DNA of 64,000 nt from Herpetosiphon giganteus (GTDB lineage Bacteria; Chloroflexota; Chloroflexia; Chloroflexales; Herpetosiphonaceae), in the NCBI RefSeq assembly GCF_016907925.1, contig NZ_JAFBCZ010000001.1, positions 248,001 through 312,000 of the forward strand. Direction: 5' to 3'. The notes beneath the pieces are model-generated. The model was not told the DNA's origin and made no database searches. It saw nothing but the letters and a program-made list of their open reading frames with translations. Below, one piece after another: positions 1 to 64,000 of this stretch. How positions within the stretch are numbered: position 1 is the first letter of the stretch; each line of letters begins with the position of its first letter. Position numbers and translations under genes: made by a program.

Positions 1-3000
1 CAGAAACAGGCATATGGACCTTGGAAGCAGGCCGAATCGGGTGAAGAGATCTTGATTCGTGATGTACCCCACAAGCGATATGGTATAGGAGTTTTATATC
101 CCTTTGGTACCTTGCAAGAGCCAGAATTATCTAAAAATGACTTAGATATCGTCAATGATCCAATCATTAACAACACAACCCAGGAACACTTTGCTATTTT
201 AACTGAAGATGCCTACAAAGCAGCTGAAACAATTGCTGCACGTATCGATGTTGCTGAAACTGAGGAGATGGATCTTTCAACTGCAAATTCCTACAAACCA
301 AGTAGTATGGGAGTAAGTTTCTTAGCAGATCTGCCAAATAACAGTATGTTGGTAGTACATGTGACGGGGGGACGGTACCGACAACAGGCAGTGAGTGTGC
401 AAGAGCGAGAACAAACATGGTGGTGTAGATCTTCTATTTCTGGTACGGCGATATTTACATCCGATGAATTAAAACTCTATCCATACAGATTTTTATGTTC
501 CAAGCCGGTTGAAGGAACAAACCTCGAAAACTTCAAATTGAATATAGAAGTCTATTCTCGTCCTACTCGTAACCTAGGGGAACGTTTACTTACCATCAGT
601 TTGGTAAATCGCAATATCGGTACCGAGAATAATGATCAATCGATGCTATTTCAAAGTCACTTTAAGGTAACACTTACATCAGACTCATTATCAGAACACG
701 ACGGATGGATTCATCCCTATCCTAGTTACCTGACTATTGCTCCTGATGCGGAAGAGCAGTCTCTATCGTTATTATATCGTCATGCTGAAATATTTGCTAC
801 TGGACATGGGTGTGCAGCAGATTGGGGTATTGCTAGTACATCTTTAGAAAAATCTAAAGGATATGTAGGGTGGGTGAGTGCAGAATGTTTACCGTGTGTA
901 GAAACACCTAGTATTACACCAGATATTTTAGATTCAAGTGGGGAAAAGATTATTGTTCCAATGGCACCACTAGCAGGATTGATTGCAACCGATGATGGAT
1001 TTCAGTCACTTGATAGGGTGATTGAAGGGTATGAGACTTGGATTAAACAAAAACAGTCTGAGCTTGAGCAACTTGCACCCCAATACCAAGCAGCCGCACA
1101 AGATCATCTTAATCAATGCCGCACATGTGCCAATCGTATGCGTGATGGAGTTCAATATCTCCGCACAAATTCAAATGCTGAAAAGGCTTTTCGCCTAGCG
1201 AATCACGCAATGCTGCTTCAGCAGGTTCGTGCAAATCCCAAAATTCGGTATTACCAATACGATAGTATTACTCAAACCAGTTCCTTTTCAGAACCTTTTA
1301 GTGAACCTGATTTACTTTTGGGTAACAAACGTGGAAACTGGCGTCCATTTCAAATCGCGTTTCTTTTGATGTCACTTCAATCTACAGCCGATGGAAATAT
1401 AGAAGATCGACGTATGGTCGAGTTGATTTGGTTTCCGACGGGGGGTGGCAAAACCGAAGCCTATTTAGGTCTCGCTGCGTTTTCGATATTCTTCCGTCGG
1501 CTTATAGATCCTAGGGATACTGGTGTGCAAGTATTGATGAGATATACTCTTCGATTACTTACCGCGCAGCAGTTCCAACGTGCGGCAGGTTTAATATGTG
1601 CTATGGAATATTTACGCCGACAAAACCAATCTGTTTTAGGTGTTGACCCTCTTACAATTGGTATTTGGCTTGGATCTTCAATTACTCCCAATACCCGTAA
1701 AGATGCACGGAATATATTAGCTGAACTACGAAGAGAACAAGGTGAAAATAAATTTATTCTTACTCGATGTCCTTGGTGTAGAGCCCAAATTGGACCTATA
1801 AAATCATCCGCTCAGACTACAAGAACACGATCAAAACGGAAACGTGATAGTAGTCCTACTGTTGTGGGATATGAAACCGATACACAATCAGTAATATTCA
1901 GATGCTCTGACGAAAAGTGTCCATTTCACATACAGCTTCCAGTATATGTAATTGATGAGGATGTGTATCTCAAGCGACCTTCACTTGTTATAGGGACAGT
2001 AGACAAATTTGCAATGTTGGCTTGGAAATCTGAAGCCCGGTCACTATTTGGATTGGAGCCAGATGGAAGTCGAAATGTATCCCCTCCAGGACTTATTATT
2101 CAAGATGAGCTTCATCTAATTTCAGGGCCTTTGGGCTCAATTGTTGGATTATATGAGGCAGCAATCGAGGATTTATGTACAGATAAAAGAAAAACAATAC
2201 CAATACCACCAAAGATTGTCAGCTCAACCGCTACTATTCGCCGATATCATTCACAAATCAAGTCATTATATGCTCGTGATAAAGTAACACTGTTCCCTCC
2301 ATCGGGTTTGGAAGCAGGGGACTCATACTTTGCGCGCTATGCACGTAATTCAGATGGGACTCTCCAGCCAGGCCGTTTATTTGTTGGAGTACATGGGCCA
2401 AGTTTAGGTTCAATGCAAACCGTCCAAGTCCGAACTTTGTCAACATTATTACAAGCACCTGTTCCTCTGAATCTTGAAGAACGAGATCCATGGTGGACAT
2501 TATTAACCTTTTTCAATAGCTTACGAGAACTTGGAACGACACTGACACTACTTCAATCTGATATACCTGACTATTTAGCTGTACTACGTCAGCGGATGGG
2601 TTATGAGTGGTCAGAGATGCGCCACCTATGGAATATAAAAGAACTTACCAGTCGACTTCAAAATGATGAGATTCCCGCAGCAATAACAGCATTAGAAGCT
2701 AGTTGTACAGCAAGTGACTATCCAGTTGATGTATGTCTTGCCTCTAGTATTATTGAGGTAGGTGTAGATATTGATCGTTTGTCACTTATGGCTATTGTTG
2801 GTCAGCCTAAAACAACTGCTCAGTATATTCAAGTAAGTGGTCGGGTAGGGAGACAATGGATAGAACGACCAGGACTTGTTGTAACTATGTATGGTGCATC
2901 TAAACCCCGCGATCGTTCGCACTTTGAAAAATTCCGATCCTATCATGAGCGTTTATATGCACAGGTTGAACCAACGAGTGTTACGCCTTTCTCACCACCA

Positions 3001-3399
3001 GTACTTGAACGTGCATTACATGCTGTAATGGCGGTATTTGTTCGGCAATATGGTGATGAAGCGATTACAGAGAGTCCCCGACCATTTCCTGTTCTTTTGC
3101 TAGATAGCCTATATAAACTTCTTCACTCTCGGATTAAAGCAGTTGATCCTGCTGAACTAAATAATTTCAATGCGATGTTTGAGCAACGACGTAATGAATG
3201 GCAAACACGAGAACCCCGTGAATGGAAAGCAGTTTCAGGCTCGGCTAGTAATCCGGGTTTGTTAAGGGTTGCAGGGAGTTACGTAAGCCGTCAAGATGCA
3301 CGTTTGTCTTGGCCAACAGCACAGTCTATGCGTGATGTCGATGCAATGTGCGAAGCTATCATTACTCGTTTGTATGCTTTAGGAGATGCTGATGCGTAA
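1..3399 (+). CDS. drmA: DISARM helicase DrmA, 5'-truncated by the window edge
   Basis: The frame is open from base 1 with no stop, so the true start lies upstream; the TTG at 52 is only the first start-like codon in view. About 1,130 residues are visible. A superfamily 2 helicase core is clear: Walker A (PTGGGKTEAYLG) near base 1435, the DELH Walker B motif near 2105, and motif VI (QVSGRVGRQ) near 2835. Between them are two Cys pairs (CPWC near 1770, CSDEKC near 1905), a zinc ribbon. The stretch before Walker A (NWRPFQIAFLLMSLQS) and the one after it (MRYTLRLLTAQQFQRAA) resemble DrmA, the core helicase of DISARM phage defence, which is thought to act on incoming DNA with DrmB. drmB follows with a short overlap. 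The gene is AT-richer than the rest of the window, which fits acquisition by transfer. Confidence 0.88.
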   Translation, partial: QKQAYGPWKQAESGEEILIRDVPHKRYGIGVLYPFGTLQEPELSKNDLDIVNDPIINNTTQEHFAILTEDAYKAAETIAARIDVAETEEMDLSTANSYKPSSMGVSFLADLPNNSMLVVHVTGGRYRQQAVSVQEREQTWWCRSSISGTAIFTSDELKLYPYRFLCSKPVEGTNLENFKLNIEVYSRPTRNLGERLLTISLVNRNIGTENNDQSMLFQSHFKVTLTSDSLSEHDGWIHPYPSYLTIAPDAEEQSLSLLYRHAEIFATGHGCAADWGIASTSLEKSKGYVGWVSAECLPCVETPSITPDILDSSGEKIIVPMAPLAGLIATDDGFQSLDRVIEGYETWIKQKQSELEQLAPQYQAAAQDHLNQCRTCANRMRDGVQYLRTNSNAEKAFRLANHAMLLQQVRANPKIRYYQYDSITQTSSFSEPFSEPDLLLGNKRGNWRPFQIAFLLMSLQSTADGNIEDRRMVELIWFPTGGGKTEAYLGLAAFSIFFRRLIDPRDTGVQVLMRYTLRLLTAQQFQRAAGLICAMEYLRRQNQSVLGVDPLTIGIWLGSSITPNTRKDARNILAELRREQGENKFILTRCPWCRAQIGPIKSSAQTTRTRSKRKRDSSPTVVGYETDTQSVIFRCSDEKCPFHIQLPVYVIDEDVYLKRPSLVIGTVDKFAMLAWKSEARSLFGLEPDGSRNVSPPGLIIQDELHLISGPLGSIVGLYEAAIEDLCTDKRKTIPIPPKIVSSTATIRRYHSQIKSLYARDKVTLFPPSGLEAGDSYFARYARNSDGTLQPGRLFVGVHGPSLGSMQTVQVRTLSTLLQAPVPLNLEERDPWWTLLTFFNSLRELGTTLTLLQSDIPDYLAVLRQRMGYEWSEMRHLWNIKELTSRLQNDEIPAAITALEASCTASDYPVDVCLASSIIEVGVDIDRLSLMAIVGQPKTTAQYIQVSGRVGRQWIERPGLVVTMYGASKPRDRSHFEKFRSYHERLYAQVEPTSVTPFSPPVLERALHAVMAVFVRQYGDEAITESPRPFPVLLLDSLYKLLHSRIKAVDPAELNNFNAMFEQRRNEWQTREPREWKAVSGSASNPGLLRVAGSYVSRQDARLSWPTAQSMRDVDAMCEAIITRLYALGDADA

Positions 3400-5287
3400 T
3401 CCACTACGCCGTTCTCAACTGATTGCACCCTTTGGACCAGGAGCAATGGTTGTTATGACCAAAGGTATTGGTCTCATTTGTGGTGGGCTTGATTATTGGT
3501 ATAAGCGTGAAGATGATCAGTTTGAAGAGGACGAACGCTTTCGGGATATTGAAGAATACAGGATTGAAGAATGGCGACTCCAACAGCGGCTTCAAGTAAC
3601 ACATTTCCGATTACCACCCGACTACCGTGAGTATGTATCAGGCGAATCAACCCCAAATCAAGGGTTGATGATTCCCTTCCTTCGATTTCCTCAATGGCAT
3701 TTCTGTGCATTCTGCAAGCGTCTAGAAAAACTCAGTTTAACGGATCGAGGCCTTTTACGGTGTAAGGAGTGTGAAAGCAAGGGAAAACGACGTTTATTAG
3801 TACAGGTTCCTTTTATTGCAATTTGCCCAAAGGGGCATTTACAAGACTTTCCATGGCGCGAGTGGGTTCATAAAACAGTCCATACGAGTTGTAAAGAACC
3901 TTTACGACTTATTGCAACTGGTGGAGCATCATTAAGTGGGCAAAAAGTAACTTGTGATTGCGGTGTTCCCGCACGCACACTAGCCAGTATTACAAATACG
4001 GATACTAATGGCTCATTTCTTAGCACTACCTTGGATGATTCAGGTGTATTGTACTTGTGCCAAGGACAGCGTCCTTGGTTGGGAATGGCGGAATCAGAGC
4101 CTTGTGATGCGCCCCTACGGGGGTCACTGCGCAGTGCCTCTAATGTATATTATGCTGATGTGCGCAGTGCGATCTATGTCCCACGCAGTACTAGCATAGT
4201 ACCGGAATCGCTCTTTGCTTTGCTCGAAGAAACACCTTTATCAAGCTTTATTTCCATTCTACGAGGATTTGAATCGTTCCAAATTACGCCTAATTTACTA
4301 AGAGATCATGCCCGTTCTATTTTACAGCCATATACTGATGAACAAATTGAGGCTGCACTTCAGGGTAGGATAGTTTCTAACGAGACAGGTATTGGAACGG
4401 ATGATGAAGAAACACAATTCCGGAGGAGTGAATTTAATGTTATTCGTAGCCCTACACACGAAGATCAGTTGATGGTTCGTACAGAACCTATAACAATGTA
4501 TGATAAACCTGTTCGTGACTATCTGTCTCGTATCATGCTCATTGATAAATTACGAGAGACTCGTGTTTTAGCTGGATTTACTCGTATTTTGCCAGAGAAT
4601 GACCAGACCTCTGAAGAGAGGCAAGCCATGTTATGGAGGAAACCACCCAACAAAGATCATTCATGGCTACCAGCATACACGGTTTACGGCGAGGGAATCT
4701 ATTTTGAACTAGATGAATCAAAACTTCAATTATGGGAATCACGTTTAGATGTTCTTAATAGAGTCAAGCCATTAATTGAACGGTATTCAGTTCTCCAACA
4801 GGAACGCAACATGCGTGTCCAACCTTTGAATCCACGCTTTCTCTTGCTACACACGCTATCCCATGTAATTATGAATCGTCTTACCTTTGAGTGCGGATAC
4901 AGTTCAGCTTCGCTACGGGAACGCCTCTATGTATCAACAGATCGTGATTCACCTATGGCTGGTATATTGATCTATACCGCTGTTGGTGATGCTGAAGGAA
5001 CCATGGGAGGTTTAGTAAGAATGGGGAAACCGGGATATTTGGAAGCAACATTTCAGCGAGCACTTGAACAAGCCGCCTGGTGTTCTTCCGATCCAGTTTG
5101 TATGGAGATGGGAAATAGTCGAGGACAAGGCCCAGACTCGTGTAATCTAGCAGCTTGTCACTCTTGTGCGTTAGTACCAGAAACCGCATGCGAACAATTC
5201 AATCGATTCTTAGATAGAGCACTATTAATTGGTGATATTCAGAAACCTGATATTGGCTTTTTTAGTTCGCTTTTCCAAGAAATATAA
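3392..5287 (+). CDS. drmB: DISARM protein DrmB (DUF1998 family)
   Basis: A 631-residue protein that begins with the RRSQLIAPFGPGAMV signature of DrmB. A zinc ribbon (CAFCK about residue 107, CKECES about 125) is followed by more Cys pairs (CPKGH, CDCG). The C-terminal part is a DUF1998 domain: HTLSHVIMNRL, then TAVGDAEGTMGGLV, ending in a Cys cluster (CNLAACHSC). DrmB is an essential core subunit of DISARM and binds the DrmA helicase in characterised systems. I start it at ATG 3392 rather than ATG 3386, because the AGGAG at 3381-3385 abuts 3386 but sits 6 nt from 3392. The gene overlaps the drmA stop by 8 nt, so the two are probably translationally coupled. A DrmC (phospholipase D fold) gene would often follow drmB; none is present here. 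Confidence 0.88.
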   Translation: MRNPLRRSQLIAPFGPGAMVVMTKGIGLICGGLDYWYKREDDQFEEDERFRDIEEYRIEEWRLQQRLQVTHFRLPPDYREYVSGESTPNQGLMIPFLRFPQWHFCAFCKRLEKLSLTDRGLLRCKECESKGKRRLLVQVPFIAICPKGHLQDFPWREWVHKTVHTSCKEPLRLIATGGASLSGQKVTCDCGVPARTLASITNTDTNGSFLSTTLDDSGVLYLCQGQRPWLGMAESEPCDAPLRGSLRSASNVYYADVRSAIYVPRSTSIVPESLFALLEETPLSSFISILRGFESFQITPNLLRDHARSILQPYTDEQIEAALQGRIVSNETGIGTDDEETQFRRSEFNVIRSPTHEDQLMVRTEPITMYDKPVRDYLSRIMLIDKLRETRVLAGFTRILPENDQTSEERQAMLWRKPPNKDHSWLPAYTVYGEGIYFELDESKLQLWESRLDVLNRVKPLIERYSVLQQERNMRVQPLNPRFLLLHTLSHVIMNRLTFECGYSSASLRERLYVSTDRDSPMAGILIYTAVGDAEGTMGGLVRMGKPGYLEATFQRALEQAAWCSSDPVCMEMGNSRGQGPDSCNLAACHSCALVPETACEQFNRFLDRALLIGDIQKPDIGFFSSLFQEI

Positions 5288-5337
5288 AAGTCTATTAGGG
5301 CAATTACTATCGATAATTTTACTCCTTTAAGCATACA

Positions 5338-5396
5338 ATTGATGATAGCTTCTATCGATAAACTATCATTGTCGTTTGATAGAAGCTATCATCAAT
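5338..5396. repeat. 19-bp perfect inverted repeat between drmB and the methyltransferase
   Basis: Left arm 5338-5356 (ATTGATGATAGCTTCTATC) and right arm 5378-5396 are exact reverse complements around 21 nt. Pairing can continue inward past a 3-nt bulge (AAAC with GTTT). It lies in the 264-nt AT-rich gap between two convergent genes, so it could be a bidirectional transcription barrier. No clear T-run follows on either strand, so a standard intrinsic terminator is not certain. Confidence 0.85.
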
Positions 5397-5551
5397 ATAG
5401 CCATAAAATATGTTTATTTGTCAATATCTATACTAAATCTCGATATATTCACAAATTATCGCATACACTTGTTACATATTTGAATTTATTCAAGAAGAAT
5501 TTTTTTATTTAGAAATAAAATTCTTTAATTAAATAAAATCTTAATATGTAT

Positions 5552-6718
5552 TTAAGCATAATTTTTTTGATTAACTTTATCAGTTTGTCCGGTGAGTAAT
5601 TTCCAGCACGCTTCAGCAACCTTCTGAGCAAGAATCAGAGGAACGCCATTACTAATCATTTTAAACTTATGAGTTAGAGCTATATTACTTGGTAAGACAT
5701 ATGTATCGGGGATAGATTGAAGCCGTAATGCTTCACGTACTGTAAGACGACGAGGATAGATTGGATGTAGATGCACTTCGTTATTTCCATATGCAACCGT
5801 GGGACTATAACGCCAGCGATGTAAACGGCGAAAACTTCTACTCCAAACATCGCCTTCGGCAATACGCATGAATTTATCGCTATGAGGTGTAAATGTTTCA
5901 CCTCCATTTGGTAATTGAGTTAATGAATTTGTGTCTCCGATCCAGTGATTAACCATTAACTCAGACGGTATACCGATTGGTTGATCTGGTTCACTACCAA
6001 ACGGACTTGTTGTTGGCCATAAGAAACGGTTTTTTGCGTCATTATAACGAGGATCTGTGGGCCATGGAAACCAATCATCTTGACTGATTGATGAATGTTG
6101 ATCAACATGAGCATTCATCCATTCATGTAGTATTCCAATCAGAAAAACACGTGGTCGGTCTTGAGCAACACCAAACTCCAATGCATTTAATACACGCATA
6201 CTTAATGTATATTTTGGTGATAACAGAGATTTTAATCTTTCGAAGAATACACGATGTTTTTTTGTAGAGATAAGTCCAGGCACATTTTCAAACACAAAAA
6301 ATGTTGGTTGTAATGCTAAAATTTGTTGAATATATACTAAAGAAAGTTTGCCATTATCTCCTTCATGCCCTCTATTCTTACCGCCAATAGAGAAATCTGG
6401 ACATGGTGGCCCTCCAATAATACCAAAAATATCTGGGGGCGATTGTGCTCCAAAAGCTTCGTATCGAATCTGATCAGACGTTATATCTGCAATAGAAGTA
6501 GTATTAGTAATCTTAATGCTATCAGCTGTTTTAAATAATTGACTCATCGCATATTCAAATCCGCGCACAAAAAAAGGATTGGCCTCGTTAGACCAAATTG
6601 GTTGAAAACCTACCTGTTTGAAACCTAGGTCAAGAAATCCAGCTCCTGTAAAAAATGATAGAATGGGAATAGAAGGTATTACAGTAGAAGAGATACTAGT
6701 GGTTGGTATATAAGACAT
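5552..6718 (-). CDS. drmMII: DNA (cytosine-5-)-methyltransferase, DISARM DrmMII-like
   Basis: A 388-residue C5-cytosine methyltransferase that transfers a methyl group from S-adenosylmethionine to cytosine in DNA. Conserved motifs occur in order: motif I (SFFTGAGFLDLGF, about residue 21), the catalytic motif IV (GGPPCPDFSIGG, about 102), motif VI (FENVPG, about 149) and motif VIII (QDRPRVFLIG, about 187). The target-recognition region and the C-terminal motifs (RRLTVREALRLQSIPD) follow. Class 2 DISARM carries a C5 methylase (DrmMII) that marks self DNA, so this gene is read as the modification partner of drmAB even though it runs convergently to them. A solitary methyltransferase is the alternative. 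ATG 6718 is used. A strong palindrome and an extended -10 box lie just upstream. Confidence 0.85.
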   Translation of the reverse strand: MSYIPTTSISSTVIPSIPILSFFTGAGFLDLGFKQVGFQPIWSNEANPFFVRGFEYAMSQLFKTADSIKITNTTSIADITSDQIRYEAFGAQSPPDIFGIIGGPPCPDFSIGGKNRGHEGDNGKLSLVYIQQILALQPTFFVFENVPGLISTKKHRVFFERLKSLLSPKYTLSMRVLNALEFGVAQDRPRVFLIGILHEWMNAHVDQHSSISQDDWFPWPTDPRYNDAKNRFLWPTTSPFGSEPDQPIGIPSELMVNHWIGDTNSLTQLPNGGETFTPHSDKFMRIAEGDVWSRSFRRLHRWRYSPTVAYGNNEVHLHPIYPRRLTVREALRLQSIPDTYVLPSNIALTHKFKMISNGVPLILAQKVAEACWKLLTGQTDKVNQKNYA

Positions 6719-6762
6719 GTCCTGTCTTTCCGGATAAATAATCCATCACAAAATCGCGATAC

Positions 6763-6807
6763 AAATAATTATTGTTTAATACAATTTGTATTAAACAATA
6801 ATTATTT
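6763..6807. promoter_or_regulatory. 22-bp perfect palindrome in the leader of the methyltransferase gene
   Basis: Arms 6763-6784 and 6786-6807 are perfectly complementary around one central base. The element lies 45 nt upstream of the methyltransferase ATG and directly after the predicted transcription start. It could be a dimer-binding operator at DNA level or a long 5' hairpin in the mRNA. Both are inferences; the palindrome itself is read directly. Confidence 0.8.
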
Positions 6808-6818
6808 TGGCAGCAGTG

Positions 6819-6827
6819 ATTATAGCA
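6819..6827 (-). promoter_or_regulatory. Extended -10 promoter of the methyltransferase gene
   Basis: The minus strand reads TGCTATAAT (TG-n-TATAAT), a perfect extended -10 box. No good -35 hexamer is visible at 17 nt. Transcription would start near 6812, immediately before the palindrome. Confidence 0.6.
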
Positions 6828-7285
6828 CAGCAAATCGTAATTTTGATAATGCAACTATTTTCTGTAAATTCGCATAGATGCTTTAGTGAATTCTCACTTG
6901 TTGAATGGCTATGAGCTCATACCCCTCGCTAATTTTTAGTTTATTCATACACACCAAAGACAGAAAGAATGACTCATTCGAGTAGAATCTGGACAGTGAT
7001 TCTGGCAATAAAATTCTTTGTTTAGTTAATCGAATCCTTTAGTATTTGATCGTAGTACAGTTGTTTATGGAATATCACCACTGTTACTGGCTGAAAACAT
7101 GTTTTTTTGCTCGTACGCACGGGCAATCATGATTCGCAAAAAACAAACTTGTCCTCTATGATAGGAGTGCTGAAATCACATCATGGGAGAACGAGTATAC
7201 AAACAGACGAGATTATCATGTAGGTGCTTTCGGTCCACAGGCACCACAATCTGTTCATTCAACGAGCAACAGTGGTTATACTATA

Positions 7286-7422
7286 AGTTTCCAACTTTAT
7301 TTTTGTTGCGAGCGCTATTTTGATATACTCACATATTGCCAGTTTCCAACTTTAGCTCATCCACGAACCATGAAACTTAGCCTCTTTGAGCGTAAATTGG
7401 ATGTTTTCAGTTTCCAACTTTA
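7286..7422. repeat. Three copies of a 14-bp direct repeat, AGTTTCCAACTTTA
   Basis: Identical copies lie at 7286-7299, 7341-7354 and 7409-7422, with start-to-start distances of 55 and 68 nt. They resemble an iterated protein-binding site such as an operator or transposon-end array. The spacing is too uneven and the unit too short for a CRISPR array. Confidence 0.8.
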
Positions 7423-7456
7423 TTTCCCGTGCACATTTACTAGGAACATAAAAATA

Positions 7457-7494
7457 CAAACACCCCCACATTCAAACAAATGTGGGGGTGTTTG
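7457..7494 (-). terminator. Intrinsic terminator of the zinc-ribbon protein gene
   Basis: A 16-bp perfect GC-rich stem (arms 7457-7472 and 7479-7494) closes a 6-nt loop. On the minus strand it runs into a T-rich stretch (TATTTTTATG). It lies about 120 nt after the stop of the minus-strand gene ending at 7614. Confidence 0.7.
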
Positions 7495-7613
7495 CGTATC
7501 CATATACAGAAATTCGATCCCGCAATAAGGCGGATTAAAAAATGAGTATCGGTGGCTACTTGGGATGCAACTGCACATAAATCATGGTGCGCCATGGTTT
7601 AATAATAGCGAGT

Positions 7614-8240
7614 TTAGTAGCGATGACTAATAATTACACGCTGATTATGTTGACTTGCAGCTACAGCTCCCCAGATCATGGCAATCGGCCAAGCTAAGAC
7701 AAGACCCGCTCCAAACGTCAGTGCCGATAAAATGATTGTTATAGCTATCATTGCCAAGGCTCCGCCAACAGTCGAGTAGAACATGCCCAATGGCCCGAAG
7801 AAAAACGTCAAGACTAAGGATAAGCCTACGCTTTTTTGTGAGGTTACAATTACCGGGCCGACTGGCATCATAGGAACCATTGGTGCTTGTTGATTCGTGT
7901 TATAGATATTGACATTAACTGGTTGCTGAGGATACGCTCCGTACATCGGCTGCTGTGGGAGATAAGTCGGATGTTGTTGAGGAAACTGCGGTTGAGGATA
8001 TGGTGCATATGGATGCTGCGGTTGCGGGGGATAGACTGGGTATGGGGGCGACATAGGCTGCGGTGTGTATTGAACAGGTGAATTCATCGTTTGCTGGGCT
8101 ATTGGAGCAGGAAAAGAAGCTACTGGTGGTGATGCTAATACCCGTGTTTCAACAGCCATCTGCTGAGCAAATGGAGCACCACATTCAGGACAGAAACGTG
8201 CACCAGTAACCACCGATCCACCGCATTCATAACAGTTCAT
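7614..8240 (-). CDS. Zinc-ribbon membrane protein with a Pro/Gln/Tyr-rich linker
   Basis: 208 residues in three parts. The first about 25 residues form a double CxxC zinc ribbon (CYECGG and CPECGA). Residues about 30-125 are a low-complexity linker rich in Pro, Gln and Tyr. The last about 75 residues hold two or three hydrophobic segments (SVGLSLVLTFFFGPLGMFY, ALAMIAITIILSALTFGAGL, AWPIAMIWGAVAAS), similar to TM2-type small membrane domains. ATG 8240 is chosen over TTG 8246 because a GGGAAGGG stretch sits about 6 nt upstream of it. The function is unknown. The architecture (zinc ribbon, flexible linker, membrane anchor) recurs in uncharacterised bacterial envelope proteins. Confidence 0.75.
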   Translation of the reverse strand: MNCYECGGSVVTGARFCPECGAPFAQQMAVETRVLASPPVASFPAPIAQQTMNSPVQYTPQPMSPPYPVYPPQPQHPYAPYPQPQFPQQHPTYLPQQPMYGAYPQQPVNVNIYNTNQQAPMVPMMPVGPVIVTSQKSVGLSLVLTFFFGPLGMFYSTVGGALAMIAITIILSALTFGAGLVLAWPIAMIWGAVAASQHNQRVIISHRY

Positions 8241-8522
8241 ACACAACCCTTCCCGATAGAGTTAAATAAACGACATCCCGTAGATAAGATTATATCATTA
8301 GATCCATAGCATATAGCGTTACAAACGAGTGATTGCTTGTAACGTACTTCACCACAATTCAATGTAGCAACAATATGCCGAGTACCTAACCAAATTACTT
8401 ACGAAACTTGAGGGCCAGAATAACCAATATTAAAGATATGCACTTTAGCAAATGTATTAGAATTCACTACTAAAACTTACGCTGCATGGTTTAAACTGGG
8501 CGAAAAGGGGAAACGAGGGATT

Positions 8523-8601
8523 TGGTGGAGACGTTGGGACTTGCACCCAAAGGACATCATGGCACGTTGGCTTTAACTGATGGACTGCCTATGCCGCCCC
8601 C
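8523..8601 (-). pseudogene. tRNA-like relic
   Basis: On the minus strand a 79-nt segment starts GGGGGCG and ends CGTCTCC-A-CCA. Its ends pair over 7 bp (two G-U). A perfect 5-bp T-arm-like stem precedes the acceptor strand (TTGGG TGCAAGT CCCAA). The D-arm lacks GG, the T-loop reads TG instead of TT, and no proper 7-nt anticodon loop with U33 forms. It therefore looks like a decayed tRNA or a mimic, not a working gene. The rest of 8241-8657 shows nothing else. Confidence 0.3.
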
Positions 8602-8657
8602 ATTGCCTACGCATTGTAGCATCGCTGCGCATCCGCTGAATCAGCCCTTGAGCGGGT

Positions 8658-9281
8658 TTAGGCTTCCAACCAAGGGCTGAGTTGGGCCGCCGAAATCACG
8701 CCATGGCGCAGAATGCTTGGTCGTTCGCCACTCAAATCAACAATCGTTGAAGGCTGGTCGCCGGTCGCGATTCCACCATCGAGCACCAACGGCACCCGCC
8801 CAGCTAATTGATCAGCAACCGCTTGGGCAGTGCTCGGCGTTGGCTGGCCATGCAGATTGGCACTGGTTCCGGCAATTGGCGTGCCAAATTGACCAATCAG
8901 CTTGCGTAATTGCCCATGCTTCGGCACGCGTACTGCAATTGTGGCTTGATCAGCAGTCAATATTTTGGGTAGATTGGCGAGTGCTGGCAGAACAAGCGTC
9001 AAGCCACCTGGCCACCATGCTTCAGCCAAACGCCACGCCAAATCGGGAATAGTATGCGCAACTTTGGCTAAATCGCCAATATCAGCCAACAAGACTGGCA
9101 AGGCCACCGTGGCTGGGCGGGCTTTGGCCGCAAAAACTTGAGCAATCGCCGCTTCATCCAAGGCTGAGCCACCAATTCCATAAACAGTATCGGTGGGAAA
9201 GCAGAGAATTTGGCCTTGCTGCACGTATTGTAATGCTAAAGCCAAACCTGCATCATCAAAATCAGCAATTTGCGTGATCAT
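8658..9281 (-). CDS. tsaC: L-threonylcarbamoyladenylate synthase (TsaC/Sua5/YrdC family)
   Basis: 207 residues, the length of a single-domain YrdC/TsaC protein; the extra C-terminal Sua5 domain is absent. The enzyme makes threonylcarbamoyl-AMP from threonine, bicarbonate and ATP, the first step of t6A modification at position 37 of ANN-decoding tRNAs. Family motifs include GQILCFPTDTVYGIGG (about residues 22-37), the basic AKARP segment, the SANLHGQPTP motif (about 140) and the closing PSTIVDLSG. The start ATG overlaps the stop of the preceding membrane-protein gene (ATGA), so the two are co-transcribed and coupled. Confidence 0.93.
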   Translation of the reverse strand: MITQIADFDDAGLALALQYVQQGQILCFPTDTVYGIGGSALDEAAIAQVFAAKARPATVALPVLLADIGDLAKVAHTIPDLAWRLAEAWWPGGLTLVLPALANLPKILTADQATIAVRVPKHGQLRKLIGQFGTPIAGTSANLHGQPTPSTAQAVADQLAGRVPLVLDGGIATGDQPSTIVDLSGERPSILRHGVISAAQLSPWLEA

Positions 9282-10135
9282 AAGGTTGTCACGGTCAAAA
9301 TCACAAATACAACTGCGCCAACAAGCCCCAATTCCCAGCCAATGCGCCGATTGAGCGTGCCAGCTTGGGCATGATGCAACAGATTCATCATCACATAAAA
9401 TAGCGCCGTCAGCAGCGTGCCAACAATCAAAAATGGCGCAGGCCAGAAGCTAAGCATCGCCGCAGCTTCAGCGATCACTACCCCAACCACGGTCAAAGCC
9501 AACGATAAAGGTCGCTGATGATCGTTGACGTTGCGCGCTAAAAGCCGATAGGCCAGGGGCACGCTGGCGCTAAATGCCAAAATTCCAGTGAAAATCATGC
9601 GATAGTGGGCATTGGCAATCGCGCTAAACATGCCAAACGCCACTAGATAGGCCACCGCTTGCAGGCCAATCCGCGCTTTGTCGCGCACTTCAGGATCGCG
9701 ATCAAGCACATAGTGTTGCGCGACCAAGGTACCCAGCAGCAAGCCACCACAAACGATCAACACCAAAATAAAGGCGGTGCCTTGCAGGGTTTCTTGAAAC
9801 AGCCGAAAGAAGGCAAACGAGCCAACCACAACCGCCGATGGCAAGACCCAAAACAAGGGCACAATTTCGATTTTGCTCAGCGGGCCAGGCAGGCGCAAGA
9901 GTTCGCGATGCTCTAAAGCAGGGTGGGCTTTGGCCAATAAATCGGCCCCAGTGCTGATGATAATCACCAGCAAAGCGATAATAAACCACGCCACCGAAAT
10001 CACTGGCAGGTCGTTGCTGATGCGCGCAACCAAGGGATAATCGGGGTTGGATTCGAGCAGGAAGACCACCATCAAGCCCAAAACCACCAAACTGATGAGT
10101 GGCAAGATGCGGTCAAAACGTGGTGTCAGTTTCAT
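9278..10135 (-). CDS. Polytopic membrane protein of unknown function
   Basis: 285 residues with about nine hydrophobic segments spread along the chain (for example LISLVVLGLMVVFLL, VISVAWFIIALLVIII, FILVLIVCGGLLLGTLV, LGLVGAVVFVILTV), so an integral inner-membrane protein. A soluble loop after the second segment contains AHPALEHRELLRLPG. I do not recognise a family or catalytic motif. It is the first gene of an apparent pair with tsaC, joined by an ATGA overlap. Two small hairpins (10146-10170 and 10176-10195) separate it from the LCP gene, so it may be transcribed from its own promoter. Confidence 0.75.
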   Translation of the reverse strand: MKLTPRFDRILPLISLVVLGLMVVFLLESNPDYPLVARISNDLPVISVAWFIIALLVIIISTGADLLAKAHPALEHRELLRLPGPLSKIEIVPLFWVLPSAVVVGSFAFFRLFQETLQGTAFILVLIVCGGLLLGTLVAQHYVLDRDPEVRDKARIGLQAVAYLVAFGMFSAIANAHYRMIFTGILAFSASVPLAYRLLARNVNDHQRPLSLALTVVGVVIAEAAAMLSFWPAPFLIVGTLLTALFYVMMNLLHHAQAGTLNRRIGWELGLVGAVVFVILTVTTL

Positions 10136-10194
10136 ATGCTATCAAGATAGCCTAGCTCGGCTAGCCTATCGCTAGGATTATGCTTGGGCATAAT

Positions 10195-11511
10195 CTACTT
10201 AAATAATTCGGCAATGCGGGCCTGAATGGCTGGCAAATCAGGCTGAATAATGTAAGCGCCATCGCTGGTGCTGGTTTCATAGCCATAGTTTAAATCAATC
10301 GATTCGCGCTGAATTGTGCTTGGCTCGAAATTCTGGAGCGCCAACACCAAGCGTAAAATCGTTGGCAAATCGATGCTCGTATATTCTAAGGTATTGTACA
10401 ACGAGCCAACTAATTCGATTGTAGCCACATTATCATTACTTTGAATCAGACTTTGCAAACGAGCAAAGATTGCCAGCAGCACCTGTTGTTGGCGCTTGCC
10501 GCGCTCAAAATCGTTGTCTGCATGGCGGGTGCGACTATAAATCAAGGCTGTTGCGCCATCCATATGTTGCACGCCTGGCAAAAAGTGGGCTTCCATATAG
10601 CCATAATCAAAGGTTGGATAGCGCGAATCGTAAATTTCCTTGGCAACATCAACCTCAATCCCGCCAATCAAATCGACCATTGTGATCATTTCTTCAAAGG
10701 TGGTCACAATCACTGCATCGATCGGCTGGCCAATCGTTGTACTGATCGTTTGACGGGCCAATTCCGACCCAGCTTGAGCGTCGTTATTGTCGCCCTCGCC
10801 ATACATATAGGCAGCATTTAATTTGACCGAGAAGCCATATTCTGGCGGCAAGGCCACCCAGAGATCGCGCGGCAAAGAAACCAATGCGGCGCTTTGGCTG
10901 CTTGGGTTAAGATGCAAGATTAATAAAGCATCAGCACGGGCTGGCTCGGTCTCACCAGGTCGGCGATCTAAGCCCAAAATGGCAATCGTCATTTGCTCTA
11001 AAGGCCGTGGGGTGGCGGTTGGGCGTGGGGTGCTGCTTGGCTTGGGCGTTGCGCTTGCTTGAATGGTAGCAGTTGCTTGCGGTAGCGCGGTTGCTGCGAG
11101 CGTGGCGCTTGGCTGAATCACGGGCAGGCTGTTTGGCTCGCCCAGACCACCAGCGACCACTGGTTGCGGCGTTGGGCTTAGCTCTACTTGCACCCCAACC
11201 ACTTGTTCAGGCGTGCTCCACCACCACCAACCGCCGCCCAAACCTAGCACCAAAAGCATAGCAACTACCGCCAATGGCCAGCGCCGCTTGCCTGATTTGG
11301 CCTGAGTTACGGTAGCGCTTGGTGTTGCCACCACCGGCTCTGCCAGCAGGCTCGCTAATAACTGCCGCTGCTCTTCGACTTTGAATACTTCGAGCAGGGC
11401 AAAGCAATCGGCACAATTAGCAATGTGGAAACCGAGTTGAGCGCGTTCCGGCGGGCGTACCGCCGGACGAATTCCTGCCGCAAGTTGGCGGCGCACGTCT
11501 TGACATTCCAT
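10195..11511 (-). CDS. LytR-CpsA-Psr (LCP) family protein with N-terminal zinc-finger-like domain
   Basis: 438 residues. The N-terminus (residues about 1-45) has the CQDV...HxxxC-x2-C pattern of the zf-HC2 zinc finger normally seen in anti-sigma factors. A transmembrane helix follows (LAVVAMLLVLGLGGGWWWW, about 78-98), then a Pro/Thr-rich linker, then an LCP domain from about 175. LCP hallmarks are present: ILGLDRRPG, the Asp/Arg-containing ARADALLILHL, SLPRDLWV, and the late YSRTRHADNDFERGKRQQQ. LCP enzymes move glycopolymers from lipid carriers to the cell wall. The zinc finger would be cytoplasmic and the LCP domain outside. The fusion is unusual and suggests cytoplasmic control of a wall-assembly enzyme. 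Confidence 0.85.
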   Translation of the reverse strand: MECQDVRRQLAAGIRPAVRPPERAQLGFHIANCADCFALLEVFKVEEQRQLLASLLAEPVVATPSATVTQAKSGKRRWPLAVVAMLLVLGLGGGWWWWSTPEQVVGVQVELSPTPQPVVAGGLGEPNSLPVIQPSATLAATALPQATATIQASATPKPSSTPRPTATPRPLEQMTIAILGLDRRPGETEPARADALLILHLNPSSQSAALVSLPRDLWVALPPEYGFSVKLNAAYMYGEGDNNDAQAGSELARQTISTTIGQPIDAVIVTTFEEMITMVDLIGGIEVDVAKEIYDSRYPTFDYGYMEAHFLPGVQHMDGATALIYSRTRHADNDFERGKRQQQVLLAIFARLQSLIQSNDNVATIELVGSLYNTLEYTSIDLPTILRLVLALQNFEPSTIQRESIDLNYGYETSTSDGAYIIQPDLPAIQARIAELFK

Positions 11512-11572
11512 GCAAGGTCCTTGAGGATGCTTGTTCGTCGCCTGATTATAGGCTGCTCGCCCAGAAGATGCA

Positions 11573-11604
11573 AAAAACGTAGCCTACGCAGCAGCTACGT
11601 TTTT
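11573..11604. terminator. Bidirectional-looking terminator after the sensor kinase gene
   Basis: The stem ACGTAGC/GCTACGT (11577-11583 and 11594-11600) is flanked by A-runs on the left and T-runs on the right. It can serve the minus-strand kinase gene ending at 11628. Confidence 0.65.
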
Positions 11605-11627
11605 CAATCAAGCACATTCAACAACGA

Positions 11628-14282
11628 TTAATCAACGGCTACTGGCATAATAAACGTAAAGGTTGTGCCTTGATTAACCGCACTTTCGAGCCAAATTCGC
11701 CCACCCATCAGTTGAATTAATGGCCGAACCAGCGAAAGGCCTAAGCCCGTGCCGCCAGCCTCAATCTTCAAGGGGTTTTCGGTGCGATAGAAACGCTCAA
11801 ACACTTTTTCATGCTCGCTGGCATCGATGCCCACGCCGCTATCCTTCACCGCCAAGGCAACGTAGCGCCGCCCAACTGGCAAGCCATCGCGTTGCTTGGG
11901 TGGAATATCGTTGAGGTTGATTTCGTAGGCGCGCACGCTAATTTTGCCGCCATTCGGCGTATATTTGATCGCGTTCGAAAGCACATTTGAGGCGACTTGG
12001 CGAATGCGCTCCATATCGCTCCAAATTGTTGGCAAGTTGGGCGCAAGGCTCAGCGAGAATTCTTGCTGGCGTTGGCTAATTTCAGCTCGAGCATTGCCAA
12101 CTACGCTGCTCATCACATCGGCAATCATCAAACGCGCCAATTGCAACTCAACGCTGCCAGTTTCAATCTTGGTAATATCCAGCAAATCGTTGATGATGGC
12201 GATCATGCGCTCTGAGTTATGGGCAATTGTGTTGAGAAATTCCTTTTGCGTCGGGTTGACTTCGCCCAACGAACCCATGGCCAGCAATTGGGTATAGCCT
12301 TTGATTGAGGTCATCGGCGTGCGCAGCTCGTGCGAAACCGTGCCAATAAATTCTGTTTTCAAACGATCCGATTCGACTTCGCGGGTAATGTCGCGGCCAA
12401 TCAAACAGGCCCCCAGCAACTCGCCGCGCTCAGTCATCACCGGAACCAAGGTAACGCTAATCGATTGGGTGCCGCGCTTGATGATAATATCTTGGGTTTG
12501 GGCTGAATCGGGATTGCTCAACACCATGCCCAGCGGATCGCCTGGCAATTTGATCTGCAACGATTCAAGCAACTCATCGAAGCTCTGCGTCACCAACTCA
12601 TCAAGTGGCCGATCAAGAATCGATTCGGCGGCAGCGTTGGCCAAAATAATATTCCGATCAAGATTGAACACAATTACTGCATCGTTGAGTGATTGCAAAA
12701 TAGCGTTGTTCTGGCTCGAAACTTCTTCTTGATGGCGCAACATCGTCGAAAGCTTAATTGTGCGTTCGGCCAAATATTCGTACAGCTGCGCGTTATAAAT
12801 TGCAATGGCAATTTCGCCAGCAATTGCCTTGAGCAAGCGCATATGGCTTTGATTGAAAAAGTGCGGAGTTGGATGCGAAAGCATCAGCACGCCCACAATA
12901 TCGTCGCCAGCGATCAGCGGCATGCCAACTAGCGAGCCAGTATTTTTGCCAACTTCTTGACCAAAGGCATCAACTTGAACCCAACGATCATCATTGGTCA
13001 CATCGTTAACCAAGGCTGGTTGGCGATGTTGGGCGATCCAGCCGACCAAACCTTCGCCAATTTGGAAGCGCCGCGAGCCAAGCACATGCGAAATGCCAGC
13101 CAAGGTTGCGCGATCGACCAGCAAGCCAGTTGCCGCATCGATCAGCATCACCGAGCCATGGTGCACGCCAGTCAAATTGGCGAGCGCCTGCAAAATCCGA
13201 TTGAGCAGCACATCAATTTCGAGGGTCGAAATATCGCGGGCAATATCAGCAATCGCTTCGAGACGATCGCGTTCTTCGCTCAGCTCGGCGGTGCGCTCGT
13301 CAACCTTGCGTTCAAGGTCGGCGTTTAATTGCTGAACTGTGCTATACAAGCGAATATTTTGCAGCGTCACCACAACTTGGTTGGCAACGGTACGCCAAAG
13401 ATTCATCATCACATCGTCGATGCGTTCAATGAGGGTTGAGCCTTGAGCCACCAAACAGCCAAGCACATGCTTTTCTTGGCGCAGCGGCACAAACAACGCG
13501 CCTTGGCCAGCAATCATCCACGAGGTGCTCGCTGGCTCAATTACTGGTTGCAGTTGCACCATACCTTGGGCCGTCGCCAATTTGAGCGCCTCGGGCAAGT
13601 TTTGCGGATCAAGCGGCTGGCCAGTTAACCCTGCCCAATCTTCTCCCCAAGCATGTTCGATCAGCCAGGTATCATCGTCGATGCGCAGCACAATCGCACA
13701 GCGCTCTACCGTGAACGCCGAAAGAATGCGCGGGCCAATATCTTCGAGAATTTCGCGATCGAGCGAGGCGCTCATTGCTTGCGAAAGCTCATACAGCGTC
13801 GACATTTGCAAAGCAAAATAATCGGATTCGGAAGCCATTTGGGCCTGATGATCGAGCAAATATTCTGCTTGGGCAACCTGTTCGCGCAATTCAGCTTGCA
13901 CCGTCGTGTTGTGGTGGTTGGTCAGCAAAATCGTACAGCGCTCAACCAATTGATCAAGCTCGTTTGACGATTGCCAGCGCGTAAGTTTGTGAGTTTGCAG
14001 CACATCGACAATTGCTGGGCGCAATTGAAAACTCAGCTGAATCAAGGTGGTTAATTCAAAGGCTTGCCAATCGATGCCCAACTCGACCAAGGCTAGTTCG
14101 ATGTCGGTTTGCTCTGTAGGTAACGTCAACAGCAACTCATATAAACGTCGCACATGCACCGAGGGAAATTGACTGCCATGGTTGGGCACAACGTTACTCA
14201 ATCGTTGAACCCAACGTGCAATCACTTGCTCGGCATTATCAATCAGAAATTGACGCAATTGAGGCGTAGACGTTTTCTGCAT
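11628..14282 (-). CDS. Multi-domain sensor histidine kinase (RsbRD_N-like, two GAF, PAS, HisKA, HATPase)
   Basis: 884 residues with no membrane segment, so a soluble kinase. Residues about 1-110 are helical and resemble the N-terminal domain of RsbR-type stressosome proteins (IARWVQRL...). Two GAF domains follow (about 160-320 and 345-500), joined by a coiled coil (DLERKVDERTAELSEERDRL). A PAS domain covers about 515-630. The phosphoacceptor helix has SHELRTPMTSIKGY, and the ATPase domain shows N-box SNAIKYT, G1 DSGVGI and G2 GTGLGLSL. It follows rsbT-like and rsbX-like genes by 33 nt in the same operon, so it probably shares their stress signalling role. ATG 14282 has AAGGA 6 nt upstream. 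Confidence 0.88.
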   Translation of the reverse strand: MQKTSTPQLRQFLIDNAEQVIARWVQRLSNVVPNHGSQFPSVHVRRLYELLLTLPTEQTDIELALVELGIDWQAFELTTLIQLSFQLRPAIVDVLQTHKLTRWQSSNELDQLVERCTILLTNHHNTTVQAELREQVAQAEYLLDHQAQMASESDYFALQMSTLYELSQAMSASLDREILEDIGPRILSAFTVERCAIVLRIDDDTWLIEHAWGEDWAGLTGQPLDPQNLPEALKLATAQGMVQLQPVIEPASTSWMIAGQGALFVPLRQEKHVLGCLVAQGSTLIERIDDVMMNLWRTVANQVVVTLQNIRLYSTVQQLNADLERKVDERTAELSEERDRLEAIADIARDISTLEIDVLLNRILQALANLTGVHHGSVMLIDAATGLLVDRATLAGISHVLGSRRFQIGEGLVGWIAQHRQPALVNDVTNDDRWVQVDAFGQEVGKNTGSLVGMPLIAGDDIVGVLMLSHPTPHFFNQSHMRLLKAIAGEIAIAIYNAQLYEYLAERTIKLSTMLRHQEEVSSQNNAILQSLNDAVIVFNLDRNIILANAAAESILDRPLDELVTQSFDELLESLQIKLPGDPLGMVLSNPDSAQTQDIIIKRGTQSISVTLVPVMTERGELLGACLIGRDITREVESDRLKTEFIGTVSHELRTPMTSIKGYTQLLAMGSLGEVNPTQKEFLNTIAHNSERMIAIINDLLDITKIETGSVELQLARLMIADVMSSVVGNARAEISQRQQEFSLSLAPNLPTIWSDMERIRQVASNVLSNAIKYTPNGGKISVRAYEINLNDIPPKQRDGLPVGRRYVALAVKDSGVGIDASEHEKVFERFYRTENPLKIEAGGTGLGLSLVRPLIQLMGGRIWLESAVNQGTTFTFIMPVAVD

Positions 14283-14315
14283 AGCGCATCCTTTTGGGCA
14301 CGGCCTGAGGCAAGA

Positions 14316-14897
14316 TTACTGAGTTTGGGCAATTAAAATCGTCACATCATCGGTGGTTTTGCCATAGCGTTCCATCAAGCCAAGCGCCAAGGATTCTGGG
14401 TTTTCAATCGCATGATGCAACGCTGAATCGGTAATCATGCGGGTCGAAATCCCGTCGCTATACAAGACAAAAATATCACCAATGTTAAAGGTATAGGTCA
14501 TTTCCAACAAGCTAGGTAATTGATTATGCCCGAGGATGCCATTTTTGGAAATAGGCTTAATTACCCGATCGCTAATGACATGAATACCAATGTTACCTAC
14601 GCCAATATAGCTAGCGCGCAGGTGATCGAATTCGAGGCGCAAGAGGCCAATGACAGCGCCACGCGTGCCATGCAGGGCTTTATGACAACGCTCGATCAAT
14701 TCTTTGAGTGGGCGAGTAGAATGTTGATGCAATTCATCTAAGGCTAATTTGGTTGGTTTAGCTGCTTCAGCGCCCCCACCAAGGCCATCGATCACCGCAA
14801 TTAAGGTGCTATTTGGATTTTCGATTACCGCATAGCCATCGCCAGAGACCGATTGACCATATTTGCTGCGCGTTTGGACGCTCCAGTTTAATCTCAT
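14316..14897 (-). CDS. rsbX: RsbX-like PP2C-family serine phosphatase
   Basis: 193 residues, a compact PP2C/SpoIIE-type phosphatase like RsbX. Metal-binding Asp motifs are visible: AVIDGLGGGAEA (about 35-46) and LYSDGIST (about 145-152), plus a late DDVTILI. RsbX dephosphorylates stressosome proteins and so resets the signal in the Rsb pathway. The gene starts inside the stop of the rsbT-like gene (ATGA overlap, 14894-14897), with GGAGG just upstream. Kinase and phosphatase are therefore made in a fixed ratio. Confidence 0.82.
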   Translation of the reverse strand: MRLNWSVQTRSKYGQSVSGDGYAVIENPNSTLIAVIDGLGGGAEAAKPTKLALDELHQHSTRPLKELIERCHKALHGTRGAVIGLLRLEFDHLRASYIGVGNIGIHVISDRVIKPISKNGILGHNQLPSLLEMTYTFNIGDIFVLYSDGISTRMITDSALHHAIENPESLALGLMERYGKTTDDVTILIAQTQ

Positions 14898-15325
14898 TTT
14901 AGTCCTCCGCGTTCACGCCGACGAGGAAGCCATCGTCGTGCTCGAACGACCGTCCCAACACCCACTTGGGATTCAATTTCGAATTCGTCCATCAACCGTT
15001 TAACCCCAGGCAATCCCGTGCCAAGGGTTTGCTTGGTGCTATAGCCATCACGTAAGGCAAGGGTTGTATCTGCGATGCCGGGTCCATTGTCGCTTGCCTC
15101 GATTTCAATACCACGTTGCTCGTTGGCTTCGATTTCGCGAACTGTGAGGCTGCCACGCTCGGCGTGCGCCAAAATATTCCGCGTCAATTCAAGAATCGCA
15201 ATTTCAATTCGCGTCCGATCAACATCGTCAAAGCCTAAGGCGCGCGATAATTCGCGTCCACGGCTGACAGCGATGTAGACATCAACCTCACGAGCAATCG
15301 TCTGGGTCTGAGGTTCACGACTCAT
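14894..15325 (-). CDS. rsbT: RsbT-like serine/threonine kinase (anti-sigma regulatory factor fold)
   Basis: 143 residues with a GHKL ATP-binding fold. The N-box is ELTRNILAHA (about 49), G1 is DNGPGIAD (about 80), and the lid and G2 region is GTGLPGVKRLMDEF (about 105). RsbT-type kinases phosphorylate STAS-domain proteins of stress signalling complexes. It is the first gene of rsbT-rsbX-sensor kinase. No STAS partner or Rsb-type sigma factor is adjacent, so the target is encoded elsewhere. An RsbW-type anti-sigma kinase is a less likely alternative given the short length and the RsbX partner. Confidence 0.82.
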   Translation of the reverse strand: MSREPQTQTIAREVDVYIAVSRGRELSRALGFDDVDRTRIEIAILELTRNILAHAERGSLTVREIEANEQRGIEIEASDNGPGIADTTLALRDGYSTKQTLGTGLPGVKRLMDEFEIESQVGVGTVVRARRWLPRRRERGGLK

Positions 15326-15380
15326 TATAGCGTTTCCGTTTTGGCTGCGATAGTGATGAAGATGACAACTAGCTTTCGTT

Positions 15381-15425
15381 TGCCAACCATAATTTTATAC
15401 CACGCTTGGCAAACTATGGTTGGCA
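15381..15425 (-). promoter_or_regulatory. Inverted repeat flanking the presumed rsbT promoter
   Basis: TGCCAACCATA (15381-15391) and its exact complement (15415-15425) flank a minus-strand TGGTATAAA extended -10-like box (TATAAA at 15394-15399). A second TTTGCCAA/TTGGCAAA pair overlaps it. It lies between the end of purM and the rsbT start. The arrangement suits a repressor operator over the promoter of the rsb operon. Confidence 0.5.
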
Positions 15426-15439
15426 GTATAGCACAGTTA

Positions 15440-16468
15440 CTAGCGATCTACTAGCACTACTCGCGCCTGATTGGTTTGCTCAACAACCCGACCAACCAGT
15501 TGGGCATCGCTGATGGTTGCCAGCGCTTGCTCAGCCTGCTCAGCGGCAATAAACAGAATCATACCTAAGCCCATGTTGAGCACATGATGGGCTTCGTGCT
15601 CGTCCATCGCTGCTTGTTCCACAATTAATTGAAAGATCGCTGGCACATGCCACGAGCCACGTACCAATTCCACCGTCACATTGGCGGGCAAGACGCGGGG
15701 AATATTATCCCAAATGCCGCCACCAGTGATATGCGCCAAGCCATGAATTGCCACGCCAGCGTTGCGTAAAGCCTGAACTTCGTGCAAATAAGCCCGATGG
15801 GGAGCCAGCAAAGCCTCGCCAATGCTTTGCCCAGCCAAGATTGCTGGCTGACTGGCATAACCCAATGGAGCACATACTTTGCGCGCCAACGAATAGCCAT
15901 TGGTGTGCAAGCCAGTCGAAGGCAAAGCAATTGCCACATCGCCAAGTTTAATGGCGCTGCCATCGAGCATATTGGCCCGATCCACCACCCCAACAATGGT
16001 GCCTGCTACATCAAAGGCCCCGTCGTGGTAAACACCTGGCATTTCGGCAGTTTCACCGCCAAGCAAGGCAATACCTGCCTCGCGACAAGCGGCGGCGAGG
16101 CCTTCAACCGCCGCCACAATCATGGCTGGCTCAAGTTTTGAGGCCGCAATATAATCGAGGAAAAAGAGTGGCGTTGCGCCTTGGCACAAAATATCATTAA
16201 TACAGTGGTTGACAAGATCGGCACCAATCGTGCGTACATCGCCAACGGCGGCGGCAACCGCTGTTTTGGTGCCAACGCCATCGGTCGAGGCCACCAACAC
16301 CGGTTGGGTATGCTGCGTATTAACCTCGGCAAGGTCAAAACAGCCGCCAAACGCGCCTAAACCGGCCAACACTGCTGGGGTATGGGTGGCCTTAACCGCG
16401 GCTCCCATCTGTTGGATCGCATCCATCTTGGTTGCAATGTCAACGCCAGCATCCTTATAGGTGGTCAT
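15440..16468 (-). CDS. purM: Phosphoribosylformylglycinamidine cyclo-ligase
   Basis: 342 residues, the normal PurM length. It converts FGAM to AIR with ATP, the fifth step of de novo purine synthesis. Characteristic segments: TYKDAGVDI at the N-terminus, LVASTDGVGTKTAVA (about 58), HCINDILCQGATPLFFLDY (about 88), the GGETAEMPG loop (about 136) and the HITGGGIWDNIPRVLP motif (about 246). No other purine gene is adjacent in this window. The start ATG 16468 matches the family N-terminus. Confidence 0.96.
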   Translation of the reverse strand: MTTYKDAGVDIATKMDAIQQMGAAVKATHTPAVLAGLGAFGGCFDLAEVNTQHTQPVLVASTDGVGTKTAVAAAVGDVRTIGADLVNHCINDILCQGATPLFFLDYIAASKLEPAMIVAAVEGLAAACREAGIALLGGETAEMPGVYHDGAFDVAGTIVGVVDRANMLDGSAIKLGDVAIALPSTGLHTNGYSLARKVCAPLGYASQPAILAGQSIGEALLAPHRAYLHEVQALRNAGVAIHGLAHITGGGIWDNIPRVLPANVTVELVRGSWHVPAIFQLIVEQAAMDEHEAHHVLNMGLGMILFIAAEQAEQALATISDAQLVGRVVEQTNQARVVLVDR

Positions 16469-16516
16469 GGTTGTCTACTCCAGTTCCGTATTGATTGGTT
16501 GTTGGCCTATTATAGA

Positions 16517-17125
16517 ACATAGATAAGGATGAAGGATGAAGGATGAGGGATGAAGAAGAAGGCAAAAATCAGAAGGCAAAATGGGACGAGAGATCAGGAT
16601 TCAGGGTTCAGGGTTCAGAAGCTACATCTTACGAATCTGCGCAATCTGTGGCTAAAAAGAGACGAGGCTTTTGGCGATAGGCTATGGGCTATCGGAAGAT
16701 TGTTCGTGCGCTTCGTGTCCTTCGTGGATCAAATCTTTAACGCAGAGGTGCAGAGTAAGCAAGGCTCTTGGCTGAAGGCTATATGTACTGGGTCGCTGCG
16801 TTAACCATGGAATTATCCCCTCACCCCCTAGCCCCCTCTCCCGCCAGCGAGGCGAGGGGGAACCACTGGGGCAATGCATGCGAAGGCGTGCGCATTATCT
16901 ACAGTGTCAAGCTTGCCCGCCAACGAGGCGAGGGCAACCACCGGGACAATGCTCCCCTCGCCCGCGTTCAGTGGGAGCGGGGCTGGGGGTGAGGGCATGC
17001 TCCTCGTTGCCAATCCAATGAACCAATATACACAGCCTATAGCCACATTTCGCGCTCTTCGCGTCCTTCGCGGTTTCTGTCCTTCGTGCGCTTCGTGATT
17101 CTTCGTGGATCGAAACACTCCGCTA
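16517..17125. repeat. Intergenic filler of degenerate short repeats
   Basis: A 600-nt gene-free stretch made of repeat families that recur at 23.1-23.6, 27.3-27.7 and 62.0-62.4 kb. They are GGATGAAGGATGAGGGATGA units, 'GGCAAAAATCAGAAGGC', 'ATCTGCGCAATCTGTGGCTA', 'CGCAGAGGTGCAGAG', runs of TTCGTGNNC, and a GC-rich inverted element. Short open frames inside it are not credible genes. Confidence 0.8.
16817..16997. repeat. GC-rich MITE-like element with terminal inverted repeats, copy 1
   Basis: It begins CCCCTCACCCCCTAGCCCC and ends GGGGCTGGGGGTGAGGG, imperfect inverted termini of about 17 bp. A related copy lies at 62131-62234. It has no coding capacity. Confidence 0.65.
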
Positions 17126-17128
17126 GCC

Positions 17129-18181
17129 TTACAAAATTTTTTGGAACCAGCGCAGCCAATTTTGGCCCATGAGATTGGCAATATCGTTTTCTTGCCAGCC
17201 ACGTGCCGCCAAGGCTTGACCAATTTTGGGCAAATCGCTCCAGCGATCAATTTCTGCTGGAATCATTTCCACCCCAAAGCCGCCGTCGAGGTCGGAGCCA
17301 AGCGCTATGTGGCGGCTATTGCCTGCAATTTGGCAGACATGCTCAATCTGCGCAACCACATGCTCCAAATTAACCTGGTTTTTGCTGCCATCCCAATCAG
17401 CGCGCAGCATCCGGTTATACAGCGCAATCCCAATTACGCCATCACGCTCGATAATTGCCTTGATCATCGCATCGCTTAAGTAGCGATCTTGGTGCTCAGC
17501 TGAGGCCAACAAGCTGCGACAATTGGAGTGCGAGGCAGCAATTGGCCCATTGAAATGCTCCATTGCTTGCCAAAAACTTTCCTCGGCCAGATGACTCGCA
17601 TCGAGCGAAACCCCAAGCTCTTGCATTAAACCAAGCAGTTCAAAGCCAACAGCAGTGAAGGGTCCAGGCTGGCCCGTGCCGCCAGCATAGCGGGTTGCTT
17701 GCCAAGCAGGCCCAAGCCAACGCAAGCCAGCAGCATACCACTCAATCAGCTCAGCAGGCGTGCGCAAGCCGTCGGCTCCTTCCATCAACAAGACCAAACC
17801 AGGCAGCGCGCCAGCACCAGCTTGGACAGCCTCAAGCGCTTGTTGGTTGTCAATAAAATGTAAATGGCCAGCGGCACACTGCTGCTTATACCAATTCAGT
17901 TGCTCCCAGGCTTGATCATGGGCTTCGTCGGGGGTGGCGTAGGCCACGCCGTCAAGCGTGGTTTGGGCATCAGCGGGCAAAATAAAAATCGTGCCACACA
18001 CAATGCTTGGCTGGTGCAAGCCAATTTCTGGCAAGGTCGTGGTGAGCGTGCCAGCTTCGGCAATCCATTCGGGCGTATGTTCGGCAGCACGTTGGCGGCC
18101 AGCATCGACGGTTTGGGTCAAATCGCGGCCAAGGTTAATTGCGTTATAGGCCAAATCGAGGTGTGCATCAACGAGAATCAT
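17129..18181 (-). CDS. Membrane dipeptidase (peptidase family M19)
   Basis: 350 residues, a TIM-barrel zinc dipeptidase of the renal dipeptidase family. Metal-ligand motifs fit: the N-terminal VDAHLDLAYN (His-x-Asp), LLMEGADGL (Glu, about 131), DASHLAEESFW (His, about 195) and ASHSNCRSL (His, about 216), followed by ALGSDLDGGFG (Asp). Such enzymes cleave dipeptides, including D-amino-acid ones. No signal peptide is visible, so it is probably cytoplasmic. The DinB-like gene ends 6 nt upstream of its ATG, making an operon. Confidence 0.9.
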   Translation of the reverse strand: MILVDAHLDLAYNAINLGRDLTQTVDAGRQRAAEHTPEWIAEAGTLTTTLPEIGLHQPSIVCGTIFILPADAQTTLDGVAYATPDEAHDQAWEQLNWYKQQCAAGHLHFIDNQQALEAVQAGAGALPGLVLLMEGADGLRTPAELIEWYAAGLRWLGPAWQATRYAGGTGQPGPFTAVGFELLGLMQELGVSLDASHLAEESFWQAMEHFNGPIAASHSNCRSLLASAEHQDRYLSDAMIKAIIERDGVIGIALYNRMLRADWDGSKNQVNLEHVVAQIEHVCQIAGNSRHIALGSDLDGGFGVEMIPAEIDRWSDLPKIGQALAARGWQENDIANLMGQNWLRWFQKIL

Positions 18182-18187
18182 GAAACC

Positions 18188-18673
18188 TCATTCTAGCGAG
18201 CTAAAGCCCGTTTCTATTTCGGTGCGATGTAAGCGAATATGCAGTGCAATTCTGTTTAATAGTTCATCAAGCGTCATGTGCTGCTTTTTGACAAACTCGA
18301 CTGGCAAGGCTAAATCTGCTGCTTGCAAGCTAGCGCAATAATCGGCCAATTGGCTGCCAGTTTTATCCCAGTGCTGGCGAATTTCAGCAAAACTCTTGCC
18401 ACGCCAAGCCTCAACTTGCTCAATATTCATGCGATCAACATCAAAATCGGGGGCAAAGATTGGGGTTTTATCGCCTGTTTGAGCTTGCTGTTGCTGCTGT
18501 TGGCCCAAGCGCAGCATTTGGCGCGAAGTTATGGCAATATGGGCCACAATATCCCACGTGCTCCAGCCATCATTGCGAATTGGCTTATATAAATCGGCCT
18601 CAGTATGCTCGTCAACCAGCTTCCAGACCCGCTCAGTTTCTTTGGCATAATACTCGGCAGCTTTACTTGTCAT
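18188..18673 (-). CDS. DinB/YfiT-like four-helix metalloprotein
   Basis: 161 residues with the DinB superfamily layout: four predicted helices, WSTWDIVAHIAITSRQMLRL carrying a His about residue 46, and HIRLHRTEIE near the C-terminus with the second His pair. Members bind a metal through a His triad and act as thiol-dependent transferases or hydrolases; the substrate here cannot be told. ATG 18673 is chosen over ATG 18679 because AAGGAG is 8 nt from the former and only 2 nt from the latter. It is co-transcribed with the dipeptidase and divergent from the alanyl-tRNA editing gene. Confidence 0.78.
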   Translation of the reverse strand: MTSKAAEYYAKETERVWKLVDEHTEADLYKPIRNDGWSTWDIVAHIAITSRQMLRLGQQQQQQAQTGDKTPIFAPDFDVDRMNIEQVEAWRGKSFAEIRQHWDKTGSQLADYCASLQAADLALPVEFVKKQHMTLDELLNRIALHIRLHRTEIETGFSSLE

Positions 18674-18735
18674 CAGCATTTCTCCTTTGCACAGATTGAT
18701 CTATCATAGCATATTCTGTTTTGCAGGAGCTGTTG

Positions 18736-19899
18736 ATGAGCACTGAACGATTGTATTGGCACGATGCCTATTTGCGCGAATGGTCAGCCCAGATTATTGC
18801 CAGCGATCAGCAACGGGTTGCGCTCGATCGTAGCGCGTTTTATCCCGAAGTTGGTGGCCAGCCCGCCGATCATGGCTGGATTAATGGCGTAGCGGTGGTC
18901 GATGTTCAAATCGATGAGCAGGATGTAATTTGGCATACGCTGGCTGAGCCAATCGAGGCAACCAGTGTCGAATGTCGTTTGGATTGGCAGCGGCGCTTTG
19001 ACCATATGCAGCAGCATCACGGCCAGCATTTGCTCTCGGCGGCCTTTGATCATCTGTTCAATTGGCGCACGGTTGGCTTTCACCTCAGCGCCGAGTACGT
19101 GACGATTGATTTGACGACCAGCGCCGCCAGCCCTGAACAACTCGCCGAGGCCGAAGACTTGGCCAACCAGATCATCTGGCAAAATTTGCCAATTCTGGCC
19201 CGATTTGTGAGCGAGGATGAGCTAGCCAGCATCGCCCTGCGCAAAGCTCCCACGGTTACAGGCGCAATTCGGGTTGTTTCAGCAGGCGATTTCGATCATT
19301 CGGCATGTGGCGGAACCCACCCCAACGCCACTGGCGCAGTTGGTCAGATTCATATTCGGCGCAGCGAAAAACGCGGCGATAGCCTACGGATTGAATTTGT
19401 GTGTGGTGGGCGCGCCTTGCAGGATTTGCGTTGGAAGAATGCCATGCTTGGGCGCATTGCCGCTGGTTTTAGCGTTGCCCCCAATCAAGCAGAGCAAGCG
19501 GTGGAGCGGTTGCGCGAACAAGAGCAACAGTTGCGCAAACAGTTTCAACAAGCAGAGCAACAACTATTGGAATTCGAGGCCAAAGCACTGGTGGAGCAGG
19601 CCCAAACGATTGGCCAACTAAAAGTAGTCGCCCAAATTTGGCAGCGCGAGCCGCAAAGCGTGCGCCAATTGGCTAATTTGGTGGCGCAAGCTGGCGGGGT
19701 TGCCCTTTTTGGCGTGGCAGCAAGCAAACCTCAATTAATCTTTGCTGGTCAAGGCCTCGATTGTGGTGCAAGCTTACGGCAAGTGGTTGGTGCATTTGGC
19801 GGCAAAGGCGGTGGCAGCGCCCAACAAGCCCAAGGCGGCATTGCTGAGGCTAACGATTTAGCCGCAGCGCTCGATTTGGCGTTGAGCACATTAAGCTGA
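18736..19899 (+). CDS. Alanyl-tRNA editing protein (AlaX-type with DHHA1 domain)
   Basis: 387 residues resembling the editing half of alanyl-tRNA synthetase without the catalytic domain. An N-terminal beta-barrel (residues about 1-90, FYPEVGGQPADHG) is followed by the zinc site HHGQHLL (about 94) and CGGTHP (about 192), a coiled coil (about 250-280), and a Gly-rich DHHA1 domain ending in GGKGGGSAQQAQGG. It would hydrolyse Ser-tRNA(Ala) or Gly-tRNA(Ala) in trans. ATG 18736 has CAGGAG 6 nt upstream; the TTG at 18721 overlaps that site. Its stop overlaps a convergent broken gene by 9 nt. Confidence 0.88.
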   Translation: MSTERLYWHDAYLREWSAQIIASDQQRVALDRSAFYPEVGGQPADHGWINGVAVVDVQIDEQDVIWHTLAEPIEATSVECRLDWQRRFDHMQQHHGQHLLSAAFDHLFNWRTVGFHLSAEYVTIDLTTSAASPEQLAEAEDLANQIIWQNLPILARFVSEDELASIALRKAPTVTGAIRVVSAGDFDHSACGGTHPNATGAVGQIHIRRSEKRGDSLRIEFVCGGRALQDLRWKNAMLGRIAAGFSVAPNQAEQAVERLREQEQQLRKQFQQAEQQLLEFEAKALVEQAQTIGQLKVVAQIWQREPQSVRQLANLVAQAGGVALFGVAASKPQLIFAGQGLDCGASLRQVVGAFGGKGGGSAQQAQGGIAEANDLAAALDLALSTLS

Positions 19900-20144
19900 G
19901 GCTTGCTGCATGAGCCACAAATAGGCTTCGTTTAATGAATAATTACGGGCTGGTTGCAACGGATAATGGGCCAAGTGCGGCCCAATCACCCGATACCAAT
20001 AGCACCCAGCCTGATAGCGACTGGCAGCGACAGCAAATTGTGGCTCATGCAATGGGTGCTCGGTTTCAAGCTCCCAAATTTGATTCCTGCTGGCAAAAAA
20101 GCGATTCGCCAGCAGGTCAGCCGCATTTGGCGCAAGCTTGGCAT
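19891..20144 (-). pseudogene. Small protein gene with a disrupted start (frameshift)
   Basis: On the minus strand an open frame of about 85 codons ends at 19891 and reads like real protein, with stretches such as KLAPNAADLLANRFFASR, ETEHPLHEPQFAVAASRY and NYSLNEAYLWLMQQASA. It has no ATG, GTG or TTG near its beginning. An AGGAGG (20148-20153) followed by ATG at 20144 fits a start, but this ATG is one frame off and stops early. A single-base indel just after the ATG would restore the gene. I do not recognise the protein. It could be a true pseudogene, a sequencing error, or a gene with a non-standard start. Confidence 0.5.
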
Positions 20145-20485
20145 AGTCCTCCTTTACAACATAACTCTTTCACTTAGCTCAACCGTAGCATAATAAATCA
20201 ACCATAAATTGTGCGCACAAGTAATTAACAAATACAGAGATTATTCTTTGATGCTTTTATTTTATTAAACACAAATAAGCTTCAATAGCTTGAAACTTGA
20301 TTATTTATAGGCTGCTTTATTTTTAGGATTCGTCGTGAATATTTTGGGATTGAAGGTTGTTGAGTGTGGCAGGAATGGTGTGGCAACCAGCAAGCAGTAA
20401 TTAACCCTCACGCTTGCTTGGAGTAACAATCGGCTAGATTATACTGCGAGGATTGCTGGTGTTAAATTGATGTTAGGCATTATCC
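20145..20485. other. AT-rich intergenic stretch
   Basis: No coding frame or RNA gene is visible between the broken small gene and the pheT terminator. Confidence 0.5.
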
Positions 20486-20521
20486 GCAAAAAGCCCCACC
20501 GCTGGCGAGAGCAGTGGGGCT
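20486..20521 (-). terminator. pheT terminator
   Basis: The stem AGCCCCAC-c-GCT with AGC-a-GTGGGGCT (20492-20521) runs into five Ts on the minus strand, 11 nt after the pheT stop. Confidence 0.85.
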
Positions 20522-20531
20522 GTTGCAACGT

Positions 20532-23048
20532 TTAGCTGCGAATTTGCACACCTAGTTCACGTTCAAGCTGTTTGAGCAACTTTTCGCGAGTTTTGAGCAA
20601 ATCTTTATCGGCCAAGGTGCGGTCGGGCGCGCGGAAGCGCAAACGGAAGGCCAAACTGCGCTGACCAGCAGGAATTGGCGCACCTGTGTAGACATCGAAT
20701 AAACGCACATCTTCTAAGAATTCGCCACCATATTGTTTGATCGTCTTGGCAATCAGGTCGGCGGCTAGCTCGTCGTTGGCAACCAAGGCCAAATCCTGCA
20801 CTGTCGCGGGGAAGCGCGAGATGCTCGCATACTTGGTTTGGGTGCTGACCTTGAGCAGTTGATCAACGCTTAATTCGGCAACACAGACCCGCTGCACGCT
20901 AAAGCCAAAGCGATCACGCACTAATGGATGTAATTCGCCAAACACGCCAATTTCAACCTCATCGACGACGATTTTGGCGCTGCGGCCTGGGTGCAAACGC
21001 TCGTCGCTCGCCACTTGGAAGCTGGCTCGTTCGCGCAAGCCATGACGACGTAGCACTTCTTCAATCACGCCCTTGAGATCGAAGAAATCGAAGCCCTCTG
21101 GCTCGGGCTGGCTCCAGGTGCTGGTTTGGCGTGTGCCAGCCAAAATCAGCGCCACGTTGCGTGGTTCATCAGGCAACAGTTGACCAGCAACTGGCTCGAA
21201 CACAGCACCAATTTCAAACAGCGCTACTCGTTCGCGTTCGCGCAAATCGCCAACCACAATATTCAGCAATTCGGGCAAAATCGAACGCCGCATCACCGAG
21301 CGATCGGGCGTTAATGGGTTTTCCAAGCGCACGAATTGGGCAGCAGTTGCGCCATTTTCGCTGACATAGATTGAGTTTTGCAGCGTTTCGTTGCTCAACG
21401 AATAGCTAATTGCTTCATCTAAGCCCGCAGCCACCAACATATCGCGCAAACGTTCGGTGGCTTCGAACAATGGATTTGCGCGCTGGGTTGGCAAGGTATC
21501 GGCCATTAGCGCTTCGGGAATTTCATCGTAGCCATACATCCGCGCCACATCTTCGAGTAAATCAGCTTCGATCTCAACATCGGTGCGATGGGCAGGAACC
21601 AGCACATGCAAGGCGGGGCCACGGCTCGATTCGACCACAGCGCATTCATAGCCCAAGCGGCTCAGCAAATTGGCCACTTCGGTTAGCGCAAGCTCAATGC
21701 CCAAAATGCGTTTGACTTCGCCCAAGGCTAGCTCAATTTCGCGGCGGCTGAATGGCTCAGGGCAAACATCAACCAAGCCATTGGCAATCGTGCCGCCAGC
21801 AATTTGCTGAATTAAGTTCAAACCGCGAATCGTTGTGCGTGGTGGCAGCGTTGGGTCAACGCCCTTTTCGAAGCGCTTTGAGGCTTCGGAGAAGAGTTTG
21901 AAATGTTGGGCGGTGCGTCGAATCGCAATTGGATTCCACAAGGCCGCTTCATACAACACATTAACCGTGCTGTCGCTAATTTCCGAGGCTGCGCCACCCA
22001 TCACCCCAGCCAAGCTCGATGGGCCGTTCGGATCGGCCACAACCGTATCGATTGGGCGCAATTCGCGCACGATGTGATCGAGGGTTTCGAGCTTTTCGCC
22101 AGCAGCAGCAGGCCGAATAATCAAGCGGCCTTGCGCAACTTGGTCGGCATCGAAGGCATGGCTTGGCTCGCCAAGTTCCAACATCACATAGTTGGTAATA
22201 TCGGCAATGTTGTTGATTGGGCGTTGACCAGCTAAGCGCAAGCGGCGCTGCATCCACCACGGCGAGGGAGCGATGGTGACACCTTCGATCAAGCCAGCAA
22301 CAAAGCGTGGGCAAATGCTCGAATCGACAATCTCGACCTGAATTTTGTCGGCGATGGCTGGGCCATTGCTTGGCAAATCGAAGCTGGGCATGCGCAACTC
22401 GCCGCCGGTGAAGGCCGCAACTTCGCGGGCCACCCCCAGAATGCTCAAGGTATGAGCATAATTTGGCGTGGTTTCGATTTCCAAGACTGCATCGCCCCAA
22501 TAATCGGCCAAGGGCATGCCAACTGGCGCATCATCGGGCAAGAAGATAATGCCTTCGTGCTCGTCGGAGAGCGCCAATTCCATCTCCGAGCAGACCATGC
22601 CTTCGGAAGGCACGCCGCGCAATTTGGTTGGCTTGAGCGTTAGCCATTGACGGGTTTCGCTATGGCCATCGAGCAAGCGTGCGCCTTTGGTGGCGAGCAC
22701 CACTTTTTGGCCGCTCATGCCAAACTCAATATTGGGCGCGCCAGTGACAACGGTCAATTCGCGACCTTCGCCATAGGCAATTTTGGGCAATTTTAGGCGT
22801 TCAGCGTTGGGGTGCGGCTGCACATCAACAATCTGGCCCACAAAAATCGTCTCGCGATCCCACGGAATATAATCTGGTGGAGTGGCGCTGCTCAAATCTG
22901 GGGCCCAAGCCGAGCCAGTTGGCGCTTGCAGCCCAACATAATCAATGCTGGCAACTTCCAAGCCCGCCCGCGTGAGCCGCTCGGCCAATTCTTCAGGACT
23001 CATCGTTATATCAACAAATTCGCGTAACCACGAAAGCGGTACTCGCAT
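20532..23048 (-). CDS. pheT: Phenylalanine--tRNA ligase beta subunit
   Basis: 838 residues, the long bacterial form. Domains in order: N-terminal MRVPLSWLREFVDI, an EMAP/tRNA-binding OB fold (about 70-180, VDVQPHPNAERLKLPKI), B3/B4 editing domain (about 230-410, with HAFDADQV), B5 (about 430-510), the catalytic-core-like domain (about 515-735) and a C-terminal ferredoxin-fold anticodon-binding domain (SRFPATVQDLALVAND ... FRLRF). With PheS it forms the (alpha-beta)2 enzyme that charges tRNA-Phe. pheS, usually directly upstream, is not next to it. A TATAAT box (minus, 23091-23096) lies upstream, beside a block of filler repeats. Confidence 0.96.
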   Translation of the reverse strand: MRVPLSWLREFVDITMSPEELAERLTRAGLEVASIDYVGLQAPTGSAWAPDLSSATPPDYIPWDRETIFVGQIVDVQPHPNAERLKLPKIAYGEGRELTVVTGAPNIEFGMSGQKVVLATKGARLLDGHSETRQWLTLKPTKLRGVPSEGMVCSEMELALSDEHEGIIFLPDDAPVGMPLADYWGDAVLEIETTPNYAHTLSILGVAREVAAFTGGELRMPSFDLPSNGPAIADKIQVEIVDSSICPRFVAGLIEGVTIAPSPWWMQRRLRLAGQRPINNIADITNYVMLELGEPSHAFDADQVAQGRLIIRPAAAGEKLETLDHIVRELRPIDTVVADPNGPSSLAGVMGGAASEISDSTVNVLYEAALWNPIAIRRTAQHFKLFSEASKRFEKGVDPTLPPRTTIRGLNLIQQIAGGTIANGLVDVCPEPFSRREIELALGEVKRILGIELALTEVANLLSRLGYECAVVESSRGPALHVLVPAHRTDVEIEADLLEDVARMYGYDEIPEALMADTLPTQRANPLFEATERLRDMLVAAGLDEAISYSLSNETLQNSIYVSENGATAAQFVRLENPLTPDRSVMRRSILPELLNIVVGDLRERERVALFEIGAVFEPVAGQLLPDEPRNVALILAGTRQTSTWSQPEPEGFDFFDLKGVIEEVLRRHGLRERASFQVASDERLHPGRSAKIVVDEVEIGVFGELHPLVRDRFGFSVQRVCVAELSVDQLLKVSTQTKYASISRFPATVQDLALVANDELAADLIAKTIKQYGGEFLEDVRLFDVYTGAPIPAGQRSLAFRLRFRAPDRTLADKDLLKTREKLLKQLERELGVQIRS

Positions 23049-23109
23049 GCCGTTTTACCTCATCGTATCTAGTAGTTTCAGCCAATCAGCATTATACAAG
23101 ATAAGCCAA

Positions 23110-23640
23110 CAGTATACAGAAAGGATGAAGGATGAGGGATGAAGGATGAAGCGTATAGGGATCAGGCGCTAGGTGTCAGGGGTCAGCATGTTAATGCAGC
23201 GGCGCAGAGAACATAGAAAGGATGAAGGATGAGGGATGAAGGATGAAGCGTATAGGGATCAGGCGCTAGGTGTCAGAGGTCAGCAGGTTAACGCAGAGGC
23301 GCAGAGAATAGATGGCTCTGGGCTATTGGAACAATAATCCTAAAAATCTGTGCCAATCTGTGGCTAAAAAATTCTGCTTCGTGGTTTCTATCGCCAATAG
23401 CCCAGAGCCAACAGCCTATAGCCTCATCTTTGGCAATTTGTGGCGAAAACTCAGCCTTCGCGATCTTCGTGTTCTTCGTGGTTACGGCCCTTCGTGTCCT
23501 TCGTGTCCTTCGTGGAGCAAAACTCGGGTGCTGGTTATCTTCATCCCTCATCCTTCATGCCCTATGTTCTCTGTTCTTTTTGACTTTTGACTTTTGATTT
23601 CTGCCTTTCCTTCATCCCTCATCATTCATCCTTCATCCTT
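23110..23640. repeat. Intergenic filler of degenerate short repeats upstream of pheT
   Basis: It contains two copies of a 97-bp unit in tandem (23118-23214 and 23215-23309, only a few mismatches), then AATCTGTGGCTAAAAAA-type, TTCGTGTTC-type and TCATCCTTCATCC-type repeats. No gene is seen. Confidence 0.85.
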
Positions 23641-23675
23641 TCGCCATGACGCACTGTGTCTAAAAATAAAGCTAT

Positions 23676-23705
23676 CTGACGGCATGCAATGCGATATGCT
23701 ATAAT
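23676..23705 (+). promoter_or_regulatory. Promoter of the pyruvate dehydrogenase operon
   Basis: An extended -10 TGCTATAAT (TATAAT 23700-23705) has a weak -35 CTGACG at 23676-23681, 18 nt away. The leader to pdhA is about 130 nt. Confidence 0.65.
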
Positions 23706-23769
23706 AGCCAATGGTATAAAAGGCCCTGTCAACGACGACAATACACACCTTAATTCCTTATTTAAAAGA

Positions 23770-23793
23770 CGTTCTATCCGTGTTGATAGAACG
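23770..23793 (+). promoter_or_regulatory. Hairpin in the pdhA leader
   Basis: CGTTCTATC (23770-23778) and its exact complement (23785-23793) enclose 6 nt, about 65 nt after the predicted transcription start and 50 nt before the pdhA start. It could be an operator or an mRNA structure. Confidence 0.5.
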
Positions 23794-23842
23794 GCCATGG
23801 TATGGCTTTTCTTCTTCTGCAACCCTCGATAAAGGAGCCTTG

Positions 23843-24820
23843 ATGGAAAAGCAAGATTTACTTGCCGATTACCGCACGATGGTGCTGATTCGCTCGTTTG
23901 AAGAACATTGCCAGCAGCAGTACACCCGTGCTCGGATCGGTGGCTTCTTGCACTTATATGTTGGGCAAGAAGCAGTCGCGGTTGGTGCGATTGGTGCTTT
24001 GAAAGCACAAGACCACTTGGTAACTCACTATCGCGACCATGGTCACGCCCTTGCTCGTGGCCTCGAACCAAAACCTTTGATGGCTGAATTGTTTGGCCGC
24101 AGCACTGGCACCGGTAAAGGCAAAGGCGGCTCAATGCACTTTGCTGATAAAAATAAAAATTTCTGGGGCGGTTACGCCATCGTTGGTGCCCACTTGCTGT
24201 TGGCCATGGGCATTGCCTATTCAATCAAATACAAGCGCGAAGTGCTTGGCGAAGCCGATCAAGACGGCGTTGTCATGTGTTTCTTTGGCGATGGCGCAAC
24301 CAATGGCGGCGAATTCTACGAAGCCGTCAGCATGGCAGCGCTCTACAAATTGCCAATCGTTTTCCTCTGCGAAAACAATGAATTCGCGATGGGTACGCCG
24401 TTGAGCGTGCACACCTCGGTTACCGAAATTCACAAAAAAGCTTCGCCGTTTATGCCAGGCGAGCGGGTCAATGGCAACGATGTTGAAGAAATGCGCGCCC
24501 GCGCCCTTCACGCCGTCAATCATGCTCGCACCGAAGGCCCCTATTTCCTTGAAGCGATGACCTACCGTCTGCGTGGTCACTCAGCTGCCGACCCCCAAAT
24601 GTATCGTACTCGCGACGACATTAACGCTCGGCGCTCAGGCGACCCAATTGCTTTGCTCAAGCAAAAACTGATCGATCAAAACTTGTTGACTGAAAAACAA
24701 GCCAAACAAATCGATAAAGAAGTTGAAAAGGAAATGGATGCAGTGGTGCAATTTGCCGAAGAAAGCCCTGCCCCAGACCTGAGCGAAGCATGGACCGAAA
24801 TCTACTCGAAGCCGCTCTAA
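23843..24820 (+). CDS. pdhA: Pyruvate dehydrogenase E1 component, alpha subunit
   Basis: 325 residues. A thiamine-diphosphate enzyme that decarboxylates pyruvate (or a related 2-oxo acid) and passes the acetyl unit to the E2 lipoyl arm. Key motifs: IGGFLHLYVGQEAVAVG (about 33), a KGKGGSMHF stretch (about 93), the ThDP/Mg motif GDGATNGGEFYEA ending in ENN (about 150-180), and the phosphorylation-loop-like YRLRGHSAADPQMYR. The start is ATG 23843 with AAAGGAG 5 nt upstream. It is the first gene of E1alpha-E1beta-E2. A branched-chain 2-oxo-acid or acetoin dehydrogenase is the main alternative. Confidence 0.92.
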   Translation: MEKQDLLADYRTMVLIRSFEEHCQQQYTRARIGGFLHLYVGQEAVAVGAIGALKAQDHLVTHYRDHGHALARGLEPKPLMAELFGRSTGTGKGKGGSMHFADKNKNFWGGYAIVGAHLLLAMGIAYSIKYKREVLGEADQDGVVMCFFGDGATNGGEFYEAVSMAALYKLPIVFLCENNEFAMGTPLSVHTSVTEIHKKASPFMPGERVNGNDVEEMRARALHAVNHARTEGPYFLEAMTYRLRGHSAADPQMYRTRDDINARRSGDPIALLKQKLIDQNLLTEKQAKQIDKEVEKEMDAVVQFAEESPAPDLSEAWTEIYSKPL

Positions 24821-24830
24821 GGAGATATCA

Positions 24831-25829
24831 ATGCCCGTTATAACCTACTCGGAAGCCTTGCGCCAAGCATTGCGCGAAGCAATGACCAACGATCCACGGG
24901 TGTTTATCATTGGTGAAGATGTTGTTCACTACGATAGCGCTTACGGTGTGACCAAAGGGTTTTTAAAAGAGTTTGGCCCCGAACGCATCAAAGATATGCC
25001 CATTGCTGAAGCTGGCTACGCTGGCTTAGGCATCGGCGCAGCCATGAACGGCTTACGCCCAGTCGTCGAAATGATGACCACCAACTTTGCAATTTTGGCG
25101 CTGGATATGATTATCAACCACGCCGCTAAATTGCACTATATGTTCGGTGGCCAGTTTACCTGCCCAATTGTCTTCCGCATGCCCAACGGCTACGGTCAAT
25201 TGAGCGCTACTCACTCACAAGCCTTCGATAACTACTATGCCTACATGCCTGGCCTCAAAGTGGTTGTGCCCGGCACACCATACGATGCCAAAGGCTTGAT
25301 GAAGGCTGCCATCGAAGATCCCGATCCCGTGATTTTTATCGAACACACTGGGATTTACAACATCAAGGGCGAAGTGCCAGAAGAAAGCTACACGGTTCCG
25401 ATTGGCAAATCAAACTTGTTGCGCGATGGCAAAGATGTGACGATCGTGGGCTATGGCCGCATGATTCCTTATTGCCAACAAGCAGTTGAAACCTTGGCCA
25501 GCGAAGGCATCGACGCAGCCTTGGTCGACTTGCGCACCATTCGTCCGCTCGATATGGAGCCAGTCTTGGAAAGTTTCCGCAAAACCAACCGTGCTGTGAT
25601 TGCCACCGAAGAGTGGACATCAGTTGGCGTTGGCTCGGAAATTGCCGCTCGCTTGTATACCGAAGGCTTTGATCACTTGGACGCTCCAATTTGGCGCGTA
25701 GGCTTTGACGAAGTGCCAATGCCGTATGCCAAAAACTTGGAAGCCCACGTGGTGCCAAATGCCGATTCAGTCATTCAAGCAGTCAAGAATGTGCTGGCAG
25801 GCAAGACCCAAAAGATTCGGCAGCAGTAG
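24831..25829 (+). CDS. pdhB: Pyruvate dehydrogenase E1 component, beta subunit
   Basis: 332 residues, the usual length. It pairs with the alpha subunit to form the E1 heterotetramer. Typical segments are the N-terminal TYSEALRQALREAMTNDPRV, the FIIGEDVVHYDSAYGVTKG loop, RPVVEMMTTNFAILALDM, and the transketolase C-terminal domain from about 195 (VTIVGYGRMI, VDLRTIRPLD). It lies 10 nt after pdhA with a clean AAGGAG. The substrate is not fixed by these motifs alone. Confidence 0.93.
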   Translation: MPVITYSEALRQALREAMTNDPRVFIIGEDVVHYDSAYGVTKGFLKEFGPERIKDMPIAEAGYAGLGIGAAMNGLRPVVEMMTTNFAILALDMIINHAAKLHYMFGGQFTCPIVFRMPNGYGQLSATHSQAFDNYYAYMPGLKVVVPGTPYDAKGLMKAAIEDPDPVIFIEHTGIYNIKGEVPEESYTVPIGKSNLLRDGKDVTIVGYGRMIPYCQQAVETLASEGIDAALVDLRTIRPLDMEPVLESFRKTNRAVIATEEWTSVGVGSEIAARLYTEGFDHLDAPIWRVGFDEVPMPYAKNLEAHVVPNADSVIQAVKNVLAGKTQKIRQQ

Positions 25830-25918
25830 TTTGAGGTTAGGTGGCTCGGCAGGCAGCTAAAGAAAACGGTTTCACGAATTCCAAACCGCTCGCCAAGCCA
25901 CCAACACACGAGGTCACG

Positions 25919-27265
25919 ATGGCGAAGAAACTAGAAATGCCCAAAATGGGCTACGATATGGTCGAAGGTACTTTGGCCAAATGGTTGAAACAGCCAGGCG
26001 ATGAAGTTTCGCGTGGTGAACCAATTGCTGAAGTCGAAACCGATAAGGTCACGATTGAAATCGAGGCTTTTGAGGCTGGCAAAATTATCAAGTTCTTGGT
26101 CAACGAAGGCGATACCGTGCCCGTCGGCGCGCCAATTGCCGAAATTGACGATGGCTCAGGCGATGACGAAGCCGAGGAATCGGAAGCAGCTAACGCCAGT
26201 GTCACCCCAGCCAGCGATGCTCCAGCAGTTGGCGAAGGTGCCGAAGCAGCCCCAACCGCTCCAGCAGTTGCCGCTCAACCAGAAAAAGTTGAGGCAGCGC
26301 CAGCTGAAAGTGCACCCGCTGAAGCGACAGGCCGCTTGGTGGCAACGCCAGCTGCTCGCGGTTTGGCCGAACAACGCGGCGTAAATTTGACAGGTCTCAA
26401 AGGCTCAGGCCCTGATGGCCGGATTGTCAAAGCCGATGTGTTGGCCGCTGCCAGCGCACCAAAAGCTGCGCCAGCCGCTGCCGCCGCACCTGCTGCTAGC
26501 GAACCAAAAGCTGCGCCTGCTGCACCAGCAGCATCGCCAGTGCCAGCCCCAGTTGGCTTGGTCTTTGCACCACCAGCACCAAACGCAGTCTACAGCGAAG
26601 AGCCACTTTCACGCTTGCGCCAAACCGCTGCCAAGCGCATGGTCGAAAGCCAACAACAAGTGCCACCATTCTTCGTTACGTCAACGATCGAAATGGATGC
26701 AATTCAAGAACTCTTGCCCAAGTTGCGTGAAGCTCACGGCGGCAAGCTTTCAGTTACCGAATTGCTGCTCAAAGCCTGTGCAATTGCCTTGAAGAAGTTC
26801 CCTTCGCTCAATGCAACCTTTGCTGGCGATAAGTTGTTGGTTCACAAAGATGTACACATCAGCGTGGCCGTGGCAACCGATGCCGGCTTGTTGGCTCCTG
26901 TCGTACGCAATTGCGATAGCTTGAGCCTCGGCGCAATCTCGAGCCAAATGCGCGATGTGATTAGCCGTACCCGCGAAGGCAAGGCTGGCCTCGACGATCT
27001 CCAAGGCGGTACATTCACCGTCAGCAACTTGGGGATGTTCGATGTCACCAACTTCATCGCGATTATCACGCCACCACAAAGCGCAATCTTGGCTGTCGGC
27101 AGCACAATTGCCACTCCAGTTGTCCGCGATGGTGAGATTGTGATTCGCCACTTGATGAATCTGACAGTTTCAGCCGACCACCGCGCAACCGATGGCGCAA
27201 CCGTTGCTCAGTTCTTGGTCGAACTCAAGAACTTGCTGCAAAATCCATTCAAGCTCTTGCTCTAA
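25919..27265 (+). CDS. pdhC: Dihydrolipoamide acetyltransferase (E2) of the 2-oxo-acid dehydrogenase complex
   Basis: 448 residues with the full E2 plan. One lipoyl domain (about 1-78) carries the lipoylated Lys43 in EVETDKVTIEI. A long Ala/Pro/Glu linker follows, then an E3/E1-binding domain (about 135-170, TPAARGLAEQRGVNL...GSGPDGRIVKADV), a second Ala/Pro linker, and the catalytic core with HRATDG near the C-terminus (His about 421). ATG 25919 is chosen because the protein then begins MAKKLEMPKMG, the normal start of a lipoyl domain; the frame is open further upstream to GTG 25841. No E3 (lipoamide dehydrogenase) gene follows, so E3 must come from elsewhere. Confidence 0.93.
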   Translation: MAKKLEMPKMGYDMVEGTLAKWLKQPGDEVSRGEPIAEVETDKVTIEIEAFEAGKIIKFLVNEGDTVPVGAPIAEIDDGSGDDEAEESEAANASVTPASDAPAVGEGAEAAPTAPAVAAQPEKVEAAPAESAPAEATGRLVATPAARGLAEQRGVNLTGLKGSGPDGRIVKADVLAAASAPKAAPAAAAAPAASEPKAAPAAPAASPVPAPVGLVFAPPAPNAVYSEEPLSRLRQTAAKRMVESQQQVPPFFVTSTIEMDAIQELLPKLREAHGGKLSVTELLLKACAIALKKFPSLNATFAGDKLLVHKDVHISVAVATDAGLLAPVVRNCDSLSLGAISSQMRDVISRTREGKAGLDDLQGGTFTVSNLGMFDVTNFIAIITPPQSAILAVGSTIATPVVRDGEIVIRHLMNLTVSADHRATDGATVAQFLVELKNLLQNPFKLLL

Positions 27266-27290
27266 AATTGTTGGGCAAAGCCTGAATGTT

Positions 27291-27327
27291 GCCTCTTGCT
27301 CGCTTCGGCGGGCGAGGGGCTTTTTTT
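27291..27327 (+). terminator. Terminator of the pdh operon
   Basis: A GC-rich stem (GCCTCTTGCTCGC with GGGCGAGGGGC) and a TTCGG-type loop precede seven Ts. Confidence 0.85.
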
Positions 27328-27690
27328 AAAGGATGAGGGATGAAGGATGAAGGATGAAGGCAAAAATTAGAAGTCAAAAGTCAAAATAAGAACATAGAAC
27401 AAAGAGCATAGAACATAGGGATCGGGGGCTGGGAATTAGAACAAGAATCAAAATAATCTGTGCAATCTGTGGCGAAAAACAATTATTCGTGGAATTCGGG
27501 CAATTCGTGGCGAAACGTAATCTTTGTGGGTTTTTAACGCAGAGGAAGTATGGCTATTGGCTATAGGCTTTGGGAACGATAATCAAACAAATCTGTGCAA
27601 TCTGTGGCTAAAAATAATTATTCGTGCAATTCGTGGCTAAAAAACTTAACCTTCGTGAATCAATTTCATCCTTCATCCCTCATCCTTCAT
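27328..27690. repeat. Intergenic filler of degenerate short repeats
   Basis: The same families as at 16.5 and 23.1 kb: GGATGA units at both ends, TCTGTGCAATCTGTGGC, TTCGTGGAATTCGGGC. The right end overlaps the last codons of the trmH-like gene. Confidence 0.8.
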
Positions 27691-28474
27691 ACTTTGCTCG
27701 ACGTTGTCGGGCGGCTTCGAACAACAGCACACTGCCTGCAATCGCAGCATTCAACGATTCGAGCGCGCCAAGCATGGGGATGGTGATGGTGCTAGCATAA
27801 CTGAGGGTTGTGCTCGAAACGCCATTTGCTTCGTTGCCAATAATTAGCACACTTGGTTGGCGCAGATCAGCCTGATCATAGGCCAGCGGCGAATCTTGCA
27901 CCGCAGCAAAACGTTGCGGACAATGCGCAATCAAGGGCAAAGCGTTTTCCCAATGCAGGCCATCGACGATTGGCAAGCGGAAGTGCACGCCCATGCCCGA
28001 GCGCACAACCTTGGGACTCCACACATCGGCAGTGCCTTGCAAACAGAGCACTTGGCCAACGCCAGCTGCTTCTGCTGAGCGCAACAGCGTGCCAACATTG
28101 CCAGGATCTTGAACCCCATCGAGCATCAAAATTAACGATGCTGGTTGGCTGCTGATTTGAGGCATTGGCACAGCAGCAATAATCCCTTGCGGTGTTTCAA
28201 CATCGCTAATTCCCGCCAGAATTGCTGGAGTTGTTGCAAACGCATTGGGCAATAGAGCCAGCTGATCGAGCAATTGCTGACCGCGCTCAGTGCTTGCCAA
28301 TTGCTCAGCCACATACATCAGCACGCTTGGTTGGCCAACATGCAGCGCTTCGGCGACTAACCGCACCCCTTCAACAACAAACCTGCGCTCGTTGTGACGA
28401 TCCTTGCGGGAACGCACCAATGAGCGCAGGTATTTAACGTGATGATTAGCAGTGCTGGTAATGAGGTCGCTCAC
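27680..28474 (-). CDS. TrmH/SpoU-family RNA 2'-O-methyltransferase
   Basis: 264 residues. A small N-terminal substrate-binding domain (about 1-100, ITSTANHHVKYLRSLVRSRKDR) is followed by the SPOUT knot. Motif 1 is LDGVQDPGNVGTLLRSAEA (about 117), motif 2 is VLIIGNEANGVS (about 209), and motif 3 is IPMLGALESLNAAIAGSVLLFE (about 231). It methylates a ribose in rRNA or tRNA; the exact site cannot be assigned. The start is GTG 28474, 18 nt after rplT, so it is the last gene of the infC-rpmI-rplT operon. The stop codon and last residues fall in a GGATGA-type filler repeat. Confidence 0.88.
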   Translation of the reverse strand: MSDLITSTANHHVKYLRSLVRSRKDRHNERRFVVEGVRLVAEALHVGQPSVLMYVAEQLASTERGQQLLDQLALLPNAFATTPAILAGISDVETPQGIIAAVPMPQISSQPASLILMLDGVQDPGNVGTLLRSAEAAGVGQVLCLQGTADVWSPKVVRSGMGVHFRLPIVDGLHWENALPLIAHCPQRFAAVQDSPLAYDQADLRQPSVLIIGNEANGVSSTTLSYASTITIPMLGALESLNAAIAGSVLLFEAARQRRAKYEG

Positions 28475-28492
28475 GCAGCACCGTGCCTTGAA

Positions 28493-28849
28493 CTAGGCCA
28501 AAGCTTGCTTGGCTTGCGCAACAATTGCCGTGAAAGCGGCAGCATCGCGTACAGCCAAGTCGGCCAATTGGCGGCGATCGATTAAGATCCCAGCTTTGTT
28601 CAAGCCATTGATCAAGTTGCTATAGCTCAAACCGTTCAAGCGGGCAGCAGCGTTGATCCGCACGATCCACAAGCGGCGGAAATCGCGTTTGCGGTTACGG
28701 CGGTCGCGGTAGGCATAGGCCAGCGCCTTCATCACTGCTTCGTGAGCGGTTTTATAGTTGTGTGAACGGCTGCCGCGGAAACCCTTGGCTTGATTCAAAA
28801 GCTTCTTGTGACGCTTGTGCGTCATAATGCCACGTTTGATACGTGCCAT
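28493..28849 (-). CDS. rplT: 50S ribosomal protein L20
   Basis: 118 residues, matching L20 along its whole length. It has the basic N-terminal arm ([20 protein letters not shown]), the [20 protein letters not shown] core and the C-terminal LADLAV. L20 is needed for early 50S assembly and in many bacteria represses its own operon. The start has GGAGGT about 6 nt upstream. Confidence 0.97.
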
Positions 28850-28962
28850 CGAGATACCTCCAAATTGAGTACAGACAACGTGCTGGCGAGACGGTACAGG
28901 AGCATTGCAAGCTTGTAACCCTGATCCCGCTGCGAACCAGCACTACGTTTCCGACGAACGAA

Positions 28963-29166
28963 CTATTTCAGGCCGTAAGGCAATGAGCGTTGCAGACGTT
29001 TCACGTCTGATGGGCTCACTGGGAACATCTTATCGAGCGCCTGCTTGACCCGGGTTGATTTGCGGCGGCGGAAGTGGCTTTTGCCACCCTTGGTACGCAT
29101 AATTTTACCGGTGCCAGTGATTTTGAAGCGGCGTTTAGCCTGCTTGTTGGTCTTCATCTTCGGCAT
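28963..29166 (-). CDS. rpmI: 50S ribosomal protein L35
   Basis: 67 residues, starting [18 protein letters not shown] and ending in the usual [10 protein letters not shown] region. ATG 29166 gives the universal MPKMKT start. AGGAG lies 12 nt upstream, a long spacing. The upstream TTG 29175 would put the SD at 3 nt and adds residues not found in the family. The start overlaps the 3' end of infC by 32 nt in another frame. Confidence 0.95.
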
Positions 29167-29749
29167 CGAAATCAATATCTCCTAATGATGGTGATGGTGG
29201 AGCCGGTTTGTCGCTACGTTTCGCAGGTTGTTGCGTTTTGCTTGGTGATGGGGCCATGATCAACGAATAGGCCCGACCTTCGAGCGTGGGTTTTTGCTCA
29301 AGCACCCCATGATCGCGTAAATCTTCAGCAATTTGCTCAAGCATATCGCGGCCAATTTCAGGGTGAGTGATTTCGCGCCCACGGAAACGTACCGAGAACT
29401 TCACTTTGTGCCCTTCTTCGAGGAAACGGCGAGCATTGTTCACCTTTACCTGCAAGTCATGGGTGTCGGTGCGCGGCTGCATGCGAATCTCTTTCAGTTC
29501 GACCTGTTTTTGATTCTTGCGGGCTTCGCGTTCTTTCTTGGTTTGCTCGTAGCGGTACTTGCCGTAATCCATGAGGCGGCAAACCGGCGGGCTAGCATTC
29601 GGGGCAACCTCAACCAAGTCGAGATCGCGGTCATGGGCCATGTCGAGCGCATCACGAGTCGTGATGATCCCAACTTGCTCCCCGTTTTCGTCGATCAGAC
29701 GCACTTCGCGCACGCGAATCCGATTATTGATTCGTAGCTTGTCTCTGAT
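29135..29749 (-). CDS. infC: Translation initiation factor IF-3, with an AUC start codon
   Basis: 204 residues. The protein starts [19 protein letters not shown], the usual IF3 N-terminal domain. The linker ([19 protein letters not shown]) and C-terminal domain ([15 protein letters not shown]) follow, with a Pro/Ser/Asp-rich tail of about 35 residues. No ATG, GTG or TTG fits: the next in-frame one upstream (TTG 29833) lies in the promoter -10 box. AAGGAG sits 6 nt before an ATC at 29747-29749 that encodes the first residue of the conserved IRDKLR. IF3 genes often use AUU, AUC or AUA, which lets IF3 repress its own translation. It is the first gene of infC-rpmI-rplT-trmH. Confidence 0.92.
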
Positions 29750-29790
29750 AGGAGGCTCCTTCCAAAAAAGGACATCAAAACACAACAAAG

Positions 29791-29819
29791 CCCTAAACGC
29801 GACCTCATCAGCGTTAGGG
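29791..29819 (-). promoter_or_regulatory. Leader hairpin of the infC operon
   Basis: CCCTAACGC pairs with GCGTTTAGGG (one bulged base) and a T-rich stretch follows (CTTTGTTGTGTTTT, then TTTTTT at 29764-29769). It lies between the predicted transcription start and the infC SD. The layout suits an attenuator, as known for L20-controlled infC leaders in other bacteria. Confidence 0.5.
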
Positions 29820-29832
29820 TGTTGGCTCGCCA

Positions 29833-29861
29833 ACTATAGCATAATCTTCGGCATAAGTCAA
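29833..29861 (-). promoter_or_regulatory. Promoter of the infC operon
   Basis: On the minus strand TTGACT (29856-29861), a 17-nt spacer, then TATAGT (29833-29838) preceded by TGC, an extended -10. Transcription would begin near 29826, giving a leader of about 77 nt. Confidence 0.75.
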
Positions 29862-29921
29862 AGATTTTCTGGCTTTATATGATTAATCTTAATAAAACAA
29901 CACAAATGTTTGGCAAGCCTG

Positions 29922-29930
29922 TGCTATACT
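29922..29930 (+). promoter_or_regulatory. Extended -10 promoter of the RusA-like gene
   Basis: TGCTATACT on the plus strand, about 40 nt before the chosen GTG start. No clear -35 is visible. Confidence 0.45.
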
Positions 29931-29969
29931 AAACCAATGCGTTGCGACTGGCGCTGTCTGGAGGGGCAT

Positions 29970-30386
29970 GTGGTTGTTCAATTTAGTTTGCCATTACCAC
30001 CATCAATCAATAGCCAATATGTATCGGTTGGTAATCGCCGCGTCTTGAGCCGCGAAGCCCAAACCTTTAAACGCCAGGTCAAACGCCACTTGGCCATGCT
30101 CCAGCAACGCGATACCATCTCCGAGCAGTTTTTAGCTCTCGCCCAAAAAGGCTATTTGGCCTTGTTTCTCGATTTTTATTTTGAAACGCCGCTGCGCCGC
30201 GACCTTGATGGCGGCCTCAAAATTACCCAAGATAGTATCTGCACCAGTCTTGGCATTAACGATAATCGCGTGGTCGATATTCATCTGGTCAAACGCATCG
30301 ATCCCTTGCATCCACGGCTCGAAGTCGAGCTAGAAGCCCTCAGCGATTGGCAATTTGAACACGATCGTGAAGTACTCATCAAATAA
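29970..30386 (+). CDS. RusA-family Holliday-junction-resolvase-like endonuclease
   Basis: About 138 residues. The family signature is clear: the N-terminal FSLPLPPSINSQY, the RRDLDGGLKITQDSICTSLGI motif with acidic residues and the essential Lys, then INDNRVVDIHLVKRI. RusA-type enzymes cut Holliday junctions as dimers; many homologues are of phage origin. The start is uncertain. GTG 29970 follows a GGAGGGG at 3-4 nt, while ATG 29937 would lie almost at the transcription start. It is a single gene, divergent from the infC operon, and ends at a bidirectional terminator. Confidence 0.82.
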   Translation: MVVQFSLPLPPSINSQYVSVGNRRVLSREAQTFKRQVKRHLAMLQQRDTISEQFLALAQKGYLALFLDFYFETPLRRDLDGGLKITQDSICTSLGINDNRVVDIHLVKRIDPLHPRLEVELEALSDWQFEHDREVLIK

Positions 30387-30394
30387 CGAAAAAC

Positions 30395-30423
30395 AAAACC
30401 CCGCTCGGTTGAGCGGGGTTTTT
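30395..30423. terminator. Bidirectional terminator between the RusA-like gene and the surface protein gene
   Basis: AAAACCCCGCTC-ggtt-GAGCGGGGTTTTT, a perfect stem with A and T runs on both sides, lies between two convergent genes. Confidence 0.92.
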
Positions 30424-30444
30424 GCTAGTTTCAGACGCTGCGAG

Positions 30445-32886
30445 TTAGATCCGGGTCATTTCGCGGCGAACCCGCACAATGTGGACTAACATCGTCATTG
30501 CAAAGAGCACAAAGCCGGTGGCTGGAATACCCATGTTGGTAGCAGGATTGCTCGTCCCAACATCGGTTACTGTGCCACCATCGCCATTGCCTTGGCCGCT
30601 GCCAACGCCGGTATTTGGCGTGACAGTTGCGGGGTTAGCGGTTGCGGCTCCGCCGCTGCCAGCGGTCGCATTTGGCACGGTTGTGGTGCTACCTGCAGGC
30701 GCTGCCCCAACCACCAAGACGCTCGAAATGTTCGAGTAGATTGGCTGAGCCAAGCCAGTGAAGTTCAACTGGGCTTGGTTCACAATGCGGGTTTGCGCTG
30801 CCACGCCATCTTTGATCTTGACTGGAATCATAATCGTCAAGGTTTGGCCAGCTGGCAAGACCCCTACGCGAACCGTAATTTGATTGCCTTGTTGCTCAAC
30901 GCGGGCATTTTGGTCACTGACCTTGATTGGGCCATTGGTTTCCAAGTTGCTTGGCAATTGATCAACCACAACCACATCACGCATCGTCCCAGCATTCAAC
31001 GAATTGGTTGGGCTGATGATCGTAATTGTGTAGACCAAGCTTTCGCCTGCGAAGCGGCTGCCCCAATCGCTCTTCTTCTGGAACTGCAAGCCAGTCACGA
31101 TTGGATCAGTGACGAAGCCAGCAGGATTGGTTGGAGTTGCGGTTGCTGGAGCAGGTGCATTGGTTGGTTGACTGCCAGCAGGTGCATTGGTAGCTGAAGC
31201 CACTGGTGCGCCTGGCCGTGGCGTTGCGGTTGGGTTACTACCACCACCAGGCCGTGGCGTTGCCGTAGCGACTGGTGCGCCTGGCCGTGGCGTTGCGGTT
31301 GGGTTGATTGGTGGAACAACCGTGGCAACTGGCACGTTGGTTGCTGGCACTGAAGTAATATCAGGCCGTGGCGTATTGCTTGGCTGATTTGGCTGTGGTG
31401 TATTGGTTGGTTGGTTTGGCCGTGGCGTATTGTTTGGCCGCGGCGTATTGTTTGGCCGAGTCGTAACCGGCACGCTCGTGTTGACAATCGGCGTAACTGG
31501 CGTGTTCACAATCGGCGTAACTGGCGTGTTCACAATCGGCGTAACTGGTGTGTTCACAATCGGCGTAACTGGTGTGTTCACAATTGGTGTTACTGGCGTA
31601 TTGACAATCGGCGTAACTGGTGTGCCATTGCCTGGCGTGATAGTCACGATAATTGGTGTATTTGGCGTAGTCGTAATCACAATTGGGGTAAAGCTTGGGC
31701 CAGCAGTCCCAATGGTGGTCGTTGGCAAGGTATCCGGTACGATCACAGTGTCGCTTGCTTGCAACGTACGGTTAGCAGCTGAAGCGCTTGCCGTATTGAC
31801 GATACTGGTGCCTGGCGCAACACTGGCATTCACTTGCACTTGGATGGTAACCACAATTGGATTACCAGCGGTCACGGTACCATTACAGTTGACCGTCGCG
31901 CCACCAACACAGGTTGCTGAGCCAAGCGCTTGGACAGCAATAAAGGTTACTTGGCTTGGTAATTGGTCAATAATCGTAACTGAGCGCGACGTTTGGCCAT
32001 CACCATTATCTTGGAAACTTACCGTGATGATATAACTAAACGTCTCTCCAGGCTGAACGAGCGCCCGTGAACTACTCTTAGCCACAGCAATTGGTTCAGA
32101 TGAAGGTAAGGTTGTTTCGGTTGCGGTTGCAGTTGTAATATCAGTTGGAACAGTTGCAATCGGTGTTTCTGGGGTAAGCGTAACGACACCAGTAATTGTA
32201 CCGGTTGGGGTCAGTTCTGGTGGAATCGTATCAGTCGGAATAATAAGTGACGTTGGCGTTACACATGGATCTGGGGTTTGCCCCAAAGGTCGGTGCAAAC
32301 GGGCGCTCCCACCCATGCCACCGCGAATAGCAGTTGGGCTAACCACATTGGTTGCGGTTGGGCTGACCACCGTCGTGATGGTTGGCGTAACCACGCTGGT
32401 TGAGGTTGGCAACTCAGGCGTGTCGGTCACACTTGGCGTATCCGTTGGCAAGCCAGGCGTGTCGGTCACACTTGGCGTATCCGTTGGCGAAATCACGCCG
32501 GTTGGCGTATCGGTCACACTTGGGGTATCGGTTGGAGTGCCCGGCGTGCCCGGTGTCGGATAGCTTGTTGCGGTCTCGGTTGGCGTGTTGGTTGGTTCTG
32601 CGGTTGGACAAGGTGTTATCAACGGCGTTTCAGTTGGCACCGGATAGGTCTGGGTAGCCGTTGGCGGCAGTGGAGTTACTGGTGTAGCCGCCGATGTTGG
32701 CCGAGGCGTGGTTTGAGCCTGAGCATTAAATGGAAAAATAGCACTGCTAATCGCGGCTAATAATGGCGTTGCCATCATAATGATGCTAACAACCAGCGCT
32801 GTTAACTCCCAGATTGTCCAGCGAACTTTGCCTTTACCTCGTTCGCGGAGGGATGTCGGGCGTTGCCGACGAAAAAAAGATTTCAT
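30445..32886 (-). CDS. Cell-surface protein with DUF11 domains, Thr/Pro repeats and an IPATG sorting-signal-like C-terminus
   Basis: 813 residues. An N-terminal basic segment and a hydrophobic helix (ELTALVVSIIMMATPLLAAI) act as signal. A long Thr/Pro-rich region (about 60-245, with SVTDTPG-type repeats) leads to a DUF11-like beta domain (about 268-385). Then come six NTPVTPIV repeats and more low-complexity linker, and a second DUF11-like domain (about 595-705). The C-terminus reads MGIPATGFVLFAMTMLVHIV followed by RVRREMTRI. That is an LPxTG-like pentapeptide (IPATG), a hydrophobic stretch and a basic tail, the layout of a sortase substrate. The gene directly upstream encodes a sortase, so they are likely enzyme and substrate. 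This protein probably forms a stalk-like surface structure. Confidence 0.82.
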   Translation of the reverse strand: MKSFFRRQRPTSLRERGKGKVRWTIWELTALVVSIIMMATPLLAAISSAIFPFNAQAQTTPRPTSAATPVTPLPPTATQTYPVPTETPLITPCPTAEPTNTPTETATSYPTPGTPGTPTDTPSVTDTPTGVISPTDTPSVTDTPGLPTDTPSVTDTPELPTSTSVVTPTITTVVSPTATNVVSPTAIRGGMGGSARLHRPLGQTPDPCVTPTSLIIPTDTIPPELTPTGTITGVVTLTPETPIATVPTDITTATATETTLPSSEPIAVAKSSSRALVQPGETFSYIITVSFQDNGDGQTSRSVTIIDQLPSQVTFIAVQALGSATCVGGATVNCNGTVTAGNPIVVTIQVQVNASVAPGTSIVNTASASAANRTLQASDTVIVPDTLPTTTIGTAGPSFTPIVITTTPNTPIIVTITPGNGTPVTPIVNTPVTPIVNTPVTPIVNTPVTPIVNTPVTPIVNTPVTPIVNTSVPVTTRPNNTPRPNNTPRPNQPTNTPQPNQPSNTPRPDITSVPATNVPVATVVPPINPTATPRPGAPVATATPRPGGGSNPTATPRPGAPVASATNAPAGSQPTNAPAPATATPTNPAGFVTDPIVTGLQFQKKSDWGSRFAGESLVYTITIISPTNSLNAGTMRDVVVVDQLPSNLETNGPIKVSDQNARVEQQGNQITVRVGVLPAGQTLTIMIPVKIKDGVAAQTRIVNQAQLNFTGLAQPIYSNISSVLVVGAAPAGSTTTVPNATAGSGGAATANPATVTPNTGVGSGQGNGDGGTVTDVGTSNPATNMGIPATGFVLFAMTMLVHIVRVRREMTRI
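31484..31627. repeat. Six 24-bp tandem repeats inside the surface protein gene
   Basis: Unit ACAATCGGCGTAACTGGCGT plus 4 nt, repeated six times with few changes and encoding NTPVTPIV. Copy number is likely to vary between strains. Confidence 0.85.
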
Positions 32887-32916
32887 GCGAAACCCCTCGA
32901 TCTATTGCCTCCGCAA

Positions 32917-33825
32917 TTAAGAGGAGAGCGCTGCCTGATCAATCAGCCGAGCTTTGACAACCAACCGTTGGGTGTCCCAAGCAGTACACGTGATCATCGT
33001 GATCATTGCTTGCTCGGTTGGATACATCACTTCGACTTGGTTTGGCCAAACTTGTTGAATAGTTTGGACTTGATAGTGATAACGAGTATCAGCTGTTTCA
33101 ACATAAATATCGTGGCCCAGCTGAAGTTCGTTCAGTCGGCCAAAGACACTGCCACGAATGCCAGCATGCCCCGCAAAAACAGTATTGCCTTTGCCCGGTA
33201 AGGCGGTGCCATGATGATAGCCTACCGCATAATCGGCAACTTCCCAAATTCCATCACGCAAAAAGACTTCGTGGATCGGACTATCGAGTTGCATTGTTGG
33301 CACGATAATCCGTTTTGGCACAAGACTCATGGGATCAGGCGTTGGGGTTGGCGTTGCAGGTTGTAAAATAAACCCTTGCGCAGGCTCGAGATAATCTGGG
33401 GCCGCAGCACTAATCGCTGGCGCAATCACTGGGAGTTGTTGCCCCAAAACCTGATCAAGTTCGGCGGCACTGGCTCCAGGTGCAAGTGCTTCCCAAACTG
33501 GGGCTGGAGCAGATGGATTGCTGCGCGCATACCACCAATCGCGGCCATAGATATTGACCACCCAATAACCAAAGAAAACGATCACACCAATGATTAACAA
33601 GCGTTCTGAGCGCACTAAAATAGCATCAAGCACCCCACGGAAACGGTACCCTTGAAGTGCAGTCTTACGCTCTTCTTTGAGCGAACGAAGTTGGGCAGGT
33701 CGATGCAATGACGAACGCACTGGTGGTGGTGCTGCCAGCAATTCTTGAAGCAAGCCCAAATCGTCGTGTGTCGAATCGATGGTTGGCGGTTGTACCACTA
33801 CAAACTCGTACTCTATATGCTTCAA
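32917..33825 (-). CDS. Sortase
   Basis: 302 residues. The N-terminal cytoplasmic part (about 1-70) is followed by a transmembrane helix (LLIIGVIVFFGYWVV, about 77-92), a spacer, then a sortase beta-barrel from about 165. The catalytic residues are visible: His in NTVFAGHAG (about 218), Cys in MITMITCTAW (about 281) and Arg in QRLVVKARL (about 289). It would cleave an LPxTG-like motif and attach the protein to the envelope. The next gene (31 nt on) encodes a protein ending in IPATG plus a membrane tail. I cannot assign the class (D or E) with certainty. The only in-frame start near the beginning is TTG 33825, preceded by AGGG. Confidence 0.88.
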   Translation of the reverse strand: MKHIEYEFVVVQPPTIDSTHDDLGLLQELLAAPPPVRSSLHRPAQLRSLKEERKTALQGYRFRGVLDAILVRSERLLIIGVIVFFGYWVVNIYGRDWWYARSNPSAPAPVWEALAPGASAAELDQVLGQQLPVIAPAISAAAPDYLEPAQGFILQPATPTPTPDPMSLVPKRIIVPTMQLDSPIHEVFLRDGIWEVADYAVGYHHGTALPGKGNTVFAGHAGIRGSVFGRLNELQLGHDIYVETADTRYHYQVQTIQQVWPNQVEVMYPTEQAMITMITCTAWDTQRLVVKARLIDQAALSS

Positions 33826-33938
33826 TCATCCCTAGAATGGCGCAAATTATATAGCTCTCTTTACAATTGCGCAATAGGACTAAAAGGCTACAAATCACGC
33901 TAAAGCGATCGTTTAACCCGTTATTGTCAAGCAAATTC

Positions 33939-36900
33939 TTAAGGCGCTGCGATGGTCAATGGTAGATAGAGCTGCGGCGCAATCGCGGTCACGCTTATTG
34001 TAACCGTTGTCGTCAAGCTTTGGTTTAGGCTCAAATTGCGCACTTGGTAGCTGAATGAATCAAGCCCATTATAAACAGGATCAGGCGTATAGCGAATGCT
34101 TTGTTGATCTGCATCGAGCCATGCTCGACCATGCTGCGGCTGTTCAAAGCTAACAATTTGGCTAAAACTGGCCTGATCATTCGCTAAGGGCGTGAGCCGA
34201 TTGGCCTGCGAATATTGCAATACTTCGAAATAATCGGCGCTTGGCTGCCAATTATTGAGGGTGGGCAACGGAACTTGCAGCGCCGGATCGCCAAAAAAGG
34301 TAAAGGTATCAAGCAAATCAGGCGAGATATTCGCCGCTGCTAAATCAAGCTTACCTTGAATCGTCGCCGGCCCAACCAAGCTCCAACCATCGTTGATAAT
34401 AGCATTCACAAAGCCCCGATCAAGATAATCGTGGCCATGAGCGATGCCCAAACCGCTGGCCGCCCACATGCCAACCGCACCTCGCTGCTGCTTCAAAAGC
34501 TGCATTTCAGCCAACGATTCGAGATCGTTTTGTTGATAATGGCCAGCGTAGCAACTCAACGAAAGCACCAATGGCAAGGCTGTGTTACTCAAGCTCGCCA
34601 CCGATTGAGGATTAAAAATCGCTGGCTCAGCCCATACATCAATCCCCGCATGGCCAACATAATTGACCAAAAATTGGCCACTATTGATCGCATTGACAAT
34701 CTCAGCCCGAAATTGGGTCAGATTGCTATTTGGCGTGTAATAGAGTAATTGCTGATCAATCGTCGCGGGTAAAATCTCCACAACCTCATTCGAAAGCCAT
34801 GGAAAATCACCTGATTGATCAGGATCATCGGCGATAAATAGCAAATTATTGAGCCAAGGTGCATCGCTTGGCGTGGCTTCGTAGCTCAAAATTTTGTTGA
34901 CCACATTCTCAACATCGCTCAGCGAACGAGCTGGAATACGCCCCAAAAACAAATCGGGCAAATTGTCGCTGCCAGCCACCGTTACATAGCGATTATCGGC
35001 GGCAGTTTCGCGCAACCACGGGTCAACATCAGCCAAATAGGGCGGAATAAAATTGGTAACTGGGTGGCCAATGCTATCGGCGTAATCGTGGGGATCGGCA
35101 GTGCCATCGCCAACCAATAGCACAAAACTCGGCGCTGGAGCCTGCCAATTGGCATAGGCATACTTGATAAAATCGGCAATCGCTTGCTGGTCAACTCGCC
35201 CATCGCCAAATTGGTCGTAAATCTGTTGGACATCGATTAACAATGGCTTGAGGCCTTGGCTCGCTCGTTGAGCCAACAACGGTTGCAGGGCGTTGCTCCA
35301 ACTATTGGAATTAGCAGGATTGTAGCTAAGCACCAGATAATCTGCTTGTTGGCTGACCGCACTCAGATCGGGCTGGCTGAACCATGTGCTGCTCAAAGGC
35401 GTTTGGCGTTGGCTTTGCACCAAATAGCGCCGATTGCCTGTCGTTTCCCAGCTTAGTTGGCCTTGCTGCAAATTCCAGCCAACCAAACGGCGTGGCGCAA
35501 ATGGCGTTTGCACATCAAATAGCAAGGGATTTTCGCTGCTAATGTTGCTAATCGTTTGATTTGGCGGAGTGCTTGACCACTGCAATTCGCCTGCAACCGC
35601 CTGCAATTGGCGCTGATAATCAAGCTCAACCCAATCGAGAAAGCTGGTTTCGCGCTCATTGCCAATCGGCACAATTGTTAGCTGGTTGGTTGGGCTAAGC
35701 CAGCCGCTTGGTACGCTAATCATTGGCTCAAGCACTTGAAAACCGGTCATTGTGACGGTGGTCAGCAAACGATTGTTGAGCCGAATTTCGGCCTGATGCT
35801 GATTACCAAGTTTGCCGCCATGCAAGCGCAAGCGCAAACGAGCTGGCTGATCAAAACGAGTCGCGCTATCAAGATTCCAATTGATCTGCAATGGTTGGGC
35901 AGTTTGGCCAGCACCCGGGCTATACCAATATTGCCACCACCAACGGTTTGTGCCGCTCGCCGGAAAAGCGCTCAAATAGAGTTTTTGTTCTTCCAAACGC
36001 AGGGTTTCGTTATAGGAATTGAGGCTTGGGCTAGCCGAATTAACCGATTCGCTGACCAACACAGTACCTGCTTGCTGCGAATTCCAGCGCACAATCACGC
36101 TGCCTTCGTGGCTTTGATCGCGATTGTAGGGCGGGAGATAAAACACCATGCCCGTGGCGGTGAGCAAACGTGGCAGTTGCTGGCGGCCCTGCCAAAGCTG
36201 CAAATTGGCAGCTTGATTGATCCATTGGCTTGGCACACCTGCCGCCTGCAAATCGCTCCAACGAATTTCGCTAATGCCAGGCTTGGCAAAACGCACGCGC
36301 AAACCAGTGGTCAAGGGCACGCTGCTCGCCAGTTGGGGTTTCAAGCTAGGCTCAGTAAGATCGCTGGGGTTAAGCACTTGTTGGCGCAGCAATTCATTCC
36401 ACAACGGATCAGGGCGAAGCTTGCGCTGCGTGGAATCAGCCACAAATTCGAGGCTAATATCAATTGAGCTTGGTACAAGCAGTTGCTGCTTGGCTGGTTG
36501 CCATTGCGCCCCAAAAATCGTCAAGGGTACGAGTTGTTGCTCACGCACTTGGACAACTTGACCAAGGCTGGCCCATGCCGCTGGATACTGCGCTTGTTTG
36601 GTAGCAGTGCTTGGGGTGCTGGTCGCGATGGCCTTGCTTGGCTGCAATGGGTCAACCTGCCAACCGTTGGTCGGGTTGAGTTGCAGTTGCTGGCGATAGG
36701 ATTGCAGATCGTTGGCGACAACTGATCTGAGCTGCAAGTGATAGCCAGTTGGCACAACCAACCAGTGAGCTGAACGCGGCAAGGCAGGTTGATCGGCGCT
36801 GGCATCATTTTGCCAGCCAGCCAGCTTAATCGCATTGGCGGATACGTTTGGTTTTGGCAATTGAAGATTAATCTGCAAATGCTGACCATGGCGTTGGAGC

Positions 36901-36992
36901 GTCAGCGGAGCAGTAGCAATTTGGGCCACCACCGGTTGACGAATCAGCAACATCGACATCACTAAACAGCCAATTAACCAACGCTGGAGCAT
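33939..36992 (-). CDS. Gingipain-type secreted cysteine protease (peptidase family C25)
   Basis: 1,017 residues. A signal peptide is clear (LIGCLVMSMLLIRQPVVAQ). The first about 560 residues are a beta-rich prodomain-like region. The C25 core follows (PSFVLLVGDGTADPHDYAD), with catalytic His in NYVGHAGIDVW (about 780) and catalytic Cys in LSLSCYAGHY (about 813). The C-terminal 90 residues form an Ig/cadherin-like repeat (GLDSFSYQVRNLS) and end PQLYLPLTIAAP. ATG 36992 has GAGGT 5 nt upstream and is 2 nt from the S26-like stop, so it belongs to the peptide cassette operon. Cleavage of the modified peptide, or of surface proteins, is an inference. C25 enzymes are cysteine endopeptidases often active after Arg or Lys. 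Confidence 0.87.
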   Translation of the reverse strand: MLQRWLIGCLVMSMLLIRQPVVAQIATAPLTLQRHGQHLQINLQLPKPNVSANAIKLAGWQNDASADQPALPRSAHWLVVPTGYHLQLRSVVANDLQSYRQQLQLNPTNGWQVDPLQPSKAIATSTPSTATKQAQYPAAWASLGQVVQVREQQLVPLTIFGAQWQPAKQQLLVPSSIDISLEFVADSTQRKLRPDPLWNELLRQQVLNPSDLTEPSLKPQLASSVPLTTGLRVRFAKPGISEIRWSDLQAAGVPSQWINQAANLQLWQGRQQLPRLLTATGMVFYLPPYNRDQSHEGSVIVRWNSQQAGTVLVSESVNSASPSLNSYNETLRLEEQKLYLSAFPASGTNRWWWQYWYSPGAGQTAQPLQINWNLDSATRFDQPARLRLRLHGGKLGNQHQAEIRLNNRLLTTVTMTGFQVLEPMISVPSGWLSPTNQLTIVPIGNERETSFLDWVELDYQRQLQAVAGELQWSSTPPNQTISNISSENPLLFDVQTPFAPRRLVGWNLQQGQLSWETTGNRRYLVQSQRQTPLSSTWFSQPDLSAVSQQADYLVLSYNPANSNSWSNALQPLLAQRASQGLKPLLIDVQQIYDQFGDGRVDQQAIADFIKYAYANWQAPAPSFVLLVGDGTADPHDYADSIGHPVTNFIPPYLADVDPWLRETAADNRYVTVAGSDNLPDLFLGRIPARSLSDVENVVNKILSYEATPSDAPWLNNLLFIADDPDQSGDFPWLSNEVVEILPATIDQQLLYYTPNSNLTQFRAEIVNAINSGQFLVNYVGHAGIDVWAEPAIFNPQSVASLSNTALPLVLSLSCYAGHYQQNDLESLAEMQLLKQQRGAVGMWAASGLGIAHGHDYLDRGFVNAIINDGWSLVGPATIQGKLDLAAANISPDLLDTFTFFGDPALQVPLPTLNNWQPSADYFEVLQYSQANRLTPLANDQASFSQIVSFEQPQHGRAWLDADQQSIRYTPDPVYNGLDSFSYQVRNLSLNQSLTTTVTISVTAIAPQLYLPLTIAAP

Positions 36993-36994
36993 AA

Positions 36995-37441
36995 TTACCT
37001 CAGATATTTCGGTTTGATCAACCAACGCCGCGCATGACGCAGCCACGCCAGAAGCCATTGAACGTAACGCCCAAGCCGATTGAGCTTCAAGTGAGCATTT
37101 GGCGTTTGCCAAGCGACAGCCTGGGCCACAATTGCCGAGCGCTCGATCCAGCCATCGAAATAGGGGCAGGCATCGCCAGCAATCAAATATCGCTGTTGGT
37201 TGCGCCAAAGCACCCGATGCATGACCACGCGTTGCCCAACATCAGCCAAAACCACGCTGCCCAAGCTAATAGTTGCTGGCATATCAGCAATTGTCACCAA
37301 GGTTTGGTCAGGCAGGATTGGCTGCATACTGCGGCCCGCCACTTGGAGCTGGAGCCTACCACCTGCCTGCACAACCAACTGCGCCAAGTCGTAGGCCTCG
37401 GCGGCGCTGAGCACTCGTTCAGCCAAGGAGTTGGCGCACAT
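36995..37441 (-). CDS. S24/S26-like peptidase with Ser-His site, part of the peptide cassette
   Basis: 148 residues. The family's serine motif is QVAGRSMQPIL (Ser38). The usual Lys of bacterial signal peptidases is replaced by His (VVMHRV, His75), as in the ER/SipW type, and the closing GDA box is at 89-91. There is no N-terminal membrane anchor; a hydrophobic/basic helix is near the C-terminus (VQWLLAWLRHARRWL). Its start overlaps the kinase gene by 23 nt. Small S24/S26-like proteins recur in clusters for ribosomally made peptides, where leader cleavage is their suspected role. That role is inferred here. ATG 37441 has GAGG 9 nt upstream. Confidence 0.75.
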   Translation of the reverse strand: MCANSLAERVLSAAEAYDLAQLVVQAGGRLQLQVAGRSMQPILPDQTLVTIADMPATISLGSVVLADVGQRVVMHRVLWRNQQRYLIAGDACPYFDGWIERSAIVAQAVAWQTPNAHLKLNRLGRYVQWLLAWLRHARRWLIKPKYLR

Positions 37442-38249
37442 AGCTAATTACCTCAGAATCGGGCACAAACGCCAAGTGCCATTGGTCCACTTTGCTGGTA
37501 GCATAATCGGCAAGCTCCAAGGCTTGGTCGAGGGCAATTGGGTTCCACAAGGGCAGAAATTGCTCGGGCAACCAATGGCGCAAGGCTTGGGCGCTGCTCA
37601 AACGAGTGGCGTGGTTGGTTGCGCCATGGCTGGGGTAGCATATTGCCCGTACTGGGGCTGCTTGGGCAGCGATTAAACCAGCGCTGCTATACCATGGCGT
37701 GCCATAAGCCCAAAGCTGGTCGGCATGCCAACGCACAATCACCCGATCATCGCTCAAAATGCTAGCTCCCGCGCTATGCCAAAGGCGCGCTGAGGTTGAT
37801 TTGCCCACGCCTGGCGGGCCAACCAAGAGCAAGCCTTGCCCTGCATCGACCACGCCGCAGGCATGCAACAAACCACCTTGATGCACACTCAGCCATTCAA
37901 TTAAGATCAACTGCAAGCCTGGATAATCAAACAACACTTCGGCGGCGCTAACACTTGAATCATGGCTGAGCAACCACGTATCAGCGGCGGTTTGTTGCAA
38001 CGCCCACAATGGCTCGGCATGAGTTGGCGGGTGGCCGACGATACTGCGAATATGCTCGTGCTGCCAAAGCGCCCAAACCTGATCGGCCTGAAAAAGCCGC
38101 TGACCAAGCGGGTAGCGGTCAGCGGCAGCACAGGTGTGAATCTGAAGATCGGCGGTTGAAGCATTGATTTGAAATTGCTGGTCGACCATAGCTGGCCACG
38201 CTGGCAGATCAAGTGCAATTCGACAACCGCCAATGGAAAGCATTACCAT
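37419..38249 (-). CDS. HPr-kinase-like protein of the peptide cassette
   Basis: About 276 residues with a C-terminal HprK-type P-loop kinase domain. The Walker A motif is GPPGVGKST (about 144-152), preceded by GLLHACGVV, and an acidic SDDRVIV is at about 166. The N-terminal half is unrelated to classical HprK. HprK-like proteins occur in lasso-peptide clusters, where one (the paeninodin kinase) phosphorylates the C-terminal serine of the precursor. The peptide encoded just upstream also ends in serine. I place the start at ATG 38249 (or 38243) because an earlier TTG-initiated frame would overlap the precursor gene. No clear SD is seen, so translation may depend on reinitiation after the precursor stop 16 nt upstream. 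Confidence 0.8.
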   Translation of the reverse strand: MVMLSIGGCRIALDLPAWPAMVDQQFQINASTADLQIHTCAAADRYPLGQRLFQADQVWALWQHEHIRSIVGHPPTHAEPLWALQQTAADTWLLSHDSSVSAAEVLFDYPGLQLILIEWLSVHQGGLLHACGVVDAGQGLLLVGPPGVGKSTSARLWHSAGASILSDDRVIVRWHADQLWAYGTPWYSSAGLIAAQAAPVRAICYPSHGATNHATRLSSAQALRHWLPEQFLPLWNPIALDQALELADYATSKVDQWHLAFVPDSEVISYVRQLLG

Positions 38250-38265
38250 CGCAAAAAAAGAACGC

Positions 38266-38436
38266 TTAACTAAAACAGGGCGTAATTTTACAGTTTGCGC
38301 CCGATGTGGCGCTACTGGTCGTGCGGCACACCGCCAACACATCTTCTTTAATCCGCAAGCCAACCGTTTCGATGGTTGGTTTGACATAGGCTTTGCGGGG
38401 CTTGCGTTCTGGCTTGGTCGATGATTGTTGTGCCAT
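38266..38436 (-). CDS. Candidate RiPP precursor peptide, 56 residues
   Basis: A short gene with a perfect GGAGG 7 nt before ATG 38436, placed between the radical SAM gene (22 nt before) and the kinase gene (16 nt after). The leader is basic and polar and holds AYVKPTIETVGLRIKED (residues 16-32), with a Y17-x-x-P20-x-I22 motif like the one recognised by PqqD-type domains in lasso peptide leaders. The tail (33-56) is rich in Ser, Thr and Cys: Cys37, Cys49 and Cys54, a SSATSGANC stretch, and a C-terminal CFS. The cysteines are candidates for radical SAM thioether crosslinks, and Ser56 for phosphorylation. The coding region and SD are visible; the modifications are inferred. Confidence 0.8.
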   Translation of the reverse strand: MAQQSSTKPERKPRKAYVKPTIETVGLRIKEDVLAVCRTTSSATSGANCKITPCFS

Positions 38437-38457
38437 GAGACATCCTCCGGTACGCGG

Positions 38458-39573
38458 TTAGCGAACCTCTAGACAAATTGCATTATTGATCCAACGGTCG
38501 GCATTTTCAGCAAAGGCTGAAACCCGCGCCTTCGTACTATCACACACCCAATCGATTGGGCGATTTTCCAAGCTGTTACGCTCTAAGGTCGACCAACCTG
38601 GACAATTGGTACAGACCAGTGACATTTCGCAGGAGTGACAAGCAGTGGCTTCAGTATTGCGGGTTTCGCGCACTTCGGCCAAATAGCCATCCCACACATC
38701 CATAAAATTGGTTGCCCGCCAATCGACAGCGCGCGTGCGGGTAATCATACACGGGCTGACCATGCCATAGGCATCGACATGGCCCGATTTATTGGCAGCG
38801 CCACAGGTGAATGTTTTTTCGCCGCCCTTCATCTGATAGCCCAAAAAGCCGTTGCAATAATCCTGCCATTCCTCGACCCGCTGGGGATCAAGTTTTTCGA
38901 TGGCGATCAATTCTTCTGGGCTAAGCCGTAAAGTGGTAGGAAAACGATCGCCATTCAAGCGCGGGTGAATCATGCCATCATAGCGAAAATCCCAGCCATA
39001 GTGCTCGGCTACAGCTTTCATGGCCAAAAATTCGTGCGAATTAATATTGAGCAGCACGGTTTTGAGCACCACATCAAGCTCATATTCGGCCAGCAGCGCC
39101 AAGCCTTGCATACATTTAGCAAACGATCCAGGCACACGAGTCACGGTTTCGTAGGTTTCGGCGGTTGCGCCATAGAGCGTCACTTCGACCAAATGTGGCT
39201 TGTAGTTGCTCAAAAATTCAGCTCGTTGGCGGGTAACCATGGTGGCATTGGTGTAAATCGAAATTACAAAGCCAAGGTTGCGAGCATAAAGATATAACTC
39301 TTCAAAATCGCGGCGCACCATAATTTCGCCACCAGTGAGCAGCAACCACAGCGTGCCAGCTGCCGCCATCTCATCGAGCAGGCGTTTACACTCCTCGGTT
39401 GAAAGCTCACGTTGGCGGGCAGCTTGATGATTGACAGGCAAGTTGATATAGCAATGTTGGCAATTTAAGTTACAGCGCTCGGTCAACTCAAACGACATCG
39501 AAACTGGCACGCGCCCCAAGGCTGATAATCGGACATTGAACGCCGCATCGTTGGTTTCTGCACATAATTCCAT
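38458..39573 (-). CDS. Radical SAM/SPASM peptide-modifying enzyme
   Basis: 371 residues. The CX3CX2C iron-sulphur motif is CNLNCQHC (Cys34, 38, 41), followed by the LLTGGEIMVRRDFEEL segment that binds SAM. The C-terminal SPASM region has many cysteines (FTCGAANKSGHVDAYGMVSPC, then CHSCEMSLVCTNCPG) for extra clusters. Such enzymes make sactipeptide or ranthipeptide thioethers and other crosslinks in peptides. It follows the PqqD-like gene by 2 nt with GGAGG inside that gene's end. The next gene encodes a Cys-bearing peptide, the likely substrate. Confidence 0.9.
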   Translation of the reverse strand: MELCAETNDAAFNVRLSALGRVPVSMSFELTERCNLNCQHCYINLPVNHQAARQRELSTEECKRLLDEMAAAGTLWLLLTGGEIMVRRDFEELYLYARNLGFVISIYTNATMVTRQRAEFLSNYKPHLVEVTLYGATAETYETVTRVPGSFAKCMQGLALLAEYELDVVLKTVLLNINSHEFLAMKAVAEHYGWDFRYDGMIHPRLNGDRFPTTLRLSPEELIAIEKLDPQRVEEWQDYCNGFLGYQMKGGEKTFTCGAANKSGHVDAYGMVSPCMITRTRAVDWRATNFMDVWDGYLAEVRETRNTEATACHSCEMSLVCTNCPGWSTLERNSLENRPIDWVCDSTKARVSAFAENADRWINNAICLEVR

Positions 39574-39575
39574 GC

Positions 39576-39872
39576 TTAGGCAACCTCCTGAATAACGGCG
39601 GCCTCAAGCATCGATTCCAACAACGGAATCAGATCGTCTTGGGCGGCGCGCGGTTCAACATCGTATTCGGCACACACATGCTCGATCAATTCGGCCAAAC
39701 TTTGGGGCGTTGCCAAAGCCTGCCAAACCAGCGCGGCGGTTTCGTTAAGCGCAAAAATAGCATTGAGGGCGGCGGTGTTTGGTCGTACAGGAACCAACAC
39801 CGTTTCACTCCCAATGCTACGGGTAACAATCGCCGGATCACGGACAAATCGTTGTGGAGCGTGCTCATTCAT
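39576..39872 (-). CDS. PqqD-like RiPP recognition element protein
   Basis: 98 residues of winged-helix PqqD type: an N-terminal beta region (VPVRPNTAALNAIFALNETA), ALVWQALATPQSLAELIEHV, then the third-helix region with EYDVEPRAAQDDLIPLLESM. PqqD-like proteins bind the leader peptide and present it to the radical SAM enzyme. It is the first gene of the cassette, 39 nt after a predicted transcription start and directly coupled to the radical SAM gene. Confidence 0.85.
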   Translation of the reverse strand: MNEHAPQRFVRDPAIVTRSIGSETVLVPVRPNTAALNAIFALNETAALVWQALATPQSLAELIEHVCAEYDVEPRAAQDDLIPLLESMLEAAVIQEVA

Positions 39873-39917
39873 AAGTGTCTACTCAAACCACAAGGGTTAG
39901 CAATTGCAATGATTTTC

Positions 39918-39947
39918 ATCTTAGCATGAACTGATCTCCACGTCCAA
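39918..39947 (-). promoter_or_regulatory. Promoter of the peptide cassette
   Basis: On the minus strand TTGGAC (39942-39947), an 18-nt spacer, then TAAGAT (39918-39923) preceded by TGC. Predicted start near 39911. Confidence 0.55.
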
Positions 39948-39982
39948 GCCCTGTTATATCCCTCGATTGTGGGACTTTTAGT

Positions 39983-40642
39983 TTAGACTTGCGGTGGCGC
40001 GAGCCGAGCTTGCACCGCAAATAAGCGCAATTCAGCTTTATTACCCAACCCTAATTTGCTATAAATATTGCGTAAATGGGTTTTGATTGTTTCTTCGCTG
40101 AGAATTAATTGCTGGGCAATATCGCTGTTGCGGCGGCCTTCGGCGGCCAAGAAAAAGACTTGGCGTTCGCGCTCGGTTAGGGCGTTCAAGGCATCGTTGG
40201 TTTTGGTCGAGACGGTTGGCTGTGGGCCTTCCAACAGTTGGCGCACAACTTTTTGGGCAATCGGGCCAGCCAAAACGGTCTCGCCTTGGGCAACCGCGCT
40301 AATATGACTAATCAAGCGCGAAGGATCTTCGGTTTTGAGCACATAGCCAGCAGCCCCAGCGGCCAACGATTGGCGAATCACATCATTGGTATCGTTGGCG
40401 GTCAGCATCAAAACTCGCGTGCGTGGCGATGCTTCAACAATTGTGCGACACACTTCATAGCCAGGCATATCAGGCAAGCTAACATCGAGCAGCGCTACAT
40501 CAACAAATTGATCTTTCGCCACTACCGCAGCGTCGCGCCCATGCCCAAGCACGCCAACAACTTCCATCTCATCGTGGGTTTCGAGCAGGGCACGTACCCC
40601 TTCACGAAACACTGGATGATCATCAACAATCAGGATCCGCAT
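39983..40642 (-). CDS. NarL/FixJ-family response regulator
   Basis: 219 residues. A receiver domain (MRILIVDDHPVFREGVRALL; phosphoacceptor Asp in VALLDVSLPDMPG at about 54) is joined to a LuxR-type helix-turn-helix (LTERERQVFFLAAEG ... SEETIKTHLRNIYSKLGL). ATG 40642 has AAGGAG 6 nt upstream; the open frame extends further upstream but without similarity. It lies 106 nt after the sensor kinase gene and just before the peptide cassette, so it may be the cassette's regulator. Confidence 0.9.
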   Translation of the reverse strand: MRILIVDDHPVFREGVRALLETHDEMEVVGVLGHGRDAAVVAKDQFVDVALLDVSLPDMPGYEVCRTIVEASPRTRVLMLTANDTNDVIRQSLAAGAAGYVLKTEDPSRLISHISAVAQGETVLAGPIAQKVVRQLLEGPQPTVSTKTNDALNALTERERQVFFLAAEGRRNSDIAQQLILSEETIKTHLRNIYSKLGLGNKAELRLFAVQARLAPPQV

Positions 40643-40748
40643 GGGGTACTCCTTCTTCAGAACAGATGCGAAAACAGGTAAAAAACAGACAATGCCTATC
40701 CACTGTAGGGGTGAGAGTTTACGAACAGAATTACGATTAAGTGAGTAT

Positions 40749-42350
40749 TCATGCGGTATGGCTATGTTGTTCCAAGGGCAACCAACAGGTGAATTGCGAA
40801 CCTTGACCAACGGTGCTGGCGACCGAAATGGTGCCACCCATCAGGGCCAGCAACTCGCGAACAATGGCTAAACCTAAGCCGCTCCCACTCTCGGTTGGGT
40901 TACTACCGCGATAAAAACGTTCAAATAAGCGTTGTTGATGTTCGGCTGCGATGCCCGGCCCCGTATCAGCGACCGTAATAATTGTGCCCGCCTGCCCAGC
41001 TTGAATCTGGCGATCAACTGAGAGGGTGACAGTGCCACCATCGGGTGTAAATTTGAGTGCATTGCTCAGCAAGTTGACGACCACTCGCATAAATTGATCA
41101 GGCGCGAGCCACAACGCAGGCAAATTGCTGGTGCATTCTTGAAAAATCAAGCGTTGTTCGCGCGCTTCGGCCAATGGGCGATAGGTTTGAGCCAAATTGC
41201 GCAACAACTCGATAATATCCACCCACTCCGGATTGCTGTGCATCAAGCCACTATCCAAGCGGGTCAGCGTCAGCAAATCTTCGACGATGGCCTCCAAGCG
41301 CCCAGCCTCGCTTGCTATAGTTTCGAGATATTGGGGCAATTTGGTTTTAGCCTTAACTTGCTGCGCCAAGCGCGCATAGAGTTTAATGTTGGCCAACGGC
41401 GTGCGCAATTCATGCGAAGCATTGGCGACAAACTGAGTTTTAAGCCGATCATATTCCTTCAGCCGCGTAATATCGTGGAGCACAATCGTCCACCAATCTT
41501 CTTGCTCGCTGAAAATCGGAATATAGGCAATATGGATGCCCAGATCGGTGGTTGGATTTTGCTCAAGCACAATTTCATCGCGCACACTATCGCCAGTCTG
41601 TTGCGCTTGCTTAAAAAGTGCCAACACAAGCGGCGAAAGATCTTTGAGATGCTCGGGGACTGGCGGCGTAACTGCGAAAAAAGCCAAGGCTTGGGGATTA
41701 ACAAAGTGGATGCGGCCATCGCCATCGACCAAAATCAAGCCTTCTTCCATGGCGGTGAAGGCTCCCTCGAATTTGCGCCGCTCATCGTTAATATCAGCAA
41801 TCAGTTGGGCATTCTCAATCGCCATGGCCGCATGCTGCGCAATCACATTCAGCAGCGCCTCATCATCCATGGTAAAAAAGCCAATTTCGGGATGCACCAA
41901 GGTCAAAACCCCGCGCACCCGTCGCCCGCGCAACAGCGGCACACACAGCACCGAACGCACATCCAAGGTATCGCTAGGATAATCGATCCAGCGTTCGTCG
42001 AGGTTGGTATCGGCAATTAAGGCGCTTTGGCGGTGTTTCAATACCCAACTTGCCAAGCCTTCGCGCAGAATCCGGTTGGTAAAAGGGGTTAAGCGTGCTT
42101 GTTGAAAACGCTCGGAGAGCAAATGCATTTGCACTTCGTCGTGCTCGCCATATAAAAAGATGCTGCCACGCACCGCGTTGGTAAAGCGAGTGGTGGCCGA
42201 AAGCACATGTTGCAAAACATTCGGCAAACTTAACATCGTCGCAAACTGTTGAGCGAGGCTATAGAGCAACTGCAACCGTTCATACTCGGTTCGCAAACGC
42301 TGATATGAATCTTCGGGGCTTGGCACCGGACTAGCTTCATTCGCGGCCAT
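40749..42350 (-). CDS. Soluble sensor histidine kinase (GAF, PAS, HisKA, HATPase)
   Basis: 533 residues with no membrane segment. Residues about 15-45 form a short coiled coil, a GAF domain covers about 40-185, a PAS domain about 195-300, then the phosphoacceptor helix (ASHELRTPLANIKLY) and an ATPase domain with NALKFTPDGGT, DTGPGIA and GSGLGLAIVREL. It probably phosphorylates the response regulator encoded next. ATG 42350 has GGAG 6 nt upstream. Confidence 0.9.
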   Translation of the reverse strand: MAANEASPVPSPEDSYQRLRTEYERLQLLYSLAQQFATMLSLPNVLQHVLSATTRFTNAVRGSIFLYGEHDEVQMHLLSERFQQARLTPFTNRILREGLASWVLKHRQSALIADTNLDERWIDYPSDTLDVRSVLCVPLLRGRRVRGVLTLVHPEIGFFTMDDEALLNVIAQHAAMAIENAQLIADINDERRKFEGAFTAMEEGLILVDGDGRIHFVNPQALAFFAVTPPVPEHLKDLSPLVLALFKQAQQTGDSVRDEIVLEQNPTTDLGIHIAYIPIFSEQEDWWTIVLHDITRLKEYDRLKTQFVANASHELRTPLANIKLYARLAQQVKAKTKLPQYLETIASEAGRLEAIVEDLLTLTRLDSGLMHSNPEWVDIIELLRNLAQTYRPLAEAREQRLIFQECTSNLPALWLAPDQFMRVVVNLLSNALKFTPDGGTVTLSVDRQIQAGQAGTIITVADTGPGIAAEHQQRLFERFYRGSNPTESGSGLGLAIVRELLALMGGTISVASTVGQGSQFTCWLPLEQHSHTA

Positions 42351-42384
42351 AGGATACTCCACAGCTATGCGGCTTATGCTAAAA

Positions 42385-42393
42385 ATTATAACA
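42385..42393 (-). promoter_or_regulatory. Extended -10 promoter of the sensor kinase gene
   Basis: The minus strand reads TGTTATAAT, 35 nt before the ATG. Confidence 0.5.
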
Positions 42394-42549
42394 CCGAGTT
42401 TCAAGCCACAAGGGGAGCCGAAAATCGCCTCATGGACTGATTAATGAGTATGATACAATGATTCACGATGAAACCAAATGCTGCTGAGTACCAATTCCAG
42501 ATTTTCGTGTTTAATGCTGTGTGTACTCATCACTCACATTGAGGTACTG

Positions 42550-43287
42550 ATGGTATTTGCACGACCAAACATTCGTTTAGGCACGGTTAAAGCTAGCTCC
42601 AAGCCACTATGGTTTGCTCAAACGCTCAAGCGTTTTGGGGTATGGTGGGCTGCTTCAACCATCCGTTCAGACTCATCGGACGTAGTGCCTATTAACGATA
42701 ATCAACGCCCAATGCCAGGTGATCCATTGGGCGATAACGTGCTGATTCGACGGATTGCCCAAGGCGATGAGCAAGCATTATCGCAGCTCTACGACCGCTA
42801 CGCTGCTACCGTGATGGGGATTGCCCTAAAAATCGTGCGTCAACGCGAGATCGCCGAGGAAATTACCCAAGAGGCTTTTTGGCGGGTTTGGCAACGAGCG
42901 AGCACCTTTGATAATAGCCGTGGCAATTGTGCCCCATGGCTCTTTGGAATCGCCCGCAACCTGAGCATTGACGAACTGCGGCGACGAGCAGCGCGGCCTC
43001 AAGCTGCCTACGAAGATCCAGAGCGACCATTGCTTGAGTCGATTGCCGACGATGCTGATATTGAAGAAGTCGTTTGGCTTGGCGAACAACGCTCAGTCGT
43101 GCGTTCAGCTATGCAGGCGCTTTCCGCCGAACAACGCGAAGCCTTGGAGTTGGCCTATTTTAGTGGGCTGACCCAGCGCGAAATTGCCGATAAATTAGGC
43201 AATCCGTTAGGCACGATTAAAACCCGTGTCCGGCTTGGCCTATTGAAACTGCGCGATCTTTTGGGTACACATCAGTGGAACGAATAA
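42550..43287 (+). CDS. ECF-type RNA polymerase sigma factor
   Basis: 245 residues from ATG 42550 (GAGG 5 nt upstream); the conserved part starts at about residue 63. Region 2 is clear (LSQLYDRYAATVMGIALKIV ... AEEITQEAFWRVWQRA), as is region 4 (MQALSAEQREALELAYFSG, LTQREIADKLGNPLGTIKTR). The first about 55 residues are unusual for an ECF factor, and a later start at ATG 42712 is possible. The next gene, overlapping at TAATG, encodes an RskA-like anti-sigma factor, so this is a SigK-type regulated pair. Confidence 0.88.
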   Translation: MVFARPNIRLGTVKASSKPLWFAQTLKRFGVWWAASTIRSDSSDVVPINDNQRPMPGDPLGDNVLIRRIAQGDEQALSQLYDRYAATVMGIALKIVRQREIAEEITQEAFWRVWQRASTFDNSRGNCAPWLFGIARNLSIDELRRRAARPQAAYEDPERPLLESIADDADIEEVVWLGEQRSVVRSAMQALSAEQREALELAYFSGLTQREIADKLGNPLGTIKTRVRLGLLKLRDLLGTHQWNE

Positions 43288-44075
43288 TGGATACACAATT
43301 AGAAGAACTCTTGATTGGGTATGCGCTTGGCATTTTGAGTGCCGACGAGCAACAATCGGTCGAAATTCAAATCGCGAATAATCCACTGCTGCGCACAAAA
43401 ATTCAGCAGTTGCAACGGACTGTTCATCAGTTGGCTTTGGCTGCGCCGAAAGTGCAACCAACCCCACTGGTTAAGCAACAGTTGTTGGCTCGTGCGCGGG
43501 CCAGCAAGCAAACCAGTCCAATCACTCGTCCAGCAGCCCGAAAGCTTTCGCTGGCTTGGGCACTCACCTTGGCGCTTTTAGTCGCCTTGGGTGGCTGGAA
43601 CATTGGTCTGCGCGGCGAAAATAATCAATTACGCTCCGATATTGCCGGGCTTGAACGTGAAGTTGCCGATGAGCGGATTCGGCGGGTGCAAGCAGATGAA
43701 CGGATTGCCAAAGCAGAACAAGCGGTTTCGTTTGTCGTTGCCCAAACTACCACCTCGCGCCAATTGGCTGGCACTGAACAATCGCCGACAGCCGTTGGTA
43801 CGATGTATATGCAACCAGGCAATCAAACTGCCGTTTTAGTGGTTGATGGGCTGCAACCCTTGCCTGAAGGTCAGGTTTATCAGTTTTGGTTGGCCCGAGC
43901 TGGGCAAGAGCCAATTCCCAGTGATCAATTTTTGGTCAGCACCAATGGCCATGCGCAATTGGTCATTACTGCCGATAGCCAGGTTAACGATTTTCAACAA
44001 GTAATGGTCACAATCGAAGTTGCTGGCGGAGCACAAACCGTTCCAGGAACCACCGTTTTGGCAGGTAACCTCTAA
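43287..44075 (+). CDS. RskA-like anti-sigma factor
   Basis: 262 residues. The N-terminal cytoplasmic sigma-binding part (LEELLIGYALGILSADEQ) is followed by a single transmembrane helix (LAWALTLALLVALGGW, about 88-104), a coiled coil (about 105-150) and the RskA C-terminal extracytoplasmic domain (AVLVVDGLQPLPEGQVYQFW). It would hold the sigma factor at the membrane until proteolysis releases it. Its ATG overlaps the sigma stop codon (TAATG). Confidence 0.88.
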   Translation: MDTQLEELLIGYALGILSADEQQSVEIQIANNPLLRTKIQQLQRTVHQLALAAPKVQPTPLVKQQLLARARASKQTSPITRPAARKLSLAWALTLALLVALGGWNIGLRGENNQLRSDIAGLEREVADERIRRVQADERIAKAEQAVSFVVAQTTTSRQLAGTEQSPTAVGTMYMQPGNQTAVLVVDGLQPLPEGQVYQFWLARAGQEPIPSDQFLVSTNGHAQLVITADSQVNDFQQVMVTIEVAGGAQTVPGTTVLAGNL

Positions 44076-44199
44076 CATTGACCCAGCCACGCTCAATTTG
44101 GGGGTGGCTGGCCGCCGAAAAATAGGCCTATTGGCAAACTAGCTGCATCGCTTAATTCATGGTTTAATCATGGCTATGCTGTAACTGTGAGGTGGTGCT

Positions 44200-47160
44200 A
44201 TGTGGCGATTTTTATCAATTGGCCTGCTCATTTTCAGTCTTTTGCCCTCGGTCAGTGCCCAAACAACCCAACCTGTTCAATTTATTGTGCCGATTGCCAG
44301 CGTAACCAATAGTGGGCTAAACTTCGATAATCGTGGTCAGCCGCAACGCACAATTAAGCTCTATGAAGCGTGGCCCGCCAGCCAAACCCAACGCCAGCCA
44401 AACCCGGCGTTGCGGGTGCATGTCCCCAGCTTTGCGCAGAAAATCGACCCCAATCTACTGAGCAACTGGCGTAAAGCCGCCAATCAACCCCAAACAATGC
44501 TCGTGTTTTTGGCCGATCAAGCAGATCTCAGCCAAGCTAGCACCATCAGCGATTGGGCTGAACGTGGCGATTATGTCTATAAAATACTAACCGAGCATGC
44601 TCAACAGTCCCAAGCACCATTAATTGATAAGCTACGCGCCCAAGGCGTAACGGTTCAATCGCTGTGGATTGTCAATAGCTTGATTATTGAAGGCGATCAG
44701 CAATTGGCTTTGGATTTGGCTCAGCAGCCTGCGGTTGCTAGCATTGCAGCGAATCAAACATGGAATAATCCCCATTTAACGACAATCCCAGCGACCGATC
44801 CAGAAAATTTCGCGTGGGGCTTAACCGCGGTCAATGCGCCGCAAGTGTGGGGTGATTGGGGCGTGCGCGGCCAAGGGATCGTGGTTGCCAATATTGATAC
44901 CGGCGTAACCGTCAGCCATACCGCCTTGCTCAAAAATTATCGCGGCTGGTCGGCTAATGGCTTGAGCAACGATTACAACTGGTTTGATCCGACCTATCAA
45001 TATCGTTTGCCGACCGATCCCGCTGGCCATGGCACGCATACGATGGGCAGTATGGCTGGAGCCAATGATCGCCAAGGTATGGCCTTGGGCGTTGCGCCCG
45101 CTACTCGTTGGATTGCTGCCAGAGCATGTGATGTCTGGACATGCAACGAAGCAGCGTTGATGCGCAGCGCCCAATGGATGCTAGCTCCAACACGGGTTGG
45201 CTGCGAACGTAATCAGCAGATTGCCTGCGATCCGCGCCCAGATTTGCGGCCTCATATCATTAACAATTCGTGGGGCGGCTCCGGTGAGAGCACTTGGTAC
45301 AGTGGCTACATCAGCGCTTGGGATGCAGCAGGAATTATGAGCGTCTTTGCTGCCGGCAATTTGGGGAGTGATGGCTGCCGTACCAGCGCTGCCCCAGGCA
45401 ATAATCCCAATGTATTTAGTGTCGGCGCTGTCGATAGCAATAACCTGATCGCCGAGTTTTCATCACGCGGCCCAACCAGCGATGGCCGCACCAACCCCGA
45501 TTTGAGCGGCCCCGGCGTGCGCGTGCCTTCGGCTTGGCCCGATGGCTCAACTGCGCTGATGAATGGAACATCGATGGCCGCGCCGCATGTCAGTGGCATT
45601 GCCGCCCTAATTTGGTCGGCCAACCCGCAATACATTGGCAATTTAGCTGCGACCCAAGCCTTATTAACTGATACGACCGTGCCCCGCTATTCAGCTCAAT
45701 GTGGCGATTCGGCCACAGCCCGCCCGAACAACGTCTATGGTTGGGGCAGCGTCGATGCCTATGCCGCAGTCAGCGCTGCACGGGTCGATGTGGCATGGCT
45801 CAATCTGCCAGAGCAATTGGTGGTTCCCGCCAACGCCCAAATAACCATTCCAATTACCTTGGATACCCGCCAAGTAAGCGTGGCAGGAACCTATCGGGCC
45901 AATGTGCTAATTGTCGCAGGTGCAAGTACATCAACTATTGAGCTAGAGTTAGTAGTGCAAGCAGCGCCCAACACCAGCCAATTTACTGGCCAATTGGTCG
46001 ATTTTTGGCATGGGCGCGGGGTTTATGGGCGGGTCAGCGTTGGCAATGGCCCTTCAGTCTATACTGATCAGTCTGGGCGTTACACGATGACGCTCACGAT
46101 TGATAGCCATCAGCTCAACGCCCAAGCCAATGGCTACCATCCAAACAGCGCCAGCGTTGATCTTGCGCTGCAAACCACCAAACTTGTGACAATGACCCCT
46201 GATATTCCCCATGTGCAAGCTGAAATTCCAGTTATTAGCACAACCCTCACCTTTGCCGAGCAACGCACAATTCCGATCACCCTTAGCAACCTTGGCACTC
46301 AACCCTTGACGATTAAGCCCCAAATTCCTAATCAAGATTGGCAAATTACGCCAGCGCCAAGCGTTGGGTTATACGCTACGAACGGCTTGGCTGAGCTAAA
46401 ACTCAAGGACGACCAAATTTATACCGATGCGTTAGATTTGGGCTTTCATGCACCTTTATTTGGGAAGTTAGCCAACAAACTCTACCTTAGCTCAAATGGC
46501 TGGGTTTCGTTGAATCAGACTGGGTTTTCAGCCCCCAGCTCTAACTGTTTTCCGGCCAACAATCTGCCGAATGCCACTTTTGCCGCCTTCTGGACGGATC
46601 TTGATCCTTCGAAGGGTGGCATTATTCGGGCGGGAAACATCGACCCTGAAACGTTTGTAGCCAGTTTTGAAAACGTGCCACTGTGGCAAGATGAGAATAT
46701 TGTTACGCCGGCTCCAACCTATAGCTTTCAAATCATTATTAAGCGCAGTGGGTTGGTGGAGTATCGGTATGCGGCAATGAATTCAGTGCCGAGCAAGTGG
46801 GGAATTGGCACCCATAGCACGACGAGTTTGGCGCAGGCTATCGGTTGTCATCAAAGCCATGAATATCTGACGACCCAAAATTGGCACTTACGCAATCAAG
46901 CAACGAGTGCGCAATGGCTAAGTGTGGAGCCAAGCACTTTGACGATTGCGCCCAATCAGCAGGCGATTATGCAGGTTCAGCTCAAAGGTTTTGGCGCAAT
47001 GGCATGGGTGCAGCATCCAGCACTTGGGGTGGTGCAGCTCAATACCAATGATCCGCGCCAAACACAAATTGCTGTTTCAGCCCATGTGGGCCTGCAAACA
47101 GCACCTTATCAAACCTACGCCAATACGATTGTAATTAGTAACCCGTTGGCCGATCCATAG
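44200..47160 (+). CDS. Secreted subtilisin-like serine protease (S8 family)
   Basis: 986 residues. A signal peptide is seen (LSIGLLIFSLLPSVSAQ), then an I9-like propeptide (about 90-185). The S8 catalytic triad is Asp about 233 (IVVANIDTGVTVSH), His about 279 (GHGTHTMGSMAG) and Ser about 458 (NGTSMAAPHVSG). An insertion with extra cysteines lies between His and Ser. The C-terminal 400 residues are beta domains, including a carboxypeptidase-regulatory-like segment (about 590-660) and Ig-like repeats. The role is extracellular protein degradation, fitting a predatory bacterium. It is a single gene after the sigma/anti-sigma pair. Confidence 0.93.
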   Translation: MWRFLSIGLLIFSLLPSVSAQTTQPVQFIVPIASVTNSGLNFDNRGQPQRTIKLYEAWPASQTQRQPNPALRVHVPSFAQKIDPNLLSNWRKAANQPQTMLVFLADQADLSQASTISDWAERGDYVYKILTEHAQQSQAPLIDKLRAQGVTVQSLWIVNSLIIEGDQQLALDLAQQPAVASIAANQTWNNPHLTTIPATDPENFAWGLTAVNAPQVWGDWGVRGQGIVVANIDTGVTVSHTALLKNYRGWSANGLSNDYNWFDPTYQYRLPTDPAGHGTHTMGSMAGANDRQGMALGVAPATRWIAARACDVWTCNEAALMRSAQWMLAPTRVGCERNQQIACDPRPDLRPHIINNSWGGSGESTWYSGYISAWDAAGIMSVFAAGNLGSDGCRTSAAPGNNPNVFSVGAVDSNNLIAEFSSRGPTSDGRTNPDLSGPGVRVPSAWPDGSTALMNGTSMAAPHVSGIAALIWSANPQYIGNLAATQALLTDTTVPRYSAQCGDSATARPNNVYGWGSVDAYAAVSAARVDVAWLNLPEQLVVPANAQITIPITLDTRQVSVAGTYRANVLIVAGASTSTIELELVVQAAPNTSQFTGQLVDFWHGRGVYGRVSVGNGPSVYTDQSGRYTMTLTIDSHQLNAQANGYHPNSASVDLALQTTKLVTMTPDIPHVQAEIPVISTTLTFAEQRTIPITLSNLGTQPLTIKPQIPNQDWQITPAPSVGLYATNGLAELKLKDDQIYTDALDLGFHAPLFGKLANKLYLSSNGWVSLNQTGFSAPSSNCFPANNLPNATFAAFWTDLDPSKGGIIRAGNIDPETFVASFENVPLWQDENIVTPAPTYSFQIIIKRSGLVEYRYAAMNSVPSKWGIGTHSTTSLAQAIGCHQSHEYLTTQNWHLRNQATSAQWLSVEPSTLTIAPNQQAIMQVQLKGFGAMAWVQHPALGVVQLNTNDPRQTQIAVSAHVGLQTAPYQTYANTIVISNPLADP

Positions 47161-47255
47161 GAGCAAGTTGGCGTAAATCAAGGGTTGCATTTGGCCAAGC
47201 CAGCGTGCGATAATCAAAGCTGCTGGATTTGGTTTGGCATAGGAAGGTTGCTGGA

Positions 47256-47666
47256 ATGAGTTTAATCATTCGTTGGTTAATTAATGCAGTGGCAATTGGC
47301 ATCACTGTTTATATTGTGCCAGGAATTAGTGGCGGCGTTAGTTCAATTAATCAACCACTCAGTATTGATATTAAGACCTTATTGGCGGTTAGTTTAATTT
47401 TTGGCTTGATTAATGCATTAGTGCGCCCGATCCTGAAACTTTTATCATGTCCGCTCGTACTTTTGACGCTTGGCTTGTTTATCTTTGTGATCAATGCAGG
47501 AATGCTGTTGTTAACATCGGCAATTGCCCAAGATTTGGGCTTACAATTCTATGTTGAAGATTTTGGCACAGCGCTCATTGGCTCAATTGTTATTTCGTTG
47601 ATCAGTATTGTTTTGACCGCTGTTGTTGGTGATGGCGATGAGAAACGCGAACGCCGTCGCCGCTAG
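47256..47666 (+). CDS. Phage holin family 4-like small membrane protein
   Basis: 136 residues with four hydrophobic segments (LINAVAIGITVYIVPGI, LLAVSLIFGLINALVRPIL, LVLLTLGLFIFVINAGMLLL, ALIGSIVISLISIVLTAVV) and a basic tail. This matches the widespread 'phage holin 4 superfamily' of chromosomal four-helix membrane proteins, whose role is not known. ATG 47256 is preceded by AGGAAGG; the frame extends upstream without support. Confidence 0.8.
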   Translation: MSLIIRWLINAVAIGITVYIVPGISGGVSSINQPLSIDIKTLLAVSLIFGLINALVRPILKLLSCPLVLLTLGLFIFVINAGMLLLTSAIAQDLGLQFYVEDFGTALIGSIVISLISIVLTAVVGDGDEKRERRRR

Positions 47667-47718
47667 AGAAGATGGGTTGAAGTAGGTATTCGTTGATTGT
47701 GTTGAAAGGAACGCCCTT

Positions 47719-48465
47719 ATGAGTAATCCATACCAACCACAAGATCCCAACAATCCATACGGCCAACAACCACAACAACCCTATGGCCAACAGCCACAAC
47801 AACCCTATGGCCAACAACCGCAACAACCATACGGCCAACAGCCCTATGGCCAACCACAGCAGCCATATGGTCAACAACCATACGGGCAACAACCCTATGG
47901 CCAACAACCATTTGTGCAAGGTGGCTATGCCGTGCCAAATGCTGCTGGCATGTATGCTGGTTGGGGTGCACGCTTAGGGGCCTATATCTTAGATGTCTTG
48001 GTCTTGTTGATTCCCTCGGTTCTGGTGAGCGTGATCACTGGTGGCGGTGTTGCGGCTAGCTTCAACCTCACTGGAAACCGCACCGCTAGCAGCGTTGCGA
48101 TGTTGATTATTGGCACCTTGCTTAACTTGGTAATCACTTATGGCTACTTCATCTATTTCCATGGCACAACTGGCCAAACGATTGGCAAGAAAGTGTTAAA
48201 TATTCGAGTGATTCGGCGCAACAACCAAGCAATGGATTTTGTCGCCGCCGCCAAACGCTTGGCAATCACCTTTGCCTCGTCGGCTGTAAGCCTCTTACTT
48301 GGTATTGTAACCTTTGGGGATAGCCTTACAACCTTCGGCATTTTCAGCTTGATTAACTTGGCGTTTAGCATTGCGGTGCTGCTAGACTACCTCTGGCCAT
48401 TGTGGGACCCCCAAAAGCAAGCCTTGCACGATAAAGTTGCCGATACTTTGGTTGTTCGGGCATAA
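47719..48465 (+). CDS. RDD family membrane protein with a Pro/Tyr/Gly/Gln repeat N-terminus
   Basis: 248 residues. The first about 75 residues are repeats of PYGQQPQQ, a disordered tail. The rest is an RDD domain: GWGARLGAYILDVLVLLI (Arg-Asp pattern), a YGYFIYFHGTTGQTIGKKVLNIRVI core and helices to the end (LHDKVADTLVV). RDD proteins are membrane proteins, some linked to Na+/H+ exchange; the function here is unknown. AAGGA lies 8 nt before the ATG. Confidence 0.82.
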   Translation: MSNPYQPQDPNNPYGQQPQQPYGQQPQQPYGQQPQQPYGQQPYGQPQQPYGQQPYGQQPYGQQPFVQGGYAVPNAAGMYAGWGARLGAYILDVLVLLIPSVLVSVITGGGVAASFNLTGNRTASSVAMLIIGTLLNLVITYGYFIYFHGTTGQTIGKKVLNIRVIRRNNQAMDFVAAAKRLAITFASSAVSLLLGIVTFGDSLTTFGIFSLINLAFSIAVLLDYLWPLWDPQKQALHDKVADTLVVRA

Positions 48466-48478
48466 CTAACAACGAGCA

Positions 48479-48520
48479 TGGTATAATGGACACGCTCCTA
48501 AGTTCGCCTTAGGAGCGTGT
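48479..48520 (+). promoter_or_regulatory. Extended -10 promoter followed by a 13-bp hairpin
   Basis: TGGTATAAT (TATAAT 48482-48487) is directly followed by ACACGCTCCTAAG (48490-48502) and its exact complement (48508-48520), closed by 5 nt and ending in TT. The hairpin may end the RDD gene transcript and at the same time form the 5' end of the next mRNA. Confidence 0.6.
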
Positions 48521-48545
48521 TTGCACATAACAAGGAGTTTCTCTC

Positions 48546-49190
48546 ATGTCCGATGGTACGCCAACTCATGAGCTAGATTTAGTAGTAGGCTCGATGATCA
48601 CCGTCAGCCCAGAAGATGATCGAGCAATGTTTGAAGAAGAAAAAGCTTGGGTTGAAGATGTTCAAGACCTGTTGCGCGAAGAAGGCGTTGAGGTTGACCT
48701 GCTTTCAATGCCAGGAGCAGAAGTGTACAACGGCGGCATTGCGACATTTGCCGATCTCTACAATTTGCGCCGCTTAGCTGCTCACTCAGAAAAAGGCAGC
48801 GACTTGGAAAACTTGCCAGCGACCCAAGAAGATGATGAAGTTGACCCAGTGTTGGCCAATATTTGGGAAGGCGAAAGCCAAACCAAATACCCACACTTGA
48901 TCAACCATCAAGGCGAAGGTGGCTACTATTTGCCAGTCGATTTTGCTGAGCCAATTTGGTTGAGCTACGAAGGCGAAGAAAGCGACGAAGAAGAATGGGG
49001 CGAAGAAGGCAGCGAAGACGTTGTCTCATTCGGTTCATCAGTAGCCTTGGCCCGCGAATTGGCCGAACTCGAAGCCCAAGTGCACAACTTGCGCAGTGCT
49101 GAAGGCCAAGCTGCTCACCAAGCGTTACACGAACTGCGCGCTGCTGCCCAACATAGTATCGAAAACAATTTACCCTTGATTTTGTGGTAA
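48546..49190 (+). CDS. Acidic protein of unknown function
   Basis: 214 residues, strongly acidic (many Asp/Glu, with an EGEESDEEEWGEEGSED stretch at about 143-159). There is no signal peptide, membrane segment or cysteine cluster. The N-terminal half reads as a mixed alpha/beta domain (DDRAMFEEEKAWVEDVQDLL ... VDLLSMPGAEVYNGGIATFA). The C-terminal 50 residues form a helix with coiled-coil character (LARELAELEAQVHNLRSAEG). I do not recognise the family. It has its own promoter, a clear AAGGAG 8 nt from the ATG and its own terminator, so it is a real single gene. Confidence 0.8.
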   Translation: MSDGTPTHELDLVVGSMITVSPEDDRAMFEEEKAWVEDVQDLLREEGVEVDLLSMPGAEVYNGGIATFADLYNLRRLAAHSEKGSDLENLPATQEDDEVDPVLANIWEGESQTKYPHLINHQGEGGYYLPVDFAEPIWLSYEGEESDEEEWGEEGSEDVVSFGSSVALARELAELEAQVHNLRSAEGQAAHQALHELRAAAQHSIENNLPLILW

Positions 49191-49210
49191 TTGTAGCCTA
49201 AGTCGCATGG

Positions 49211-49248
49211 CTCCACGCTGGTTGCAACACTGGCGTGGGGTTTATTTT
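49211..49248 (+). terminator. Terminator of the acidic protein gene
   Basis: CTCCACGC pairs with GCGTGGGG (one T-G), followed by TTTATTTT. Confidence 0.75.
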
Positions 49249-49262
49249 GCTAGTAAATCTCC

Positions 49263-49292
49263 TTGCGTTTGGGGCATGCTCTACAGTATAAT
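49263..49292 (+). promoter_or_regulatory. Promoter of the tandem kinase operon
   Basis: TTGCGT (49263-49268), an 18-nt spacer, TATAAT (49287-49292). Predicted start near 49299. Confidence 0.6.
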
Positions 49293-49336
49293 TTTCCTCA
49301 GAGAAGCCTGAAATCTACGATTTGAGCACAACACCT

Positions 49337-51370
49337 ATGGCTGACGTTGCAACTACCCAACATCACGCACGTCCAACTGGCGGTTTTCAGTTGTTGGCAA
49401 TTGCCGAGGCAATCAACAACGCAGCAAATCTTGGGACTTTGCTCGCAACAGTGGCCGAATGGTGTGCTACTGGTTTTGGGGTCGAAGTAGTTAAGCTAGG
49501 GCTGCTCGATAACGAACATCATAATGCTTCGCCTGCGCCATATCTGTATGGCAACCCAAGCAAAGCTAGCCAAAAATTGCTTGATCAGGCGATTACCCAC
49601 ACGATTGAACATAAAACGCCAACCCTGCCAAGCGACGATGAGAGCGCTCAAGCTCAATTGTTGGTCTTGCCTTTAACCGCGAGCCAGCAACTAATTGGCT
49701 TTTTAGCGTTATTGTTGCCCAAGAAAGGTCGTTGGTCGAGCGCTGCGATTGAGGCTGCTCAATTGTTGGCTCAGCATGTAGCTTTGGCGGTTTCGGCCTT
49801 GCAACTCAAAGACTATACCGCCAAACGCAACCAAGAAATTAATACCCTCAACGATATTGCCGCCACCATCACTTCGTCACTCGATCCACGCCAAGTCTAT
49901 CGCTTGGTGGTCAAGAAGATTAACGAATATTTTCAGGTTGAAGCTGGTTCATTGCTGCTGCTCGATCCAGCAACCAATGAGTTGGTCTTTGTGATGACGC
50001 TCGAAGCTGGCGAGGAAAAATTGGCTGGGGTGCGCGTGCCACCGGGCCAAGGCTTGGTCGGGGCCGCAATTACGACCCGCCAGCCAGTGGTTGTGCTCGA
50101 TGCTCAAAACGATCCGCGCTTCTATCGGCGGGTCAGCGAAGATGTGGGCTTTGTAACCCGATCAGCGTTGTGCGTGCCCATGCTGGTGAAAAATCGTGAA
50201 ATCGGCGTGATTCAATTGCTGAATAAGTTGGAAGGTGTGTTTAATGCAGAAGATACCCAACGGCTACAAGCGATGGCCAACACGGTGGGCGTGGCAATCG
50301 ATAACGCCAATCTATTTCACGAAGTTTCGCAAAACCGCAACCGCCTACAAGCGCTGCTCAACTCCACCACCGACGGCATTTTGATGATCGATCCTGATGA
50401 TGTGGTGCTGACTGCCAATCCGATGCTGGGCGAATTGTTTGGCTGGGAATGGCGACATATCATCGGTGAGGCTGGCAGCGATATTCTGGCCCGCATCAAA
50501 GAGCAATCGCGGGTGGTCAACGAATTGCCCAATAGCGAAGCCTACGAAATTGAAGTGCTACGGCCCCGCACCCGCTACGTGCGCCAAGAGCCGTTGCCTG
50601 TGCGCAATAATTTTGGCAATGTGATTGGCACGCTGATTGTGTTCCACGATATTAGCGAGGAATATCAACTAGCCCAAATTCGCGAAGATTATATGGGTAT
50701 GTTGGTGCACGATTTACGCGCGCCGCTGACCGCGATCATCAATGGCATGACCATGGTGCGGCGTGGTTTTGCTGGCCCGATCAACGACCAACAACGCGAA
50801 TTGCTCGATATTGCCAACAATAGCAGCCAAGAAATGGTCGGCATGATCAACACCTTGCTGGATATTAGCAAGATGGAAGCAGGCGAATTGGTGCTGAATC
50901 GTGCGCCATGCTCAGCCTACGAAATTGCCGATCGCGCTTCTGAACGCTTGATTAACTCGGCGCGCAGCCTGAACATCAGCATTAACCTGGATATGGCATT
51001 GAACTTGCCGATTATCGATGCTGACCAAGATAAAATTGTGCGGGTGTTGCAAAACTTGCTCGACAACGCGATTAAATTTACGCCAGTTGATGGAAGTGTT
51101 ACAATCCGCGTGCGCCAACTAGCCGATAATAACCAGCAGACGATCTGTTGGAGTGTGATTGATGCGGGGCCAGGGATTCCTGAAAGCTACCGTGCCAAGA
51201 TTTTCGATAAATTTGTGCAGGTTGCCGGCCAGCGCAAAGGCACCGGCTTGGGCTTAGCCTTTGCCAAACTTGCATCAGAAGCCCATGGTGGGCGAATTTG
51301 GGTCGAAAGCACTGAAGGTCAAGGCAGTACATTCTCGTTTACCATTCCATATGAGCCAGCAGTGAAATAA
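49337..51370 (+). CDS. Soluble sensor histidine kinase (GAF, GAF, PAS, HisKA, HATPase)
   Basis: About 677 residues with no membrane segment. A degenerate GAF (about 20-155) is followed by a typical GAF (about 165-335, ending in VGVAIDNANLFHEV), PAS (about 345-440), HisKA (VHDLRAPLTAIINGM, about 460) and the ATPase domain (NAIKFTPVDGS, DAGPGIPE, GTGLGLAFAKL). The phosphoacceptor motif is VHDLRAP rather than SHELRTP, a common variant. The start is uncertain: ATG 49337 is used and TTG 49322 is possible. A second kinase gene follows after 6 nt and no response regulator is in the operon. Confidence 0.88.
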   Translation: MADVATTQHHARPTGGFQLLAIAEAINNAANLGTLLATVAEWCATGFGVEVVKLGLLDNEHHNASPAPYLYGNPSKASQKLLDQAITHTIEHKTPTLPSDDESAQAQLLVLPLTASQQLIGFLALLLPKKGRWSSAAIEAAQLLAQHVALAVSALQLKDYTAKRNQEINTLNDIAATITSSLDPRQVYRLVVKKINEYFQVEAGSLLLLDPATNELVFVMTLEAGEEKLAGVRVPPGQGLVGAAITTRQPVVVLDAQNDPRFYRRVSEDVGFVTRSALCVPMLVKNREIGVIQLLNKLEGVFNAEDTQRLQAMANTVGVAIDNANLFHEVSQNRNRLQALLNSTTDGILMIDPDDVVLTANPMLGELFGWEWRHIIGEAGSDILARIKEQSRVVNELPNSEAYEIEVLRPRTRYVRQEPLPVRNNFGNVIGTLIVFHDISEEYQLAQIREDYMGMLVHDLRAPLTAIINGMTMVRRGFAGPINDQQRELLDIANNSSQEMVGMINTLLDISKMEAGELVLNRAPCSAYEIADRASERLINSARSLNISINLDMALNLPIIDADQDKIVRVLQNLLDNAIKFTPVDGSVTIRVRQLADNNQQTICWSVIDAGPGIPESYRAKIFDKFVQVAGQRKGTGLGLAFAKLASEAHGGRIWVESTEGQGSTFSFTIPYEPAVK

Positions 51371-51376
51371 CCTTGT

Positions 51377-54058
51377 ATGTTTGTCAACCTGCGGCGACGG
51401 CTTAAAAGGCGCATTCGGTATAAAATCACCCTGCCATATTTGCTGTTGCTAGCATTTTTGTCGGGTTTATTGATTGTGATTATTTTTTGGCTGTATGCCC
51501 AAAGCTTGCAGAACCAACTGAATCAATCGCTGCGTACCAGCGCCACCAACACTGGCGTTGGCTTGGAAACAATCGAAGCCCAAATTCTCGATAACTTGCG
51601 CCTACTTGTCACTTCGCCTGCCAACGAAAAAGAAGATTTGCTGAGCACTGCCGAGGCATTTAGCAAAAATGACGTTGATCAGGTCGAAAAGATCGTCAAC
51701 AATGCCTTTAATTATTTCAAGCCCTCACGCTTAATTGCGCTCAATGCTGATGGTCAAGTTTTGGTCGATGCCGCTAGTTCAGCGGTATTGAGCCGCAGCC
51801 CCTCGCTGGTTGGTAGCAGCGAATTAGCCAAAGATAGCTTGATTCAGGCGGTGCTGCGTGGCCAAGTTGATGATTATGGCGATAAATATGCCAGCCTCTT
51901 GCGCATCGGCACAAATCCACCGTACACGATGTTTTTTGTGGTTGCTCCGGTCAAATTAACAGTTGGCAGCAGCGAGCAAGTGGTTGGGGCAATTATCTAT
52001 GCAGAGCCGTTAGAGCGAATTGTCAACGAGGAATTACCACCACGCAACGGCGCAACAATTACCGCAATTCTCAATAGCGATGGCAGCGTTTTGACCAGCA
52101 ATCCGCCGCAAGAAGCAGCTGAATTGGTCATCAGCGCCAATCAGATTGAGCAAATTAAGGCCAGCCAAGCCAACCCCGACCCAGAAACCCGTGGCACACT
52201 GTTTACCACCATTCAACGTGGCGATACCAGTTATCAAGTAATGTATAGCCCAATGCGGATTCGGCGGGCGCTGAATGGCTATTTTGCGGTTGGTCTGCCG
52301 CGCAGCAACATTGATCGGGCTTGGCAACAAGCGCGAGTGCTGATTTTCCTCTTTGGCATTCTTTCGCTGATCTCAATTATTTGGATCAGCGTGCGGGTTA
52401 CACGCAGCATCACCGTGCCGCTTGGCGAGTTGGTCAGTACCGCCTTGCGGATCAAAAGCGGCGATTTAGAAGGCCGTAGTTTTGTTTCCGAGGAAAATGA
52501 GCTTGGCACGCTCGCGACGGTTTTAAATGATATGACCGATCGCTTGCTCGATTTATATCGCACCAGTCGCCAACTCGGTACAGAATTGACTCTTGATGGC
52601 GTTTTGACCCAAACCACTGCCGCTGTACAACGCCTCATTCCCGAGGCCGAAGTTGATGCTTTGGTGGTCGAACAAGGCGTTTGGCATTATGTCACCACCG
52701 AGACCGTGCGCGAAATTGCGCGGCCTTTTCCCGCGACCAGCCTTGAAACGCTCGCGCCAATGGTGACGATCACCGAAAATCCGGCCTTGGATAGTGCTTT
52801 GCGTCCGCTTGCGCCGAATGTGCAGTTGGTTTTGCCCTTGCGCACCCAGCAACAAGTTATTGGCGCGTTGTTGGTGAAGAATGATCACGCTATGCCAGCA
52901 GCTAGCAGCATTCGCGAGCCACTGAGCGCAATCGCCAGCATGACCGCGACAGCGATGCAAAACGCTGTGCTCTACACCACAGTTCAAGATGAAGCCAGCC
53001 GCAAGCAGGCAATTTTGCAAAGTATCGCCGATGGGGTGATTGTGCTTGATCCCGATGGCAAAGTTATTTTGGTCAACCACACCGCCACTGCCATGCTCGG
53101 CGCGAGTGAAGCCGATTTGTTGGGCAAGAGCTTTGCTGAATTCAGGCTCACGCCATTGTCGGGCGGCGCTGAGCTGTTTGCCACGCCCACAGCCACAACC
53201 TTTTATGAAACCAGCGCTCAGCGCATTTTGACCGTCAATGCAGCGCCGGTTGAACGCGAAGGCTTGCAATCGGGCGAAGTGTTGGTGTTGCACGATGTGA
53301 CCGAAGAACGGGCAATGGATCGGGCCAAAACTGACTTTATCGCCACAATTTCGCACGAACTGCGCACGCCGTTGACCTCGATTTGTGGCTATGCCGATTT
53401 GCTGTTGCGCGGCTTTGTTGGGCCATTGACCGACGAACAAACCCAATTTATGACCACAATTCGCCAACAAGGCCAAAGCATGGTCGAAGTGCTGCAAAAT
53501 GTGATTGTGATTGCCAGCATCGAAGCCGGCAACATGGAACCGCAAATTGAGCAACATTTATTACCTGAACTGCTACCGCCAATAGCCCAGGCGTTCCAGA
53601 AGGGCTTTGAGCAAAAACAACTCAAATTGCTCATTGATATTCCAGAGAACATGCCGTACATTGTAGTAGATCGCGACCACTTCAAGATAATGCTGACCCA
53701 GCTTTTGGAGAATGCCCGCCGCTATACCCAAACTGGCACAGTGACGGTACAAGCCAAGACTGTCGATCAGCGCATTCAAATTGCGGTAATCGATACTGGC
53801 CCGGGGATTGCCAGCCAAGATTTTGAGCGCTTGTTTGAGCGCTTTCAACGGGGCGGCGAGCAAAGTGGCTTGACCTCGAAAGAACGCGGGATTGGGCTTG
53901 GTTTAGCGATTACCAAACAATTAGTTGAACGCAATAATGGTAAAATTTGGGTCGATAGCACCCAAGGCGTTGGTTCAAGCTTCATTATGCAGTTTCCAAT
54001 GCTGCAACTTGAGCCAAGCAACTACGACTTAATGAAGGCAACGGTATCAAATTCATGA
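51377..54058 (+). CDS. Membrane sensor histidine kinase (extracytoplasmic sensor, HAMP, GAF, PAS, HisKA, HATPase)
   Basis: 893 residues. Two membrane helices (about 17-41, LLLLAFLSGLLIVIIFW; and about 313-335, VLIFLFGILSLISIIWI) enclose a 270-residue extracytoplasmic sensor of Cache-like character. HAMP (about 336-390), GAF (about 400-540) and PAS (about 545-655) domains follow, then HisKA with SHELRTPLTSICGY and the ATPase domain (LENARRYTQTG, DTGPGIA, IGLGLAITKQL). It is co-transcribed with the preceding soluble kinase and overlaps the next surface protein gene by 4 nt, which hints that the sensor and the surface protein work together. Confidence 0.9.
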   Translation: MFVNLRRRLKRRIRYKITLPYLLLLAFLSGLLIVIIFWLYAQSLQNQLNQSLRTSATNTGVGLETIEAQILDNLRLLVTSPANEKEDLLSTAEAFSKNDVDQVEKIVNNAFNYFKPSRLIALNADGQVLVDAASSAVLSRSPSLVGSSELAKDSLIQAVLRGQVDDYGDKYASLLRIGTNPPYTMFFVVAPVKLTVGSSEQVVGAIIYAEPLERIVNEELPPRNGATITAILNSDGSVLTSNPPQEAAELVISANQIEQIKASQANPDPETRGTLFTTIQRGDTSYQVMYSPMRIRRALNGYFAVGLPRSNIDRAWQQARVLIFLFGILSLISIIWISVRVTRSITVPLGELVSTALRIKSGDLEGRSFVSEENELGTLATVLNDMTDRLLDLYRTSRQLGTELTLDGVLTQTTAAVQRLIPEAEVDALVVEQGVWHYVTTETVREIARPFPATSLETLAPMVTITENPALDSALRPLAPNVQLVLPLRTQQQVIGALLVKNDHAMPAASSIREPLSAIASMTATAMQNAVLYTTVQDEASRKQAILQSIADGVIVLDPDGKVILVNHTATAMLGASEADLLGKSFAEFRLTPLSGGAELFATPTATTFYETSAQRILTVNAAPVEREGLQSGEVLVLHDVTEERAMDRAKTDFIATISHELRTPLTSICGYADLLLRGFVGPLTDEQTQFMTTIRQQGQSMVEVLQNVIVIASIEAGNMEPQIEQHLLPELLPPIAQAFQKGFEQKQLKLLIDIPENMPYIVVDRDHFKIMLTQLLENARRYTQTGTVTVQAKTVDQRIQIAVIDTGPGIASQDFERLFERFQRGGEQSGLTSKERGIGLGLAITKQLVERNNGKIWVDSTQGVGSSFIMQFPMLQLEPSNYDLMKATVSNS

Positions 54059-56616
54059 GCAATAGCGCCATACCACAACCAAATACCCAAGAACCACGCG
54101 ACCGATTGTTATTAACGATCGGTTCAATTGTGATTTTAGCGGTGTTGTTGGTCATGGGCTGCTCATCGTTAATGGTTGTGCGCTGGACAACCCCAGTTAA
54201 TGCTTCTGGGCCTGAGGTCTTGCTGCCACCGTTTGCCAATTATGAAGCGTGGAATGGCACAGCGCCTTTTCCAATTGGCCAAGAAGCAATTCGCAGCAAA
54301 ATTAGCGATCAGCCAGCCAACCCAAATTTGGTTGCTGCTGAAACTCCCGTGCCAATTGGGATTGTTGATTTGATGCCAACTGCTACGCCAACTGGCAAAC
54401 CAACGCCAGCAACTGATGCTGCCAAAACATCGACCAGCACCAACACACCCACGCCAACCAAGGCCGAAGGAATTCCGATTGGCAGTGCAACTGCGGCCAC
54501 AACTGAGCCAAGCGTGGAATTAACTGCCGAGCCAAGCTCTACGCCACGGGTGAACCCAAGCTCAACGGCTAGCCCGCGCACGCCAACTGTTAACCCAACC
54601 ATCAATCCAACCAGACCAACCTTCGAGCCAGCGCCAAGCAACACGCCAACGCGCACAAGTGTTGTGGCAACGACGGTTGTTCCGGCCAGCGCAACCGTGG
54701 CCAATACGGCTCTGCCAAGCGCAACCGCAACCGCATTGCCAACCGCAACGCCAACCAACACGCGGATTCCAAGCAGCACTCCAGTGCCTGCTACCGCAAC
54801 CAACACGCCAACTGACGTGCCGGTTATTACACCTGTGCCTGCTACCGCAACCAACACGCCAACTGACGTGCCGGTTATTACGCCTGTGCCTGCTACCGCA
54901 ACCAATACGCCAATTATTGCTACGGCAACCAACACGCCGTTTGTGCCAAGCAACACGCCAACCGATCTGCCAACCCCAACCAACACGGCGACGGCCACCG
55001 CAACTGCGACGGCCACACCAACCGATCTGCCAACTGCAACCGATACAGCTACGCCGACCGATACAGCTACACCAACCGCAACGCCTGCGCCAGAGCTATA
55101 CATTGCTTGGCGGGTCGATGGAGTCGTCAATCCAGTGAATCCATCGCTGGAAAATAACGACACCAAGCAGGTCTTTGTGGTCTTCGGCAATGCCGGCAAT
55201 GCTCCAGCGGCTAATGCACAGGTCAATATCAGCGTAACTGGAACCTGTATTGAGTCAAGTATTAGCGATAGCGGTACACGAATTACGCTTCAGGCACATC
55301 AAGGCTTTACGCTTTCGCCAGTTATTTCAGCCAATAATGTTGGTACTTGTTCGATTACGGCAATTTTAACTGCCGATAATCAAACCCCAGTTCAGGCAAG
55401 CCTGAATTGGACGATTGTGTGTGATGGCTGTGCGACGGCAACGCCGCAACCAACCAGCACGCCTACGCGCACGCCAACCGCAACGCCAACCAGAACTGCG
55501 ACACCAACCAACACGGCGACAGCAACCAATACACCAACGCCGAGCAATACGCTCACGCCAAGCAATACGCCGACGGCGACCAATACCCGCACGCCAACGA
55601 CGATTCCGACGTTGACCTATACCCCAACGCCGAGCAACACGCCAACGGCGACCAATACGCGTACGCCAACCTTTACGCCAACTAACACGCCAACACCGAG
55701 CAACACACCAACGGCGACCAATACGCGCACGCCAACCTTTACGCCAACCATTACCAACACACCTACGCCGAGCAATACGCCAACGGTGACCAATACGCCG
55801 ATCCCAACCAACACGCCAACCGATGTTCCAACGCCAACCGAAACGCCGTTGCCAACTGATACACCAATGCCAAGCGACACGCCAACACCAAGCGAGACAC
55901 CAACGCCCAGTGAAACGCCAACACCAAGCGAGACACCAACGCCGAGTGAAACGCCAACACCGAGCGAAACGCCGACGTTAACCGCAACGCCAACGCCAAC
56001 ACCTGATTTGTTTGTGTTTCACATCATCAATGGCGAGGTCAATCCATCAGGCAACATCACCTTGGCTGCTGGCGCACAAGAAAATGTCACGGTTGTGTTT
56101 GGCAATAACGCGAGTGGTTCACGGGCAACTGGCTTGAATTTCAATTTCAATGCTGGCTCGTGTATTAGCGCCCAGCCAGGCTCAAGCGATTCAAGCGATT
56201 TGAACGGCGGTTCGAATCGTTCACTCTCGGTCGTGGTTACGGGCAGTTCGGTCGGCTCGTGTTCATTCCGCACCCAATTTGGTGCCAGCAATGCCAATAC
56301 CGTCAGTGCTGATAGCCGTTTTCGTGTCACCAATACGCTGCAAAACGAGCCAGCGCTTGCCGCTACGGCAACTGCTACTGCTACCACAGAAGCAACTGCA
56401 ACCACTGCGCCAACCGCAGTACCAACCGCAGAGCCAACCGAGCAACCAACTGCCGAACCAAAGGCAACCTTGGAGCCTGCGCTGCCAGTGATTGGCCAAA
56501 GCGCTGGACTGCCACCAAGCTCTGGTGGTCAATTGCTCTGGCTGATGGCGGGTGGGCTGTGCGTCCTGATCAGCAGCTTGCGTGGGCGAAGAATCCTACC
56601 GCTTAACGTTGCCTAA
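54055..56616 (+). CDS. Mucin-like Thr/Pro-rich surface protein
   Basis: 853 residues. An N-terminal membrane helix (LLLTIGSIVILAVLLVMGCS) anchors or exports it. A short ordered part is followed by about 240 residues of Thr/Pro/Ala repeats, a beta domain (about 342-455, starting YIAWRVDGVVNP), a second long repeat tract (TPTPSNTPTATNTRTPT-like, about 462-645), a second copy of the same kind of beta domain (about 650-755, FHIINGEVNPSGN), and a C-terminal membrane helix plus basic tail (LLWLMAGGLCVLIS, RGRR). The two beta domains are related to each other. The stretch before the helix has LPPSSG, a weak sorting-signal candidate. ATG overlaps the kinase stop (ATGA). Confidence 0.82.
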   Translation: MSNSAIPQPNTQEPRDRLLLTIGSIVILAVLLVMGCSSLMVVRWTTPVNASGPEVLLPPFANYEAWNGTAPFPIGQEAIRSKISDQPANPNLVAAETPVPIGIVDLMPTATPTGKPTPATDAAKTSTSTNTPTPTKAEGIPIGSATAATTEPSVELTAEPSSTPRVNPSSTASPRTPTVNPTINPTRPTFEPAPSNTPTRTSVVATTVVPASATVANTALPSATATALPTATPTNTRIPSSTPVPATATNTPTDVPVITPVPATATNTPTDVPVITPVPATATNTPIIATATNTPFVPSNTPTDLPTPTNTATATATATATPTDLPTATDTATPTDTATPTATPAPELYIAWRVDGVVNPVNPSLENNDTKQVFVVFGNAGNAPAANAQVNISVTGTCIESSISDSGTRITLQAHQGFTLSPVISANNVGTCSITAILTADNQTPVQASLNWTIVCDGCATATPQPTSTPTRTPTATPTRTATPTNTATATNTPTPSNTLTPSNTPTATNTRTPTTIPTLTYTPTPSNTPTATNTRTPTFTPTNTPTPSNTPTATNTRTPTFTPTITNTPTPSNTPTVTNTPIPTNTPTDVPTPTETPLPTDTPMPSDTPTPSETPTPSETPTPSETPTPSETPTPSETPTLTATPTPTPDLFVFHIINGEVNPSGNITLAAGAQENVTVVFGNNASGSRATGLNFNFNAGSCISAQPGSSDSSDLNGGSNRSLSVVVTGSSVGSCSFRTQFGASNANTVSADSRFRVTNTLQNEPALAATATATATTEATATTAPTAVPTAEPTEQPTAEPKATLEPALPVIGQSAGLPPSSGGQLLWLMAGGLCVLISSLRGRRILPLNVA
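54786..54905. repeat. 51-bp tandem repeat in the mucin-like gene
   Basis: Two full copies and a part of a unit that encodes PATATNTPTDVPVITPV. Many shorter ACGCCAAC-type repeats continue to about 56000. Confidence 0.8.
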
Positions 56617-56703
56617 TCTTCACCAGATCCATTCAACAACTGATTGACAGAAACCCGCAAGCGCTGCACACTAGCGGTAGTTTCCACTACGATGAGGTTT
56701 GCA

Positions 56704-58134
56704 ATGGATGTTGCTGATCAGCCACGAATTGCCATTATTGGCGGTGGCATCGCTGGCCTTAGTACAGCATGGTATTTACAAAAACAAGGTCTGACCAATA
56801 TACAGCTTTTTGAGCGCGATCAACGGCTTGGTGGCAAATTGCTGACCAAGCATGTCGCCTTGCCCGATGCTGTTGGCGAATTGCTGGTTGAAGCTGGGCC
56901 AGATGCGTTTATTAGCCAAAAACCTTGGGGCTTGCAATTGGCCCGCGAATTGGGCTTGGATGATCAGTTGATTTCGACTGAGCCAGCTCGGCATAAGGTG
57001 TTTGTGCTGCACCGTGGCCAGCCCGAGCCATTGCCCGATGGGATTAATTTGGTTGTGCCAACTGAATTTTGGCCGCTGCTGCGCACGCCAATTCTTTCGT
57101 GGCCGGGCAAATTGCGCATGTTGCTCGATTTGGTGTTGCCTGCCCGTCAAAGCAACGCCGATGAATCGCTGGCCGATTTTGTGCGCCGCCGTTTTGGAGC
57201 CGAAGCGCTCGATAAATTGGGCGAACCACTAATGTCTGGCATTCACAATGCAGAATCAGATCGCCAAAGCCTCGAAGCAACATTTCCACGTTTTATCGAG
57301 GCTGAACGCAGCCATGGCAGCGTAATTCGTGGGATTCGAGCCGCCAAGGCCAAAGCAGGCAAGCCCAAAGGTCAGCAATTAAGTCCATTTATTAGCTTGC
57401 GCGGCGGGATCGAGCAACTGATCACGACCTTGGTTGCCCAATTAACGGTCGAGCTACGCACCAATTGCGGGGTACAAGCGCTGCGCTACGACCCAACCAA
57501 CGCTCCAGCCTATCAACTAACCCTCGATGATGGCACGCGCGTTGATGCCGATGTGGTGGTGTTGGCAGTGCCAAGTTATGCCGCCGCCAAATTAGTGCAG
57601 CCTTGGGCCGAAGCACTGGCCGAGCGCTTGCAGGCAATTCGCTATGTCAGTACGGGCACGGTTTCGTTGGCCTTTCGGCGTAGCGAAAGCACCATGGCCT
57701 TCGATAGTTATGGTTTGGTGATTCCGCGCAGCGAGCATCGCCTGATCAACGCCGTAACCATCAACTCGCGCAAATTTGCCGGACGCGCGCCAGCCGATTA
57801 TATGTTGTTGCGGGCCTTTGTTGGTGGCTCAAAACACCCCGAAGTGCTGCGCTTAGATGATCAGCGCTTAACTGAATTGGTGCGAGATCAGCTTAAAGCA
57901 ATTTTTGGCCTCGATGCCGAGCCAGTTTGGAGCGGCGTAGCCCGTTGGAACGAAGCCAACCCGCAATATGATGTTGGTCACTTTCAACGCATGGATCAGC
58001 TAGAAGCCTTGTGCCCAGAGGGCTTGTTGCTGTGTGGTAGCGGCTTCCGAGGTGTGGGAATTCCCGATTGCGTGCGCCAAGCCCAAACCACCGCCGCGAC
58101 AATTGTGGATTTATTCGCGCAAACCAACGCCTAA
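56704..58134 (+). CDS. hemY: Protoporphyrinogen oxidase
   Basis: 476 residues, a FAD-dependent amine-oxidase-fold enzyme. It has the dinucleotide motif IAIIGGGIAGLSTAWYL (about 9-25), ERDQRLGGKLLT, EAGPDAFIS (about 64), and near the C-terminus LLCGSGFRGVGIPDCVRQ. It oxidises protoporphyrinogen IX to protoporphyrin IX in haem synthesis. ATG 56704 has GAGG 6 nt upstream. No other haem gene is adjacent. The bidirectional terminator follows at once. Confidence 0.93.
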   Translation: MDVADQPRIAIIGGGIAGLSTAWYLQKQGLTNIQLFERDQRLGGKLLTKHVALPDAVGELLVEAGPDAFISQKPWGLQLARELGLDDQLISTEPARHKVFVLHRGQPEPLPDGINLVVPTEFWPLLRTPILSWPGKLRMLLDLVLPARQSNADESLADFVRRRFGAEALDKLGEPLMSGIHNAESDRQSLEATFPRFIEAERSHGSVIRGIRAAKAKAGKPKGQQLSPFISLRGGIEQLITTLVAQLTVELRTNCGVQALRYDPTNAPAYQLTLDDGTRVDADVVVLAVPSYAAAKLVQPWAEALAERLQAIRYVSTGTVSLAFRRSESTMAFDSYGLVIPRSEHRLINAVTINSRKFAGRAPADYMLLRAFVGGSKHPEVLRLDDQRLTELVRDQLKAIFGLDAEPVWSGVARWNEANPQYDVGHFQRMDQLEALCPEGLLLCGSGFRGVGIPDCVRQAQTTAATIVDLFAQTNA

Positions 58135-58170
58135 AAAAAGCCCACGGTGATTTCGTTTCACCGTGGGCTT
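58133..58170. terminator. Terminator between hemY and the S10 peptidase gene
   Basis: AAGCCCACGGTGA pairs with TCACCGTGGGCTT. The A-run at 58133-58139 gives seven Ts on the minus strand, so it fits the convergent gene best and may serve both. Confidence 0.88.
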
Positions 58171-58179
58171 GGTATTTAA

Positions 58180-59664
58180 CTAGACGTTTTTGGTTTGGCT
58201 GACAAACGCTTCGAGGTCGCGTTTCAGCTCTGTCAGCGAAGGCAAATGAGTATACATCATATGCCCTGCTTCGTAATGTTTGATCACGATGTTGTTGCGC
58301 AAGGTTTGCTCAAGCCCAAGGTGATTGAAGGTGTGCAAGGTGGCGTAGTAGGGCGTAGCGAAATCGAAAAAGCCACTGGCCACAAACACTTTGAGATAGG
58401 GATTTTGCGAGATGGCCGAGCGCAAGGCTTCGGTAACGCTCACATATTGGTTTTCGTGCTTATCGTATTTCCAAGGCCGCACTTTCGAGGTCAGAATTTC
58501 GTAGGCATCATCGCTTTCGAATTTCAATTCGCGGCGCACATAATCGTTGAACGTCGCGCTGTATGGCCCATGAATTACCGCATAACTGGGATCATACTCA
58601 AACGATTCGCGGGTTGGATCGCGGTCGATGCCCACGAAGCGGCTATCCAAGCGGCCTACTGTGCGCTGCTGATCGCGCAATAATTCCTTGGTAAAGCGCA
58701 TCAGATCAATCCGTAGATTGCTTTGATCAATAAAGCGTTCGCTCAAGCCCGTGTAGCGCGCCAATTTGCGGATAACTGAGCGACGTTTGCCTTCAGCCAA
58801 ACCATCGCCTTGTAACAGAGTCGTGGCATATTCGCCAGTTGCAAACGCCTCGACTTCGGCCAACGTATCAGCCAAACTAAGTTGTAATTTGGCATCGAGC
58901 TTGGAGTGATACCAAGCAGTGGCGGCGTAGGTCGGCAAAATCACGATGTAGGCAAGGTCGTTGCCTGGGTCCATCTCGACAGTTTGAAAATCGAGAATCG
59001 ACGAGATCAGCATAATTCCGTTGAGATACATGCCGTAGCGATTTTGCAAATAATTGGTAATGGCCGAGCCGCGGGTCGTGCCATAGCTTTCGCCGATGAT
59101 ATATTTGGGCGAGAGCCAACGCTTAGCGCGCGTGGTGTAGAGCCGAATAAAATCGCTGATCGATTCAATATCTTTGGTAAATTGATGGAATTGATTGGGA
59201 TTTTCGCCAGTTGCCGCCCGACTATAGCCCGTGCTAATCGGATCGATAAAGACCAAATCGCTTTGGTCGAGCAAGGAATATTCGTTTTCGACCAAGCGAA
59301 ACGGTGGCGCTGGCAAATTGCCAGTTTCATCGGCCATCAAAACCCGCTTTGGCCCCAACAAGCCAAGGTGCATCCAAACTGAGGCCGAGCCAGGCCCGCC
59401 ATTGAACGAAAAGGTAATTGGGCGCGTCGTCTGATCATCAATATCGCTGCGGGTGTAGGCCACATAAAAGACTGTAGCTTTGGCCTTGGGCGCTTGCTTA
59501 AACTCTGGATCGTCCTCGTAGAGCACGATTGTGCCAGCGGTGGCGGTGTAGGGAATATCAGTGCCATTGATTTTTACCCGCCCGTGGGTCACGCTCACCA
59601 CCTCTTGCGGCGGCTTGGGGCTTTCCGAATCGCTGCGTTTTTCGCTGCTACCTGCATCTGCCAT
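58180..59664 (-). CDS. Serine carboxypeptidase-like protein (peptidase S10 family)
   Basis: 494 residues with an alpha/beta-hydrolase fold. The oxyanion region is FNGGPGSASVWMHLGLLGP (about 85), the nucleophile motif is IGESYGTTRG (Ser about 190), the late Asp is in GFFDFATPYYAT (about 430) and the His is in EAGHMMYTH (about 471). S10 enzymes remove C-terminal residues at acid pH. This copy has no signal peptide and is predicted cytoplasmic, which is unusual for the family. ATG 59664 is used; TTG 59673 has an SD only 2 nt away. Confidence 0.88.
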   Translation of the reverse strand: MADAGSSEKRSDSESPKPPQEVVSVTHGRVKINGTDIPYTATAGTIVLYEDDPEFKQAPKAKATVFYVAYTRSDIDDQTTRPITFSFNGGPGSASVWMHLGLLGPKRVLMADETGNLPAPPFRLVENEYSLLDQSDLVFIDPISTGYSRAATGENPNQFHQFTKDIESISDFIRLYTTRAKRWLSPKYIIGESYGTTRGSAITNYLQNRYGMYLNGIMLISSILDFQTVEMDPGNDLAYIVILPTYAATAWYHSKLDAKLQLSLADTLAEVEAFATGEYATTLLQGDGLAEGKRRSVIRKLARYTGLSERFIDQSNLRIDLMRFTKELLRDQQRTVGRLDSRFVGIDRDPTRESFEYDPSYAVIHGPYSATFNDYVRRELKFESDDAYEILTSKVRPWKYDKHENQYVSVTEALRSAISQNPYLKVFVASGFFDFATPYYATLHTFNHLGLEQTLRNNIVIKHYEAGHMMYTHLPSLTELKRDLEAFVSQTKNV

Positions 59665-59737
59665 AGCGTGCAAATCCTCATACTAGAAGCATTTCAAAAT
59701 GATTGTAACAAGCTTTGTCCCATCGATTGTCAATCGT

Positions 59738-61102
59738 TTAGGCTGGTTCTGCTTGCAGTTCGGGGCTGCTGGTTGGACTATCCTGATGGTCAGGAATCAA
59801 ATCTTCTGCATGGCGCACGACGCGCACACCATAAGCAAGCACGGCGACGGCAATCCCAAGAATGCCACTCAGGACCATAATCAAGGCGATGCCTGCGCCT
59901 TTGCCGCTGCCAACCCAACTGCCAAACATACCAACCCACGCCCCACCCTCGGCCATACGCGGCTCAAAGATTTTATCCGCCAACGGCCCAACAATCAAAA
60001 TTGCGACCGGCCCCGAAATTTGAGCGATCATGCGGCGCACTGCAAACACGCGGCCTTGAATATCGGGTGGTACTTTCGCTTGCCAAATCGCTTGGTTCGA
60101 GCCATTGAGCACGGGCAATACAAACAGCAAGCCAAAGGCAGCAATCGACCAAACGACCACATTCTGGCCCAAGCCCATCACAATGCCGCCAAAAAAGCTC
60201 GATAGTGCCATGCCACCAAGCACGCCATGGACTTTGCGCTTCGGGCCGCCCCAAAAACTCAGCATCAAACCACCCAACAAGCCACCAAAACCCATAAGCG
60301 ATTGGACTGTGCTCATAATTGCCGAATTGCTATCGGTGCGGGCTAGAATCATGGGATTGGTCATTGTGGCTTGAAACGATCCAACGAAATTAATCATAAA
60401 AAAGGTCAATTGTAAGCCCAGCAGGCTTGGGCGGGCCAAAATATAGCGAAAGCCAAAGCCGGCCTCACGCCATAAACTGCCTTTGCTTTCTGCGCCCGCC
60501 GCGCTTTGGGTGGGCTGCGGAATATGCACAAATAGCACAACAATCACTGCAAAGCTAAAGGTCACAATATCGATAATTAACACCCCGCCAATGCCGATGA
60601 CGCTGAGCAAAAAGCCAGCTAAGGCCGGTGCAACAATCCCCGCCGCCGATTCGGCCATCGACATCATGCCACTCGCACGGGCATAATGCGCTTTGGGCAG
60701 CATCGTCGAAACCGCCGCCGAATAGGCTGGCCATTGAAACGATTGGAAGACGCTAGCAAACGCTCCGGCCACATACAAATGCCAAATTTGCAGCGCATCG
60801 TTATGGTAGAGCAGCAAAATCGCAATCGTCGATACGCCAGTCGCCAAATCGCTCAAAATCAGCACAACTTTACGATTCCAGCGATCAACCAAAGCGCCAG
60901 CAAACGGGCTAACCAGAATACTCGGCGCAAACGAGAAAAAACCTACCAATGCCAAAGCCGTGGCTTGTCCGGTAATTTGCCAAGCCCAAAACGTCAGGGC
61001 AAAGCTGCTCATGGCGCTGCCAAGCAATGAAACGACCTGCCCAAACCACATAATGCTAAATGCCAGCATCCCGCTTGGTTGCTTGCGCATTGATTCAGCC
61101 AT
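59738..61102 (-). CDS. MFS transporter
   Basis: 454 residues with about twelve hydrophobic segments. The loop between helices 2 and 3 carries PFAGALVDRWNRKVVLILSD, the MFS signature. The type (GMLAFSIMWFGQVVSLLGSAMSSFALTFW start) is that of the DHA3-like macrolide/drug exporters. The substrate is unknown. AAAGGAG lies 5 nt before ATG 61102. It is a single gene. Confidence 0.9.
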   Translation of the reverse strand: MAESMRKQPSGMLAFSIMWFGQVVSLLGSAMSSFALTFWAWQITGQATALALVGFFSFAPSILVSPFAGALVDRWNRKVVLILSDLATGVSTIAILLLYHNDALQIWHLYVAGAFASVFQSFQWPAYSAAVSTMLPKAHYARASGMMSMAESAAGIVAPALAGFLLSVIGIGGVLIIDIVTFSFAVIVVLFVHIPQPTQSAAGAESKGSLWREAGFGFRYILARPSLLGLQLTFFMINFVGSFQATMTNPMILARTDSNSAIMSTVQSLMGFGGLLGGLMLSFWGGPKRKVHGVLGGMALSSFFGGIVMGLGQNVVVWSIAAFGLLFVLPVLNGSNQAIWQAKVPPDIQGRVFAVRRMIAQISGPVAILIVGPLADKIFEPRMAEGGAWVGMFGSWVGSGKGAGIALIMVLSGILGIAVAVLAYGVRVVRHAEDLIPDHQDSPTSSPELQAEPA

Positions 61103-61289
61103 GATGGCTCCTTTGTGATGTCATTCAAGGTTGGAATTGTTGATTAGATTAGTATATTGCTATGCTGATAAATGCATATCAGCCTTTAGTTCTAGTATGG
61201 GTTTGTTTAGGGTTTTGTAAGCTTTGCGCAAGCAGTGGTTAAGTGCTAGCCGTTATAACTAAAGCATAGAAGTTTTATGGAGGTTAGCG

Positions 61290-61976
61290 ATGAAATTACG
61301 CTCTTTTGCAATGTTAATTCTGCTTGGTGGCTTAGCCGCGTGTGGCACTGCGCCAACCAAAGTTGATGAGCCGTTCCCAACGACCAGCAGCGCGCCAATG
61401 GCCAAAACCCAACCAACCGTCGATTCGATGATGCAACCAACCGAGCCAATGTCGATGACCGACGACATGATGCAGCCAACCGAGCCAATGTCGATGACCG
61501 ACGATATGATGCAGCCAACCGGGCCAATGTCGATGACTGACGATATGCAACCATCTGATCCGATGACCGATGATATGATCGAGCCAACCATCATGCCAAC
61601 CGCTGAATCGCGGGTTGAACCAAGCGCCGTGCCAGCCGAGCCAGTGATGCTCAGTTCTGGCGCGTTTCGTGGCATCGACCATGAAAGTCGGGGCATGGCA
61701 ATGCTGTTCAAACAACCAGATGGCAGCATGATGTTGCGGCTCAACGATTTCTACGTCGAGCCAGGCCCAGATATGTATGTCTTTGTTGCCAAGGCCGCCG
61801 ACATTCATCAGCCAAGCGATTTGCAAGCAGGCTACCTTGAATTGAGCAAACTCAAAGGCTCCGAGGGCAACCAAAATTATCCCCTGCCCGACGATTTTGA
61901 TCCTGCGCTCTATAACAATGTCGTGATCTGGTGCGAAAAATATCAAGTCTTGATGGCGGTTGCACCAATCCAGTAA
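61290..61976 (+). CDS. DM13-domain lipoprotein with Met-rich repeats
   Basis: 228 residues. A lipoprotein signal is clear (MLILLGGLAACGT, Cys about 19). Residues about 45-95 are repeats of MMQPTEPMSMTDD. The rest is a DM13 domain (LSSGAFRGIDHESRGMAML ... VVIWCEKYQVLMAVA) with the conserved Cys in VIWCEKY. DM13 domains are suggested to act in redox reactions outside the cell. The Met-rich stretch could bind copper(I) or silver; this is inference. GGAGG lies 6 nt before the ATG. Confidence 0.88.
   Translation: MKLRSFAMLILLGGLAACGTAPTKVDEPFPTTSSAPMAKTQPTVDSMMQPTEPMSMTDDMMQPTEPMSMTDDMMQPTGPMSMTDDMQPSDPMTDDMIEPTIMPTAESRVEPSAVPAEPVMLSSGAFRGIDHESRGMAMLFKQPDGSMMLRLNDFYVEPGPDMYVFVAKAADIHQPSDLQAGYLELSKLKGSEGNQNYPLPDDFDPALYNNVVIWCEKYQVLMAVAPIQ
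61428..61550. repeat. 39-bp tandem repeat inside the DM13 gene
   Basis: Three copies of a unit beginning ATGATGCAGCCAACCGAGCC, encoding MMQPTEPMSMTDD, with a shorter fourth. Confidence 0.85.
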
Positions 61977-62370
61977 AATAAAAGTATGAAGGATGAAGTT
62001 AAATTCAAAAGGCAGAAGGCAAAAATCAAAAACGGGGAGAACAGGAGTAAGTTTTAACGCAGCGGCGCAGAGCATGGGAGGTTATTAGCTTGTGGCTATC
62101 TGGATTGGTTCATTGGCTTAGCAACCGTGTCCCCACACCCTCGCCCCCGCTCCCGCCCGCAAGGTGAGTAGGAATCACGCGATTCGCGCTCCCCTCGCCC
62201 GCGTTCAGTGGCAGAGGGGCTGGGGGTGAGGGCATCAGATCATGATTAACGCAATGAACCAGTACACCAATAACCATCAGCCTATAGCCCATCGCCTTTC
62301 TATCCTTCGCGTTCTTCGCGGTTTCTCGTCCTTCGTGCCCTTCGTGCGCTTCGTGGATCAATTTGAGGAA
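61977..62370. repeat. Intergenic filler of degenerate short repeats before the response regulator gene
   Basis: It contains GGATGAAG, CGCAGCGGCGCAGAG, the GC-rich inverted element copy 2 (62131-62234) and TTCGCGGTTTC/TTCGTGCGCTTCGTGG repeats that run up to within 20 nt of the next start codon. No gene is seen. Confidence 0.8.
62131..62234. repeat. GC-rich MITE-like element, copy 2
   Basis: It begins CCCCACACCCTCGCCCCCGC and ends GGGGCTGGGGGTGAGGG. It shares the inner TCCCCTCGCCCGCGTTCAGT segment with copy 1 at 16817-16997. Confidence 0.65.
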
Positions 62371-62376
62371 TTACAT

Positions 62377-63075
62377 ATGGCCAATATTTTGGTGGTTGAT
62401 GACGAACCGAATATTCGCGAAGTGGTGGGCCTCTATTTGCGCCGCGAAGGCCATAGCGTGATCGAGGCCAGCGATGGCGAGGAAGCCTTGCGCTTGGCCC
62501 GTCAACAACCGCCAGATTTGGTTGTGCTTGATCTGATGTTGCCCAAGGTGACTGGCTTGGAAGTGTGTCGCCGCTTGCAGAGCGATCAACGCACTCCCGT
62601 GATTATGCTCACCGCCAAGAGCGAAGAAAACGATCGGATCATTGGCCTTGGCGTGGGCGCTGACGATTATGTGGTCAAGCCATTTAGCCCACGCGAACTG
62701 GTGGCGCGCGTCGAAGCAGTGCTGCGGCGGGTTCAACCACAGCCCGATGCCCCGCCCCCAGATGAACGCCCGATTGAGCTAGGTGCATTGCGCGTCGATC
62801 CACGCACTCGCGATGTGCAAGTGGCGGGCAAATCGATTAGCTTGACCGCCCGCGAATTTGATTTGCTCTATTTTCTGGCGCGCCATCGCGAACGGGTGTT
62901 TACCCGCGACCAACTGATGGAACTCGTCTGGGGCTATACATTTTCCGCCGATACCAGCACCGTCACCGTGCATATTCGACGTTTGCGCGAAAAAATCGAG
63001 GACGACCCAACCGCGCCGCGCTATTTACAAACGGTCTGGGGCGTGGGCTACAAACTCAGTGCAGGCGAGCAATGA
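62377..63075 (+). CDS. OmpR/PhoB-family response regulator
   Basis: 232 residues. The receiver domain has NILVVDDEPNIREVV, phosphoacceptor Asp in LVVLDLMLPKVTG (about 53) and the Lys in YVVKPFSPREL. The winged-helix domain has LTAREFDLLYFLARH and VHIRRLREKIEDDP. ATG 62377 has GAGGA 8 nt upstream; the frame upstream is filler repeat. The kinase gene follows with an ATGA overlap. Confidence 0.93.
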   Translation: MANILVVDDEPNIREVVGLYLRREGHSVIEASDGEEALRLARQQPPDLVVLDLMLPKVTGLEVCRRLQSDQRTPVIMLTAKSEENDRIIGLGVGADDYVVKPFSPRELVARVEAVLRRVQPQPDAPPPDERPIELGALRVDPRTRDVQVAGKSISLTAREFDLLYFLARHRERVFTRDQLMELVWGYTFSADTSTVTVHIRRLREKIEDDPTAPRYLQTVWGVGYKLSAGEQ

Positions 63076-64000
63076 AGCGCTTTTTGCAGCAATGCAGCCT
63101 TTTGTTGCTGACCTTGGCGATTGCCTTGACGTTGGTTGGCTTGGTTGGCCACTTTGGCCTCATGCTGCCAATCAGCGAACTCGAAGGCATCATCACGCTG
63201 TTTGGTTCGCTTGGGTTTGGGGCTGGCGTGGTGGCAATTATCGCCTTGCAAAGCCGCATGCTCTCGCTGCTGCGCAGTTTGCGAGCGCAAATTATTGCCG
63301 CGATTGGCTTAGGCGGGATTTTGGTGGCGGCCTTGTTGCAGGGCGTGGCTAGCGCTATGTTCATCAGCACCGATCACGATTTACCATTGTTGCTGCTGGT
63401 GCTGATTTTTATGTTAGTGCTAGCTTTGGGCTTTAGCATCGCCGTGGGCAATGTGTTGGTGGCGCGCTTGGCCGAGGTTCGGGCTGGAGCCACCGCACTA
63501 GCCAAAGGCGATTTAACCTTGCGCATCCCTGAGCATGGCAGTGATGAAGTGAGTTTGCTAGCCGCCGATTTTAACCAGATGGCCGATGAGCTAGCCCAAA
63601 GTGCGCAACGCCAACAAGAGCTTGAGCAATCGCGCCGCGATTTGATTGCCGCCATCTCCCACGATTTGCGCACCCCGCTAACCGCAGTTCGCGCCATGAT
63701 CGAAGCCTTAGCAGATGGCGTGGTAACTGAGCCAGCGACTCAACAGCGCTACCTTCATTCAGCCAATGCCCAATTAACCAACCTCAGCACCTTAGTCGAT
63801 GATTTATTCGAGATGGCTCAGCTTGATGCTGGCGTGTTGCGCTTAGAATTGGAGCGGGCCTCGCTTGGCGATTTAATCTCCGATACGTTGAGCAATTTAC
63901 AACCGCATGCTGCGGCTCATGGCGTGCAACTGCTCGGCAAAGTTGATCCTGCCGCCGATTTGGTGCTGATGAATGCGCCAAAATTGCAACGGGTCTTATA
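63072..64000 (+). CDS. Membrane sensor histidine kinase, 3'-truncated by the window edge
   Basis: At least 309 residues; the frame is still open at the window end. Four hydrophobic segments (about 6-30, 42-60, 72-95 and 103-125) are followed by a HAMP domain (about 125-180), then HisKA with SHDLRTPLTAVRAM (about 195). The start of the ATPase domain is cut off. ATG 63072 overlaps the response regulator stop. Partner of that regulator. Confidence 0.9.
   Translation, partial: MKRFLQQCSLLLLTLAIALTLVGLVGHFGLMLPISELEGIITLFGSLGFGAGVVAIIALQSRMLSLLRSLRAQIIAAIGLGGILVAALLQGVASAMFISTDHDLPLLLLVLIFMLVLALGFSIAVGNVLVARLAEVRAGATALAKGDLTLRIPEHGSDEVSLLAADFNQMADELAQSAQRQQELEQSRRDLIAAISHDLRTPLTAVRAMIEALADGVVTEPATQQRYLHSANAQLTNLSTLVDDLFEMAQLDAGVLRLELERASLGDLISDTLSNLQPHAAAHGVQLLGKVDPAADLVLMNAPKLQRVL

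Follow-up and report, generated by a model that had tools for sequence, protein, structure and literature searches.

What does an operon of the soil predator Herpetosiphon giganteus make when it sets a small cysteine-containing peptide gene between a radical SAM enzyme and an HprK-like kinase? An earlier note on this DNA had proposed a new candidate cassette for a ribosomal, post-translationally modified peptide (RiPP), in which a leader-binding protein and a crosslinking enzyme are joined by a kinase and one or two proteases. We found the genes for a PqqD protein, a radical SAM enzyme, a peptide, an HprK-like kinase and an S24/S26-like peptidase on the minus strand exactly where they had been reported (Table 1; positions refer to the window, the whole 64,000-nucleotide stretch analysed). 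The kinase and S24/S26-like genes share 23 nt, and a gene for a secreted C25 protease, outside the interval 36993–39947 covered by the earlier note, starts only 2 nt past the S24/S26-like stop and therefore belongs to the operon, giving this Chloroflexota cassette six adjacent minus-strand genes. By contrast, the suggestion that the operon has its own predicted promoter did not hold up: a sigma-70 scan performed at chance level (7 sites found versus 7.3 expected) and called none in the gap of 110 nt that precedes pqqD, which shows nothing more than an extended -10-like TGCTAAGAT. The response regulator and sensor histidine kinase genes beyond this gap occur in the same order in the MAG OHK22, and the downstream sortase is kept in the family (present at L008–L011, L016 and L017).

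Table 1 Features of the cassette and its flanking genes, in window coordinates
Feature	Position	Strand	Support
PqqD-type RRE protein (predicted leader binder), 98 aa	39576..39872	-	PF05402 E 1e-14
Radical SAM/SPASM peptide maturase, 371 aa	38458..39573	-	PF04055 E 6e-20
Precursor peptide, 56 aa, three Cys, C-terminal Ser	38266..38436	-	Purifying selection; homologues in other loci
YVKP leader motif (YxxP) of precursor	38377..38388	-	Y and P invariant in 15 aligned precursors
Predicted core from first Cys, CRTTSSATSGANCKITPCFS	38269..38328	-	Identical in six Herpetosiphon genomes except final Ser/Thr
C-terminal Ser56, predicted phosphoacceptor	38269..38271	-	Thr in H. aurantiacus group
HprK-like peptide kinase, 276 aa	37419..38249	-	AF2 fold and motif alignment
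S24/S26-like peptidase, Ser/His type, 148 aa	36995..37441	-	PF00717 E 7e-6
Secreted C25 (gingipain-family) protease, 1017 aa	33939..36992	-	PF01364 E 1e-88
Response regulator (context), 110 nt upstream of pqqD	39983..40642	-	Pfam
Sensor histidine kinase (context), upstream of response regulator	40749..42404	-	Pfam
Sortase (context), downstream of cassette	32917..33825	-	PF04203 E 5e-26

Between Herpetosiphon species, the precursor reading frame varies at third codon positions, with pS of 0.10–0.53 against pN of 0–0.03; the 56-aa precursor gene is real and under strong purifying selection in six Herpetosiphon genomes. This selection pattern and the presence of homologues rule out a chance open reading frame. 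We also dropped a reading of its L-x-x-C motif as that of a mature lipoprotein, since a hydrophobic signal segment is missing from the precursor, whose highest-scoring 19-residue window reaches 0.54 on the Kyte–Doolittle scale. A short conserved precursor gene with a leader motif thus lies beside modifying enzymes, as expected of a RiPP cluster. The genes, the conserved peptide and the fixed gene order support the RiPP cassette proposed in the earlier note, its chemistry being predicted, and we consider it probable that the operon makes a RiPP by the mechanism set out below, whose every chemical step, like export and function, we infer.

The gene order recurs. Each of the six Herpetosiphon genomes has an orthologous cassette, as does one Herpetosiphonaceae MAG, and the search across Chloroflexota that the earlier note had called for was positive, yielding the 49 loci analysed here, 47 of them with a kinase. 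That note had also held that genomes without a small gene between the radical SAM and kinase genes would refute the idea; such a gene is present in 47/47 clade loci with a kinase. A scan of the whole collection used patterns from the cassette's own protein and reaches close relatives only, and a search of a plasmid collection returned only radical SAM proteins at 27–28% identity.

Near-invariant among Herpetosiphon species, the core differs widely in length and sequence among genera (that of locus L040 starts CKVEAL). Nearly all cores retain three cysteines, a few (L055 and L056) have two, and cysteine is the most conserved feature of these otherwise variable sequences. The near-invariance within the genus points to a standing role more than to a weapon in an arms race. 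This constancy, unlike that of an arms-race bacteriocin, would also suit a peptide that is made by the same RiPP logic but is trimmed by proteases into an intracellular redox cofactor or signal (as with PQQ and mycofactocin), as would the resemblance of the radical SAM enzyme to mycofactocin MftC and PqqE, among others, and the lack of a dedicated exporter among the scanned genes in or beside the Herpetosiphon cassette. We nevertheless judge such a cofactor or signal improbable: cores that vary widely between genera have no fixed dipeptide of the PqqA or MftA kind, three cysteines and a C-terminal Ser/Thr are retained over a long core, the most constant neighbour is a large secreted protease, and at one locus (L040) an ABC transporter lies in line with the cassette.

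We next consider how the precursor may be matured. The PqqD protein scores above the PF05402 cut-off, which places it among RRE proteins, and its nearest NCBIfam models are the lasso B1/PqqD chaperones NF033536 and NF033530, both below cut-off. In lasso systems, B1/RRE proteins bind the YxxP motif (PMC10368454). Leader binding is likewise predicted here: the PqqD protein would bind the precursor through its YxxP leader and deliver it to two tailoring enzymes. The first, the radical SAM enzyme, carries a CxxxCxxC core and the SPASM cysteine set in a SPASM-like C terminus, and this cysteine set is conserved in 13 homologues. Its AF2 model is closest to SkfB, SuiB and PqqE, and SkfB is also its best PDB match by profile. 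The enzyme would modify the core through the conserved cysteines, most likely by forming Cys-to-carbon thioether cross-links, although the match to SkfB and PqqE does not distinguish thioether formation from radical chemistry of other kinds. Many different reactions are carried out by SPASM maturases with a comparable fold (SuiB, PqqE and EpeE are among the fold matches), and a few cores have two cysteines; C–C or ether cross-links, epimerization or modification of one cysteine only might thus be considered instead. We regard such chemistry as rather unlikely, given that cysteine is what the variable cores conserve best and that SkfB, the best match by both sequence and fold, is a thioether enzyme.

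The second tailoring enzyme would be the kinase. Its sequence resembles known kinases only weakly, and HPrK/PEPCK folds are the sole matches of its AlphaFold2 model at E ≤ 0.001; the protein carries the His, the P-loop GPPGVGKST and the SDDR motif. The His, P-loop Lys, Asp-Asp pair and HPrK fold of the phosphorylated-lasso type are therefore all present. Known lasso kinases require His-Lys-Asp-Asp and target the C-terminal Ser (PadeK) or core Ser3 (BsfK) (PMC9266682, PMC10368454). Comparison across dereplicated loci revealed that the kinase motif and the peptide change together: all 17 precursors paired with Asp-Asp kinases end in Ser/Thr, compared with 5/19 for other kinases (P about 3e-6). 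Kinases with G-[E/D]-[D/E] instead pair with drifting C termini and with a Ser/Thr at the third residue past the first cysteine, which is found at 14/15 Glu-Asp kinase loci versus 2/17 Asp-Asp loci. The covariation extends to loci retrieved once the C-terminal rule had been noticed. On the best radical SAM tree the kinase type changes three times, but the Glu-Asp kinases group in a single clade and branches with strong support require just one change, so there may have been fewer than three independent events. From the covariation we predict that the kinase phosphorylates the precursor at its C-terminal Ser/Thr here, in the manner of PadeK with the lasso peptide paeninodin, and that the site has moved at loci with G-[E/D]-[D/E] kinases. 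The kinase part of the earlier proposal thereby gains strong comparative support, with phosphorylation still a prediction.

HprK kinases control metabolism in other bacteria. Given the weak overall match to known kinases, the protein could in principle be a regulator or act on some other protein rather than on the peptide. This seems quite unlikely to us: its gene always adjoins the precursor gene, its His, P-loop and Asp pair are conserved, and its motif follows the position of Ser/Thr in the peptide, including in the later loci.

Two proteases complete the operon. The S24/S26-like peptidase has the motifs GRSMQP and HRV, with the Ser and His retained across 17 homologues, and the Herpetosiphon form is without a clear membrane segment; it most likely cuts off the leader. 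Its gene lies near 32/49 loci and was not found near 17/49, some of which are cut short. The C25 protease has an N-terminal signal-like segment and the catalytic His and Cys of its family, a pair present in 25/25 cassette C25s. A C25 gene lies within 9 kb at 41/49 loci, and five of the remaining eight are cut off by contig ends; about 0.24 C25 neighbours would be expected by chance (25 genomes counted). On the C25 tree, the cassette label needs 5 changes against 15.4 when shuffled, and most cassette C25s form their own subfamily. Recurrence and tree together rule out an unrelated neighbour. The secreted C25 would then be a dedicated partner outside the membrane, which either finishes maturation or is the target of the peptide, a role that we infer from linkage alone.

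In a rival reading, C25 does no processing; the peptide would inhibit it, activate it or serve as its substrate, and the product of the cassette would be a modified peptide that regulates an extracellular protease. We hold this to be possible, if doubtful. A C25 gene accompanies the cassette more constantly than the S24/S26-like gene does (41 versus 32 loci), the protease begins with a signal-like segment, a relative's C25 carries several extra domains, and C25 goes unmentioned in a review of RiPP leader proteases (PMC10885120). Against this, contact between peptide and C25 has no direct evidence, neighbours within a RiPP operon commonly serve in processing, and the 17 loci where no S24/S26-like gene was found nearby would need another leader protease.

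Taken together, the genes and their fixed order, the conserved peptide, the C25 linkage and the covariation of kinase motif with peptide are established at the level of sequence. Tentatively, and with slightly less than even confidence, we propose a Chloroflexota RiPP class in which a radical cross-linked three-cysteine core receives lasso-type phosphorylation, the kinase target having switched from the C-terminal Ser/Thr to a Ser/Thr three residues past the first cysteine as Asp-Asp became G-[E/D]-[D/E], with a secreted C25 as obligate partner. If true, radical cross-linking and kinase phosphorylation would meet on one peptide, a pairing of which we found no description, and a RiPP would be linked to a gingipain-family secreted protease in every examined genome of a genus of predatory bacteria. 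Because active-site motif and phosphoacceptor position change together, kinase specificity is directly testable.

How does the cassette compare with known systems? None of its proteins reached an NCBIfam equivalog cut-off or matched a curated family above cut-off (SynChlorMet, GeoRSP, HPr-rel-A, mycofactocin and PqqE identities all fell below), and literature searches of open-licence papers returned no description of the full gene set. Phosphorylated lasso clusters (paeninodin PadeK; BsfK) share the PqqD-type B1 protein, the YxxP leader, an HprK-like kinase with His-Lys-Asp-Asp and a precursor with C-terminal Ser. As the earlier note had observed, however, there is no lasso cyclase: neither an asparagine-synthetase-like cyclase nor a transglutaminase-like B2 protease is among the genes scanned from 25.8 to 51.4 kb of the window. 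The absence of a cyclase rules out a lasso cluster; a radical SAM enzyme and three cysteines replace cyclase and B2, and C25 is added. The SynChlorMet cassette (ScmC/ScmD/ScmE/ScmF) likewise combines PqqD, radical SAM/SPASM and HprK-like proteins, and all four of its models match weakly, at scores far short of their curated cut-offs (16.3 of 125 bits for the kinase, 17.6 of 100 for PqqD, 79.1 and 74 of 400 for the radical SAM enzyme), but it has two radical SAM enzymes rather than one, whereas ours has a defined three-cysteine precursor and S24/S26-like and C25 proteases. With sactipeptides and ranthipeptides (SkfB, AlbA, StsB, PapB), the cassette shares a radical SAM/SPASM maturase and a cysteine-containing core, SkfB being the nearest solved structure; all four models score below cut-off (for example, StsB 81 of 625 bits and PapB 55 of 340), and the cassette differs in its separate lasso-type RRE, its extra kinase and a thioether that is predicted. 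Finally, rSAM-trio cassettes of Aminicenantes, Omnitrophota and some Chloroflexota (L012–L014, L044, L066 and L068) share the PqqD, S24-like and radical SAM proteins (the last at about 33% identity in loci outside Chloroflexota). They differ in having three radical SAM enzymes and no C25 in the stretches read, and several of them share the HprK-like kinase and a YxxP or WxxP leader with a multi-cysteine core.

The window covers positions 248001-312000 of a contig from a Herpetosiphon genome. The cassette lies on its minus strand as an operon, with a GGAGG box inside the 21-nt gap between the radical SAM/SPASM and precursor genes. The operon had been credited in the earlier note with a promoter of its own, for which a promoter scan gave no support.

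Cassette genes in the window, in reading order
Gene	Position (nt)	Strand	Support and spacing
pqqD	39576-39872	-	PqqD supported by Pfam; 2 nt before radical SAM/SPASM gene
Radical SAM/SPASM	38458-39573	-	Radical SAM supported by Pfam; 21 nt before precursor gene
Precursor, 56 aa	38266-38436	-	16 nt before HprK-like kinase gene
HprK-like kinase	37419-38249	-	23-nt overlap with S24/S26-like gene
S24/S26-like	36995-37441	-	S24 supported by Pfam; 2 nt before C25 gene
C25 protease	33939-36992	-	Pfam support

Because pS far exceeds pN between pairs of Herpetosiphon species (0.10-0.53 versus 0-0.03), and 158 of 191 differences across two Herpetosiphon species groups fall at third codon positions, sequence comparison shows the precursor ORF to be a genuine gene. 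Its core is identical in all six Herpetosiphon except for the final residue (Ser in one species group, Thr in the other), and the precursor of OHK22, a Herpetosiphonaceae metagenome-assembled genome, retains VLAVCRTxSxAxxGxxCKITPCFS. Common to the precursors are K-x-Y-x-x-P or a near variant and a hydrophobic pattern in the leader; Cys residues usually number three. One homologous locus (L035, 879-1235) has a tandem pair of precursor genes with differing cores beside one radical SAM enzyme.

The radical SAM gene was found in 7 of 41 genomes comprising the host and its relatives, all seven Herpetosiphonaceae, and in 18 of 400 sampled Chloroflexota genomes (E ≤ 1e-35). Sampling the class and order of genome G222 gave 35/396 (E ≤ 1e-75) and 23/400 (E ≤ 1e-105), and two further classes gave 2/245 and 1/29; these counts refer to sampled genomes, and beyond Chloroflexota the reach of the collection scan was limited to close relatives. 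We read 49 main-clade loci, many from metagenome-assembled genomes. A precursor homologue lies between the radical SAM and kinase genes in all 47 that bear a kinase, and an S24/S26-like gene was found in 32 of the 49. A second, distant radical SAM clade (loci L045 and L072) likewise has a C25 gene and a KPYxxP-leader peptide, with two Cys. Related cassettes in Aminicenantes and Chloroflexota (L013, at 11389-11586 and 14926-15204; L044, L066, L068) have three radical SAM enzymes, and their multi-Cys peptides bear a YxxP or WxxP leader.

The kinase is weakly matched by sequence (TIGR04355, E 4e-8, under cut-off), and the only folds matched by its AlphaFold2 model (mean pLDDT 87) at E ≤ 0.001 are those of HPr kinase and of the related PEP carboxykinase. 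The lasso peptide kinases PadeK and ThcoK require His-Lys-Asp-Asp and phosphorylate the C-terminal Ser, and BsfK targets core Ser3 (PMC9266682, PMC10368454). After dereplication of the loci at 65% identity of the radical SAM enzyme, the peptide ends in Ser or Thr in 17 of 17 with [SNC]-D-D (Asp-Asp) kinases, Ser and Thr making up 19% of core residues, versus 5 of 19 with other motifs (Fisher P 3e-6, a test that assumes independent loci, which these are not fully). This C-terminal rule, derived from the first 33 loci, was then confronted with newly added ones: a terminal Ser occurs in 4/4 Asp-Asp loci and 1/11 loci of the G-type (G-[E/D]-[D/E]), and the peptide of L130, a new locus with an SDER kinase, ends in Ser. 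Ser or Thr stands at Cys1+3 in 14 of 15 Glu-Asp-type loci versus 2 of 17 Asp-Asp loci (P 7e-6; loci not fully independent), a pattern spotted only once all loci were collected. In the radical SAM tree the G-type has three origins (the Glu-Asp clade and loci L135 and L140), each with shifted Ser/Thr, of which strongly supported branches require just one event. A locus with no kinase in the 17 kb read (L054) and one with an altered kinase motif (L060) both lack a C-terminal Ser/Thr. The simplest reading is that the kinase acts on the precursor peptide and that its site shifted during evolution.

A profile search of the PDB ranked SkfB first for the radical SAM enzyme (E 4e-26), and its model (pLDDT 86) matches SkfB, SuiB, PqqE and anSME. 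Since Cys is the most conserved core feature, the predicted chemistry is likely thioether formation. GxSMxP and HRV-type motifs occur in 17/17 aligned S24/S26-like homologues, with Ser/His replacing the usual Ser/Lys. No clear membrane segment was found in the Herpetosiphon protein, so leader removal may be intracellular there.

In 41 of 49 loci there is a C25 gene within 9 kb; of the eight that lack one, five offer less than 2 kb of downstream sequence. Of three C25 genes in the host genome, one belongs to the cassette; 25 cassette genomes hold 0-7 each, and about 0.24 chance neighbours would be expected. Cassette C25s fall mostly in one tree region, apart from C25s that these genomes encode elsewhere (5 label changes versus a shuffled mean of 15.4). 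The catalytic His and Cys are present in 25/25; the window C25 has a signal-like N-terminus, and that of locus L034 has a C25 propeptide and cadherin-like domains. Given its recurrence and its placement in the tree, C25 is a component of the system.

The region next to the C25 gene, at 30445-33825, encodes a sortase and after it a Thr/Pro-rich surface protein of 813 aa whose C-terminus is IPATG-like, a pair kept across Herpetosiphon. Elsewhere in the window, a long gene of Thr/Pro repeats (54055-56616) has strong GC skew (-0.225), and a DISARM-like phage defence locus near the start, with DrmA, DrmB and a DNA cytosine methylase, occupies a low-GC stretch (52-6718; 0.39-0.43 versus 0.51).

No window protein reached an NCBIfam equivalog at cut-off, and their relatives matched models of the same kind. 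The pairing of an RRE with a radical SAM enzyme is as such already known, because the RRE-Finder authors reported that discrete lasso-type RREs often accompany radical SAM enzymes (PMC7470986). C25 goes unmentioned in a review of RiPP leader proteases (PMC10885120), and we found no description of the complete set, including kinase and C25, in the literature searched. On these grounds we file the cassette as a putative RiPP family that would pair lasso-like recognition and phosphorylation with radical SAM chemistry, the latter replacing lasso cyclisation.
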